A stretch of 64,000 nt of DNA from Calocera cornea HHB12733 (Eukaryota; Basidiomycota; Dacrymycetes; Dacrymycetales; Dacrymycetaceae): the NCBI GenBank assembly GCA_001632435.1, contig KV423964.1, forward strand, positions 1 to 64,000. Direction: 5' to 3'. Below, piece after piece: positions 1 to 64,000 of this stretch. Made by a program: the position numbers and the translations under genes. Within the stretch, counting starts at the first letter, position 1; each line of letters starts with the position of its first letter. The notes under the pieces were generated by a model. That model saw only the letters and a list, made by a program, of their open reading frames with translations. It ran no database searches and was not told the DNA's origin.

Positions 1-196
1 CCAAGGTCAGTCAGTTGCACATGTGGGGCTAGATCTCAGGATGCCAGCCTTCTCTCATGGTCAGCTCTATGTAGCACTGTCACGCTGTACCAGTGCCTAT
101 GCAGTGAAAGTCCTCCTTCCTCCACAGCCTGCTGGTGTTCCAAAAGATATTACTCCAAACATTGTATATCCCGAAGTTCTTACAATTCTTTCTTGA
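1..196 (+). CDS. Helitron PIF1-like helicase, C-terminal end (partial)
   Basis: The frame starting at base 2 is open from the window edge to a TGA at 194-196. It reads [12 protein letters not shown] followed by [14 protein letters not shown], the highly conserved last helicase motif of PIF1-like DNA helicases. In fungi these are mostly the C-terminal half of Helitron Rep-helicase proteins, which unwind and transfer single-stranded DNA during rolling-circle transposition. Only about 64 residues are present, so the Rep domain and Walker motifs lie outside the window. A cellular PIF1 gene cannot be excluded from this piece alone, but the short tail after the motif and the CTAG end about 90 bp downstream fit a Helitron. 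Confidence 0.8.
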
Positions 197-249
197 TTCC
201 CACAGAGTACATATTATCACCATGAATTTGACAATTTAATTCTTTGCTG

Positions 250-290
250 AAAACGGAGACAGATGAGCGAAGCGAGACGGGTTACCCTAG
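250..290 (+). mobile_element. Candidate Helitron 3' terminus (CTAG|T)
   Basis: Helitrons end in CTRR, have a short hairpin just upstream, and insert between A and T. About 90 bp after the helicase stop the sequence GGGTTACCCTAG ends at 290 and is followed by T. A GCGAAGCG-type partial dyad lies just upstream, though the hairpin is weak. The assignment rests on position and the CTAG|T signature. Confidence 0.4.
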
Positions 291-1474
291 TCCATTCTAG
301 AACTTTTTTGGGGAAAGATGAGAAGCACGTGAAGCGCTACGGAAGCGCTTCGCTGTGCTGTCGCGACGCGCAAATTACCGCCAGCTTCCGTCAACCTCTG
401 ACGCTTCTCTCTCAAGGTTCTCATCATCACCTGCCCTCACAATTCTCGTCTATACATTCCTGTCCGGGTAACTTGAATCTTAATCAACTCTAATGCTGGC
501 CAGACCGACTATGACCTCAGCTAACGTGGATGAGAAGACGACAAGGCACGCGACTGAATAATCGAGTCATTCCTGAAGCCCGCGGTTGCCGTAATCCCCT
601 GACAACGAACTCGCCGACTACAATAAAAGCCTGTAGTCAAGCAAAGTCCGGTTGCGATTGCCGACCGGTCCACATCCCGACTCTATGTTTGGCTAGCTTC
701 CGCTGCTGGATGCCCGTGGTATCCTTGTCGTCTCGTGCGCTGTCTACACTGTTGCGACCTCAGAAGTTTGCGGACCAATCGAACGCATCGACAATCAATG
801 TTGCGCCATGCACGCCTCTGTAGCTGTCTCCTGAGTTGAATGGGCAACTTTTCAGGGCGGGAACGCCGCACGTTGCGTGATTTTCGCCCCAGTCCGCTGC
901 CAAGGCTCCACGACCACGCCGGGGAGGCAGCTTCGCGTGTCGTTCGCGTGTGGTGGTCTGCTCAGAGCTCTCTTTCTCCCACCACCCCCAGGCCCGGGGT
1001 GAGCTCCAGTTTCGTTCTTTCTTTCCCCTTTCGAAACTTCTCTGGCTCTGCCACTCCGGTGGATTGAAGTCGAATCGTCGCAAATTCGACCGTTCGATAA
1101 CCTCGGTAGGCACGAATCACCCCGCAGACAGGACTCTGCCTTCGCCTTTGTACTTTGTGTATCACTCCCTGCGCCGTGTTTGCAGCGCATCTGTCTTCTG
1201 ATTGCCTGACCCTTGGACCTCCTCGTCGCCTGGCAATCTCAGCTGGTCTGGCCACCTCAACAAATCGTGTCATATAATCGTAGCCGACCGCTCTTGTTAT
1301 CGTCGAGACGTCTTTTCGCTCGTTGAATCGGTGCTCGCTCTCCGCACCTACCGTACTTCGCCCGCCACCGATAGGTGCAAGCAGCAATACAGTCCAAGGA
1401 GCCGACTCTCTTGAAGCTCCTCACCTGGACTCTGTAACTCGACTTTGTACTCTTGGCCTCGATATCCATTCGAA
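291..1474. other. Intergenic, no supported gene
   Basis: Open frames here are short, overlap on both strands and show no domain or splice logic. The last 200-300 bp presumably hold the promoter and leader of the 7TM gene that starts at 1475. I see nothing else. Confidence 0.5.
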
Positions 1475-4253
1475 ATGCATCCTTCCACCGCTTCTGTCTT
1501 CGCTCCGTTCGCTGGAGTTCCCCAGTTGCTGATCGCGGACAAGGATCCAGGGGTAGGTCCACCGACTCCCTGTGGTTTTCAACTAACGAACGAAACATGT
1601 AGGCTGGGTCTCTTCTAGCAGATCTGCCCTTTATCGGCCTTGGCTCGATAGGCCTTGCTATGTTAGTGTTCATGTCCATTACAAGAAGACTGACTCGGTA
1701 CGAATATGTTCTATTCGACGAGACAAGGACTATTAACTGACTATACTTCAGTTCGAACGGGGTCATTATCGTCTCTGTTTTGTCGGCATTCATCGCCGCA
1801 ATCATGGATGTGGCAAATGTGATTGTCCTGGCGAATACGAACTCGGTCAGCCAGACGTTCCCACTCATCGTCGCGCGCGAAGTTTTCCTCGCCATCTCGC
1901 TCGGCAGCAAGTTCTTCTACGTATGGCACTTGTCCGGGCAATCGGTAGCTGCCCTTATGTTCGGTGGTAATCCCTTTCCGGCGAGCTGGGCGCGGTGGGG
2001 ACTAGGTGGAACAATAGCAAACGGGACGCTGTTGATCCTGAGCTCTGGTATTGGATTGACTCAGGTTAGCAAGTCACTCTTAGATGTCAACTGGTCGCTC
2101 ACAACCATCCACATAGCTGATCTGGCGAGCCGGATTTTTGTTTCTCTTTAAGAACTACCTTGTTCTCTACGACCTGGACGCCATACTGGAGATTGTAACC
2201 ACGGCTCTGCTCCTCGTCAAGCTTGTCATCAACATCTGGTATTCGCCACCGTTCCTTCCTTCAAAAGCAGCCAAGGTGTATACACCTCTCATTCTCGCTA
2301 CCTTGCTGGGGCTCGGCAATCCTATTGGCAATCTTCTTGCCTGTGAGTACACTTGCATCAAACGAGGGAACACCAGTCTGATCCGATGCAGTCATGTTCT
2401 CCGAGACTCCTTATGGCCGACTCCTTGAGGCCGTTCAATTGTACCTTTATGCCCTATACGCCTTTGTCATCTGTTTCTACGGCTCGATCTCAGGGAGGAC
2501 AAATCGCACAATGGAGAAGTCGAATGTACGGCAAAGACGTCCCTCACTCCAAACGATTGCATCGTTCCAGGATGTGTCTCGACCACCCTCGGTGACAACC
2601 CCCTACAGCTACCCGTCACCGGCACCCCTGATGCAGAACTACAACTCAGAAGGAGCGAGCTTCAGCAGACCCGATCCCAAGAGACGTTCTACCGCTGAGC
2701 GCCTCAGTCAATGGGTTTCAGAGCGCGTTGTTCTCAGCCCCACTGGTGCCGGGAGATCGTGGCTTGATCTGGAGCGCGGTCATAAGCGCGAGCGCAGCTC
2801 AACGGATAAGACTATCCGGAAGCCGTCTCGTACAGCGACGCCGTCTCAGGACAAACGGTACTACCGCGACGAGGCTCCTTCAAGGAAGCCCACCCTCGAT
2901 TCTGTCAACGACGGCCCTACAAGGAAACCATCTACGTCATCTCAAGGAGCAGGTGGCTCGGTTACAGTTGTATCCCCTACCAACGGCGGTCGAGTGGCTC
3001 TTTCCAGATCTGGATCATCCAAAGCTCAGTCTCCGGACGAGACGTATGCAGTTCGCTCGCTCAACAGAGATAGCTCTCTTCCACCTGCTCCACAGGGCAT
3101 CGTCGGCGGTCGATACGGTACCCGCACGAAGCCGTCAATCCTTGGTCGCCCCACAATCAGTCGCATCCAGTCCGTTTCTAACATCCGGTCCCCTTCCCCA
3201 AGCACCGACCTCAGCGTGGCGCTGCGAGAACAAGACGAACGAGATAAGATGGTTGCGTCAATCGTCCAACCGCGAGACTCTCTGCCCTCCCAATACGCTC
3301 CCTCGCCGCATTCCAACTCGTATCGGTCTGGTACGAGCAGCGTATCGCTGAGCAACTTCCCCTCGCCACCACCGATGCCAATGCCGATGCCGATGCCAAC
3401 AGCATCGACGTCCAAGCAGGCATTCCCAAAGCCTTTGAGGCTTCCCGGTCGCACTGGCCAGTCAATTGACGTGAAGGGCAAGGGCCCTGTGGGCAAGAAC
3501 GATGATGTTGTCGTCGATGATGTCATCTTCACCCTCGCCCCGCCGAATTGGAGGCGAAACATCGATCGGAAAGTGGACAGCTATGGGAGCGCCGCATCTT
3601 CCGCCGCCCTGGTCAAGCCAGATCAATACGAGACCTCGGCTCAGTGGGATATAACGAGCTTTATCGGCGGCGTAGTGTCGCCAACGGCAGAAAGCGCATA
3701 CACGCCAACTCTAGCATCGGCTGGGCCCCCAGGACGTCGCGAAGTCAGCATGCCGTACCCGTCGGCGCTAGCTTCTTCCGCTATGCTGAGCCCCGTGCGA
3801 TCTGTGGCGGAGAGTGAAGATACTGCGCAGATACTCGAAGTCAGGCGCACGCAGCCCATCACTCGGATCATGCCAACCTTACCGGAGAAGGCGATGGCCA
3901 TGCGGGCAAAAGAGCGTTCGCCCGAGCGGATGGTCGGAACAAAAGCCGCCGACAACGACGTCAGCATCCTCCCTGAGACCGAGACCTCTTCTCCGGCCGA
4001 ATCGAGAGGTGATTCCCCGAAGCCGGCGGGATCGAGGGCTGGGACGCCAGGCAAGACCTCGCCCTTCCCCACGCGACCCCTTGCTGGCCTGGGAAGCTTA
4101 TCTACAGGGCTTCGCTCGCTGTCTCCCAATGGCGGGGAGCTGCCAGAGCCTATGGACGGCGTGTTCGAGAAGCCGCGGCCGGCCCCTTCACCGGTGTCGA
4201 CGACGGCTAGCCCGCAGTCGCGAACCGTTCCGACGCCAGGTGGCTTCTTCTAG
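1475..4253 (+). CDS. Seven-transmembrane protein with long disordered C-terminal tail
   Basis: Exons 1475-1552, 1603-1697, 1752-2064, 2153-2342 and 2392-4253 join in phase and encode about 845 residues. The first four exons plus the start of exon 5 give seven hydrophobic segments (for example LGSIGLAMLVFMS, VIIVSVLSAFIAAIM, ILEIVTTALLLVKLVI and LYALYAFVICFYG). This is the topology of a fungal 7TM receptor-like protein, probably in the plasma membrane. The remaining 550 or so residues are Ser/Pro/Arg-rich and without a fold I can recognise, and include an alternating Met-Pro run. A cytoplasmic signalling or scaffolding tail is an inference. I do not recognise a named family. The start was chosen because ATG 1475 opens the exon with clean splice phase. 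Confidence 0.75.
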
Positions 4254-4501
4254 AGGTGCGGAGAAGGAGGATGGGAGGGTACATGTGTGGCCCTAGGCCA
4301 GATGTATTAATTACATCGAGGTATTCGTTCGAAGTACATTCTAATGGAGTCCAACTGTTTGTATCTGAAACATTACTACATCGTCTTACATCGGCCGGTA
4401 GTGCCTATCGTTCGTTATTTGGGCGTACAAGAGGTAACGCAGCTCAAGCTTCCGCCGCGGAAAGGCAAGGCAGTAGCGAAGCTTGTCCCTCGCATCTTCT
4501 C

Positions 4502-5566
4502 TCAGTCAGACGAGTCGTCGTCGTCCTTATCGACATATCGCAGCAGTCTCTTCATCCTGCTAACAGCCTGGCCCGCGTACCCTCCCTGCATTCCACACAT
4601 CAGCAACCATCCTTCTAATAGCGCGAGACAACGTACCCCAAATATTAACGCATGGTTTAGATAATGATACGTCTCGTAGAGCTCCGCCCTCTGCTGGAAC
4701 TCGGTTTTTGGCTCTGCGGGCGGGTAGTGCGCTCGATACGTGTCGAAGAACGCCTGGGGGAAGCCGCCGAACATGCGCGCGATCGCCAGCCTGACATCCC
4801 GTCAGCTCGGAGCTCCTCCGTCAGGCCAGGGGAAAGGGATGAGGGCGCACTCGAACTCGTTATGCCCGTAGAAGGAGGCGGGGTCGAATATCACCGGCTC
4901 GCCAGTGGAGCGGGATACACCGGCATTGCCTGTCCAGAGGTCGCCGTGCAGCAGCACAGGTTCTACTTCCAGATCTCGCAGCAGCGCTGGGATGACTCTA
5001 CATCACTTGATTCAGTGGGTGTTGGAGCGAGAGCAAGGGAGAACGCACCGCTGCACCACCTGGTTCCCGACCTTGACGACCTCCCCCGACCCTTTGCGCG
5101 CCAGCCCATCCAAGAGCTGCCGCATCATCCCACTGTAGCACTCCTCCCAGGTCCCCCACCACCCTCGTTCAACCCTCGTCACCCCGCAGTGCGTTGTTCG
5201 CTCGAAGCCGAACCCTCTCCGTTGCGGGTCTTTGAACGCATGCAGCTCTGTGGCTAGCCTCGTCGCGAGCTTGCGAGCCGCGTCGTCCGACAGAGATGGG
5301 CCCATGTCGAGGTACTGCGAGATGAAGTACGGTGCTCCCGAGGAGGTACCCGCGGCATAGAGCTGCGGTGCCAGCCCGGGGGCTGCGGCGTGCATGAGCT
5401 CCAGGGCGAGCGCCTCGCCCGCATACTGCTCTGTCTCGAAGGCAGATCCGACTTTGCAGAAGTAGGAGTTGCCGCTGGAGGAGGAGACGCGGGAGCCGGA
5501 GCCGGAGAATGTTGCGTTTGGCTCGAGCGCTTGGAGCTGCGCGAGGATGGTCGGGTTGATGCGCAT
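4502..5566 (-). CDS. Fructosamine/ketosamine-3-kinase family protein
   Basis: Three exons, 5049-5566, 4851-4997 and 4502-4790 (complement), join in phase to about 317 residues, the normal size of the family. These kinases phosphorylate the third carbon of sugar-amine adducts on glycated proteins, which then break down (protein deglycation, cytosolic). The order of motifs matches: N-terminal lobe with YFCKV, the catalytic segment [12 protein letters not shown], the metal-binding segment [16 protein letters not shown], then [15 protein letters not shown] and the helical C-terminal part. The HNEFE-L join is made only by removing the 60-nt intron, which supports the gene model. The C-terminus ends in an acidic DDDD stretch. 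It is tail-to-tail with the 7TM gene. Confidence 0.88.
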
Positions 5567-5963
5567 GCTGATCCCGGAGTGCGGGGAGGCGGTCTGGTGG
5601 GCTCAAGGGGTTCGGGTACGGGGAGAGGGGGTATGAGGCAGGGCCAGCCAGCGGGCAGCCTGTAGGGCGTGCGATGGGCGGGGAGATGGATAATGATGAT
5701 CATGAACCTGGTTATCACGGTATTGGCACACCACAAAGGGTAATCCGGGAGCAAAGCCGAGGAATGTGTGTTCTCTTCCAATGACCGGAGTTCCTCTCGT
5801 AGGACAGCAGAGACAAGCACGGTTCGAACCGGCACTTGCATACGCATACGTGCTTCTATTCTATTCAGGTATTCTATGACGGCCAAGCGTGATATTGAGT
5901 GCGTTGCATGCGACGTGAGAAAATCGTGATGCGCCGTCCCCTCGTCCATCCTTACAGGTATCA
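5567..5963. other. Spacer between two minus-strand genes
   Basis: This holds the upstream region of the kinase-like gene and the 3' flank of the ABC transporter gene. No additional gene or RNA was recognised. Confidence 0.5.
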
Positions 5964-11553
<5,590 letters not shown>

Positions 11554-13343
11554 CGCTCAGGGCCGGTACGGAGGGATGACGCAGTGGGAGCTGCCTGTGT
11601 ACCTGACAGAGCAAGACGGCAGCCAACGAGCAGCAGTGGGAGTGCTATCCGCCGTGGGGTGTATATAACGCCCCTCCTACGCTGCGCATTCTTTGGCGGT
11701 CGATGCAAGCGGGAGATCGGGCGCGGGTGCGGGCAGGGAGGGTGGACCCATGCGGGCTCGATGCCGGGTGGTGCGATGGGCGGGGAGTGTGCGCGTGTGC
11801 GCTGACCGGCTTACGAGGATCCACGGCCGCAGCGACTCGGGAGCGACAGAGGCGTCGGCCGGCCACGGCTGCCCTCCTCCAGCAGAGCGCGTGCAGAGGC
11901 GCAAGCCAGGGGCACAAATGTCGACACGGTATGACGTGGCCGGGCTTCGGGCCCCGGCCAAACGCGCGGCTGCTGATTCGCGGGGGGGCTCCCCCGCACC
12001 ATCCATCAGGGCGCTATTTTTGGACATGTGACCGCGTCGGGCGTTCATGTCCCACTTACAAGCGTTGGGCTGGGCAGGACTCCGCCGCAGGCGACGTCCT
12101 TGCTGCTCGTTGAAACGGCGCTCGACGACCTTTGACGCAGCCCGAGTCCGAGTTCGAGTTCGAGTTCGAGTCGCCCGCCCCAGCCTAAGCTTATCATCCG
12201 TCCTTACGCCGCACAACGTGCTGCGCCATCCCTCTCACATCCCGGCCGTACGCATTGGACGACCCGAGCCATCGGACGCGCGAGGCTCTGCCCAGTGCTC
12301 ATGTGGCGACTCGATATGCGTCGGGGCTCGCTACTGTATCCATGGGCGGAGACGACCTTGCTTGCCTTGCCCTGGTCAGCTGTACAGTAACTAGGCGTAT
12401 TTGAAACGAGCCCGGTCGCCGAAGTCTGCACCCCCGCTCCTCGAGCTTGCAAACTCGGAGACTGGATCTGCCAGTGTGCTGTCCAGGACGCTGCAAAGCC
12501 AGTGCCCGACTCGTCCGCCTGGCCAGGGAGCAGCGTTGATGAACACCGCTGCTCCCGATCTCATCTGGCCGTACATACGGTGCGTACGGTGCGGCCTCGC
12601 ATCGTCTTACTGCGGTAAAGCGTCGGACCACACGCTTGCTTGCCTGAGCGCGCTGCATTGCTCGCGAACGTGCTCTTGCGATGCTGGCTACGTAGTGCTG
12701 TATGCAGGCCCTGCGACATGGATCGGCGTTAATGACTTTACAAATCTTGCTGGGCGAACCCGTCCGGGTGATGCACACCGTCGAGGCGTCAACATTTCGA
12801 CATTCTCCAAGCAATGCAAAGCATGCATCGTCATTGACGGAACGCTGGCGTTCTAGGCGCTTGCTTCACTCATGCCGGTCGAGTCCTGACTTCCTCCATC
12901 TTCCACCCCGTTCGGGCACGTGCCCTCCGGCGGTACTGGAGCTACGTACGATGCTTCCCAACCCAATGCTCCGGTATAGCCTGAACCTACACATCCTTCT
13001 CTCCGCCTCCTCGCAGGTTTACCCAACACGCGGTCTCCGCCCGCCCAACGCCTGCCCAGGCCGCGGCACCGCCTCTCCCTCCCTCTCCTTCGCCTTCTCC
13101 TTCCTCCATCCTGAAGACCCACGACGAACCGCGGCCCGGAGAAGACGGGGTCCAGGAACGTCAGGAACTAGGGTTGCGCTGCTCTGCCTCCCGCCTGGCC
13201 ACCGGTTCTCAAGTCGAAGTCGGAGGGCACCAGTTGCCGTGCGACCGTGCGACCGACCGTGCGGGCGTGCGGGCGCGTCCAGGCTCGGGCTGCGCCAGCG
13301 CATAAACGTATCCCAAGCGGGCCCCGGGGTGGTATAAGTGCTG
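11554..13343. other. Long intergenic stretch, no supported gene
   Basis: The 5' flank of the ABC transporter gene (TATA-like site near 11665) occupies the left side and the promoter of the small gene at 13344 the right. Frames of 100-200 codons exist on both strands but are mutually antisense, Arg/Pro/Ser-biased and have no recognisable domain. No tRNA or other RNA gene was seen. Confidence 0.45.
12144..12172. repeat. Hexamer microsatellite (GAGTTC)n
   Basis: Four to five imperfect copies of GAGTTC in tandem, in the region upstream of the ABC transporter gene. Confidence 0.85.
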
Positions 13344-13867
13344 ATGGAGCGCGGGGGAATGGCTGCGCCAAGACGCAGGCCGAGGGAGGAAGACGAGATG
13401 TCCGAGTGTGAGTCCGCCTGTCCCCGGTGCATCCATCGGACGTTTGGCCAGGCTGACAAGCGGGTTGCATGTACGCAGTGACAGACGCCTTCCAGGCGCT
13501 CGTCGCGACGCTCCGGCACCAGTACTACGTCTGCAAGCCGCTCGTGCTGCACCAGCTGCAGTCCCTCACCTGGTCCCTCCGCCTCTCCCTCCTCTCCATG
13601 CAGGAAGACCTGCTCCGCCCGTTCCGCACGTACACGGACCATGTCCTCCTGCTCGACTCTCCCGACGCGCAGGGCTGGCAGACCTGCATACACGTCGCGG
13701 AGGAGGAGGTCATGATCTTCCGCATCCAACACAAGGCGGGCCGGAAGATGAGCCACGGTGTGAAGCTGGCTGCGCGCCCGCGCGGGGACGCGGCCAGCCC
13801 GCGCCCGTACCAGCAGCAGCAGGGGCAAGGGAATCACCGCGTGTTGACCCTTTCTGGCCGAGGCTAG
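13344..13867 (+). CDS. Small hypothetical protein
   Basis: Two exons, 13344-13407 and 13479-13867, join as GAGT|TGACA and give about 150 residues; starting at the in-frame ATG 13398 would give 132. The intron has a GTGAGT donor. The middle is helical and amphipathic (AFQALVATLRHQYYV, LQSLTWSLRLSLLSMQEDLL) and the end is Arg/Gln-rich and probably disordered. There is no signal peptide or clear membrane segment. I do not recognise the family. The gene ends about 40 bp before a 25-bp palindrome at the edge of the repeat-rich island, so it could be the left part of a gene interrupted there; nothing in the sequence proves this. Confidence 0.5.
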
Positions 13868-13908
13868 GATAGGGTCGAGGGGATAAGCTGCAACAAGCCG
13901 CAATTAAC

Positions 13909-13933
13909 CCGAGGACAGGTCACCTGTCCTCGG
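13909..13933. repeat. 25-bp perfect palindrome, motif ACCTGTCCTCGG
   Basis: Arms CCGAGGACAGGT and ACCTGTCCTCGG flank a single C. The 13868-14274 spacer otherwise holds only the 3' flanks of two convergent genes. A related palindrome is at 18321-18343 and related single motifs are at 25028-25150. Confidence 0.9.
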
Positions 13934-14180
13934 CAACGTTCAGGCTACCTGTCATTGCATAGAATAGACTTACTTAAGACTAGATTAGGTAGTCTAACCT
14001 TGTCTGAGTTCAGATCTGCTGCCGCGCCTGGTATTTGCCTCGGCAGGCACTCTGCAATAGCGCCCGTAAGACAGGCTTTCGAAGATAGAATGGGCTTGGC
14101 TCAGGGCAGCATAAGATAGGCGCTGGCTCTTCCGTTGGAACGGCGCCTCCGCGAGCTGTAGACTTAGGAGGTGCAAAGAT

Positions 14181-14216
14181 GATGTGATGTGTTGGTGTCG
14201 GACCGAAGTCCGGCAC
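14181..14216. repeat. TGATGTGTTGG palindrome, 3' flank copy
   Basis: Left arm TGATGTGTTGGTGTCGGAC, tetraloop CGAA and a shortened right arm GTCCGGCACC. It lies just past the stop of the 14275-16006 gene. Confidence 0.85.
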
Positions 14217-14274
14217 CTCATGAATTCGCTACACGCTACTAGGAGTAACAATCGGTCATGCTCGCCGCTCTCTA

Positions 14275-16006
14275 TCAGCAGAGGTTGTTGTCGGGCCCGC
14301 CAGCGTCTCCGCCTCCATTCACGAGCCCGTCCATCCCCTGCAGGGCTTGCCCGAGCCCGAACACCTCGCTGAGAACTTTCTCGGGCTCTTCGACGCCGAA
14401 CTTCTTGAGGATGGCTTGAAGCGCTGCGTGAGTTGTCAGCATGGTGCTGTGCGCGTTTGATGTGTGTTGGTGTCGGACGGATCGTCCAACACCAACACAT
14501 CACAATGAAACCGCACTTACCCACGGTCACCCCAACCTCCAGCACCTTTCCGCCGTACGTCCAGACGAATTCTTTGCCCGCTGCCTTGACTTTGGAGAGC
14601 TTCTTCCCACGCTTCTTCTTGCCGGCTTCCTTCGCGATCTTGCGCTCTTCCAACTCGCGCTGGTGACGCTCCAACTCGAGCTGCGCGTCAGCAATCTTCC
14701 TCCTTTCCAGCTCCTTCTTCCTCTCCTCGAGCGGCAGCTTCTCGAACTCCTTCTGACGCGCAGTGATGGTCTTGTCCCATCCCGTGCGCCTTCCAACGTG
14801 GTAGCTCTCCACCAGCTCGCTCTCCCTCGCACGGCCCACTGCCCCCTCGATTTCGTCCTCCTGCTCCTCCAGAGCGACGAGCGCCGCGACGATTCCATCG
14901 AACTCGCCCACGTTGGCCACGCGGACCTTCTCCACGATCATCTCCGCGTCACTGGCCTTGCGCACATCGATTTCGGCGCGGGTAGAGCGGTTGAAGGCCT
15001 CCGGGTTGGCCATCCCGGACAGCACAAGCTTCTCGATCCTCTCCTTGCGGTGCCTGGAGGGCGGCTGCCAGGTAGCGGCCACGATGGCGTCAGCAGCGGA
15101 GACATCGGGGTCGGTAGCGGCGTCAGCGGCGGGGTCGGCAGCGGCGTCAGCGGCGGGGTCGGCAGCGGCGTCGACAGCGGGGACATCGTCATCGTCGGCG
15201 TCTTCATCGGCGCTGGCGGCCTCGACGTCGTCAGCAGTAGCGGGAGCGACAGCGACAGGAGCGAGGACGAGGTGGGGGACGTGATGAGAAATCTGCGTCA
15301 GGGGTTAGCAAAGCTGTAGATAGCAAAACGATGAGGAGAGCCTCATCGTCGACACCAACACATCACAACCTGTGTGATGTGTTGGGTGTTGGACGAAGAG
15401 CCGACACCAACACATCACAAGTGATGTGTTAGGTGTTGGACGACTCGTCCGGCACCAACAAATCACAAGACGCACCTTATCGCCAGCGAGCAGCTCCTTG
15501 AGGCGTTCCTGCGTCCAGACGGCATCGGCGCCGTACTTCGCCTGGTAGGCTTTGACCAGCTGGGAGGCGAACGTGTCGGCCACCTCCGTCGACATCTCCG
15601 CCGACGCCTTCTCCTTCCCCCCCTTCTTCGCCGCCTTCTTCGCCCCTTTCTCCCCGCTCGCCGCTCCAGCATCATCGCGTACGTCGAGGACGATCTTCTC
15701 GGCTTTCTTCTTGGGCGCCTTCTTCTTCGCCTTCACCTTGGCCGGCCCCTTACCCTTCTTGTCCAGCTCAGGCGCCGGCTCGGGAGCGCTCGACTCGATG
15801 GCGCTCGTCTCGTCGTTACTGCTCGGGGCGAGCGAGGTCTTCTCCGCCGTGAAGAAGTCGACGAACGGCGCGACGGCCTGCTGAGCGTTGCCGATGAACG
15901 AGATCGTCGTCTCCCAGTCGGGAGCGGGCGTCAGGCCGCCGTCGGCATTGCTGCTGGTCGTCGAGGGAGAGAGGGAGGTAGTGTCGACAGTGTCGACCAT
16001 AGACAT
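14275..16006 (-). CDS. Hypothetical charged, coiled-coil protein with repeat-filled introns
   Basis: Exons 15476-16006, 14521-15292 and 14275-14423 (complement) join in phase to about 483 residues. The first third has Lys-rich KAKKKAPKKKAEK-type stretches. A central Asp/Ala run repeats DPAADAAA. The second exon then carries a long charged helix (FEKLPLEERKKELERRK, LELERHQRELEERK), which should form a coiled coil. No catalytic motif or known domain was recognised. Both introns contain the TGATGTGTTGG palindromes: three units plus another hairpin in the first (15293-15475), one unit in the second (14424-14520). It starts about 670 bp from the divergent gene at 16674. It could be a passenger gene of a mobile island or a host gene invaded by the repeats. 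Confidence 0.65.
14457..14505. repeat. TGATGTGTTGG palindrome, intron copy
   Basis: A nearly complete unit: TGATGTGTGTTGGTGTCGGACG, GAT, then CGTCCAACACCAACACATCA. It sits wholly within intron 14424-14520. Confidence 0.95.
15328..15469. repeat. Tandem array of TGATGTGTTGG palindromes in an intron
   Basis: Intron 15293-15475 holds an ACGATGAGG/CCTCATCGT hairpin fused to a half unit (to 15368), then two full units at 15371-15419 and 15420-15468. Almost the whole intron can fold into hairpins. Confidence 0.95.
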
Positions 16007-16673
16007 TCTGTAAAGAAGATGATAGTTTGAGAGAGAATGAAAGAGGATGGCAGCGTGCGACTTTACGGATTCAGCCCTCGACTTGCCATACCTGCGTATT
16101 TGCCTCCGCGCTGTGCTACATCGCTTTCCGGGCTTCTTCCCCTATTCCCGAGCCTCGTGTTAGCCTCATGGGTACAATGAGTTACTCCAGCGCTGGAAAG
16201 CGCTGGAAAACAACTAAAATTATCAGTCGAAAGCGCATATAGGAGGCTTTCGGTGATGTGTTGGGTGTCGGACGGTCCGCAACCCAAAAGTATTCTCGCA
16301 GACGCAATTCTGGATGTATTTCGAAAAAAAAAGGGGGGAATGGTACTACTACTAATTAATATTCATTTCTCCTACTAAACTTGCTCATGCGATGTCCTCC
16401 GAAAGTGAAATTACATTGTCGAGTTGGGACGAATGCGTCCTGATAATCACGTGACGTGCACCGCGGGAGAATGCTGTGCTGGCGCGGGCGCAAAGCGGCG
16501 CTCCAGCCTCCTAAGTCCTCGAGCTCGTCGTCCACAGCACCCTGCTCACCGTCTTACAAACCACCACCTACTCGAAACTACTACTGATACTGATACTGCC
16601 TGTAAGTTGTTAGCTTTAGTATTGATACTGTTACTAACTGCCTTGTCTGTAGGCCTTGTCTAAACACTATCCA
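16007..16673. promoter_or_regulatory. Divergent intergenic region
   Basis: It lies between the starts of two divergent genes. A palindrome copy is at 16252-16288 and an A9/G6 run at about 16323. A GTAAGT...TGTAG pair at about 16610-16652 looks like a 5'-leader intron of the plus-strand gene. No specific activator site was identified. Confidence 0.45.
16252..16288. repeat. TGATGTGTTGG palindrome, intergenic copy
   Basis: GGTGATGTGTTGGGTGTCGG followed by a degenerate right arm GTCCGCAACCCAA. Confidence 0.8.
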
Positions 16674-18047
16674 ATGGAGAGGAACGTCATGGAGAATCCG
16701 GGTCCGCCGTGGAGCACCGCGCACGATAACGCGCAAGTAGGACACGGCAAAGGTGCGCACTTCATATCACTGTGCATATCGATCCTCACTGACCTATTTC
16801 TAGATCCTGACGTCTATCTACACAACAGACCGGGCCCTCGGGGAGAAACTGGCGCACTTTCCGGGGGCGAGCTCAGCATCGACGATCGCACAAACGTCGA
16901 GGAAGGGACTGCAAGCCTCCTCGATAGCGACTCTGTCGGCGCCATCGTCCGACACCAACACATCACACCTGGGAGTGTCCGCCTGCGGGACCTCTCGCCC
17001 GCTATCCGCCTCCGGGATAGCAACTCTGCTCGCCCTCGGAGCAGTGCGGCCGTCGTCACTCTGGCCACCTCCGATTCTGCCTGTTCTGCGGAGTCGATCC
17101 ATTTGGGCCCTCGGAGAGAGTTTGGCGCACTCTCCGGGGGCGACATCAATTCTGACGATCGCACCCACATCGAGGACGAGACTGCAAGCTTCCCCAATGG
17201 CGAATCCGTCTGCGTCTTCGTCCGACACCAACACATCACACCAGAGAGCGCCTGCCTTCGGGGCCTCTCGCCCGCTATCCGCCTCTGGGATAGCAACACT
17301 GCTCGCCCTCGGAGCAGTGCGGCCATTGTCAACCTGGCCACCCCCAAGTCCGCCGTTTCTGCGGACTCTGACGTCCTCACCGCTGTCACAACCACTTCCC
17401 TCCCTAGGATCGCCGCCCCTCGTTCCCCTGCTCCTTCCTACCGCACCAACGTTGACATCGCCGACCGGATCTCTGACACCGAAGTCGAAGTTGCAGCAGG
17501 GGAGCATGCAGGGGATGCAGACGTTGAAGAGGACGAGGGAGACGCTGAAGAGGAAGACGAGGAAGAGGAAGAGGGAGAGGAGGAAGAAGCTGAGGAAGAG
17601 GAGGAGGCAGACGAGGAGCAGGAGGAAGAGGACGAGGAAGAGTCAGAGGATGAAGAGGATGAAGCGGAAGAGGAAGAGCAACATGTGCAAGTGGATGAGA
17701 GCTTGCCCGTCTACCGCAAGCACGATGGTCTCCCCACGTACGCGACGCTGCTCCCTTCCCAGGCGGCACCATCGACCTCAACCCATCCATCGCCTCCTCC
17801 CTCGCCCCCCCCGAAGAACACTACCATGCCGTTTATTCCGACGTTTCACATTCCAACTAGGGCTGAGGTGAGGGCTGTGTGGGACGAAGCTGACCGCCGG
17901 GCTGTCGAGACGGTGTCGCCGGGACTGCAGACTCCGTCCAACCACTCGAGCGCGTCCGCCAAGCGCACCCCGCGCTTGTTCTCCCTGTTCAAGCACAGCA
18001 AGAACAATCGCCCTCGCGATCTCGTTATCCCGCCTCTGCACTTGTGA
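16674..18047 (+). CDS. Hypothetical acidic protein with internal duplication
   Basis: Exons 16674-16752 and 16804-18047 give about 440 residues; the 51-nt intron has a CACTGAC branch site. The N-terminal half is two diverged copies of about 90 residues (DNA 16834-17103 and 17104-17380), each containing RHQHIT, which is a palindrome arm read as codons. Then come roughly 60 residues that are almost all Glu and Asp, a Ser/Pro-rich stretch, and a basic C-terminus ending near FSLFKHSKNNRPRDL. No known domain was recognised. The composition would suit a nuclear, chromatin-associated or histone-chaperone-like protein, but that is only inference. It may be a passenger gene of the surrounding mobile island. 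Confidence 0.55.
   Translation: MERNVMENPGPPWSTAHDNAQVGHGKGAHFISLCISILTDLFLDPDVYLHNRPGPRGETGALSGGELSIDDRTNVEEGTASLLDSDSVGAIVRHQHITPGSVRLRDLSPAIRLRDSNSARPRSSAAVVTLATSDSACSAESIHLGPRREFGALSGGDINSDDRTHIEDETASFPNGESVCVFVRHQHITPESACLRGLSPAIRLWDSNTARPRSSAAIVNLATPKSAVSADSDVLTAVTTTSLPRIAAPRSPAPSYRTNVDIADRISDTEVEVAAGEHAGDADVEEDEGDAEEEDEEEEEGEEEEAEEEEEADEEQEEEDEEESEDEEDEAEEEEQHVQVDESLPVYRKHDGLPTYATLLPSQAAPSTSTHPSPPPSPPPKNTTMPFIPTFHIPTRAEVRAVWDEADRRAVETVSPGLQTPSNHSSASAKRTPRLFSLFKHSKNNRPRDLVIPPLHL
16945..16968. repeat. Exonic half-palindrome (RHQHIT), copy 1
   Basis: CGTCCGACACCAACACATCA read in frame within exon 2 of the acidic-protein gene. Confidence 0.9.
17219..17240. repeat. Exonic half-palindrome (RHQHIT), copy 2
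   Basis: The same arm as at 16945, carried along in the internal duplication. Confidence 0.9.
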
Positions 18048-18720
18048 AGCTCCTGATCGACAGGCGCCCAAGTCGCCATCTCACCTATGTCGCTTTGTGC
18101 CTCTTACCTGTCCTCTCTCCCTGCTCTCCACCTTCCTTAATCACGTACCACAACCACTCGCACCACTCGCACCAGTCCCTCCAGCCTGCTCTGCATGTCT
18201 TGAAGACATGCAGATTGTAGAGCTTTATCTTTGATAGGGAAAGCTTCTGTATTAGGCCTGGAGGGCCATTCCCAATAACACTCGTTGAGAAAAAAAAAAC
18301 CAATCGTGTGCATAAGCAACACCTGTCCTAGCCTAGGACAGGTAAACCCCTTCTGGAAACCCATCGGCATCCCAGGACGCGTGGATAACAGCTCGTGCGT
18401 CTTTTCCTCGTTCTCTCTCGACGACCATCCCACTGGCCACACGCCTTGCAAACTGTTTATTGTCGCCGCTGATAAGATCAGTGACGACATCGAGGACCCT
18501 GACTTTCCCTGACCAGCCTCATCATCGTTCTCGTCAACATCGACCACTCCTTGTAACATCACCCATCGCCGGCCTCCATCCAACTCTCCGGACGATATCT
18601 ACGGGACATATCCAGAGGTCTGGCAGGTCTAGGGGAAGCTAGAAGGGTTAGCGGACGAGAAAGGACTAGGAGAGTAGTGATTACTGGTGCGCCGCTCGTC
18701 ATCTTCTGCCAACTCGCAGC
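18048..18720. other. Intergenic region upstream of the transposase gene
   Basis: It contains the palindrome at 18321-18343 and an A9 run at about 18291. Short frames overlap on both strands without recognisable content. It presumably includes the transposase promoter. Confidence 0.45.
18321..18343. repeat. 23-bp perfect palindrome, motif ACCTGTCCTAG
   Basis: Arms ACCTGTCCTAG and CTAGGACAGGT around one C. The arm motif is that of the 13909 palindrome with the arms in the opposite order. Confidence 0.9.
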
Positions 18721-21700
18721 ATGCACGCTAACTCTGTGATACAGATGGCACGTACCACGGCAGGCAAGAATAAGAATATCATCCTTCATAAAGGAACTCT
18801 GAAGTGTCTATGCCAACAATGCAAGACAGCTGCCAGACCCAACGGCAGGATGCTCACGAAGGAGCAGATGCGCGCTCATGTCAGATATCTGCCGTCGCAA
18901 CCTTCACGTCGACCTCAGCAACAAGTAGATCCAGCATCGCAGCAGGCTGAGATTGGACTGGTCGACCCATCCCCATCACTGGAAGAGGATGGAGACTGGT
19001 ACATGGCGATGGACGAAGCTCCCACGCTGTATATCTCCCCACTGTCACCGCCGCCGGCAGTCAGCGGACTTCCTTCCTCGTCCCCTTCTACTCCTCCTCT
19101 TGTGGCCGCCTCTCCACCTCCAGCGTCATCGTCCGACAGCAACACATCACTCTCGGATGATATGCTGCCTGGTATTGTCGGTGACTCTGGTGTTGGAGGA
19201 CCGACCGACACCAACACATCACAGAGTTCCAACACCAACACATCAACCCCCACCCCACCCTCTCCAACTGCCCCGCAGCCTCTCTCCCCACAACGGCCCT
19301 CTCCGTCCCGAATACCTTCCCCAGAGCCCATGCAAGTGGATGAAGACGTTTTGGTTCCATTCGAAGACGATGAAGAGCCCGACCAGGGCATATCTGTCGA
19401 TGACTTAGGCATTCCGGTGTCAGCATGCCCGCTCCCCTACGATTTCGATCAGCCAACACAGGAACCCTGGCTATGCTATCTCGGCCTACATGCCAACGCC
19501 GCAGTTCGAGCCATTGTACTTCTGCTGATGCTCATGCATGCACGCTATCAGCTTCCTCATCAGGCGTGCGCATTGCTGGCGACAATGCTGTACACCCTCC
19601 TGGAGTACTGCTTCGTGCTCTCTCCCTCTGCCAGCTCTCCGCCGGCGACTGCTCCACCACGAACCCTAAGGACGATGTATAAGCGGATGGGTTTCTGGGA
19701 TCGCTTCGAGGTCAAGACTCTCTGTCCCAAGTGCTGGGAGCCGGAAGAGCTGGAGGAGGAAGATCTGGACGCTGACCTCTTGGACGACTTTGGACCAGCA
19801 GATGCTCACAGGCGCGTCGAGGACTGGCAGCGCATATGCCGCCGATGCAAGGAGCCTCTCTACGCTGAAGCTGCCAAGTCTGGTTATATACGGCCCTGCA
19901 AACAAGCGCCTTACGACCTGTTCTCCCTCCAGCTTACAGAATGTCTTGCGCAGCCTGGTATCGAAGATGCTTGCGAATCATACCTGGACGACACCGACAT
20001 CGATGGCATCTATACACGGATTCAACAGGGCAGCGTTTGGAGAAATATGAGAGCTCAGGACGGGACACGCTTCTTCCCACGCTCTCGGGCAGAATCTCTG
20101 CAGCAGTGTGAGCTGCGGCTTGGGGTTCTGCTCTCCTTGGACTGGTTCAACCCGAACCAGTCCACGACCGCAGAATCACACTCATCTGGACCTTTATCTC
20201 TCTGTATCGCGAATCTTCCTCCCGAGCTACGGTGCGTACTTTCATTTCTCCTCCTCGCCCCTTCCTCGTGCTCACTTAGTGGCAGATTCCGCGTGTATAA
20301 TCTCTCACTCGTCGGTATCCTCCCCGGACCTCGCGAACCCACCTGCGAAGAGCTTCAACGTTTTCTTCGACCTTGTGTGGATGACCTCTTGCGACTCTGG
20401 CAAGACGGAATAATCATCAAGACGCCGAAATATCCACAAGGTGAGCAGCAGCATCCAACACCAACACATCACATCAATGTGATGTGATGTGATGTGTGAT
20501 CGTGTCGGGCGATTCGACCGACACCAACACATCACATGGACGAAGCTAACATGTATTCATGTAGGCCGCAAGGTTCGCGTAGCTCTGCTGGCTGCCATCT
20601 GCGATCATCCCGCGCTCTGCAAGCTCTGCGGATTTGGTGATCAGCGACATAACGCTCGTCCCTGCACGCAATGTGAAATCCCCCGCAGTGACATGCTGAG
20701 CCAAGGTTGGAAGACAGACGGCGTTCCTCTTCGGGATGGCGAGCTGCACAAACGCCGAGCCGCCCGCATGTACAACCTCCAGCACTCAGGCACTTCGAAG
20801 CGCAAGGTCGACGAGTATGTCCGACGGTACGGATGCAGGTGGTCCGAGCTCTGCCGACTGCCATACTTCGATCCTGTAACCATGGGCGTGCTGGATCCGA
20901 TGCATATGCTCCTTCAAGGGCTGACCAAGAGCTTGTGGTTTCACACCTGGGTACAGGGCGGCAAGGAGGAAATCAAGCTACTACGAGAAGGCACTGAAGC
21001 AGGTACGAGACGCGAGCTGGATGAAATCCACGAAGTCCTGCGCACTGTAAGTGCTCCAACCTCTCCCAGGATTCCAGACTGATGCGTCCATGCAGTTCGA
21101 GATGCCATCATGGTATGCCAGACTGCCAACAAAAGTCGGCTCGCCAGCAGGAGGTAGTCTCACCTCCGACGAGTGGAGAGCATTGGCTGTTGTGTACGGC
21201 CCGGCTGTGGTGAGCGAAAGTGTTGATGTTGGGCCGCATCACCCGACACCAACACATCACAACTGTGATGTGATATGGTGTCGGACGGTGCGCCCGACAC
21301 CAACACATCACATATCCCGCGGCTTGTGCTGATCTCCCTCAGATACCCCCCGTTGTGATCCAGGCCCACGAAAAGATGCTGGACGACGCCAGCCGGAAGG
21401 CGCAGAAGCAAAAGTCGCACATACCACCAATCCAGCCCGATGGAGATATCCAGCATGATGAAGCGCAGGCCGAAGTATCCTCTGCGCCGCGCCCAAGAGT
21501 GCATCCCGATACAGCTGCAAACTACCTCAAGTTTGCCACTGTGTTGAAGATCTACACGCGGCGGGAGATATCTGAGCGAGATATCGAGCGAGCGTCGCGA
21601 CTGTACCTCGACTTCTTCGAGGAGTACGTCAAGGTGCGTTCCTGCGTCCGACACCAACACATCACAGATGATGTGATGTGGTGTCGGACGAATCGTCCGA

Positions 21701-22846
21701 CAGTAACACATCACCTCACACCTCTTCCAGATATACGGAGTCTCCAATGTCACCCCGACGTTTCATTGGGTGACCCACATGCCCGCGCAGATCCGCCGAT
21801 ATGGTCCTGTGCATGGCTTCTGGACGTTTCTGTTCGAGCGCCTGAACAAAGTTCTCAAGGCAATCAATACTAGCGGCCACAAAGGAGGAGTGGTCGAGGT
21901 CACATTTGCACGCGAGTTCAAGCGCGAGATCAGCTTGACCCGCATGGTGAGTTTGTCTTCCCTGAACATCGCGTTCCTAACATGTCTCCAGTGCTCTGTG
22001 CTTGCCAACCAAGACAACGACCGACTGGCTCGATTCATCGCGAGCAATCTCAAGAAACACGCCCGCGATATCGCCCGCATTGGGACACTTTCTGCTCTCG
22101 CTGCGGAAGCGCAAGATCAAGCTGCCGCCGAACGAGAAGATCGTCAACCGGGACAGTGCGTTGCAGCGGGCACGGGCAAGCTGCGGTTCCTCGAAGATGG
22201 CCTTCAAAAGGCGTTGATGGAGTGGTATGCACGGCATCACCCTGATCTCAAGCTTCGCTTTGGAGCCGATGCAACTGCGCCCCTGGGAAGCACCTTCTTG
22301 GCAAACAGAGCGACATTCTTCTCAGAGCTCCGGGTGGAAGGGAAGCGTATTACAGTTGCGCATGAAGACAAGCGCAGCAAGTCGGACTCACTCGTCCTTC
22401 ATCGAGTCTCAACAGGCTTGCAATGGGTGGGCGAGCTCAGAGGGGTGTTCTTACATCGCCAATCTGGCATTGAACCCGCTCAAACCTTTGCAGAAGTTGC
22501 GTGGTTGGTACCACTTCAAGATACGCCCAAGCACGCCGACTTGTACCGAGATTTGTAAGTAGCTCGCATCCCGTCCAACACCAACACATCACTCACCTTT
22601 GATGTAGCCCTGAGCTGGAAGTGAACTTCTGGGAACATCGGCGATATCTGGCCGCCGCCGACTGGGAACCCGACAGCGTGATCCTCGCTAAGGACATCGC
22701 GGGCACCGCAGCTCGCTGCGAAATGCAGGTGGGACAGCAGAAGATCTGGATTACGACAGGGATGAGCAAAGTAAGTATATTTACGAAGAAATTTCATTGA
22801 GCGGCTTCTAATCTAGTCTTCCTGCAGAGTGGCAGGTCATTATAGC
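18721..22846 (+). CDS. Plavaka/Tnp2-like (CACTA-type) DDE transposase
   Basis: Exons 18721-20231, 20286-20440, 20565-21046, 21096-21209, 21343-21633, 21731-21946, 21992-22554 and 22608-22770 join in phase, with a short last exon of uncertain acceptor. The product is about 1,170 residues. A Cys-containing N-terminus (LKCLCQQCK) is followed by a Ser/Pro linker, a zinc-ribbon-like pair LCPKCWE ... ICRRCKE, and CKLCGFGDQ ... CTQCEIP. Then comes VLDPMHMLLQGLTKSLWF, the hallmark of this basidiomycete transposase family, and conserved blocks such as GEPAGG-like SPAGGSLT, FATVLKIY, HWVTHMPAQIRRYGPV and FERLNKVLKAINT. It should cut and paste DNA in the nucleus. Four of its eight introns contain the island's palindromes. 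No frameshift was seen, so it may be intact. The symbol Plavaka names a superfamily, not this gene. Confidence 0.88.
19130..19150. repeat. Exonic half-palindrome in transposase N-terminus
   Basis: CGTCCGACAGCAACACATCA, read in a frame giving SDSNTS within a Ser-rich linker. Confidence 0.85.
19188..19246. repeat. Exonic palindrome plus half unit in transposase N-terminus
   Basis: TGGTGTTGGAGGACCGAC with CCGACACCAACACATCACA, then a second CCAACACCAACACATCA. They are read as DTNTSQSSNTNTS, a different frame from the RHQHIT copies at 16.9-17.2 kb. Confidence 0.85.
20454..20536. repeat. Palindrome cluster in transposase intron 20441-20564
   Basis: One inverted half unit, a run of GATGT repeats, and a full unit with arms around TCGGGCGATTCGACCGA. 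The host intron is 124 nt against 45-54 nt for repeat-free introns of the same gene. Confidence 0.95.
21221..21313. repeat. Palindrome cluster in transposase intron 21210-21342
   Basis: Two units, the second with arms ATGGTGTCGGACG and CGCCCGACACCAACACATCA, in a 133-nt intron. Confidence 0.95.
21644..21715. repeat. Palindrome cluster in transposase intron 21634-21730
   Basis: A half unit CGTCCGACACCAACACATCA followed by a full unit closing in GGTGTCGGACGAATCGTCCG. Confidence 0.95.
22572..22597. repeat. Half-palindrome in transposase intron 22555-22607
   Basis: CCGTCCAACACCAACACATC followed by ACTCACC. It fills about half of a 53-nt intron and ends in the complement of a GGTGAGT donor. Confidence 0.95.
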
Positions 22847-22985
22847 TAACTATGTGTGAGTTGAAGTTTTTTTGGGGCGATTTCGATGTTTCTCATGGAA
22901 CGTTTCCAAGTACTTTGTACGGGAATATCTAGAACTGAATGGGTAAGTAATTTTCCTTCCAGTAAGAGCATTTTGCTGACTTGTT

Positions 22986-23006
22986 CGTCCGACACCATCA
23001 CATCAT
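22986..23006. repeat. Half-palindrome at the 3' end of the partner gene
   Basis: CGTCCGACACCATCACATCA, running into the stop region of the minus-strand gene at 23003. Confidence 0.8.
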
Positions 23007-24702
23007 AAAGATGGTCTTATGATACGAACGATCGTCTCGGGCACTCCTTCAGGAAGCCCCGGCTTGTGTTCCCAATCCGGCACCTTCGGCAATTCTTCTC
23101 TGACCCACTGATCGTCCAGCATGAAGTCGAATGGCTCGTTGGAGGGCACAATGGAGGAGGTACGGCCCAAGTCGATGCGCTTGCCGGGTTTGGAACCGGG
23201 CTTGCCGTTGCAGGCGACTTTCTTCATGTATTTCGCGTGGATAGACTGATACCAGGTCCATACCTGGGAGTACCGGTAAGTGGTGTATCTCTGTGAGATC
23301 GAGCGAGCTGACACACCTCCATATGCATCCATTCAGGCCGCTTGATCTCCAGCACCGAGAACAAAGCGTCCTCCTCATCGCGCTCGTCGACGGTCAACTT
23401 CCCCGTGGCGTACAAGTTCTGTCTCCACCGCGAAGTCTTGTTGCCGTCCTCCTCCTCATCGCCAGACCACTCCTCGCCAACCCATTGGTCGTCCACAAGT
23501 TGGAGCGGAATGTGATCTGCATCAAGATCGTGTTCGATGCAGAAATCTTTGATCGCGTTGCGCATCTGGCCGGTGCGCTAGAAGAAGAGTAAGCCTCGTA
23601 TTGGTCCAACACCAACACATCACTCACCGTTCTACGCTTCTCTGCGCGCCGGCTAGCACTCGCATTCTTCCTCTTGGCCGCTCCTCCGTCCTTCACCTCC
23701 AAACGCTGTTTGTTCCAGACCTGCTTCAAGTGCGGCCAGGAGATACGAGCCAGCTGGACCAACACGGCCGAGGTGAGCCACTTGTCGCGATATGCTTCGT
23801 GGACATTCTCGGGATGGTTCTATTCGAGGTGAGTGATGTGTTGGTGTCGGGCGGATGGCTCACCCTTGAATCTTCCAAGACCATGATGGCTGCCCTCATC
23901 TGAAGTAACCGGTTCGTTTCCCCGTTGATGTCTTGACGGAAGTCCGGCCAGAGGAGATTGGGATCATCGGGCTTGCGGCCGTCTCCGTGACAAGGCATTT
24001 TGTCGCCGACCTTGTACTGCATCGCGGCGTACATTTGGTTGCGTACCTGCGCCTGTCCCGTCCTTGTAAGCACTAGTGCCACGATTTCTGCTAGCCGCGT
24101 GGAGCTGACTCACCTGCAGATATCGCTTGATATCGAGCTCGTTCTCGTCCAACCCCCCTCTGTGCAGTTTGGCAGGGTTCACGCCATTGGTCGAAGGGAA
24201 AGCAGGCAACGACTCGGCCCCACCGTCGACCTTCGACCTCTTCTTCCGTCTCTTTGCCGGAGGGTGAACGACAGCCGCCTCAACTGCAATCAGGCGACGA
24301 TGCAGGTCGCCCATGTCGGTCTGCGAGAGAGGAACCTCGTTGTTGAGCAGGAGCGGCGTGTCTTGAGAGGAGAGTGGGGAGGCCACGCTCGCAGACGAAG
24401 GCGGGGTTGACAGAAACCCACTAGACTGAGTGGAGGCAGGCTGCGGAGTCCTGAAGCGGGAGGTGAGTGATGTGGTGTTGTCGGACGAATCGTCCGACAA
24501 CACATCACATGTGTGATGTGTTGGTGTCGGCGACCATGACTTACACTGTTGCAGATTCAGGGAGGACCGCCAACTCGTTACCCCCCCGCGGATCCGCCAT
24601 CCATCTGAGAAGACGCGCCTTCTCGATAGACCGCTGCGGCTCTGGCGTAGCTTCGAGCGCCTGAAGAAAGTCAGATGCAGGGGAAAAGGATTGGGAGAAC
24701 AT
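23003..24702 (-). CDS. Transposase-convergent hypothetical protein
   Basis: Six exons (complement): 24545-24702, 24114-24450, 23864-24046, 23628-23819, 23317-23577 and 23003-23263. They join without a phase error to about 463 residues. The N-terminus is Ser/Thr/Pro-rich with a basic patch (KRRKKRSK) that could be a nuclear signal. The conserved-looking middle reads LDIKRYLQVRNQMYAAMQYK, LWPDFRQDINGETN and HPENVHEAYRDKWLTSAVL, followed by a helical basic stretch, then two similar DDQWVxEE segments and a basic C-terminus. I recall proteins of this style as multi-copy hypotheticals in agaricomycetes, but assign no function. Its tail-to-tail position next to the transposase and shared intron repeats suggest it belongs to the same element. 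Three of its five introns carry the palindrome. Confidence 0.78.
23604..23627. repeat. Half-palindrome forming the 5' half of an intron
   Basis: On the minus strand the intron 23578-23627 begins GTGAGTGATGTGTTGGTGTT, so the repeat arm starts at, and includes, the 5' splice site. Confidence 0.95.
23829..23862. repeat. Half-palindrome in a 44-nt intron
   Basis: On the plus strand GGTGAGTGATGTGTTGGTGT then CGGGCGGATGGCTCACC. It makes up most of intron 23820-23863, and both ends read as GTGAG donors in opposite directions. Confidence 0.95.
24463..24531. repeat. Palindrome cluster in intron 24451-24544
   Basis: A complete unit, GGTGAGTGATGTGGTGTTGT with CGGACGAATCGTCCG at its centre and ACAACACATCACA as right arm. 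It is followed by TGTGATGTGTTGGTGTCGG. Confidence 0.95.
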
Positions 24703-24846
24703 TGCGACAAGGCGAGAAGGGGGTCAAGCTGGGTTCCTTCCCCCGGTGAGAGAAGGGTCAGGTTTTTATGGCAAGGAGGAGCGAAACGGGTTGGGGGAGG
24801 AGAAAATGCGCTTGCTGGGGCCGTTTTAGAACGCCTGGCGTGATAT

Positions 24847-24992
24847 CCACCGTAGCATAGGTGTTCTGGCCAAGATCTATGATTAATTTACTTATCCCGC
24901 GAAGATGACCAGCGATGGGCCGCGCGAAGCCTAGAAAATTACGTCTGGCCCGTGCTACGGTGGGAATAGGTCAAATTGTCTAGAACACCTAT
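24847..24992. repeat. Nested inverted repeats upstream of the partner gene
   Basis: CCACCGTAGCAT (24847-24858) pairs with GTGCTACGGTGG (24952-24963), 11 of 12. ATAGGTGTTCT (24857-24867) pairs exactly with AGAACACCTAT (24982-24992). The spacer is AT-richer than its surroundings. It could be a subterminal repeat of the transposon or a small foldback element. Confidence 0.75.
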
Positions 24993-25027
24993 ACTAGACA
25001 CCCCTATGCTAGCTCTGACTACAATGT

Positions 25028-25150
25028 ACCCTAGGACAGGATATAAAAACCTGTTGGAACTACCCTGGGAGAGACGTATGCCAGAACACCTCCCTCGCCT
25101 GCCATATGCCTAGGTCAGGTGATTCAGACCATCTGCAAGACCCTAGGACA
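25028..25150. repeat. Cluster of CCTAGGACAGG-type motifs
   Basis: ACCCTAGGACAGG at 25028, GCCTAGGTCAGGT at 25108 and ACCCTAGGACAT at 25140. They match the arms of the palindromes at 13909 and 18321 and mark the right edge of the repeat-rich region. Confidence 0.7.
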
Positions 25151-25167
25151 TCCGGCCCTGACACGCG

Positions 25168-25467
25168 GTGAATGAGCCGATCGTGCACCTCGCGCGGCTC
25201 CCGCGCCCGCCGCACGTTGCCCAGGCGCTGATCGTCACCGAAGTCCGACGGGTGCTGGCCGAGGACGTGCTGGACGAGACGGAATGGGTGCTGCGGGATG
25301 CTGTCAAGGGGGCGAAGCGGCGCTGCTTGAGAGAAGGGGCCGGGATGGAGTGGTGCGATGTGTGGCTAGCCGGCGTCGTGAAGAAACGGCCGGGCGGCAT
25401 TGAAAGGGGCAAGGAGGAGACGGCGAGCGGGAAGATCGTCGGCCTGGCAGCGAGGTTGGTGCCTTAG
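25168..25467 (+). CDS. Possible exon or gene remnant
   Basis: This frame stays open upstream of the listed start and ends at TAG 25465-25467. Its composition is protein-like: amphipathic helices such as HVAQALIVTEVRRVLAEDVL and EWVLRDAVKGAKRR. It has no recognisable family, signal peptide or membrane segment. It begins within 30 bp of the last CCTAGGACA motif, so it may be the truncated right-hand remainder of a gene broken by the island, or chance coding potential in GC-rich DNA. Confidence 0.3.
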   Translation: MNEPIVHLARLPRPPHVAQALIVTEVRRVLAEDVLDETEWVLRDAVKGAKRRCLREGAGMEWCDVWLAGVVKKRPGGIERGKEETASGKIVGLAARLVP

Positions 25468-25621
25468 CTCGGGGGCCGGGCCGATACCAGCTGGTGCAGG
25501 CGTGGGAGAGACGCACAGATAGGATATACAACGTAGCATGATATAAGCACCCAACGACATGCCCTAATGACCCGACGACCCAACGACCAACGACCCATGC
25601 ATCCACAGCTTTGCTGCTCGG

Positions 25622-26098
25622 TCAGGGCCGCCTAGCATCGTGCTCCTCCGCCTCCTCATCGTCATGCAGGAACACCTCTGCTGGCGGGCCATCCTCGCTC
25701 AGTCGTATCCTCCCTTCGTGCGGCCGGAGAAGCCTCTTCAGCCTGCATATAGCATCATTATGCATTCCCATAGACATGAAGAAGCAAGACACGCACGGTT
25801 GGGCAATCGTCACCAGCTTCCCTGCCCTTCGGTAGAGGAGGAAGATGAAGCATATGCCGAGAAGGGAGACGAGCAGCCAGAGGATTCCAGGTGTTATCGG
25901 GGCTGTCTCGGACGGGCGGGGCACGCGTTTCGGACCTGCAAGGTGACCATCAGCTTCTGGGATTAATAGGTGCAGGCAGGAGGAGGATGCACCTCGCGGG
26001 ATGCCGCCATCTGGAGAGGTGCGAGATCAGCCCGAGTTGATGAACCGGATGGAGGACATCGACGTACCATCCACCTCATCTCTCGCATACAGATACAT
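25622..26098 (-). CDS. Small single-pass membrane protein
   Basis: Three exons (complement 26068-26098, 25993-26010 and 25622-25935) join in phase to about 120 residues. The middle exon is only 18 nt. An acidic, Pro-containing N-terminus precedes one strong membrane segment, PGILWLLVSLLGICFIFLLY, then a Cys-containing patch (QPCVSCFF), a basic helix (CRLKRLLRPHEGR) and an acidic C-terminus. No signal cleavage site is evident, so a type-II or tail-in topology in an internal membrane is likely. I do not recognise the family. The short exons rest on splice signals alone; a longer single-exon frame starting at 25924 gives 100 residues. Confidence 0.5.
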
Positions 26099-27195
26099 CT
26101 TGGGAAGTGGTTGTGTGGACTCAATTCAGGTGAGGATGCTCTCGGGGCAAAAGAGCATGTGAGAGGGGCGCATACAACAGGCTGGGAGCAGCGCCGGCGC
26201 AGCCTGGCACAATGAACCCTGATTGTGACCGCTGGCAGGTGGTGCTGGTGGTACAGGCGCTTTTGAGCCGTTGAGTTGTACATAGGTCAGAGGATATCAT
26301 GGAGGCTTCGCATGTATTACCAGCTGGCTCAAATCGGACAGACCAGTCAATGTTTAGCTATGTGGCCTGCAGGGGAAGACCCATTTGGATGCCTGCCCTA
26401 CCCAACGAGTCGATGTCAGCACCTCGGCAGCCTGGCAGTGAGCAGGAGGTGGAGGGGGACAAGGGCCAAGCCGATCTGGATGTTATACTGATTATGAGTG
26501 AGGTGTGCTGCTCACAATTTTTTTGTTTGACCGTTGTCAAACAATTAGTTGTGTTAATGACCCTTTGCAGCTGCGGACATGCCTCCTCACAAACTGACAA
26601 TAATGCTCCCGGAGCCTGCATCCAAAGCGAACAAGGACACAGACGCTTGCACGGCTTCTTCGTCTTCCAACAAACTGCTTCTGTTGCTCCAGTCGCATGG
26701 AGCACAGAACTATACCAGCTTTGGTATTACTTGGTCCTATGACCTGCCTGCCTATAGATGCTGAGGGCTGCCTGCCCATGTGCTACTGTCAATGAAAGAA
26801 CAGAGCTAGCTTTTTGTTTGAGTGCGAGAGTCACACTCAAACAAAAAGCTAGCTCTCGAAGAGCATAAAAAGTTGCTGATGTTCAGCTTGCAATGCAAGG
26901 GCACTGGATAGCTCTTGTTCCTGGATTGATATTCTTGACAGCATCCTGATAGTCGATGTCTCTCTGCATTACTGTTCTTCCCTCCCCTGTGACTCTGATC
27001 AACAAACAACGCTATTGATCCCCACCGCTGTCACCCTGGTCCTCTTGGTCGACACCGGCAGATACACTGCCGTCTTCCAGTACGTCTTCCCCTCTCCCCT
27101 TCCCGCTCGTTTCGCTCCCCACTTACCCGACTGCTGGTCAGCCCCTGCACAGTCACTCCCCACCCTACCAGACTATCTCACCCCACCAATACACC
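26099..27195. other. Intergenic, with one strong hairpin
   Basis: No gene is supported. The right part is a leader/promoter region similar to that upstream of the inverted paralog at 39702, with pyrimidine-rich blocks and a shared ACTGCTGGTCAG segment, and the perfect hairpin at 26803-26855. Confidence 0.45.
26803..26855. repeat. Perfect 22-bp inverted repeat
   Basis: Left arm GAGCTAGCTTTTTGTTTGAG plus TG, a 9-nt loop, and the exact complement at 26834-26855. It lies about 340 bp upstream of ATG 27196. Confidence 0.95.
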
Positions 27196-28706
27196 ATGAC
27201 ACCCCGTCGAGTCCGCGTCCCTCCGGCATGCCTGCACCCCTCGGCTTTTGAAGCCCAAGTCACCCTCTCACCGCCAGACCTGCACCCCTCGCGCTCCTCG
27301 CTGGCTGACTCCCTCTCTGCCGCTTCCCTCCGCACGCTCGTCTACGACCTTCCCGACGCCCCTCTCCCTGAGTCCTCCCCCGTGCATATATCCTTGGTCA
27401 TCATCGACAAAGAGGCTATAGAGCCTTCGGTGACGCGTGACATATTGGATATGTACGCGGCACGAATTGGGGAGGGCGGGCTCGCGGTGCATATGGAGGA
27501 GGTGGTGGGGTCCTATCTGGAGGGCCCCGAGGCGGACGCCCATGGGCTGGCCGAAGACGCGATCGTCAATGACCGCACCTTCCCGGAGCCGGAGAGCGAC
27601 GACATCTCCCTGGGGCTGTCTATTCCAGCATCGTCGATGTCCCCGGTGCCCGTGCTGCCCCATTCGCCGGATGGTAGCCTCTCGAGTGGCTTTGGGCTGG
27701 ACGTCCACCCCCGCCCCATCTCCCTCGCGTCGGGACCGACCCTGCGCACCCCGCCTCCCCGCCCCACGCCCCACAACCCGGAGAGCAGCTTCAGCCCCTT
27801 CCAAGCTGGGACGCTGCTCACTATCGACCCTGTCCCCTTGTTCTCGCCTATGGGCTCGGCGGAGAGCGACGCCTCGGACACTGGGGAGACTGTCCCGTTG
27901 CTCAGGTACGATCCGGGCGATTTCCTTGTCCTCTCCGCGGTCGACGCCCAGCCCAACTCCCACAACACTGCGGCGGACTTCCCAGGCACGGAGGGGAACA
28001 CAGCAGCCAGCCAGCTCCGCTCCGAGCTCGCGCTCACCAGACGCTTCCTCCACGCCACCTCATCCGCCGAGGCCTCCCCGCTGCTTGAACTTCAGGTCGA
28101 TGACCCACAAGCCGTTATTGAGCAGATCCTTCGCCGTGCGGATAGCTCTGATGCGGATGCGCGCTCGCACCACGTCCCACCCGAGGGCGAGCGGCACCTG
28201 GATGCTATGACCGGCAGTATTGGCCGGGACAGCGGACATTTGCGCCGGCATGCCGTGGCAGAGGGCATCCCCAGCCCAATCTCGAGTTTGGGGGAGACGA
28301 GGTGGGGCTTCGTGAGCACGGAGACGCCTAGTGAGCTCAGGTTTGATGAGATGAACCTAGACGTTAGTGAGACTTGGGGTGAGTGCGCTGGGCTACGCCC
28401 TGTACCGGGTGAGGTATAAAGCTGATGAGGGCAGCAGACCTCTGGCTCCAACAGCAGTTCCCCATGGGCAACAACGCGCTTGTGGAGCAGAGCCGGGCAC
28501 AGGAGAAGGCCGAGAAAGCGGTCTTGGAAGCGGTGTTTGCTCGTGAGCTCCATGCCCGGTTGCAGGCTCTGGTGGTCCAGAGAAGGCAGGAGAGGAAATC
28601 CGAGGGGACGGGCTTTGGTCTGGCGATTGTTGCCGCTGGTGCATCTCTGCTGACTGCATATTTCCTAATAACTGTCTTTACATACATACTGTACGCGCCC
28701 GGGTAG
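27196..28706 (+). CDS. MSP-less paralog of the VAP-like protein; tail-anchored
   Basis: Exons 27196-28378 and 28438-28706 encode about 483 residues. Exon 1 is exactly as long (1,183 nt) as exon 1 of the minus-strand paralog at 39702 and is similar throughout; for example both have SSLADSL, TRRFLHATSSAEAS and SDADARSHHVP. Exon 2 corresponds to only the last part of the paralog's final exon: a charged helix with EKAEKAV, RRQERKSEG, then the membrane anchor GLAIVAAGASLLTAYFLI. The three exons coding the MSP domain are absent. The protein should sit in the ER or another internal membrane by its C-terminus. Without the FFAT-binding MSP domain it cannot tether partners as VAP proteins do. The frame is intact, so it may be expressed. 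Confidence 0.7.
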
Positions 28707-29399
28707 TTTCTCAATGAAGTATCACCCGCAGCTCTATAGGGATCCGGATCCAGCTCCAAATTTGCTGATCTGAGTAGTAGTCGTGAAGGCACAGGATGGC
28801 CACAGTTTCAGCGGTGCTGCTCATGGCTTCAGACGTCACAGCTATAACATAAAGTCTGCAGATCGGCGGTACTGGAACAGAAGGAGCACAAAGAACGCCG
28901 GAGCAATCCCTCCTCTTCGCCCTCCCCGATGCTACATGGGCTTGATGCCCCTGCAGCTGGACAAGGGGGTCACTGAGTAGCTGGACCACTCCTGCATTGA
29001 TGTGTGCATGTCGATGTCACAGATCTGCATTGGAGGACAGGGCTCTATCTCGGAGTGCTCCTCAGGTGAGAGTGCAGTTGCTGGCCGTTGAGACAAGACT
29101 ACTGGGCGCGCCAACTCGCCCGATAAATGAAATTCGGCAGGACGGCATCTCGGCACGGGCGTCCCTATGTCGGGCGCGTCCCCCAGTCCCTATCGCGTGG
29201 TTCGGCCTTCCCGTTCCCTATCCGTCCGAGGGATGATAACCACGCCGAACGCTCAACACCTCAGATAACGCTACTACAGAATTCCGGTCCTGCATAAATA
29301 GTCAGAATGACTCGTGCTATGTTGACTGCTGCTCCTGCTCGACCGATTTCTCTTGCTCTGGCTTCTGCTGTCGTTTCTGCACCATAGACAGAGTACAGC
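28707..29399. other. Intergenic, amidase promoter region
   Basis: No gene is supported. It contains the 3' flank of the MSP-less gene and the upstream region of the amidase. No clear motif was picked out. Confidence 0.45.
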
Positions 29400-31357
29400 A
29401 TGGGCGACACCGCAACCGCCCAGTCCGCGCCGAAGGAAAACTGGAAGTCGGTTGCTGCGCGCAAGAAGGCCGCTCAGACCGCAGCCATCCCCAAGGAGTG
29501 GATCATCGAGCTTCCCGAGGCGACGAGGCGGAACGTGACTAGCGTGCCGAAGGAGTGCGGCGTGCTCAGCGCGAAGGAGCTCGAGATCACCGACTTGAAG
29601 GATGTGGATGCGTTGCTGAAGAAGCTTGCGAGTGGGGAGTGGAGCGCGGTTGAGGTCACTACGGCGTACTACAAGCGCGCGGTTGTCGCACACCAGGTGG
29701 TGAGTATCCCGGCTACGGCCATGGGTGCACGGGCTGACAGAAGCAGGTCAACTGCCTCACAGAGATCTACATCGACAAGGCCCTTGCATGGGCCACCGAG
29801 CTCGACAAAGCGCTCGCAGCGACTGGCGAACCCGTCGGCCCCTTGCACGGCCTTCCCATCTCGCTCAAAGACCAGATCTGCATCGAAGGGCTCGACACCG
29901 TCATGGGCTACGTGGCGTGGGTCGACCGCCCCGCAGCCAAGAACGCCGTGCTCGTCGACATCCTCCTCGACGCGGGGGCAGTGCCGTTTGTGCGGACGAA
30001 CGTGCCCCAGACGCTCATGTGGGGCGAGACGTTCAACGTCGTGTTTGGGAGGACGCTTAATCCGCATAACCGGAATTTGGCGGCGGGAGGGAGCAGCGGG
30101 GGCGAGGGTGCGCTCCTCGGGATGGGAGGGAGCCCGCTCGGTGTCGGCTCAGTGCGTCCACCTTATCTCAACTGTTTTGGTGGTTCTGACCGTGGAGCAG
30201 GACATCGGCGGCAGCATCCGCAATCCCGCGGCAGTGAACGGCCTATACGGCCTGCGCCCCTCATACGACCGCATCCCCTACGAGGGCGCCGTGAACTCGG
30301 GCCAAGGGCAGGAGGCAATCTCCTCCGTCCTCGGGCCGATGACGCGGCACGTCTCGGGGCTCAAAGCATTCACCAAGGCCGTGCTGGACGCCAAGCCCTG
30401 GACGCGCGACCCGTACTGCGTGCGCAAGCCGTGGGACGAGGCCTCGTACGCCCTTGCCGAGCATGGGCGCGGGGAAAAGCTCTGCTTCGCCATCATGTGG
30501 GATGACGGGATCGTGCGCCCGCTCCCGCCCGTGCGGCGTGCGCTGCAGCGCGCCAAGGCCGCCCTCGAGGCTGCGGGGCACACAGTTGTCGACTGGGTCC
30601 CGCCCGTCAAGCACGCCGACTTCCGCCCCGTCGTCCTGTCCATCTTTGGTGCCGCGGCCGGGGAAGACGTGCTCGAGACGGTGCAACAGTCTGGCGAGCC
30701 CGCTCTGAGCACGATGGACCCGAGCAAGCCGCCCAAGGACAGGGTGGACGCGCCCGAGGGGGGTAAGCTCGTGTGGAAGCGGGATGGGCGGCCCGACCCC
30801 GTCGCGCTGAGCAGCTACGAGTTCTTTAATGTGTGCTGGAAGAAGCGCGAGCTGCAGAGGCTGTATCTCGAGGGGTGGATGGCCACCAAGGAGAAGACCG
30901 GTACCGGCAGGCCCGTGGATGCGATCATCACTCCTGTCGGGCCGTACCCCGCGCCGCCGCACGGGAACCATATGTGAGTCCTGTTACGGCTCTGAGCAGG
31001 ATGTGGCTTCGATCTGATGCTGATGTGCGTATAGACACGCGTTCTTCACGACGTGGTGCAACATCCTCGACTACCCCGCATCCGTCTTCCCCGTCACGGT
31101 CGTCGACCCGCAGCTGGATCTGCCCGAGGAGAGGACCGAGTTCTTCGGGCCGGAGGACGAGAAGGTCCATGCGCTCTGTACGCTTCTCTTGCCCCTATCA
31201 CTTGCGCAGCTGCTGACCAAGTTGCTTCTCAGACTCCTCCGCCGATATTTTCAAGGATGCACCTATCAACCTTCAGCTCGTTGGTCAGCGATGGGAGGAA
31301 GAGGCAGTCATTGGCATGACCGAGCTGGTCGATGCCGCGATGGCTGCGTACAAGTAG
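29400..31357 (+). CDS. Amidase-signature hydrolase (general/acetamidase-like)
   Basis: Exons 29400-29699, 29747-30151, 30201-30973, 31035-31177 and 31233-31357 give about 581 residues, usual for fungal amidases. They hydrolyse amides to acids and ammonia, often for nitrogen supply, with a Ser-cisSer-Lys triad. The catalytic Lys is in PISLKDQ, the Gly/Ser-rich block is AAGGSSGGEGALLG, and the nucleophile region is DIGGSIRNPA. The downstream blocks GLYGLRPSYDRIPYEG, SVLGPMTRHV and YPASVFPVT are also typical. Splice joins such as HQV|VNCLTE and GVGS|DIGGS restore family consensus. No signal peptide, so probably cytosolic. The substrate cannot be assigned. Confidence 0.93.
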
Positions 31358-31545
31358 AAGCTGCTGCATCGGAATTCTCAGGGATAGAGCCGCTCCTCAT
31401 AATTCATTGGGTTAGACGATCAAGGACGAGGATTAAATGCACTGCAATTTCTATCTATTGCTCGTATATCCGTTTTTGTGACGATTGTGCTACATGAGCT
31501 CGAAGGCGAGTGTTGTACGATGCGTGAAATGCTAGTTAGTTTCCA

Positions 31546-33826
31546 TCACCTCCTTGTCCCCTGGTGCTGTACAGATTGCATCCGTGCGATGGTCGCGATC
31601 GTGTCGAGCTTCGACATGGCGCTGGTTACGAGGCTATTGTGGAGAGCATAAGATGCCAATCCATTGGCACTGGAAGGCATAGCCGTGGAGGTGTGGGAAG
31701 CCGAAGCAGTACCAGAGGCAGAAACATCCGTTGGATAAGCCCAGTATCCTGTCGTATACGAAGCGGTAGCCGTGCCTGTCGGCACAACTCGCTGATGTCC
31801 GCGGCTAGGGCGACGAGTTGATTCAGCAGAAGAATATCCGTGTTGATCATACATAGTTGCGGTCGATGAAGAGATGGCGTGTGGTGCCGGATTACGGGCC
31901 GCTGGAGAGTGAGGGTACGTGGTTCGAGAGATTGGCATTACAGGAAGAGTAGAAGCCTGGAAGTCATAGCCATTCGTGTGGAGATGAGTCGGCACGGAGA
32001 CAGGCTGTGGACGAGATGTATGCGTACTAGGAGCCGGAACAGTGAGCAGAGGAAGAGCAGACGGATGTCGGGGATGAATGGGGGGCAGCGAAATAGGTTC
32101 CATCCTGGACTTCACAGTACGAGAGCTGTGAGGTTGGACTGCCGTTCCAGAAGTTAGAGGATGGAGAGCTGAAGAAGTATTCGTAGATTGCGGAATGGTA
32201 CTTCGTGTTGGCTGGTTCGTAGAGCCAGCCTGATTTCCCATAACGCGCCTTGTCGTGCTAGACATGGAGAGGTTAGCGGGTACGGCAGAGACAGGGTCTG
32301 GTACGTGTGAGAGAGCGCTTCGTTTACGAGAATCGGGAAGGGAAACAGTAGTATCGTCACAAGACATTGCATTCGCGATTTCAACAGGCAGTGCAGGTTG
32401 AGGGTCCTGTTCCTTAGCAAACCAGAACGTGAAGCGAGGTGTCCTGTCGGAAGGAGAAGGTGCAGCATCCCAGTCAACCGCAGGAAAGAAAGTCCGGGGA
32501 GCGTGTCGGGCATGAGACGACTTGGCCTTGATAGCAGCAGGAGCAGTGAACCGTATCTTCTTCGCGGGAGGAGCTTCGATCGAGGAGGAGGACGGTGGCA
32601 TCTTGCGAGTCTTGCTACGTGACGATCTGGTAGTTGGGGCAATGCGAGGCGGGGCGACTTTCGACGCGGTGGAGGTGGAAGATGCATGTGATTTGAATAT
32701 ATGCGGTTTGGATGCTTGCGATTTGGATGCTTGCGATGTGGATGCTTGTGGTTTGGATGCCTGAAGCTTACTCGGTTCTTTGGGCGGCTCATGCTTGACT
32801 TTGTCGGCGGTCTCGATATCGACAGGATCGTCCGGTTTAGCTTCGTCTTGAGATGCACGACGTAAGCGGAAACGTCTCATGGCGAACCACTGGCTGACAC
32901 GATGCGAGTCGATATGGACTCTATGAGCGAGCTTCTTGCGAGCTTCCATGCTCGGATTCGGGTCCTTGGCGAAATATTCCTCCAAGGTGACCTTCTTGTC
33001 GCCGTCAATCAAGCTGCGGGTAGAGGAAGATCGGCCAGGTCGACTAACTGGGCTGGAAGACTGTGCTTGCGATTTCGAATTGGGCGTAGTGAAATTGGGC
33101 GAAGGAACATGGTCATCTGGGATGCATAGAGGTCCTGAAGCGTTGGATTTAGCGGGAGTAGAAGCATTCGTGTGGGTCGGTAGGGGAATGACATCGTTCT
33201 TTGGAGTCACGAGCTCTTCGTCGCTTTCGGTGATATCGGAGTCACCATCGCCTGTCCCGGCCTCCGAACAGGAGGAATCCAAGAAATCGAAGTCGTCTAA
33301 TGCCGTCTGAAGTTCGCGATCCATTGTATCATGCGTATCCACGGGTTTGTGAGCTTCGAACCATGCACGAATGGTCGCATGGGATCGTCCCATGATCAGC
33401 GAGAGATGTCGGATCTCCAACCCAGAGGGGTTCTTATTGAGCATGTATGCATGTTTGAGGAGTTTAAGCTCGTCAATCTTGGAGAGTTCACTTCTTTCGT
33501 TGGTGAGACCCATGATGGTTAGTGTCGGATCTTGCGTCTTTCGCTTCGTCGGGGAGGGGGATCGCCGTCCTTTGAGTGTGGGCGACGATACCTTGGCCTG
33601 CCTTGGACATCAGTATATGCACAAGGTAACCGGTCAGCGGACGCACCGATACTGGCCCGGCTACCGATCCCCTCGCCACTGGGCGGGCCCCCTTAGCATC
33701 ATCTCTACTGGATTTGGTTTTCACGGCAGGGGTACGCGCAACCCCTGAGCGTTGCCTGACGGAGGCACGGTCAGAACCCGCGTTGTGCAGAATGTGCTCC
33801 ACACACCTCCTTTTATTTCGTGCCAT
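31546..33826 (-). CDS. Protein with two degenerate homeodomains
   Basis: Exons 33647-33826 and 31546-33597 (complement) give about 743 residues. Near residue 100 is a homeodomain-like three-helix segment ending IRAWFEAHK. About 170 residues later is a second (LEEYFAKDPNPS ... LAHRVHIDSHRVSQWFAMRR) with a basic RFRLRR extension. Both keep the Trp-Phe of the recognition helix, but the usually invariant Asn is Ala in the first and Met in the second. The rest is Ser/Thr/Pro/Lys-rich, with repeated SKPQAS-like units and a likely nuclear signal (PPAKKIRF). It should be a nuclear, DNA-associated protein. It is not flanked by a mitochondrial intermediate peptidase gene, so there is no support for a mating-type locus. 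The start at 33826 uses a GTGCGT intron that keeps phase. Confidence 0.75.
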
Positions 33827-35002
33827 AGAACAGATCTACCTTCGGAGATGTCGTATGGTATTGATATACTCGATGATGGTCGGACGTGGTGGGAGTGCAC
33901 GTCGACTGTTCTCCGTGGCGGCATCCATCGACGCGTCGGAATCACGTGGTGGCGCAAGAAGCTCTGGCGGAACTCGCGAGGGGATCACTGCTCCATTCGC
34001 TCGGTTCTCACCTGTGTATGTCCAAACTGCTTCACACGAAATGGTACTAGACCATATTGGGTTCGATCACCTGCATTGCATAAAGAGTGAGACGAGCAAT
34101 GTCGTCTCTCGACGAATCCAATTTTAGGGACAACGCCGAACCAGCTCCCGCTCGACCATCTCATGAGACGGCGAAAACGGATATCTTCTTTGCCCTCGGC
34201 TATCTCACGTCTATCTTGCTCGTCGTTGTCTTCAAGCTACACTTGAGACTGCCCCTAAGTACGCTCATCCACTCCGCAAGCTCGAGCAGGTTAATGGAGA
34301 GTCGCTAACGGAACCTGCCTCAGGAGAGAAGCCGTGCGAACGGCTTCTATGGAGTGGACTCTAGGGACGCTCGACTCTTAAGGCAGTCGTTCGTGTGCTT
34401 CTCAAAGCTCAACACGGCATGAAGGAGAGCATTCGGTGCCGAGTGCATGCTTTGACTTGCAAGGGACTGCTGGTCCGGGTGCGACCATATCCACCGTCTT
34501 CGAACCATGTGCCTTGGAGCAGTGCTGCACATGCTCTCAACGCTGCCTCTCGCTTCTCTATGAAGCTATATCCGCGGAATCAGTATCCACAAGCCATATT
34601 AGGCAACATTTAGTTTCTCCGCCTAGGAGGTAAGTCTATAACTATCATCGTCGGGTTTGCTATAATTTGTTCACCTCGTAGGGGACAGCCAAGATGCATC
34701 TGAGGAGGTGCAACAGGAGCTTCGCTTGCGCGCCTCTTGACGCAATTGCTTCGCTCCGGCGTTTGCCACTACGTACAAGGCGACATCAGTGACCTTGCTG
34801 CCCCGTTGCTTCACTCGTGACACGAGGCACTCTATTCTGGGCCTGTCATGCACTCAGCGATCTAGGGGTTGCAAGCTCTACGTCGCCATTGCATAGGGGT
34901 GACGCAGCCGGACCTTCTCTACATAAATTGCAATGGCTCTCTATGGTGTGCTGCCATCGGACTCGACTCACTCCTCGTTTTGCTCAACCTCACACCGCCA
35001 AC
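33827..35002. other. Intergenic with a possible small TM gene relic
   Basis: Apart from the frame at 34099 nothing convincing is present. A GTAAGT...CGTAG pair at about 34631-34681 could be a leader intron of a transcript running toward the PX-GH5 gene. Confidence 0.4.
34099..34308 (+). pseudogene. Small single-TM protein, probably frameshifted
   Basis: ATG 34099 opens a frame with a hydrophilic N-terminus and one membrane segment, LGYLTSILLVVVFKLHL. It then stops after about 70 residues at TAA 34306-34308. In the +2 frame the sequence right after LRLP continues as KYAHPLRKLEQVNGESLTEP and remains open to 34361, which reads better than the original frame. This suggests an indel near 34256 in a formerly longer protein, or an unrecognised intron. 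No family is recognised. Confidence 0.3.
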
Positions 35003-36781
35003 ATGGTCGTCTTCGCACTGTCGGTACCATCCCATTCGACTCGTTCAAAGCCGTCAACGCACGTCGTGTATCAGATTGTACTTGAGGATACCGTTTCAAA
35101 GCGCCCTGCGACGATCTACCGACGATACCGAGACATCGCTGCGTTGCACGATCGCCTGCTCAAGGAGGTCTCCGCCGCGCCGCTTTACCAACCGCCGCCA
35201 AAGTCGACTTTCACCCTCGGTGGTGGAGAGGCCCAGCACCCTTTGATCCACACCATCAAGCCACACGCTTGGCTGGACGAAGATTTTCTCGAGCAACGCA
35301 GGAGGCTACTGGAGCGCTACTTGCAGGCGCTCGTTCAGGGACGGCATGCCATATGGAAGAATAGCAAAGCGTGGACCGAATTCATCTCCGAGGAGGGCTC
35401 GCCCCAGCCCAACGTTCCTCCTTTCCCCCCGTCGGCACTGCCTATACCGTCCAAAAGTGGGAAAGACGGTGATGCGCAAGAAGCCGTCACGTCAACAGGT
35501 ATTGGTGGAGTTGTGAGGGTGAGTGCATCGCCCTATATCGGAGCTAATGTAAGTGGGCATGCTCTACGTCCTCCCGTCACTGATGTTGTCCAGTCGTACT
35601 ACCTCCATACGATTCCGGACCCTAATCGCTACACTATTTTGTCTCAACTGGCTGTTTCCGGATTCACGGTCGTTCGCATATTCATCAATCAAGTCCAAGC
35701 CAATAATAAGGGTAGCGGGAACGCGGCATACAACGATGTCGAGACTGGCAGCGTCGGCAATTGGGATGACTCGGTGTGCCGCCTATCCCGCAAGGCTTCC
35801 TGTCCCGAGCTGACATCCTTGCAGGTCCTCCAAGCTATCGATAGCATGATGGTCGAATGCAAGGTGCTGGGATTGAAGCTCATCATCGCTCTGCACGACC
35901 GCTACTCTCTAGCTTTCGATGAGGTTGACGTGTATGCAACAACCTATGGAATTGTTCCCGTGGGCACAACGGGGGCTCCCCAGGTGACCGATGCTTCGAA
36001 CTTCTACACTAGCAACGCGGCTCAGAAAGCTTTCGATGCTCGTATCAGCCGTGAGTACTGTAATTCCATCTATATGTGTCTGACGAGTGACATCTGACGT
36101 AGATATTCTGAATCATGTGAACACTCAGCTTGGAAACAAGCCATGGAAGCAGCTCGGCGAAGTGATTTATGCCTTGTAGGTTCCATCCTCGCTTATGCCA
36201 ATTTATCTGTAACGCATGATCAGTGAACCGGAGAACGAATCCCAAGGCTACATGGGCCTTGCGAACTCTAATTGGGCGAACGACCGCGCTGGAACAATCA
36301 AGCAGCTTCTCGGCTCAAACTCGGGCATCCTGGTCTCAAACGGTGGAGGCGTGGACGTAACCACCAGCACCGACTCGACGTGGGCCTATGGGTCTAACTT
36401 CGACATTGTGTGTGTGCACGACTATTCCACGAACCCATGGTCGACCATGCCAACTATTAGCGACGCAAACGGCCAAGTACTTGGGATGGGCAAGACGCTT
36501 CTGTTCGAGGAGGTAGGTTGATAGGCATACTGCCACATCTCTCACTCATGCGCTCTGCAGTGGGGTGCTGAAGGCAGCAACAAGGCCGACGTAATCTATG
36601 CTTATGTGCAAGCGTGCCAAGACTACAACATTCCATGGTGAGAGCCGCATTTTTCTGTTACACATCGACCACTGATGAGTGAGAAAGGTGCTACTGGGAG
36701 GTCGTCATCCCCGGAGCGGGCGCCTCCAACTACGAGGTGTGGACCACGGAGCCGAGCTGGTCCGATCTGACATCCAGTTGA
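35003..36781 (+). CDS. PX domain fused to GH5-like glycoside hydrolase
   Basis: Exons 35003-35773, 35825-36050, 36103-36175, 36224-36512, 36561-36637 and 36688-36781 give about 509 residues. Residues 1-135 look like a phosphoinositide-binding PX domain: VVYQIVLEDT, IYRRYRDIAALHDRLL, PPPKSTF and FLEQRRRLLERYLQALV. From about residue 175 the same open exon continues as a GH5-type barrel: SPYIGANVSGHALRPP, VSGFTVVRIF, IIALHDRYSL, the acid/base motif FEPENES, VCVHDY and the nucleophile-like LFEEWGAEGS. Secreted members of this family begin with a signal peptide; here it is replaced by the PX part. The enzyme would therefore be cytosolic or membrane-associated unless another start is used. Alternatively two genes have fused recently. 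Both catalytic Glu are present. Confidence 0.8.
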
Positions 36782-37539
36782 AGCACGTGCTGTGCTCTTA
36801 AGTTCACTTAGCTGGGCTCGATACCCCTGTTTATTTGCCTTGTTCCAGTCACGACCTTCATGATTATCGCGCGTACACGCTGCGTCTGTGTGTCCATGAG
36901 TCAAGTTGTTTCGGAAGCTCCTAGTGTTAGTAAGTATCATACTATGTACATGATTAGGGATTATTTATTCTGTGTGATGTGGTCAGCCAATGCCTTGCCA
37001 AAGCACCGGCACTCATTGCAGTCCTTGCATAATGCCTCAGCCATTATAGGATCTGTCGCCACTTGTGTCTGGAAAGACTCTGCATGTCAGCTTGTCCTCC
37101 CTTTGACAGCACATTGTAACCGATCTCTCCCGCAAGGAACCCCCCCCGGAGCTCTCAAACTCTTGACTAGTAGGTCTCATTGTCATTGTTGTAGTAGGAC
37201 AATGACAATGAGACCTACTAGGACAATGACAATGAGACCTCAGATTGTATGACCTCAAATTGAACCTTGCCTGCCAAGCGGAGAGGGCTTGGCTGGATGG
37301 ACAGGGAGACCACAGGAGCAAGCGGCCTGCCTAGTGAGCAATACAGGACGCGGCCAACGCCCCTGGACGCTAGGCTAGCCTCAGGGACTACGGAGCGCGT
37401 CTCCCCGCGCATCCCCAAATCGAACGGAGCCAATACTACAGCTCTGGGAGCTAAACCAAATTCGCTGATGTAGATTACAAAGGCATATGGTCTTCATTAT
37501 TGTTTTGCTATAGTGCAAGGAGAAAAGAGACTCGTTTTA
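36782..37539. other. Intergenic with inverted/direct repeat
   Basis: This lies between the PX-GH5 gene and the 3' end of the VAP-like gene. Apart from the repeat at 37170-37240 no gene or RNA was recognised. Confidence 0.45.
37170..37240. repeat. 20-bp inverted repeat with an extra direct copy
   Basis: GTAGGTCTCATTGTCATTGT (37170-37189) pairs exactly with 37199-37218. An 18-bp second copy of the right arm follows at 37223-37240. Confidence 0.95.
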
Positions 37540-39702
37540 TCAGTGGTTCGTAAAGTTCGTCTCCCCTCTCTGGAGCCCGCCGGTCATCATAAAATAGGCG
37601 GCCAAGATGGTTGCGCCGACCGCAACAACCGCGACACTAAATCTCATTCCCTCCGAATCTCTCTCTTGCCTCCCCTCAACCCCCAGCGCCTGCAGCGGCC
37701 CCTGGGGAGCACTGGCAAACACCGCCTGCTCAGCCTCCTCCCGCAACCGGACGCGCTCCATGAGCACAGATGTGTCCGCGCAGAAGCGGAGCATCTGTTG
37801 GTGGAGCGTCTCGTCTGGCTGGGCGTGGATCAGGCGCGTGCCTGCGTTCCCCTTCCGCGCGGGTCGGCTCGTGGGCTCATCCTGTCGCGGGAGCGGCGGA
37901 AGGGCGAGGATCACGCTCTGCTTCGCTGCTGCGAGCCGGCCGGTGTACTTGCTTTTGAACTGACGCTGTGTCAGCTCCTGAGCAACGATGGGGGTGGGTT
38001 GGACTCACGAGGTCACGTAGAGCATTGCTGCTCCAACGGCCCCTGGAAGGCCCGGGAAGAATCAAGCTGCGCACTTGGATCGCCGACGTCGGCCCGACCA
38101 GGTCGAGGAACGCCTGGTCGATCCCGTCCATCTTGACATGCACTAGTCACGCGTGAGCATCAGTCCGGGTTGTTAGAGGCAGAACGCAGCATACCGGTTA
38201 TGATGCTGCTCCCCGCAGGCTGGATCACCCCCGAGCGGGGGTGAATTCTGATCATGTCGCAGTAGCGCTGGGTGAACTGCACGGGGATACAGTCGTATTC
38301 GTCCACAAGGCGCTCGCGGAGCTTTCCACAGTGTATCAGGACAATCCTTAGGGATGGGACCGACCATGTGACTCACCTCATCACTCGCATAGTGGTGTAT
38401 ATAAAAGGCCACTGGTTTGGTGTTGTCGTTGTTGGTCAGGCGGAACTGTTGTTTGAGGCGGAGGGTCCCTGTACTCATTAGCAGCTTGCCGCGTACATGT
38501 CTTAGCCCAGCGCACTCACCCCGAATGCGGGCAAAATCCAGCATATTCCTATCAAACGTGAGCTCCCTAGGCGTCAACGCGCTGAGCGGGTCTCGCATCG
38601 CCTGCACGAAGCTCGCGGGCGGGCTGGGGATGCCCCCTGCCACGGCATGCCGGCGCGGCTGGGCGCTGTCCCGGCCAATACTGTCGTTCATAGCGTCCAG
38701 CAGTCGCTCGTCCTCGCTCGGCACGTGGTGCGAACGCGCATCCGCGTCAGAGCCATTCGCACGGCGAAGGATCTGCTCAATGACCGTTTGGGCGTCGTCT
38801 ACTTGCAGTTCGAGCAGACGGGAGGCCTCGGCGGATGAGGTGGCGTGGAGGAAGCGTCTGGTGAGGGCGAGCTCGGAGCGGAGCTGGTAGGATACTGCGT
38901 CCTCCTCCGGACCTGGGAAGTCCGCCTCAGTGTTGTTGGAGTTCGGTCGGGCGTTGACCGAGGAGAGAATGAGGAATTCGCCCGGGTCGTACCGGATCAG
39001 CGGGACAGTCTCCCCCGCATCCGAGCCGTCGCTCTCCAGCGAATTCGTAGGCGAAAGAAAAGGTATGGGGTGGCTCATGAGCGGAGGCGCAGCTTGGAAG
39101 GGACCGAAGCTGCTCTCCGAGGTGTGGGACATGGGGGCCGGAGGCGGGGTGCGTAGGGTCGGCCCCGATGGGAAGGGGATAGGAGAGGGGTGCACGTCCA
39201 GCCAGGAGCCGCTGGAGAGGCTGGCGTTGGGGGATTGCGGAGGCAGCGCAATAGGTAGTATGAGGGGAGCTGGGATGGACAGCTGCAAGGACCCGGCGTA
39301 TGGGCTCTCCTCTATGTTGGGCGAGGTGCGATCATCCATGGCCGGGTGATGAGACGAGCCTTGGTCATCCGTGTCCGGTCCTTCCAAGTAATAGCGCACG
39401 ACCGCCTCCATGTCCACCTCCAACCCGGGCTCCCCAGCATACATCTCCAGGATCTCCCTCGTCACCGATCGCTCGATCGCGGCTTCATCCACTATGATCG
39501 AGGGAATATGCTCGGGGGAGGACTCGGGGAGGGGGGCATCCGGAAAGGCGTAGATGAGGGAGTGCAGGGAGTTGGTGGTGAGCGAGTCGGCGAGCGAGGA
39601 GCGCGAGGCGTGCAGGTCGTCAGGTGGTAGGAGGGTGGGATGGACTTGAAAGGCCGAGGGGGAACGGTGTGCCGGAGGGACGCGGGGGCGAGGGGGTGCC
39701 AT
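37540..39702 (-). CDS. VAP/Scs2-like MSP-domain tail-anchored protein with long N-terminal extension
   Basis: Five exons (complement 38520-39702, 38377-38468, 38195-38321, 38009-38142 and 37540-37965) give about 653 residues. About 400 Pro/Ser-rich residues come first. Then a major-sperm-protein-like fold can be read: LRLKQQFRLTNNDNTKPVAF, QRYCDMIRIHPRSGVIQPAG and VHVKMDG. This matches the VAP pattern (strand, then Arg-Tyr-Cys, Pro-x-Ser-Gly, and a final strand). A charged helix and the membrane anchor FSVAVVAVGATILAAYFMM complete the usual VAP order. Such proteins sit in the ER and recruit FFAT-motif proteins at membrane contacts. The huge N-terminal extension is unusual for VAP. The paralog at 27196 lacks the MSP exons. 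Confidence 0.72.
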
Positions 39703-40417
39703 GGTGTATTAGGTGGGGTGGGGTAGTAGGGGAGGGTGGGTAGTGAATGTGGGGGGGACTGACCAGCAGTCGGGTGAGTGGGGGCGACAACGAGCAGAGA
39801 GGGGACGGGGAAGACGTACTGGCAGAAGGCGGGTGTATATGGGGCCGTCGACGAGGACGACGATGACGACGGCGGCGGACAAGGGCTTCCCCTGACAAAC
39901 AGGGACCGAACAAAGACAACAAGCGCGCTTCCCGGCAACGAGAAGTTACGGTGGACTGTCAGACAATACGAGGGAGGTGTCGACGATGCTGTTCTGGAGA
40001 AGATGTCGGGAGTGTCGAGAACTAGCCAGACATGTCCCTACCCCCACGAAAAGCGCACAGTTTTTATACTACCGAGTTTGTTGCAAAGGTTGTTTGACCG
40101 ACCCCCTCCAGGGGGTCGGTCAAACAACCAACACCGCATGGGCGCTCTGTCAAGTGTGGAGCGCAATAGACAGGGGTAAGGCCCTAGAGCTTTTAAAGTC
40201 GCTGATGATGCGAGTGAGAGGAGAAATGGGAAGCGAACAATGGTTGTTGCAGCGCGAAGAAGCCTGGCAAAGATGTGCACGTGATCATGATTATGTCAAG
40301 CCGGTTCTCGCCATCGACCCCGTGCCAAGCGTCTTCCCCGCATTCTGTGATCCCTCGCACACCATCTTCCCCTCCTCTCCCCTCACTCCTTCTTCTCCTT
40401 CTCCATCGCCTCCCATC
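39703..40417. promoter_or_regulatory. Divergent promoter region
   Basis: Shared upstream region of the VAP-like gene (minus) and the paraoxonase-like gene (plus). The first 250 bp resemble the leader of the paralog at 27196. A perfect palindrome lies at 40088-40129. Confidence 0.5.
40088..40129. repeat. 42-bp near-perfect palindrome
   Basis: Left arm GGTTGTTTGACCGACCCCCT, two C, then the exact complement of the arm. It is about 390 bp upstream of ATG 39702. Confidence 0.97.
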
Positions 40418-42183
40418 ATGCCCCCAAAATCCTCCCAACAGGCCCGCGAGCCGTCCTTTGCCGGCGTCATCACCATCTCCGTCCTCTTCTTCGCCGTCCT
40501 GGGAGGCGCGTACGTGAGCTGGTTCGGCCCCCTCCTGAGGAGGTTCGGCATGGTCCCATGGCGGTATGCGGACAGCTTCAACAATGGGCAGTGTAAGAGG
40601 GTTGAGGGTGCGCTCGTTGCCTATACTTCTTGTGAGATGGCGTTGACCCGGTGAATAGGACTAGAAGCATGCGAGAGTACGGCTCGCATTGCGTACCCCG
40701 TATCATAGTCCGCTGACACCGCCTACGTAGAAATAATATGGCACACGCCGAGCACAACGCTATATCTCGCCTGCTCGTCACTCGAGTCCCGACTCGGCTG
40801 GACGCCCTCAATGGACCACCTCGACTCGTCCAAGCGCTCCGCGTCCGATACCTTCTTCACCTACTCCCCCGTCACCGGCCTGGTCACGCGGCTGCGCATC
40901 ACTGGCTACCCGTACCCGGGCATGGGCATAAGCATGCACGGGTTCTCCCTTGTCCCCTCGGCCGAGGACCCAGACACGCTCTGGGCGTACGTGGTGAATC
41001 ACCGGATCCCCCGGGAGGGCGGGGCGCGGGACAAGGGCGCCGACAGCACTATCGAGGTCTTACGGGTGAAGGTGGGCGGGGAGGAGGCAGAGTGGGTGCG
41101 CACCCTGCAGGACGGAGGGGCGGTGCTGAGTACACCGAACGACGTCCTGGGAGGGCCGACGGGCGAGTGGGCGTACTTCACGAATGAGTACAGCGTCAAG
41201 ATCGGCTTGGTGCGTCCTTCCCCCCCCCCCCGCTGTCCGCTTCTCCAGTAGCTCCGCGGCCGCTTTGCGCGTATTGACGACCAGGATGGGCACGCCCATG
41301 ACGCGAAAGGTCATGATGTCGCCGTACTCGTCAGCCCAGCGCTTGCCCCCCCCCCCCCCCCCTGCAGTCCCTAGCTGACAAGGTATACTATGATAGGCAC
41401 GCCTGGGTGCAAGGCTCGGCTTGCCTGTAGGGGCGGGCTACATTGGCTTCTGCGACATCAACAAAGGGTGCAGCATCGCCGCACCCGACGTGCCCGGCCC
41501 GAACGGGATAGCGAGGGGGAAGGATGGGAAGGTGTGGGTATCCGCGAGCTTCCACGGCGATGTGCGCGCGTATGAGGAGGTCAGGCTCGGGGAGCTGAAG
41601 GAGGTTGATAGGGTCGTACTTGGTGCGCCTTCCCCGCTTGGTACAGTGATTGTGGAACGCTGGGCTGACTGTGCATAGATCGGTACGAGGACAACGTGAG
41701 CGTGGACGATAACGGCGATATGTTCGTCGCCAGTGCGTCCCTCCCCGGCTGTCCCAAATATGACATAGCTAATGAGGTGCATATATCCAGCATTCCCCCG
41801 CGCGACAGACTTCAAGCACCTCTTCGAGTCCTCCGGCCGAGGTCGCTCGCCCAGCACCGTGCACCGGATCTACCCGAACGCGAGCGCGCGCGCGGACCCG
41901 GCCGCTAAAAGTCAGTACGCGGCTGAACAGGTGCGTCCTCCTTCCCATTGCCATATCAAATGTCGGGATGGTGGGGCTGATGTGCTGTTTCTGTGTGTGC
42001 GGGACAGTTCTTCGCAGACGACGGGAGGGAGGCGAGCGGCGTGACGACCGCCGAGCATTGGGTGGAGGGGAGGATGTTGTTCGTGCATGGTACGCCTACC
42101 TCTCCTGCGATTGGCATGATATGATTGCTCACGATCTGAGTACAGGCCATATATCCAAACATTTGTTAGTCTGTACGTTCTGA
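40418..42183 (+). CDS. Paraoxonase/arylesterase-like six-bladed propeller protein, membrane-anchored
   Basis: Eight exons (40418-40607, 40659-40676, 40731-41209, 41397-41622, 41679-41732, 41791-41930, 42008-42089, 42146-42183) keep phase and give about 408 residues. The second exon is only 18 nt. An N-terminal membrane anchor (VITISVLFFAVLGGAYVSWF) precedes a calcium-dependent propeller of the paraoxonase/SMP-30 type: EACEKIIW, LYLACSS, MDHLD, MHGFSL, VLSTPNDVLG, TNEY, PGPNGIA and SVDDNGDMFVA. The Asn and Asp residues of the metal site (PNDV, PNGI, DNGD) are visible. Such enzymes hydrolyse lactones and aryl esters. The fourth intron, 41210-41396, carries an antisense P450 fragment between poly-C runs. 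The natural substrate is unknown. Confidence 0.85.
41220..41362 (-). pseudogene. Antisense cytochrome P450 fragment between poly-C tracts, in an intron
   Basis: On the minus strand 41344-41232 reads RWADEYGDIMTFRVMG then VVNTRKAAAELLEKR. This is the N-terminal segment of many basidiomycete P450s, the stretch after the proline-rich hinge. It is about 37 codons, has no flanking P450 sequence, and is bounded by a C12 tract (41220-41231) and a C17 tract (41346-41362). It lies within paraoxonase intron 41210-41396, which still has a normal CTGAC branch site and TAG acceptor. It is a captured or duplicated gene piece, not a functional gene. Confidence 0.75.
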
Positions 42184-42597
42184 GCCGGCTCGTAATGGAT
42201 GCTTCGCATCGCCGATTTGCTCTGACCTACTCGGAATATCGGCCCCGCGTGCCAGCTCGTCCTTCCTTCGACAGCACATCGTCCGCGGCGTCGGACACTT
42301 CAACAATCAACTGCTCTGGCTCCCTTCCTGTTACAACCCGGTACTAAGATGCACCTCCAATAAATCGGAATGACTGGACGATCCTCCTGGGCTTATCGTG
42401 CGCTCTGCAAGCCGGTTTGATCCACGCTGCGTAACTGCATCATCCCCCGCGACCTTCGTCCTGACACTGGAGCATCACGCCGATAGGGTATATGTTGCTC
42501 CCACCCCGCTGGCGCACACTGTATATAACGCGACGAGGTTCTGTTCTGGCACCGCCCTTCTGCATTCCTTCTGTTGCAACTGTGACGTCTGACAGCT
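42184..42597 (+). promoter_or_regulatory. Promoter region of DUR3 copy A
   Basis: A TATATAA box is at 42522-42528, about 70 bp before ATG 42598. A CTTATCG (CGATAAG) GATA-type site is at 42392-42398. GATA factors of the AreA/NIT2 type control nitrogen uptake genes in fungi, so nitrogen regulation is a reasonable inference. No other gene is seen. Confidence 0.5.
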
Positions 42598-45283
42598 ATG
42601 AGCGATACCGTTGCAACTGTCCTGCCCCAAGGCGCGGGGTACGGCGTCGTCGTCGGCATCGGCCTCTTCTTCTCCGCACTCATGATCGGCATCACGGCCG
42701 TGCAAGGACGATACACCGCGTTCAAGCCGACCAACGCCGAAGGTCAGGAACAGTGATACTGACGAATATGAAGCTCAAGCTTATCCTTCATATCACAGAG
42801 TTTTCTAGCGCTTCAAGGAGCGTCAAGCCCGGGCTGATCGCCGCTGGGATCGTCTCCGCCTGGACGTGGGCAGCAACCCTGCTGTACGTATTTCCTTGAA
42901 GCCCTTTGAGCAAAGATCGATCTTCTCTATTCGGCAAGGCAATCCTCGGCCGTAGCGTACGAATATGGCATCTCCGGCCCGTGGTGGTATGCCTCAGGGG
43001 CGACCGTCCAAGTCTTGCTGTTCGCCATGCTCGCCGCGAAGCTGAAGATGAATGCGCCGAACGCGCATACATGGCTCGAGATCGTGGGCGTGCGATGGGG
43101 CACGGCCCCGCATCTCATTTTGATGTTCTTCGGCTTGGCCACTAATATCATCGTCTCGTCCATGCTCATCCTCGGCGGATCGGCGACGGTCACTGTAAGA
43201 TCTCACATTGTAGTCCAGATCCAGTTGATCTGATGCCTCTCATAGTCCCTGACTGGTATGAATACTATCGCAGCTTGCTTCCTCATCCCAGTCGGCGTCG
43301 CTATCTACGTCGTGGTCGGTGGCATGCGATCAACGCTTATCTGTGACTAGTCAGCATTCCACCTGTACTCCAGAGCACATCACGCTGACATTCGAGCAGC
43401 ACGCACACGAGCGTTCTTTTCGCGATCATCTTCACGTTCCTGTTCAGCGTGTATGCCACGTCGCCCAAGATCGGAAGCATCACGAAAATGCATGAGCTGC
43501 TCACAGCGGCTTCAGCTTCCAATCCTGTGGTTGGAAACGCCGGAGGATCTTACCTCACGATGCGGTCTTTGGTATGTACAACGGATGCCATGATTATTCA
43601 CACCTGACTTGCATCCAGAACGGTCTGATCTTTGGCGTGATCAACATCATCGGCAACTTCGCGACCGTTTTCAACGACCAAGCTTATTGGCAAAGGGCAA
43701 TCGCTTCCAAACCAGATACAACAGTCAAAGCTTATCTGTTGGGCGGCATTGCGTGGTTCTCCATTCCGTTCGGCCTTGCCACCACCCTTGGTCTGGCCGC
43801 AGTCGCTTTGAGAGGCGATCCGGACATGCGAGCGCTCTCCGCAGCAGACATCAGCGCCGGTTTACCAGCACCAACAGCTGCAGCTGCCTTGCTTGGTGCG
43901 GGCGGAGCCGCCGCGATGCTGGTGCTGCTCTTCCTGGCCGTCACGTCTGCTACCTCCGCCGAGCTCATCGCCGTGTCTTCCGTCCTGACCTACGACGTCT
44001 ACAAACGGTACATCAATCCGCATGCTACTGAGCAGCAGATCCTGAATATGGGACATTGGATGGTGGCATTCTACGCGATTGTCATGGGTTTCTGTGGTCT
44101 CATTTTCTACTACATCGGAATCTCGATGGGTTGGCTGTATCTATTCATGGGTACGATGCTCGGCTCGGCTGTGGTCCCGATCGCTATGTGCATTACATGG
44201 CGCAAGGCAAACAGGACAGGCTGTATGGTGGGCGCGGTAGGCGGATTGATCCTCGGGATCATATCGTGGGTGAGCACATCGCCTCCTGCCACAGAGAGCC
44301 AGACTGATACTGTTCCTGTAGCTTGTCACTACAGCTAAGCTGAATGATAATGTCATTACTGTTGTCGTAAGTCTCAATGATCCATTCCTACTCGAGGGCC
44401 TTCTGATCTCTTCATCTACAGACCACTGGTGGTACACCTTTTTTTCGCTGCCGTGCTCGGAGCATCATCTCACCGTATGCCCAGGCAACTATCCTATGCT
44501 TACGGGGAACCTGGTATCCATTGCTGTGGGAGGCATAGTTGCCCTTGTCTGGTCGCTTATTGTGAGATCCGTACTCAAACAGACGCGGCCAATGGTTGTG
44601 ACACTTTGTTCAGTGGCCAGAAGACTTCAACTTCGACCTCACACGAGCAATCAATCACCCTGACAAGCCAATCACGTCAATCGTGGAGGACGGAGGAAAG
44701 GAAGGCTCTATTCCTGAGAAAGCGAAGGGAGCGGAAAGCCAACAAAAAACCGTCCCTGTTGATGAGGAACATGCGTACGAATCAGCTCACGAAACTGGTA
44801 TCACTCAGTCGGCCGAACTCGATCGGGCCGGGCTGAAGAAAGCATACAAGTTTGCGACTTGGTAAGCCCATGTGATATGTCAAAGACCTTCGTCTCATAT
44901 CGGTATCCAGGTCGTCGGTCATTCTGGTAAAGAGCGATTCTTTGCATCGGTGACCGAGCTGATGCGTGCCTGATAGACCCTGGTCCTCGTTATCATCATC
45001 CCCATGTCTCTGTTTGGATCATCCATTGTTTACAGTGTGAACGGGTTCGGCGCGTGGGTTATCGTAGGTTTTATCTGGGCATTCCTTGCCGCGTTCACTG
45101 TGGTCCTGTATCCCCTCTGGGAGTCAAGAAAAGGCCTCGCTATGGTGGCAAGAGGCATTATCAAGGTCAGCTGTGGGGAGATGCAGTTTTGTATTGTTTA
45201 GCTGACGTCGCTTTCTGCAGGATATCTACAAGCCGGGCTCTGGCAAGTATGTGGAGCCATCGGCGGCGCAGAGCTCAGCATGA
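42598..45283 (+). CDS. DUR3: Urea active transporter, DUR3 type (copy A)
   Basis: Thirteen exons (starts 42598, 42799, 42939, 43246, 43400, 43619, 44322, 44422, 44485, 44614, 44911, 44977, 45221) give about 686 residues of a sodium:solute-symporter-family protein. Family landmarks are [19 protein letters not shown] at the start, [33 protein letters not shown], the [13 protein letters not shown] block, [21 protein letters not shown] and about 14-15 membrane segments. DUR3 proteins take up urea, and in yeast polyamines, with protons at the plasma membrane. A close tandem paralog follows at 46376. A 10-nt exon (44422-44431) and a 16-nt exon (44911-44926) are supported by phase and by alignment to copy B. 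Copy A has five introns that copy B lacks. Confidence 0.94.
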
Positions 45284-46375
45284 GGTTGTCAGTACATTAT
45301 TGCGGCCCGACCGCCGGCATGGCTTGCGGGCAAGACCGTGTATGGTCGGAATAGACGATTAGAATCGGCAATTCGAGCGTATCCCCGATACCCCGGAGAT
45401 CGATCTCCTGTGCAACAGCCGCCGGCCCCGGCCTTCTTACCTGGACAAGGCTCTCAGAAAAGCGTGGCTGGCCTTGGGTAAGATCGCCGACAAGATGCTT
45501 CTTGCATTGGTTGTCCCTTAATCCCAGTTTTCACACTCTCCACTCCGTACCTGAGCTCCAACTTGCATTTTTTAACCAACAATGCGCTTCTTATCGCGTT
45601 GCGAATGGTGGCTCGGTCGGTGTCGCGGCAGGAATAGACACAACCTTTGTCCCAAGGGAACATCCCGTGCACAGCAGAACGATAATGCAGCCAATGGTTC
45701 AAAGATAATCGCCTTTGAGGACCCTTGAATTCTTGGCTCTGTGGAGTTTTGGGCCACGCCGTTGGCTGATGTTGTGTAAGCAGAGGCACGGAAAAAGAGA
45801 CGCTTCCGAGGCAACACATCTCTTGGGCATCTGTCTCACTGTCGCTGAGCCAATGGACTCAACAACTGGCCAGCTGAAGATTTTCATTGGCCACTGTGCC
45901 GCCGACGGCGAGAAGGTTTTCGCCGAGAGAATCTTCCGACAACTCCGATGACGCGACGTTTAACCCCTACGGCGGTCGTGTGCACGACTTATCGGCGATG
46001 GCCACGCTCGCTGCTATCCGGTTCCGCGACTCCGCTGCTTCTTCAAGGGTTCTTGTGGATGACAGCGCATCACGCCGCCACGGCCAACGCGTGTCAGAAC
46101 GCACAACACCGTCTTCTTTGCCTTCCTATCTCGGTTTGCACTTTATTTGTCCATACCAAACTGGGAGTGACTCTGGTATCTTATCGTCAATGCTGAGCCA
46201 ACCGCAGAGCTCCAACTTCGAAGCTGTGGGGGCACTGAGGAACATGCTCGAGTGGAGAAGCTTTCAGGGCTCCGCACTCTGGGCGCCATAAATAGAGGCA
46301 CGAAATTTGAAGAAGTTTTCAACCACGCTCAGGATCGCGCTGAGGGGAACCATTGTCTCCTACGACAAGTCAACG
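45284..46375. promoter_or_regulatory. Region between tandem DUR3 genes
   Basis: It contains the terminator region of copy A and the promoter of copy B. A CTTATCG GATA-type site lies at 46180-46186, 196 bp before ATG 46376, nearly the same spacing as in copy A (206 bp). No gene is seen; short frames are not protein-like. Confidence 0.5.
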
Positions 46376-48776
46376 ATGAGCTCAGTTGCAACTGTCCTGC
46401 CGCAAGGTGCTGGCTATGGAGTCGTTGTCGGGATCGGCCTGTTCTTCTCGGCGCTTATGATCGGCATTTCCTATGTGCAGGGACGGTATACTGCATTCAA
46501 GCCAAGCAACTCCGAAGGTGTGTACGCTGGCATGTCATGTATAGGCTGAACCTTAGCCTGTCATACAGAGTTCTCCAGTGCATCCCGTAGCGTCAAGCCC
46601 GGTCTGATTGCAGCTGGTATCGTGTCCGCTTGGACATGGGCTGCTACATTGCTGTTCGTCGCGTCAATAAAAGCCGCGCTTAGAATCTGATTCTCTCTAA
46701 TAGGCAATCCTCGGCTGTTGCGTACGAATATGGCATTTCCGGTCCTTGGTGGTATGCCTCTGGTGCCACGGTTCAGGTGCTGCTCTTCGCAATGTTGGCC
46801 GCTAAGCTCAAGATGAACGCGCCGAACGCGCATACATGGCTCGAGATTGTAGGCGTTCGCTGGGGCACGGCCGCCCATCTTATCCTGATGTTCTTTGGTC
46901 TTGCGACCAACATCATTGTATCATCCATGCTTATTCTTGGTGGTTCTGCAACTGTCACTGTAAGATGCTCTGCCTTCGCCCAATTTGCAGCAGACTGATC
47001 TATCGACTAGGCTTTGACCGGCATGAATACCCTTGCGGCATGTTTCCTGATCCCTGTCGGTGTTGCCATCTACGTTGTGGTCGGCGGTATGCGCTCCACC
47101 CTGATCTGTGACTAGTGAGTTTCTGCGCCTTTCCAGATATCATGCGCTGAACGACGCGTAGCACGCACACGACTGTCCTGTTCGCCATCATATTTACGTT
47201 CCTGTTCACTGTCTATGCGACATCTCCGAAGATCGGCAGCATCAGCAAGATGCACGAGCTGCTTACGGCCGCCGCCATTACGAACCCTGTATCTGGCAAT
47301 GCCGGTGGCTCTTACCTGACTATGCGCTCCCTCGTAAGCTCCCTGTTAGATAAGGTTCATCCATTGTCATTAACATGCACATCCAGAACGGCCTCATCTT
47401 CGGTGTCATCAACATCATTGGCAACTTTGCCACTGTGTTTAATGACCAGGCCTACTGGCAGCGGGCGATCGCCTCCCGCCCGGAGACGACAGTCAAGGCC
47501 TACCTGCTCGGCGGCATTGCATGGTTCTCCATCCCCTTCGGTCTCGCTACTACCCTCGGTCTTGCCGCTGTCGCGCTCAAGGGTGATCCTGACATGGGTA
47601 TCCTCTCCCCCGCCGCTGTGAGCGCTGGTCTTCCCGCACCCACGGCTGCTGCCGCCCTCCTTGGACAGTCCGGAGCCGCCGCCATGCTCGTCCTTCTCTT
47701 CTTGGCCGTCACATCCGCCACCTCCGCCGAGCTCATCGCCGTCTCGTCCATCCTGACCTACGATGTCTACAAGCGCTACGTGAACCCGCTCGCAACGGAA
47801 GTACAGATCCTCAACATGGGTCACTACATGGTCGCATTCTTCGCGCTCGTAATGGGTTTCTGCGGCCTCATCTTCTTCTATATCGGCGTGTCCATGGGCT
47901 GGCTCTACCTCTTCATGGGCACCTTCCTCGGCTCCGCCGTCGTCCCCATTGCGCTCTGCATTACCTGGAGCAAGGCTAACAAATGGGGCTGTGTTACCGG
48001 CGCGGTCGGCGGTCTCGTGCTCGGTGTCATGTCCTGGCTCGTGGCCACCGCCAAGCTCAACGACAATGTCATCAACGTCGTTACCAGCGGCGGGAACTAC
48101 CCAATGCTCACTGGTAACCTGGTCGCGATCGCCGTCGGAGGAATCATCGCTGTTGTTTGGTCTCTGCTTGTAGGTGGATAGTGTGATTACTTCTCCTTGT
48201 GTTGACGTCTGGTGCAGGCCCCGGAGAACTTTGACTTTGATATCACCCGCGCGATCAACAAGCCTGTATTGGTCGGCGCCTCCGAGGGCCTGGAGAAAGA
48301 GGAATCGATCGAAGAGAAGAAAAAGACTGGGGAGAGCGAGCACAAGACTGTCCCCGTCGATGAAGAGCACGCGTACGAGTCGGCGCACAAGACCGGCATC
48401 ACGTCGGCGGCGGAACTGAATCTAGCCGGTCTGAAGCAGGCGTTCCGCTTCGCAGCGTGGTCGTCGCTCGTCTTGGTGAGTCCGCACCAGCGCTTCGAAT
48501 GAATACCAAGCTAATGAGTTGCAGACCATCATCTTGGTCATCATCATTCCGTTGTCGCTCTTCGGTTCCTCCGTCGTCTACGGAGTGTCCGGGTTCGGCG
48601 CGTGGGTGGTGATCGGCTTCATCTGGGCCTTCCTCGCCGCGTTCATCGTCGTACTGTACCCGCTCTGGGAGTCCCGTGCCGGCATCATCATGGTAGGCAA
48701 GGGCATCGTGAAGGACATGTTCAAGCCCGGCTCCGGCAAGTATGTCGACCCGGAGGAGGATGCCGTTCCCGCGTGA
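46376..48776 (+). CDS. DUR3: Urea active transporter, DUR3 type (copy B)
   Basis: Eight exons (46376-46517, 46569-46653, 46704-46959, 47011-47114, 47162-47333, 47387-48169, 48218-48475, 48525-48776) give about 683 residues, closely similar to copy A along the whole length. The same symporter landmarks are present, including [34 protein letters not shown] and SAELIAVSS. Two long exons replace regions that are split in copy A: the junctions SW/LV, VV/T, G/GN, W/SS and K/D carry introns only in A. Codons are more GC-rich than in A, as expected for a well-expressed gene. The two genes probably arose by tandem duplication and could differ in affinity or induction. Confidence 0.95.
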
Positions 48777-49075
48777 GCGAGCAATGACAGGATGACCTCG
48801 ACGACTTGATCTTCACGATGTGATGTGTTTATTCTTATGGTGCCTATAGGGCAAACTAGGGTGTAGAGTTTCTCGTAATGTTTGAAATGAAAGTAGCACC
48901 ACGGAGTGTGGTCGCGTGATTCGGATTTCCAGCGCACGCCATACAGTAGGTAGGGCCCGATCGCGCGATGCGTCTCCTGCAAAAATATTATGTGAAGACG
49001 TCTCACCAAGCAGCGGGGGCCGCAGCCCACCAACGCACTGCTATATCTCGCACTACTAACGTAACCTGTACCAAG
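48777..49075. other. Short spacer
   Basis: 3' flank of DUR3 copy B and promoter of the fRMsr gene. Nothing else was recognised. Confidence 0.5.
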
Positions 49076-49866
49076 ATGGTAGAAGCCAGCCGCCTGCCCT
49101 CGGGTATCTCCAGCAAGAAGGAGTTCTACGACCTCATCTGCGAGCAGCTCGCCGCCCTGCTGGAGGGCGAACGATCCTGGGTGCGTCCGAAGCTTCCTGC
49201 CGCAGGGGTATAGACATGCTGACATACATCCATACCTCGTCTGTGAATGTGCAGATCACGAACCTCTCCAACGCCTCCTCGCTCCTCTTCTGGGCGTTCA
49301 GAGACTCACATTTCTGGGGCGACGGCGAGGGAGCCGTGAACTGGTGTGGTGCGCCCCGTCCCCCCTCCTCCCCTTCTCCTTCGCGCAGGCTGACACCGTC
49401 CATCCCAGGCTTCTACCTCGACTCCTCCTTCTTCCCCTCCACCTCCGCCAGCCCCAGTCCCAGCCCCGTCTCCCCTCCCGGCAGCCCGTCAACCGCAGCG
49501 CCCACGCCCATCCTGAAACTAGGACCCTTCCAAGGGCGCCCTGCGTGCCTGCTCATCCCCGCGCGGGCGGGCGGGGGCGTGTGCGCGGACGCGTACGTGC
49601 GGCGCCGCCCGGTGCTGGTAGCCGACGTGCACCAGTACGCCGGGCACATCCCCTGCGACGCGGAGACGAGCGCGGAGGTCGTGCTGCCGCTTGTGGTGCC
49701 TTCTGCTGGGCGGGCGGGCGGGGGAGGGGAGGGCCGGGGCCGGGCGCTGGGCGTGCTGGATCTGGACTGCCTCCGGGTGGGAGGGTTCGACGAGCAGGAC
49801 GTGCGCGGGCTCGGGAGCGTCGCGGAGATCGTTGTGCGGGCGTGTGACTGGCCTGAGGCACCGTAG
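49076..49866 (+). CDS. Free methionine-(R)-sulfoxide reductase (GAF domain)
   Basis: Exons 49076-49180, 49255-49348 and 49409-49866 give about 218 residues. The protein is a single GAF domain that reduces free L-methionine-(R)-sulfoxide using cysteine chemistry and thioredoxin, protecting the cytosol from oxidation. The family order is clear: NASSLLFWAF, VNWCGFYL, LKLGPFQGRPACL, GGVCADAYVRR, VADVHQYAGHIPCDAETSAEVVLPL and LGVLDLDC. All three conserved Cys of the fRMsr active site (in GRPAC, GGVC and HIPC) are present. Two Pro/Gly-rich insertions (after FYLDSSFFP and before ALGVLD) make it longer than the roughly 180-residue yeast enzyme. The WC|GFY join supports the intron. Confidence 0.92.
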
Positions 49867-50305
49867 TCAGGCGCCGCCGGTCTGGACATGCGTGGGATGG
49901 AGCAGGGGGCAGTGCGCGGTCTGCTCCAGACACGGGCGGGGGTTCGTTGGACGAAAGCGGGGAACGGCGAACGGCGAACGGAACGGCGAATGGGGAACGG
50001 TGGCATGGATATATAATTGAACAGGGTGCTGCTGATCCCTACTTGTACAGCGATATCGTTGTGGTTGTGCACTCGATCCGTTTAAATAACCAATAGCCCG
50101 TACCAAGTGCCAAGTGCCAAGTGCCAAGTGCCGAGTGCGACAATAACCAATCTGCCCGTATTGAGGGCTTGCTTCCTTCTTCGTTGTTCCCAACGCTCGT
50201 ATCTCGAATTCCTCGTCAACCGCTCGTCTGACGCCCTGCCCCCCTCCCCCTCCCGCGGTCGCCCGCATCCCGGGAGAGGAGAGGGAGCACGCACAGAGCC
50301 CCCGC
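49867..50305. repeat. Convergent spacer with short tandem repeats
   Basis: It lies between the 3' ends of the fRMsr and penta-EF-hand genes. (GAACGGC)n-like repeats lie at 49962-50000 and a CCAAGTG heptamer array at 50103-50138. No gene is present. Confidence 0.7.
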
Positions 50306-51548
50306 TCACGGGGCCGTCAGGACGACGGACATGAACTGCTCGTAGTTCATCTGCACCCACCCGTCGCGGTCGTCGTCCATGCGCTGGAACGCCTCGGTAA
50401 GGTGCTTGGTGACGACGCAGGCGCGGACAAAGCGGTCGAACGTCATGCCCGGCTTGAGGTCCACGCGCGACTCGCCCCGCGGGAGGGAGGCTGCGGGGTC
50501 GTGCGCGCGGGCGGATGGGGAGCGGGAGGAGGGGCGCAGGTCTGCTGGGGGGCCGTCAACCGTTGGGGCTGTCCTGTGCGGGAGGGGAGACGCACGTACT
50601 CAGGTGTGGACCACATGACACCCCATCAGATCATACCAGAAGAAGAGAGAGAAAAGCGCCTGGTGAGCGGTAGTCTAGCAGGCGCGAGAAAGCAAGGCAC
50701 GCACCATACTTGATCTCGAGCAAGCGCAGGATATGCGGGTTGAGCCGGTAGCCAAACTGCTCCAGGGCGTTCTTGAGCTCCCGTCCGTCGATGGAGCCCG
50801 AGCGGTCCGCGTCAAAGTGCCTGAACACGCTGGGACGGGGTCAGCACCTGTCTCCAGCAGGAGAGACACCGGGAGCGCTGGGAGGGGTGGGAAGAGACGC
50901 ACTTCTGCCAGTCGCGGATGTACTTCCACAGGCCTGCAAACTCGTCGAACGTGATCGTCCCGCTGCGGTCGACGTCGAACAGCGTCATGAGCATCTTGAC
51001 CGTGTCGAGGTCGAAGTCTGCGCATCGGGTCAGTGGACTGCCTCCTTTCCCTTTGGGGGGACGCGGGTGGATGTGGGGGGAAGGGGAGAAAACGCACTGC
51101 TCCAATCGCCGTTCAGGAGCGCCTGCCTGAGCTCCTGCGCGCTGATAGCCCCGCTCTGGTCCACATCGACAGCAGTGAACCACTGCCAGAGCTGGGGGTC
51201 CGCACCGACGGGCGGCGGCGCGCCAGCGGCATAGCGCTGCCTCTCCCTGCCGCCTCCGGCATACCCCGGCTGTTGAGGGCCGTACGGCGCCCCAGCCCCA
51301 GCGGGGGAGCCGAACCCGGCTTGGAAGCCCGCGGGGGCGTACCCGGCCGAGGGGGGGTAGCCAGGCTGGGTGGACGAGGGCCGCCGGCCGTGCGGGCGCG
51401 CGGAGGGAGGGGGCACACCGTACATCCCTGCGACGGGGGCGGCGCCGTACCCTGCCTGGGGCGGGTATCCGGGGGCGGCGCCGTACGCGGGCGGCTGCTG
51501 CTGGTAGGCGCCGTAGGGCGGGGCGTTGTATGGCGGGCCGTAGGACAT
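50306..51548 (-). CDS. Penta-EF-hand protein (ALG-2/peflin/Pef1 type)
   Basis: Four exons (complement 51098-51548, 50903-51017, 50705-50829 and 50306-50544) give about 309 residues. A Pro/Gly/Tyr/Ala-rich N-terminal third (PPYGAYQQQPPAYG) is typical of the family. Five EF-hand-like segments follow, among them FTAVDVDQSGAISAQEL, LFDVDRSGTITFDEF, HFDADRSGSIDGREL and FQRMDDDRDGWVQMNYEQF. The first three have full calcium ligands. Such proteins bind membranes and partners in response to calcium, acting in vesicle traffic and, in yeast, polar growth. An unusual insertion of about 20 Ser/Arg/Pro residues precedes RVDLKPGMTFDRFVRAC. The gene's 5' end is duplicated at 55.5-56.0 kb. Confidence 0.92.
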
Positions 51549-51995
51549 CGTTCGGTGTGGTGCGGTGCGTTGGGTCGAGGGTGCGGGCGGGATTCGAGGG
51601 ACGGGTCGAGTTGAAGCGGGACAAGGTATGGTTCAGTTCGTGATTCGTGTGCAGCGGGCTCGGTGGGAGGGGTGGTCGTGGCAGTAAGAGAGAGGAGTGG
51701 GCAAACCCGAGCAGAGGGCGCTTGATTTCGAGTACTGCAGCAGGCGTGATCGCCCGGGAATCACCCGCAGCACAGGGGTCGGCTCGCAAGCGTGAGGGGT
51801 GAGGCGTGCGTGTCCCTGTCGTGGGTGCTCGTGCTCGTGAGTGAAAAGAGGGCGCGCGAAGACGAGGTGTGCGCTGGCCGTGCTGCCGTTGCGGGTGCGG
51901 CAGGGAATGGGCACACTGGCCGAACAGGCAGGAGAAGCGCGGGTTTGCACAGCAGGGTCAGTCACGCGCGGGTGATGGGCGGTTGGGCGCTAACC
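51477..51995. repeat. Source copy of a 0.5-kb segmental duplication
   Basis: The first codons of the penta-EF-hand gene and about 450 bp upstream reappear in the same orientation at 55525-56045. Shared blocks include GCCGTAGGGCGGGG, GGGCCGTAGGA, CAGCACAGGGGTC, CGTGCGTCCCTGTCGT-like and GGTTTGCACAGCA, in the same order. Confidence 0.85.
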
Positions 51996-52358
51996 GTGCT
52001 GGGGGCGATTACAGAGCGGGTTGGCCGGGCTACGCTGACGGGGGATGACTACTCTGGCTCCGGCCGGAGGAGACGCTGCGGAATGCATGGCGTACTTTCA
52101 GAAGCCATCGGAACGGGAAGGAGCCGGGGGTCGGCTGACGTCACGGGCGGAGCGTCGCTCACCCCTTCCAATTTGGAGCTCGCATCGGCACTTGCTGTAC
52201 CTCGCACCACATACAGTGCACGGGAGCTTGAAGCTTCACAGTCACAGCACCCTCGAGCACTCACCATCCACGGCACGGTTTGTCCAACCTGCCTAGCCTG
52301 CCCAACTCACCTCGACTGTAACCCCCTGCGACTCTCAATACCCCCTGCCTGGTACAGC
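51549..52358. promoter_or_regulatory. Divergent promoter region
   Basis: It lies between the penta-EF-hand gene (minus) and CMC4 (plus). Most of it is the duplicated sequence noted at 51477-51995. A frame across 51792-52619 is not supported by composition or splice logic. Confidence 0.5.
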
Positions 52359-52678
52359 ATGGCGCCCAGCGACCCGCCCTGTCAAGCCCAAGGTCCGTCC
52401 CCCCCCTCCCCCCACCGCCGGGGCTCACCGCCCCAATGCACACTAACGCCCCTCCTCCTTCCCAAGCCTGCGATCTCCAGACCTGTCTCGGCCGACACAC
52501 CTACAGCCCGGACCTCTGCTCTTCCCACATGCGCAAGCTCTACGCCTGCTGCGCGCGGATGTACGACGGCGGGCTTGGCGAGCCGCGCGAGTCGACTGCG
52601 TGCCCCATGGAGAGCGTGACGCGGAGGTGGCTCAAGCAGCATGCGGATGACAGCGATGGAAAGCCCGGAAAGAAGTGA
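52359..52678 (+). CDS. CMC4: Twin Cx9C protein, CMC4-like
   Basis: Exons 52359-52392 and 52467-52678 give 81 residues. The sequence PCQAQACDLQTCL ... LCSSHMRKLYACCARMY ... STACPME matches CMC4, a small twin-CX9C protein imported into the mitochondrial intermembrane space and oxidised by the MIA pathway. The short N-terminus without a presequence and the C-terminal RRWLKQH helix also fit. The intron sits between the PC and the CxxxxC part and joins GCC as A in AQAC. Its exact role in respiratory-complex assembly is not settled in other fungi. Confidence 0.9.
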
Positions 52679-52740
52679 GGGTGAGAGGAGGGTCCTCTGG
52701 ACATGAGACGGGGTGGCTCGTATACGGCAAGTGAATTCGG

Positions 52741-54369
52741 CTACGACGCGACCGCGGGCTCAGCAGGCTCCGACTCCTCCCTGACCGTCTCGAGCCCGCG
52801 CTCCTTCCCCTCCCGGCCCCGGCCCTCCCCTCCCGCCTTCGCCCGCTCCTCCCACACCCTCACCCCGCTCTCAAGCCCCTCCCACACCCCCCTTCCCACG
52901 GCTTCCCCGCCCCAGTCCGCCCCTACGGGCTGGGGAGGGACGATGGGCCGGAGCTCGCGGTAGAGCGTGCCGCCGACGAGCTTGGCTGTTTCCGGGAGCG
53001 CGTTGGGGGAGGTGGTGGCGGGGCTGGTGGTGGTGGTAGTGGTTGTGCGGTTGAGGGAGGTGGTGGGGATGGAGGGGAGGTGCGATGCGGGCGCATACAG
53101 CGCATAGAGCACCGTCTGCGCGGCCGCCCTAGGCGGCTTGAGCAACAAGAACAGCGCCGGCCAGAGGATCAGGTACCTGTAGCAGCACAGTCCGCTCAAT
53201 CAGCATTCCCATGCCATCTTGATGTACTGCGTGTACGCACCGGAGCACCCCGAGGACGGTTGCGGACGGGCCGGACGCGCCTAGGTAGCGCGAGGCGATG
53301 TCGGCTCTGCTGAACCCGGGGCAGACGGACAGGGAGAGGATGTTGCTCCTCCGCCTGGGCGTGCTCGCTCCCTCCACACCCTTGCTCCCTGTCCCCTCTC
53401 TGTCCGCATTCGCACCCCCCGCCCCGCCCACCGGGTCCGCCTGCGGCCCACGCTCCGTAGCCACAGGCACGAGCGCGTCCAGCACGCGCTGGAGGTGCAC
53501 GCTCCATATTATGCTCCTGAGCGCGCGGATGCCCTCCCGCTGGAAACTTGATGTCTTCCCTCGGGCCTCTATGCCCTTCGCAGGCTCGCCCGCCTCCTCC
53601 CTCTCCGCCTCGCCCTTCTCCTCCCCCGCCTCCCCACCCGCGGGATCAGTAGGGGGAAGCACCAGGCTCGGGAACCCGGGAAAGGCAGCCGCGTAGAATG
53701 GGTTCACGACGTTCACGACGCGGATGTCCCTCGTCCCCGGTGCGCGCAGCAGCAAAGGCAGGAGCATGGTCGTGAGGAGGAACTCGCCCAGCTCCTCTTC
53801 CTCCCCCTGAGCACCCTCGCCGCCCAATGCGCCCTTCGACCCAACAATGCCCTCGGCGCGCCACCCATACCCCCCACACAGCACGAGCGCGTCGACCCGC
53901 GCGGCCTCCCTCCCCGCTCCGGGGGCGGTCCTCGCGAACTTTCCGACGAACTCGCGCACGGACCGCGCGGAGGAGAGATCGCACTCGGCTACATGGATCG
54001 AGGGGTTCTTGTGCTGCTCTTGCAGGGCTGGGAGGAGCAGCTGCGCCGTGGGGGAGTGCAGGGTCGGCTCGAGGAGGACTATGTGCGCGCCTTGTGCCGC
54101 AAGGGAGTCGAGCACTGTCAGGCCGAGAGGGGTGAGGCCGCCCTGCGCGTTCCGCCACATGCATGTCAGCAGGGCCAGCAGATATCGGAGAGGAGGGAAA
54201 GGCGCACGGTCAGCAGGACGGTACGCGCGTGCATGTCACGCAGGCGCGGGTTGGACGCCCCGCGCGAATAGGCGTACAGCAGGACGAGCGCTGTGACTGC
54301 TAGGGCGAGCGGCAGGTACGCGGAAGACGGCAGGTTGCGCGAGATTACCAGGAAGAGCGGAACAGGCAT
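52741..54369 (-). CDS. Membrane-anchored short-chain dehydrogenase-like protein
   Basis: Exons 54208-54369, 53241-54142 and 52741-53176 (complement) give about 499 residues. An N-terminal anchor (LPLALAVTALVLLYAYS) is followed by a Rossmann start: ARTVLLT|GGLTPLGLTVLDSLAAQGAHIVLL, with VAECDLSSARSVREF and DALVLCGGYG. The catalytic region is poorly conserved: the Tyr-x-x-x-Lys motif is not obvious, so the enzymatic activity is uncertain. A second hydrophobic segment, YLILWPALFLLLKPP, occurs late, followed by a Thr-rich run and an acidic tail. The layout resembles fungal ER or lipid-droplet SDR-like proteins. It faces the gene at 54863 across a 490-bp spacer. Confidence 0.75.
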
Positions 54370-54862
54370 GTTGTAGATATTGTTGGCAATACCAACACAG
54401 CAGGGCTGCTGGGTATAGAACTTGTTGCGACCTGGTGTACCAGCACCATACATGCCCGGCAGCCTCGGCATCAGGGTCGGACCATCATCACGTGCACAAG
54501 TTTGACAGTTCTTCTTGAGGGTGCAACAATATTATTCGCTTCCCTCTCCTCCTCTTTCGCATCATTCACAATAAAATCTGATTGGCGCTAGTGGACCACT
54601 GGGTGTCACAATCCATCCTTGGCAGAGCGCCTCTGATGGAGTAAAGGGCCAAACGATCACCGGGTCAAACAACTGGTCTTATTCTATATAAGACCAGGCT
54701 GTTTTGCTCTGTGTCTTCTCAGGGCATCTCCCCTGTGGTAGCGCATTCTATCGAAATCCCCCCTCCCCCCTCCCTTTCCCCTCCTTCCCTGCCCCGTTGC
54801 CCTCACCTTGTCCTTGCCTCCCCCAGCCTCTCGTCACGTCATCAGTCTTCCACCCCGCTGCC
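54370..54862. promoter_or_regulatory. Divergent promoter region with hairpin
   Basis: Upstream regions of the SDR-like gene (minus) and the 54863 gene (plus). It contains the hairpin at 54673-54697 and a pyrimidine-rich leader like those of the 27196 and 39702 genes. Confidence 0.5.
54673..54697. repeat. Hairpin upstream of the third VAP-family-like gene
   Basis: CTGGTCTTA and TAAGACCAG around a 7-nt loop. The flanks GTCAAACAA and TGTTTTG extend the dyad imperfectly. It is about 170 bp upstream of ATG 54863. Confidence 0.8.
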
Positions 54863-55453
54863 ATGCCGCCTACCCGCATCCCATGCCGCTTCCGACTATC
54901 GGAACCCTACTGCAGTCCTGAGGAGTTTATTGTTCCTCTCGTTGCGCCGGACGACATCGCCGCCCAGCCCTTCTCCCTGGCCGAGGCCCTGTCCATCTCG
55001 CCTTTGGATCCCTTCAGTAACCAGCTGAATGCCCTGTCAATCCCCAACTTGTGGGTGACGCCCACCTATTCGATGAGCATGGACGACAATGATGCTGTAT
55101 CGACGGTGATACTGGACCAAGAGCTCGACAAACTGTTGGGCGGCCTGTTTCAAACGGCTCTCATAACCGGCGCGAATGAGGAGAACAGTCAGGGCTTACC
55201 CAATTCTTCTGTCAATGCAGAGGACAGTCTGGCCGATCTCGAGGACAGCAGCTCCCTTGGGTCGCCGCTGGAATTCAGCTCGGTGGCTTGTAGTGGCCTA
55301 GTCCACCCTGGCCCTTCCCCTTCTCCCAACCTCCCACCCCGCCCCGGGAGTACACGGCCCACAACCCCCACTGACTACGATGCTGGCGCCATTGACCAAC
55401 CTCATGACCTCCCCGAGGCATTGGTTTCCTCTTCTTGGTCGACGACCAAGTGA
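54863..55453 (+). CDS. Hypothetical protein, possible truncated relative of the VAP-like family
   Basis: A single open frame of 196 residues. It is Pro/Ser-rich and acidic with no domain. Likeness to the N-terminal region of the genes at 27196 and 39702 is weak but repeated: a similar C/T-rich leader, an upstream hairpin, LAEALSISPLDP against LADSLSAASLR, STVILDQELDKLL against LVIIDKEAIEPSV, and a HPGPSPSPNLPPRPGSTRP-like block. The frame stops about 70 bp before the duplicated penta-EF-hand sequence begins. The C-terminal half may therefore have been lost at that junction. It could equally be an unrelated disordered protein. Confidence 0.4.
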   Translation: MPPTRIPCRFRLSEPYCSPEEFIVPLVAPDDIAAQPFSLAEALSISPLDPFSNQLNALSIPNLWVTPTYSMSMDDNDAVSTVILDQELDKLLGGLFQTALITGANEENSQGLPNSSVNAEDSLADLEDSSSLGSPLEFSSVACSGLVHPGPSPSPNLPPRPGSTRPTTPTDYDAGAIDQPHDLPEALVSSSWSTTK

Positions 55454-55524
55454 TCTTCTACAACGCCGCTGAGACGCTGTCTTGCCCGGAGGAAAGGGAC
55501 GACCCCTCTGTCGGCCTGCGTGGG

Positions 55525-56045
55525 GTAACCGGGGTGGCGCCGTATGCGGGCGAGCCGTAGGGCGGGGGGTTATGTGACGGGCCGTAGGATAGCGATGGAT
55601 CGAGATCGAGATCGAGAGTCGAGATTCAGGGTTGAGATCAAGTGTATAATTGGCGGTGCGGGATCACGGTGTAGCGGGCGCGATGGGGTGGGGTGGTCGT
55701 CACAGTGTGTGAGAGAGGCGTCGTCAAGCCCGAGCACGGGCGCGCTTGGTGCAGAGTGTCATGAAATATAGTAGCGTGATTGCTCGGAAATCACCAGCAG
55801 CACAGGGGTCAGCTCGGAGGCGGCAATCGTCAGGCGTGCGTCCCTGTCGTTGGTGCAAAGTCGTTCCTGCTCGCGCGTGAAAAAGGGCGCGAAAGTGCAG
55901 AGAGAGAGGGTGATGTTGCTCTGCGCTGCCCGCTGGCCCTTCTTCAGTCCCACAAACAGGCCGGGACGCGCGGTTCGCCGTCAGAGTGCAGGTTTGCACA
56001 GCAAATCACTCGCGCGGGTGCTGGTAATGGGTGGGTGGGCGAGCA
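55525..56045 (-). pseudogene. Duplicated 5' end and promoter of the penta-EF-hand gene
   Basis: This is a diverged copy of 51477-51995 in the same orientation. The start region reads CGGGCCGTAGGATAG where the gene has CGGGCCGTAGGACAT, so the ATG is destroyed, and only the first few codons are included. It ends a few hundred bp into the former promoter. It is a relic and not a gene. Confidence 0.8.
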
Positions 56046-56121
56046 CATGTCCTGCTTGTTCTTGATGCTGTTGGAGTTGATTTGCCAGGCTTGAGTTCGT
56101 GATGAATTGTGCGATTCAGTG

Positions 56122-56868
56122 CTAGTGTAGGGCTGCGCGGAGCGCTTGGCTCTGGTCAGTTGTTCGGATTCCAGAGTGCCGGAGGGGGCCATCAGGGGGG
56201 GATCCGCCGTCCCTTCGACCGTGCGGCCAGCCTGCTGAAGAGGTAGCGCCGGATCGGAAGATCGCTGGTGAGCTAGTCAAGAGACCTCCGACGACAGGGA
56301 GGGAGTCGGTCAGGCCGGTAACAGGCGCCGGGGTGCCGGTGACTGGTGCTAGAGCATAGTCGGTGGGCCTCTCGACCGTGCCAGCAAGGCCGGAGAGGAG
56401 ATTGCTATGAGTGGTGGACTGTCTGGACGGGATGGACTTGATGATGGTCGTCCAATACTCTCCGGATGGCAGCCTTATCGTATCAGGCTCGGACGAGGTT
56501 GTGGATCTCCGGGGACCTTGTCGAGCCGACCGCAAGCCACAGGGAGGGAGTTGGCCAAGTCCATAAAGGGGTGCCGGGGCAGAGTCTGCGGCTCCCTTTA
56601 CTGCGGAGAGGAGACGGGAAGGCCCCACTGACTGGGAACAGTGCCGGTGAAATCGTCCAGGAGGCCCCCCAACGACGGGGAGGGTGTCGATCGACCGATA
56701 ACTGCGCAAGGGCCAAGTTGGAAGTATGGTCAGCCGTGCCAGCAGCCCACTGAGCAGCTCACGCCTAATGGGCTGCTCACCGATGAGTTCATCCAGCAGG
56801 CCTCCGACGGCGGAGAGGGAAAGACAGCACCGACAACAGGCGCCAGACCGAAACTCGCCATCAAGCAT
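56122..56868 (-). pseudogene. Decayed copy of the 53-residue repeat protein
   Basis: The minus strand encodes degenerate units of the protein at 61442: VGGLLDELIGEQPIRRELLS, LLSGLAGTVE and LAPVTGTPAPVTGLTDSLPV. Between them are stretches that have lost similarity. About three units can be made out. The frame happens to be open for 248 codons, but the signal peptide is missing and dibasic sites remain in only one unit. It is in inverted orientation and about 4.6 kb from the intact gene, so it looks like an old duplicate in decay. Confidence 0.75.
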
Positions 56869-58173
56869 ATTCCTCTCGCCCCATCACGCACGTGATGAAC
56901 CGGCAGCCGTGGCCGACTCCGTGCTCCGAGCAACGATCGAGTTTTCCACGACAGTGAGTCTCGCCCGCTGGGCGTGCTTCTGCGGGATAGCAGTGCCGGC
57001 CATCAGCGTGCGGCTTCGTGGCGCTTCTGGCGCGGTGATGCCTGTTGCCTGCTGACCATTGTCTAGGAACCGGCACTGTCGGCCACGGACGAAGATAATC
57101 AGTGTGGTTCGGCTGGGTAGCCTTGGTACTGTACAAGAATAGCTCACACTCAACCCCCCGCGCGTCATCGTTCGCCCAGTGACGGCGACCGGTCAGGGTA
57201 TAGGGTCGAGTAAGGGTAGGGCCAACTGAATTGCGAGTGTGGTAAGCGACGGGGCAGGTGCCGGGATGCCTTGCACGGAATGGCGTTGCACTGCCTAGAG
57301 TGTTACGTGATGTATTGGGTAGCTCTGGCCCATCATCGTCCCAGTTCTGCAGTCGTGGGGGAGGTGTACATGAATGAAATGGAGGGCGATCCCTTCGCGC
57401 TTGGTGCCCAACGCGCACTATTGTCGAGATGGAGTGTGCGTTCTGTGGAGAGCGGATGGAGCAAGTCGTCAAGGCAGCTTGAGAAACGTGCGCGGATTGC
57501 GGATATGCGGCCGGGCCGGGATCAACCCTGTGAGGTGGGTTCGCGACTGGCCGATGAGGCGTGGGCGCGCGCAGCAGCCGCTCCGCGACATTGCTGCTGA
57601 CAGAGGTTGGCCGCTCGACGCACAACTCCGAGGACACCTGGACATCTCCCCGCACGCTCAGCTTGAGCGGTGAAAGGTTTGCACAACGTTGCGTCGGAGG
57701 AAAGGAAGACTTGCCCGGAGCCAGTTCAGTTCCCAATCAACGCAGCCCACGGTTCTGCCCGGCCTGCTCGACCCGCCCCCCCGTCCACCTTCGCTTCTCC
57801 CGTCGTCCATTCCCACACCCACTCCCCCAGTGCTAGTGCTACTTATAGCTGCCCGCTGCTGACCACGCCCCGCTCACGAAAGCCATCAACCGCCTGCGAT
57901 ACGAAAACAGAACATCCTTCCTCACTTCTCCATCTTCCATCGTCCACCTTCCCCCCCGCCCGAGCAGGACACCAGTAGTACACTACTCTACGCTATATCT
58001 CCCGCGCAAGTTCCCGACCGCCGAGCCACCCATGTCTTCCTCCCCGCCCCGACCTTGATACCTCTAGGCGACTGTACGGCGGCTGAATCGGACGGACTAC
58101 GACATCGGACAACATCGGATTGGACATTGGATTGGACATCTTGGATACGGGACACTCGGAGGGGTAGACGTGC
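56869..58173. other. Intergenic, no supported gene
   Basis: A 291-codon minus frame (56861-57736) exists, but it is Pro/Arg/His/Thr-rich, lacks motifs and overlaps frames on the other strand. The last few hundred bp are the promoter of the 7TM gene at 58174. Nothing else was recognised. Confidence 0.45.
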
Positions 58174-59692
58174 ATGGACCCCGCAGAACAGGCTGCCATA
58201 GCGGCGCTCGTAACGTATGCAGAACATACGCAGATCACAAACGTGAGCCCTTCTTTCCCCTCCCCACTGCCCTTGCCCACCCGTCTCACGTTGCCCCCAG
58301 TTCTTCACCATAGCCAGCTTCACAGTTTTCGTGCGTACATGCCGGTCTCCTCCCGCCTGTGCGCTTCTGCTGACGGACACGGGGAAATTGCAGGTCTATG
58401 ACTGGATCCTCACCCTCCCCATGGAGATCAAGTACGTATGGCCGGCGCCCTGGTCATGGGGCAAGACCCTCTTCCTCCTCACGCGTTACCTCGCCCTGAT
58501 AGACACGAGCGTCATCATCCCCCGTGCGTCTTCCTTCTTCCTGTCATTGGATGCTCTGGCTGAGAGTGGAGCAGGACAACTGGGGTACAACCTCAGCACG
58601 GACAACTGCCAGCTGCTGTACCAGTGGAGCACGTGGAGCATGGTCATCGGCGTCGCAATCGCGGACAGTGCGCCCCTCCTTCTCTCTGCCTTGACAGCGG
58701 CTTGCTAATTCAGTATGTACTTGCCTGTCCACGCAGTCATCCTAGCCATGCGCACATGGGCGATCTGGTCCAAGTCCCGGCCCTGGGGCTTCGCCCTCGC
58801 CTTCGCTTGGGTAGCAGTATACGGCATCACGGTCGGTACGATGGGGAAGGGGATGAGTGGGCTAGCCTGTGCGCTTTCTCGTCCTTCTGTGCCGTGCGAT
58901 CGCCGTGCTGATCGGGTATGTATGTATGTGTGTATGCAGTTGGACCGCCGCCCGACCCCGCGCTCAGAGGCTGCTTCATCGTCGCCGCGGGCGACATCGG
59001 CATCCTCTTCATCGGGTTTGTGGTCATCATGGTCTTCGATCTTTGTACGTCCCCTTCGGCGGTCTTTCCCGAGGATTCGCGCTGACGTGCTGGACAGTCA
59101 CGTTCACGGCCACAGCAATAAAAGGGATCGACCACTGTGCGTGTTGCTTATCCTGGGTGGTGGAACTGCGCTGACGGATTGTCCAGTGCGGCGAGGCGAC
59201 AGCGCGCTCGTGTCGGTTCTATACCGGGACGGCCTGCTCTTCTCGGCGATCCTTTGTGGTGCGTAAACAGCCAGCCTATGAACCGAACGGAACGCTGAAT
59301 ATAGATGCCCATGCAGTGATATCAGTCCTGAACATCATCGTCCTGGAGCATCTTACCGTGAGCACCCGCACCGTGACTTGCCAGACCGTCCATGCTGATG
59401 GTAACCCGCGGCACAGTCAGACCTTTTCGACGTCCTCGTCGTCCTCTTCCGCTCGGTGCACGCCATCCTCGCATGCAGGATCATGCTGAACATCCGGGAC
59501 GCGGCGGGCAAGGAGCTGGGGGAGCCGAGCACGGACCTGGAGCTGACGACGATGGGCCAGCACCAGCACGCCGCGGGACGCACACGCGAGGGGGAGGAGA
59601 CGACGTGGAATACTACGTGGCAGGAGAGCGAGCTGGCGGAGGACGAGCGGGTCGGGGTCGGGAGGGTGCAGGCGTTCAGTTTGACCGGTTGA
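58174..59692 (+). CDS. DUF6533-like seven-transmembrane protein
   Basis: Ten exons (58174-58242, 58301-58330, 58394-58523, 58575-58667, 58737-58868, 58940-59044, 59098-59136, 59187-59258, 59317-59357, 59417-59692) keep phase and give about 328 residues. The N-terminal part, YDWILTLPMEIKYVW ... LFLLTRYLALIDTS, is the signature of the large basidiomycete DUF6533 membrane family. Further segments are STWSMVIGVAIADIILAMRT, GFALAFAWVAVYGITV, FIVAAGDIGILFIGFVVIM and VISVLNIIVLEHL, then RSVHAILACRIMLNIR and a hydrophilic tail. The family is abundant in mushrooms, probably receptor-like, with unknown ligands. Some exons are as short as 30-41 nt and rest on splice signals. Confidence 0.85.
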
Positions 59693-59876
59693 CCTGGCCG
59701 CAGCCCGGGGCCGGGCCGGGACCGTGGAATGTGCGAGTGTGGGGCGGGGTGGGGTGGGAAGCGAGGGGCCCGCCCGCGGCGGGACGCGTTGGCCAGTGCG
59801 GCCAGTCTGCGATGCGCTGCGCGGGGGCGTCTGATCGCTTGCTTGGTTTCCGAAGCCGAAGCGGAGGCCGAACTGT

Positions 59877-59960
59877 ATGGGTAACGAACTATGGGTAATG
59901 TGTATTCTAACTTACATGTAACTGAGTTAAACATGGGCACTTGTGGGCACGCATGGGTAA
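59877..59960. repeat. Short dispersed ATGGGTAA repeats
   Basis: ATGGGTAA at 59877, 59891 and about 59953, with ATGGGCAC at 59933, in locally AT-richer DNA. Confidence 0.6.
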
Positions 59961-60314
59961 TATGGATGTAACTGGCGAGATGTAATATTATAATCAGCGT
60001 GCTCAGGCTGTCTGTCGGGAGGACATCGGCGCTGCGGGGCGGGTTGTTACTCACTCGGAGGCTGCGCCGGGGGCGGGGGGGTGAGTGGGCCGCTCGAACG
60101 GGAAGGTACATACATGCTGTACATACAGGATACAGGATGCAGAGGGTGTGTTGGCGGCCGACGTGGCCCGGTAGGGTCGAGCTCTCGGCGTACAACGAGT
60201 AAGTTAACGACGATGCGGTCCATAGTTACGGTACGGCATGCCAGACCCCACCAGTTCGCACTGTCGGGCGCGGGAAGGCCGACACTCGCGCTCGCTTGCG
60301 GCTCGGGGCACTGA

Positions 60315-60623
60315 CTAGTCCACCACCACCATGACAAGAATGATCCTCCGCACCTTCCCCTGCCCGTTCGCAAGCATCGAGCATAACACTGCCCCCCAAA
60401 GCGGCGGATACTCGCTTCCCAGCGGGTAGGTAGTAGCCCGATACGCGCCGTTTGCCGCGAACGCACAACTGACAGCCGCAATGCACGCAATGTAGATAGT
60501 TAAGTTAAGGGTAGCCGCCCATAGTGGTAGTGGCATTCCTCGCGCGAGCGCAAGGGTCGCGCACAGTACTGACTGATGATTGGGCAATACATGGTGGAGC
60601 GTCGGAGCCGTCGCCATATGCAT
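60315..60623 (-). CDS. Possible small hydrophobic protein
   Basis: The frame gives 102 residues with a hydrophobic stretch, LNLTIYIACIAAVSCAFAANGAY, and a second one at the C-terminus, RRIILVMVVVD. No homology or splice partner was recognised. Isolation in a long spacer and the Thr/His-rich N-terminus make it doubtful. It is listed only because the hydrophobic pattern is more protein-like than its neighbours. Confidence 0.2.
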   Translation of the reverse strand: MHMATAPTLHHVLPNHQSVLCATLALARGMPLPLWAATLNLTIYIACIAAVSCAFAANGAYRATTYPLGSEYPPLWGAVLCSMLANGQGKVRRIILVMVVVD

Positions 60624-61441
60624 GGCTAGCTCGGAGCCAGCTGGCCATCGTGCCGTGCCGTGTGGCGACCTACTTACATTAATATTGAATGTCGCTCCGG
60701 GCGTCCCTCCGCGTCCCTACTACTGTCGTGACTCTCACCACGGGTCAGCCTGAGCGCGCCGGACGACCCCATCGCGGGGGGATCGGGCCCGCGGGAGCAA
60801 TTGGAAGGGCCGGTGCGGGGAGTGCGGGAGGGTGTTGGGGTCTTGAGGCGGGGCAGGTCAGCTCGCGCCCGATGCGGCGTGCAGCCCCGGGAGAGGAGAG
60901 GAGACGTGTCCCCCGCTGCGTGCGTCATTGAGCCCCACGCGACGCGTCGCATCGGACAGGTCGGGCGTGCGCGCGGCCGCGGGGCAGGCTGGCTCACCTC
61001 CCTCCCTCGCGCTCCCTCTCCCACCCCGCCCCGGAATGGCCCCCATCCACTCTCCCACCCCGGGCCCATACCATCGTGACCCACCTGTTGTTGTTGTCGC
61101 TGTTGTTGTTGCTGCCGTGTTGACGGGATGACGCATGACGCCCAGTGGCTCCCCACCCTGTCAACACCCCGCCCGGAGCGCCTCGTCGTGTACACACACC
61201 CCCATCGGGCACCGTCCCCAGCCGCCGTTTATAAACCCCGTCGCAACGGCATGCCGGGACAACCTACTCTCTTCCCGCCCGTCACCGTCCTCCCTGTCGT
61301 TGTCCGGCCCCGGCTCCAGTCCCCGTCCCCAGTCCAGTCTCAAAGTCCAAGCCGCCCCCGCGCGCCCGTCACTCGCTTCACCCCACGCTCGTTCCCTTCT
61401 CCCGACTTGCCTTCCCCACCCCCACACAACCAACCCCCACG

Positions 61442-63106
61442 ATGCAGCTCGCGCTCCTGCTCGCGCTCCTCCCGCTCCTCGCGCGCGCCCTCCCAATCGC
61501 AGAGCAGCGCGACATCCTCTCCTCCCTCCTCGGCTCCGTAACCGGCACACTCGACTCCACCCTCTCCACCGCCGACGGCCTGCTCGACTCGGCCAGCACC
61601 GCCGCCGCCCCACTGGAGGACGTGCTCCCGCTCTCGGACGTCCAGGACCTCACCTCTCTCGCCGGCCTCCCCCTCCGCCGCGACATCAACAGCGAGCTCA
61701 TCCCGCGCGAGCTGCTGGACGACCTCCTGCAGAACGCCGTCCTCGCCAGCTCGCCCCTGCACGACCTCCTCCCCATCAGCACCTTCGAGAGCCTCCCCGT
61801 GCTCGCCGAGATCAGCGCGCTCGTCAGGCGGGACCTGCTCGCAGGCCTGCTTGGCACGGTCGAGGGCACAGCCGGCTCCGCACTGGCACCTGTCACCGGT
61901 GCCCTCGCCCCCGTTACCGGCCTGACGGACTCTCTCCCCGTCGTCGGGGGCCTGCTCGACGAACTCACAGGCGACCTGCCTATCAGAAGGGATCTCCTCT
62001 CCGGCCTCCTCGGCACAGTCGAGGGTACCACCGACTCCGCTCTGGCACCGGTTACAGGCGCCCTTGCCCCCGTCACCGACCTGACCGAGTCGCTCCCCGT
62101 GGTCGGTGGCCTGCTGGACGAACTCACAGGCGACTTGCCTATCAGGAGGGACCTCCTCTCCGGCCTTCTTGGCACCGTTGAGGGCACAGCCGGCTCTGCC
62201 CTTGCACCCGTTACCGGCGCCCTCGCCCCGGTCACCGACCTGACCGACTCTCTCCCCGTCGTCGGGGGCCTGCTCGACGAACTGACAGGCGACCTGCCTA
62301 TCAGGAGGGACCTCCTTTCCGGCCTGCTCGGGACAGTCGAAGGTACCGCTGGCTCCGCTTTGGCACCCGTCACCGGTGCACTCGCCCCGGTCACCGACCT
62401 AACCGACTCCCTCCCCGTTGTTGGTGGCCTGCTCGACGAGCTCACCGGCGACTTGCCTATCAGGAGGGACATCCTCTCCGGCCTCCTTGGCACAGTCGAG
62501 GGTACCACCGACTCCGCTCTGGCACCCGTTACAGGCGCCCTCGCCCCGGTCACCGAGTTGACGGACTCTCTCCCCGTCGTGGGACCACTACTGGACGAGC
62601 TCACAGGCGACCTGCCTATCAGGAGGGACCTCCTTTCCGGCCTTCTTGGCACAGTCGAGGGCACCGCCGGCTCCGCTCTGGCACCTGTCACCGGCGCCCT
62701 CGCCCCCGTTACCGGCCTGACCGAGTCGCTCCCCGTTGTCGGTGGCCTGTTGGACGAACTCACCGGTGACCTGCCTATCAGGAGGGATCTCCTTTCCGGC
62801 CTTCTTGGCACAGTCGAGGGCACCGCCGGCTCCGCTCTGGCACCGGTTACAGGTGCCCTCGCGCCCGTCACCGACCTGACCGACTCCCTCCCCGTAGTCG
62901 GACCGCTACTCGACGAGCTCACAGGCGACCTGCCTATCAGGAGGGATCTCCTCTCCGGCCTGCTCGGCACAGTCGAAGGTACCGCTGGCTCCGCTCTGGC
63001 ACCCGTCACCGGCGCCCTTGCCCCCGTTACCGACGTGACCGACTCCCTCCCCGTAGTCGGACCGCTACTCGACGAAATCACGGGCGACCTGCCGATCAGG
63101 AACTAA
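61442..63106 (+). CDS. Secreted Kex2-type repeat protein
   Basis: A single exon of 554 residues. The N-terminus MQLALLLALLPLLARALP is a signal peptide. After about 110 unique residues come eight repeats of exactly 53 residues (61826-63097). Each opens with Arg-Arg-Asp (PIRRDLLSGLLGTVEG), continues LAPVTGALAPVT and DSLPVVGGLLDELTGDL, and the last ends at PIRN. Dibasic sites at a fixed interval in a secreted protein are the mark of Kex2-processed repeat precursors, such as the repellent precursor of smut fungi and fungal RiPP precursors. Cleavage would free seven or eight near-identical amphipathic peptides of about 51-53 residues to the cell surface or medium. No Cys is present in the repeats. 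The peptide function, surface-active or signalling, is inference. A decayed copy lies at 56122. Confidence 0.8.
   Translation: MQLALLLALLPLLARALPIAEQRDILSSLLGSVTGTLDSTLSTADGLLDSASTAAAPLEDVLPLSDVQDLTSLAGLPLRRDINSELIPRELLDDLLQNAVLASSPLHDLLPISTFESLPVLAEISALVRRDLLAGLLGTVEGTAGSALAPVTGALAPVTGLTDSLPVVGGLLDELTGDLPIRRDLLSGLLGTVEGTTDSALAPVTGALAPVTDLTESLPVVGGLLDELTGDLPIRRDLLSGLLGTVEGTAGSALAPVTGALAPVTDLTDSLPVVGGLLDELTGDLPIRRDLLSGLLGTVEGTAGSALAPVTGALAPVTDLTDSLPVVGGLLDELTGDLPIRRDILSGLLGTVEGTTDSALAPVTGALAPVTELTDSLPVVGPLLDELTGDLPIRRDLLSGLLGTVEGTAGSALAPVTGALAPVTGLTESLPVVGGLLDELTGDLPIRRDLLSGLLGTVEGTAGSALAPVTGALAPVTDLTDSLPVVGPLLDELTGDLPIRRDLLSGLLGTVEGTAGSALAPVTGALAPVTDVTDSLPVVGPLLDEITGDLPIRN
61826..63097 (+). 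repeat. Eight 159-bp tandem repeats
   Basis: Units start at 61826, 61985, 62144, 62303, 62462, 62621, 62780 and 62939, always 159 bp apart. Differences are mostly at third codon positions, with alternating variants TAGSA/TTDSA and VVGGLL/VVGPLL. Confidence 0.97.
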
Positions 63107-63507
63107 ATCACTCATGGCTCCGCACTTGGTCCCAGTTGCTCAGTTCCCAACCTTCTGGCACACTTGGGATGTTTTTGGCCTCGAGATGACCCACACCACC
63201 CATGACCATCCTATCGCACCCTACCCCCCTACCGCAGTCGAAACACGCTTAATTTCTTTATAAGTCGACTTGATCTATACCGAGTACATTATACAAAATG
63301 CGTTTGTAGAATCAGCTGTATGTAGTTGTATATGTGGCTTTTGAGGAGAATGAGCAGCGCTCTTTTCCCCGCTCGTGTGTCAACGTGCACAGCTCCAGAG
63401 GATGCTCAGATACCGAGCGTCTAACTGGGGGAAGGACCGGCCCCTTTGATACAGTAGGCCCAGGGCTTGGACTCAGGAGTACTGGAGCTATATTTTCGTT
63501 ATCAACC
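63107..63507. other. 3' flank of the repeat-protein gene
   Basis: AT-richer sequence with likely polyadenylation context near 63250-63300. No gene was recognised. Confidence 0.45.
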
Positions 63508-64000
63508 TCACATGCAATCCGACATCAAGCTGTTGATAGTGACCAGTCTTGCAAAGCCAGTCACTATCAAAGATCCTATCTCCCCATACCTGCCCATCTC
63601 AAGACTCACTCCACAGGTACATTTGGCGTGACTGTGCTTGGCATTAAGAGGGTACAATGTGTTGACCTTGGCCATGAAGTTGAAGAGGATTTGGGTCATT
63701 GCGGACTCGGCATGGAGAAGGATCTCCTTACGCTCTGCGCTGGGATGGACCAGCATGTTGTTGTTGAAATTGTTGGGTTCCTCCAGGGAGAGGACAAACG
63801 GGCCGGAAGAACGCGGCATCAACGTTGACGCGCAGCTTGCGCCACAGGGGATGTTCTCCCAGTGGGAGAACGTTGAGGATCAAACCATGGCACCTGATGG
63901 CACCCTCTTCCAGCACATCAATGAAGCTCTTGATGAGGGAGTCCCCATGTACTTGCATCTTTGGGTGGCATGGACAGCCAAAGTTTATTGGGCGAGTCCG
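63508..64000 (-). pseudogene. Unrecognised coding-like sequence at window edge
   Basis: Two overlapping minus-strand frames look protein-like: one running in from the window edge (KSFIDVLEEGAIRCHGLILN, LRVNVDAAFF) and a second (NNMLVHPSAERKEILLHAES, ILFNFMAKVNTLYPL). They overlap near 63730-63820 in different phases, so either an intron or a frameshift separates them. No domain was recognised. It may be a fragment of a mobile element or a gene whose body is outside the window. Confidence 0.25.
63533..63570. repeat. 11-bp inverted repeat
   Basis: TTGATAGTGAC and GTCACTATCAA separated by 16 nt, near the end of the minus-strand coding-like sequence. Confidence 0.9.

Follow-up and report, generated by a model that had tools for sequence, protein, structure and literature searches.

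A dispersed, family-specific motif in a CACTA/EnSpm-type element of Calocera cornea and in related element families of the same genome, and its possible role as recognition sites for an element-made protein

The window (the whole stretch of 64,000 nucleotides analysed here) carries, at 13835-25170, a CACTA/EnSpm-type element of 11,336 bp from Calocera cornea HHB12733 (Dacrymycetes). The element ends were set where homology with other copies stops and from the terminal sequences (CACCGCGTGT...ACACGCGGTG, with CACCG ends), and the assignment follows from the CAC...GTG termini with a 3-bp target duplication (AAT/AAT in the window copy) and from the Transposase_21 (tnp2) domain of the spliced transposase protein (63.6 bits, cut-off 28.6). 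Copies of a related family, B, show the duplications ACT/ACT and ATT/ATT and end in CACCG or CACTG. The element is laid out as follows.

13832..13834, no strand: target duplication AAT, left
14275..16006, minus strand: gene 1, three exons, 483 amino acids, lysine-rich
16674..18047, plus strand: gene 3, acidic protein, with a 273-bp internal tandem duplication carrying one arm per unit
18745..22845, plus strand: transposase gene, nine exons, 1162 amino acids
23003..24702, minus strand: convergent partner gene, six exons, 463 amino acids (deposited model 465)
25171..25173, no strand: target duplication AAT, right

The deposited model of gene 1 is of equal length and 100% identical, and the deposited models of both gene 1 and the partner match the spliced proteins, from which the arm-bearing introns are absent. 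Protein homologues were found only in Calocera and Dacryopinax, namely four for the partner, five for gene 1 and six for the transposase (own query counted; for gene 1 and the transposase, scoring was limited to the candidates with the most words in common). The observed/expected CpG ratio was 0.96 in the element and 1.03 and 0.94 in its flanks, and this absence of depletion gives no sign of past heavy methylation; a methylation scar was accordingly dropped, as the ratio lends past CpG decay no support. The genome contains DNA methyltransferase and Piwi-domain matches.

The element is studded with copies of a short sequence, here called arms, many of them paired into palindromes. With the consensus TGATGTGTTGGTGTCGGAC and up to 3 mismatches we detected 23 matches in the window, all between 14185 and 24532, against a chance expectation of 0.01; with indels allowed and up to 4 edits there were 30 arms inside the element and 2 in the other 52.7 kb, while at 5 edits noise dominated (34 inside, 39 outside). 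The observation of the first-pass annotation was thus confirmed in part. Searched genome-wide, as that annotation had proposed, the arms were confined to element-bearing contigs rather than uniformly spread: all exact and one-mismatch arms lie on C19, C26, C30, C51, C138, C180 and C208, each of which holds pieces of the arm-bearing element (family A), and the 11 of 93 listed matches that fall on other contigs (hand count) compare with 9 for a reversed control pattern. The arms are genuine features of a single transposon. Their positions, with the slots discussed below, are these.

14185..14203, plus: arm downstream of the gene 1 stop, slot S1, in an imperfect palindrome (14181-14225)
14460..14502, no strand: palindrome in gene 1 intron 2, extra site
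15347..15465, minus: arm array in gene 1 intron 1, slot S2
16254..16273, plus: arm carrying a single-base insertion, in the spacer from gene 1 to gene 3, slot S3
16947..16965, minus: arm in gene 3 exon, slot S4
17220..17238, minus: arm in gene 3 exon, slot S4
19131..19245, minus: three arms in the transposase exon 1 linker, slot S5
20453..20534, minus: arms in transposase intron 2 (20441-20564), slot S6
21241..21310, minus: arms in transposase intron 4 (21210-21342), extra site
21646..21713, minus: arms in transposase intron 5 (21634-21730), slot S7
22573..22591, minus: single arm in transposase intron 7 (22555-22607), extra site
22987..23005, minus: arm between the convergent 3' ends, slot S8
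23604..23622, minus: single arm in partner intron 4, opposite to the usual orientation
23834..23852, plus: single arm in partner intron 3, slot S9
24468..24532, plus: palindrome and arm in partner intron 1, slot S10

Introns make up 1251 bp (11%) of the element and hold 16 of the 23 arms (binomial p 5.5e-11, arms taken as independent). The intron counts given earlier were confirmed, arms being present in both introns of the gene at 14275-16006, in four of eight in the transposase and in three of five in the partner. The accompanying suggestion that repeat-bearing introns are longer does not hold throughout, as single-arm introns measure 44, 50 and 53 nt against 45-67 nt for arm-free ones, that is, inside their range or just under it. 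All five palindromic introns tested fold far better than shuffles (z -3.4 to -8.2), although two of three single-arm introns fold no better. Compensating changes between arms, also proposed from the first inspection, were not borne out: over 8 palindromes in 31 instances, with an approximate arm register, the two arms of a palindrome are no better matched to each other than to swapped arms (p 0.25 among copies within a site, 0.96 between sites), so that the covariation of a conserved RNA hairpin is lacking. Five of the 23 arms are exonic. The argument that these would be read in two frames is weak and was not counted: the transposase frame is sure, but substitutions in the duplicated stretch of gene 3 that carries the arms lack a codon pattern; further on in that gene the pattern favours the 464-amino-acid frame, which is free of internal stops in C51 and three copies, the rival frame being stopped in those three.

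The intron arms are better conserved than their surroundings. Between C51 and five copy pieces (C19, C180, C30, C138 and C208) intron arms are 91-96% identical, compared with 66-75% for other intron sequence and 78-80% for exons, and even in the degraded C26 remnant the arms (72%) exceed other intron sequence (59%) and exons (57%). Arm positions are common to element copies about 23% diverged, and the antisense arm of partner intron 4 is kept in three family A copies. The copy number of the approximately 47-bp unit of the gene 1 intron 1 array varies among element copies.

Seven related transposase families (A-F and H) each possess their own dispersed motif of about 20-27 bp, and these motif-bearing families form one clade apart from other transposases (support 1.00, short domain). 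Families E, F, G and H were absent from a survey of repeated 10-mers and were found by later scans; families D, F and H rest on genome-wide searches, since in the short-locus scan two of the three D copies, F and H were not clearly above shuffles or 10 control pieces. Transposase intron 5 holds the family's own motif in seven of seven families (for E and H placed by position inside a longer alignment). The 5' half of the motif consensus is GC-richer in all seven (consensus ends hand-chosen). Similarity between motifs of different families reached p ≤0.03 for A-B, A-Spm, B-D and C-F of 36 pairs (300 shuffles per pair, uncorrected for many tests), and no claim is built on it.

The motifs occupy about ten slots, which largely agree between families in order, strand and spacing while the letters differ. 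Counting as matches sites on the same strand within 250 bp, the slot maps of D and E agree at 10/10 merged sites (p 2e-4, the lowest value that 5000 trials can give), those of A-D and A-E at 8/14 each (p 4e-4 and 2e-4) and those of B-D and B-E at 7/11 each (p 6e-4 each), whereas A-B is no better than random (5/14, p 0.18). With slots defined from D and E and a tolerance of 400 bp, C and F each fill 7 of 10 (F with two sites unassigned, and S1-S3 missing on C183), and H fills only five in each of two copies, with four and one sites unassigned; transposase starts were estimated for C, F, H and two D copies. Shared slots are therefore clear for A, D and E and partial for B, C, F and H. In three families, moreover, a single base change is shared by almost every site of a copy: in D a T occurs in 9/10 sites of C7 versus 0/11 of C26 (p 3.4e-5), in B CAACAAAC occurs in 3/3 sites of C82 versus 0/27 in C13 and C19 (p 2.5e-4; 13 listed sites in the C19 copy), and in H TTTACA occurs in 6/6 sites of C30 and TTC in 8/8 of C91 (p 3.3e-4).

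A homologue of the partner protein was detected in one or more copies of each of the seven families and at no group I locus; family G, from the other clade, has a repeated motif, and no partner was detected there. A further partner homologue lies on contig C66, near 102377-103153. The partner has no Pfam match, its PDB match is only at chance level (E 0.62) and its AlphaFold2 model is uninformative (mean pLDDT 38). We infer that it is the most likely candidate reader of the arms.

What the arms might do was weighed against several known behaviours of repeats. An element-made factor could act on RNA, binding the element's own pre-mRNAs or mRNAs and, for example, aiding splicing and so averting the RNAi that in Cryptococcus is triggered by stalled spliceosomes on transposon introns (PMC5851062). 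The intron enrichment, the strong folding of palindromic introns, the Piwi-domain matches of the host and that precedent are all consistent with this, as is the orientation of the listed sites in families B-F and H, which follows the sense of the transposase within the transposase gene and that of the partner within the partner gene, one family B site beyond the partner (326544) fitting neither. Orientation may, however, be inherited along with the slots; S2 is antisense to gene 1 in A while its strand is unchanged in B, D and E, the conserved arm of partner intron 4 is antisense, and the single-arm introns and missing covariation described above fit an RNA role poorly; we regard it as unlikely. 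An action in transposition, with the transposase or the partner binding to build or regulate an excision complex, appears improbable. The motif layout does resemble the subterminal repeats of plant CACTA elements, which are bound by TNPA and are cis-determinants of excision (PMC2613891), but in family A the arms are not clustered subterminally (the outer 350 bp on the left and 638 bp on the right contain none, in a test that covered the arms) and are spread over the interior, conserved even within introns.

Two further accounts were considered. Local tandem duplication and palindrome formation, homogenised by gene conversion and without function, would explain the variable 47-bp unit and the tandem repeats spaced at 102 bp (B, C, D, E and F) or 39 bp (C); we consider it quite improbable, as widely separated sites belonging to different genes resemble one another although the sequence flanking them has diverged, and as intron 5 carries a motif in all seven families. 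The self-spreading hairpin or MITE-like repeat inserting into introns that the first-pass annotation had envisaged agrees with the palindromic form and the intron preference, but we reject it within family A and give it hardly any credence overall: positions are shared by the aligned, approximately 23% diverged copies, single-arm introns are not lengthened, and in this genome no independent copies beyond chance were found. The remaining suggestion of that annotation, transposase binding sites, fared best in that protein binding is the best supported of its three options, even though the transposase is not the likeliest reader.

Two of the closest known systems are from plants. Plant CACTA/EnSpm elements (TNPA/TNP1; maize En/Spm, soybean Tgmt) belong to the same transposase superfamily and have a short family-specific repeated motif that can form palindromes, with GC-rich and AT-rich parts and a GC-richer 5' half in the subterminal repeats, motif and binding protein diverging between families (PMC2613891); TNPA also reactivates a methylated promoter (PMC1636069). 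Unlike those end-located motifs, the Calocera sites are internal, in about ten slots that include introns and coding linkers, and no similarity of the partner to any named family could be detected.

The VANDAL elements of Arabidopsis belong to the MULE superfamily. As with VANDAL/VANC, the Calocera motif is concentrated in one transposon family and mainly non-coding or intronic (18/23 arms non-coding, elsewhere at chance level), with tandem gain and loss, concerted change and a different motif in a related family (PMC5735166, PMC10398659). The differences are that the Calocera element encodes Transposase_21 and not a Mutator-like transposase, that the VANDAL21 motif has 9 bases against 20-27 bp, that VANDAL motifs form dense arrays as opposed to mostly single dispersed sites in shared slots, and that an anti-silencing protein and its effect have been demonstrated for VANC, where in Calocera they are conjectural. 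Among fungal elements, the TET/JBP DNA transposons share EnSpm affiliation, CAC...GTG ends, 3-bp duplications and an extra gene thought to counter silencing (PMC12730594). The partner and the two largest open frames of gene 1 show no sign of TET/JBP, having no Pfam match; the means in Calocera would be site recognition and not an oxygenase. The basidiomycete CACTA element CNIRT6 of Cryptococcus has CACTG ends and 3-bp duplications, and the available part of its description mentions no dispersed motif (PMC12810828).

We infer, at about an even chance, that the arms would be recognised by a sequence-specific protein that the element itself encodes, likeliest the partner, and that this protein would act much as TNPA does in plant CACTA elements or VANC in Arabidopsis. 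Under this protein-recognition reading, the partner would bind the roughly ten slots spread over introns, exon linkers and intergenic spaces of the element DNA, and binding would mark the whole element, of its own family only, as a target. The likeliest gain would be that the element is kept transcribed and unsilenced, autoregulation being a second possibility, and slot letters would have changed in concert as families diverged. The fuller version, a whole-element address code of about ten slots fixed in place and strand, rewritten in its letters per family, read by the partner and self-protecting or self-regulating, is put forward tentatively, as somewhat less probable than the recognition itself.

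A title and abstract search of PubMed Central, outside which most subscription journals fall, returned no report of dispersed sites in fungal CACTA or Calocera transposons. If correct, the address code would be a second self-recognition system of the VANC kind, with an evolutionary origin of its own, in a non-plant host and a different superfamily of transposons; and if the partner counters silencing, anti-silencing by sequence-specific self-recognition would reach beyond plants into fungi, and beyond Mutator-like elements into CACTA elements. Since seven elements in one genome largely keep their slots and change their letters, the open problem of how a DNA-binding protein and its many dispersed sites change specificity together can be put to a direct test, with seven proteins and as many motifs.

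The arm, a repeat matching TGATGTGTTGGTGTCGGAC and often paired into palindromes, was found 23 times in the window at up to three mismatches, all between 14185 and 24532, against 0.01 matches expected in shuffled sequence, which bears out the clustering at about 14.18–24.53 kb reported in the first-pass annotation. With indels allowed (up to four edits), 30 arms lay within 13835–25169 and two elsewhere in the window, its own figure having been more than 30 arms of one sequence; the five-edit level was not used, as matches outside this interval climb to 39. Across the whole genome (32.1 Mb, 302 contigs) we detected 93 matches at up to three mismatches. Exact and one-mismatch arms were not spread uniformly, being confined to seven contigs (C19, C26, C30, C51, C138, C180 and C208, of which C51 carries the window copy) that each hold pieces of one element, while 11 of the 93 matches (counted from the list) lay on other contigs or far away on C51, compared with nine for a reversed control pattern. 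Two C26 matches (229285 and 229342) lie approximately 6 kb away from the recognised element remnant of that contig. The window also holds a tandem array at 61824–63101 (step of approximately 159 bp, copies 82–86% alike) with an inverted relative near 56206–56402, and two pairs of stretches duplicated at approximately 74% identity (42610–44269 with 46385–48037, and 27022–28476 with 38427–39878; one direct, one inverted), possibly duplicated genes.

The element (family A, CACTA/EnSpm-type) is organized as follows.

Family A element in the window
13835 and 25170: element ends, both reading CACCGCGTGT inward, with AAT flanks; homology between copies stops there
13909–13933: left subterminal palindrome CCGAGGACAGGTCACCTGTCCTCGG, not resembling the dispersed arms, which is a candidate site for the transposase
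14275–16006 (−): gene 1
16674–18047 (+): gene 3
18745–22845 (+): transposase
23003–24702 (−): convergent gene, here called the partner

Family A pieces mostly share approximately 74–78% mutual identity over long stretches (approximately 68% for C26). The spliced transposase (1162 amino acids) gave a Transposase_21 match of 63.6 bits, with GT and AG borders at all eight introns, and the element carries three further genes, i.e. the partner, gene 1 and gene 3. Deposited proteins of the dacrymycete Calocera cornea HHB12733 are identical to those of the window at 483/483 residues for gene 1 and 463/465 for the partner, and their models splice out the same arm-bearing introns, an independent annotation rather than RNA evidence. 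Transposase loci on C30 (near 152388, L015) and C180 (near 57465, L020) appear to be halves of one copy in which transposase exon 1 is interrupted by an insert that has TGT...ACA termini and a duplication of GCGC; both outer flanks of these halves read ATT, as does the C138 flank.

The arms are mainly intronic, as first described: 16 of the 23 lie in introns, which make up only 1251 of the 11335 bp, five in exons and two in intergenic sequence, and nine of the 16 introns contain arms. The claim that repeat-bearing introns are long failed for single-arm introns (44, 50 and 53 nt, against 45–67 nt for arm-free introns), so that an arm does not lengthen its intron as an insertion would. Arm positions in aligned introns are common to the element copies, and this, together with the unremarkable length of single-arm introns, counts against a self-spreading hairpin. 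The number of units of an approximately 47-bp palindrome in gene 1 intron 1 does vary, C138 having an extra unit and C26 lacking one. When C51 was compared with C19, C180, C30, C138 and C208, identity reached 91–96% in intron arms (picked by consensus resemblance in C51 only), against 66–75% in the remaining intron and 78–80% in exons. The degraded C26 remnant pointed in the same direction (72% in intron arms, 59% in other intron sequence); its two exon arms were 50% identical, one falling in a gap.

On the proposal that the repeats are structured intron parts, all five palindromic introns tested folded much better than shuffles; two of three single-arm introns did not. The compensating arm changes noted earlier were not recovered, since arms of the same palindrome fit no better than arms swapped between copies or sites. 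The single-arm folds and this lack of a better fit within palindromes favour each arm as its own unit over a conserved hairpin. The case for exonic arms being read in two frames turned out to be weak, as gene 3 shows no codon pattern where it carries its arms.

A genome search listed 22 Transposase_21 matches together with their short flanking loci, and families B, C and D were also covered by longer stretches. Within one transposase clade (support 1.00, from a short domain alignment), each of seven families has its own repeated motif.

Motif families and genome-wide motif matches
A: window
B: C13, C19; 30 of 37 matches on C13, C19 and C82 (control 5)
C: C88; 11 of 12 on C88 (control 0)
D: C7, C26, C249; 77 matches (control 44), the non-chance ones clustering on C7, C26, C249, C149 and C239
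E: C74; 12 of 13 on C74 at up to two mismatches; three-mismatch matches mostly chance (control 21 at three mismatches)
F: C183; 16 of 16 on C183 and C111 (control 0)
H: C91, C30, C232; 35 matches (control 5), 20 of them on these contigs

In scans of 3-kb loci, each compared with three shuffles, families A, B, C and E and a single D copy stood out, while two D copies, F and H were not clearly above shuffles or 10 control pieces, and their motifs rest on the genome-wide searches. A step of exactly 102 bp between neighbouring motifs is seen repeatedly in families B, C, D, E and F, including five successive sites in F (C183:54915–55345). Eight loci of the other clade (L025–L031 and L034) gave top counts of 3 or 4 (shuffle maxima 3, control pieces 2–4). 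Family G of that clade (C91, C62 and C1; L032 and L033) also has a repeated motif, GGCTCCCAATTCGCTC, whose copies surround a long open frame and occur in both orientations; no partner was detected.

Despite their different letters, the motifs largely occupy common places. Measured from the transposase start (estimated for C, F, H and two D copies), sites fall into about ten slots of fixed strand.

Common slots, S1–S10
5′ of the transposase start: approximately −3.9 kb (−), −2.9 (+; S2, in gene 1 intron 1 of A), −2.2 (−), −1.5 (+)
In the transposase: approximately +0.45 kb (+, exon linker), +1.75 (+, intron 1 or 2), +2.8 (+, intron 5; S7)
Remaining: approximately +4.15 kb (+), +5.0 (−), +5.7 (−)

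Transposase intron 5 holds the family's motif in all seven families (E and H placed by position). Within 250 bp, D and E matched at 10 of 10 merged sites (P = 2e-4), A matched D and E at 8/14 each and B matched D and E at 7/11 each; A and B did not match significantly (5/14, P = 0.18). With D/E-derived slots and 400 bp tolerance, C, whose left end lies off its contig, and F fill seven each. F slots S1–S3 were not found on C183, although C111 carries three F-like sites whose strands run minus, plus, minus. F has two sites outside slots, and each of two H copies fills five slots, with four and one sites outside.

Within families D, B and H the sites changed together. The base preceding CG in D is T in 9/10 C7 sites against 0/11 C26 sites (a position left free in the search pattern), while CAACAAAC occurs in 3/3 B sites of C82 against 0/27 of C13 and C19, and H has TTTACA in 6/6 C30 sites and TTC in 8/8 C91 sites, the commoner B or H letter being easier to find in the variant copy. 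Such concerted change would be expected if the sites follow a single reader; gene conversion is another possible source. Each of the seven families has a recognisable partner relative (that of B being on C19), and none was seen near the group I transposases listed. From this co-occurrence we infer that the partner reads the motif sites. Searches with the partner protein gave neither a Pfam nor a PDB match, nor any confident structural one. A partner homologue also lies at C66:102377–103153, on a contig with no listed Transposase_21 match.

In the cited passages, plant CACTA TNPA recognises and binds subterminal repeats that differ from family to family and have a GC-rich and an AT-rich part (PMC2613891); it also restores activity to a methylated promoter (PMC1636069). 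The short motifs bound by VANC proteins are likewise specific to a family and lie in the introns and other non-coding sequence of VANDAL elements, from which these proteins remove silencing marks (PMC5735166, PMC10398659). The C. cornea sites resemble the former in lying in a CACTA element and in having a GC-richer first motif half in 7/7 families (ends chosen by hand), and the latter in their spread and concerted change, and they combine features of both systems. The host genome has methyltransferase and Piwi-domain matches; CpG loss was not seen in the element. That the motif acts instead in RNA is an explanation still alive, most transposase and partner sites being in sense orientation, but its strict form meets conserved exceptions in slot S2 and in family A partner intron 4. 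Putative binding of the sites, by the partner as the proposed reader, could serve anti-silencing, autoregulation or RNA handling.
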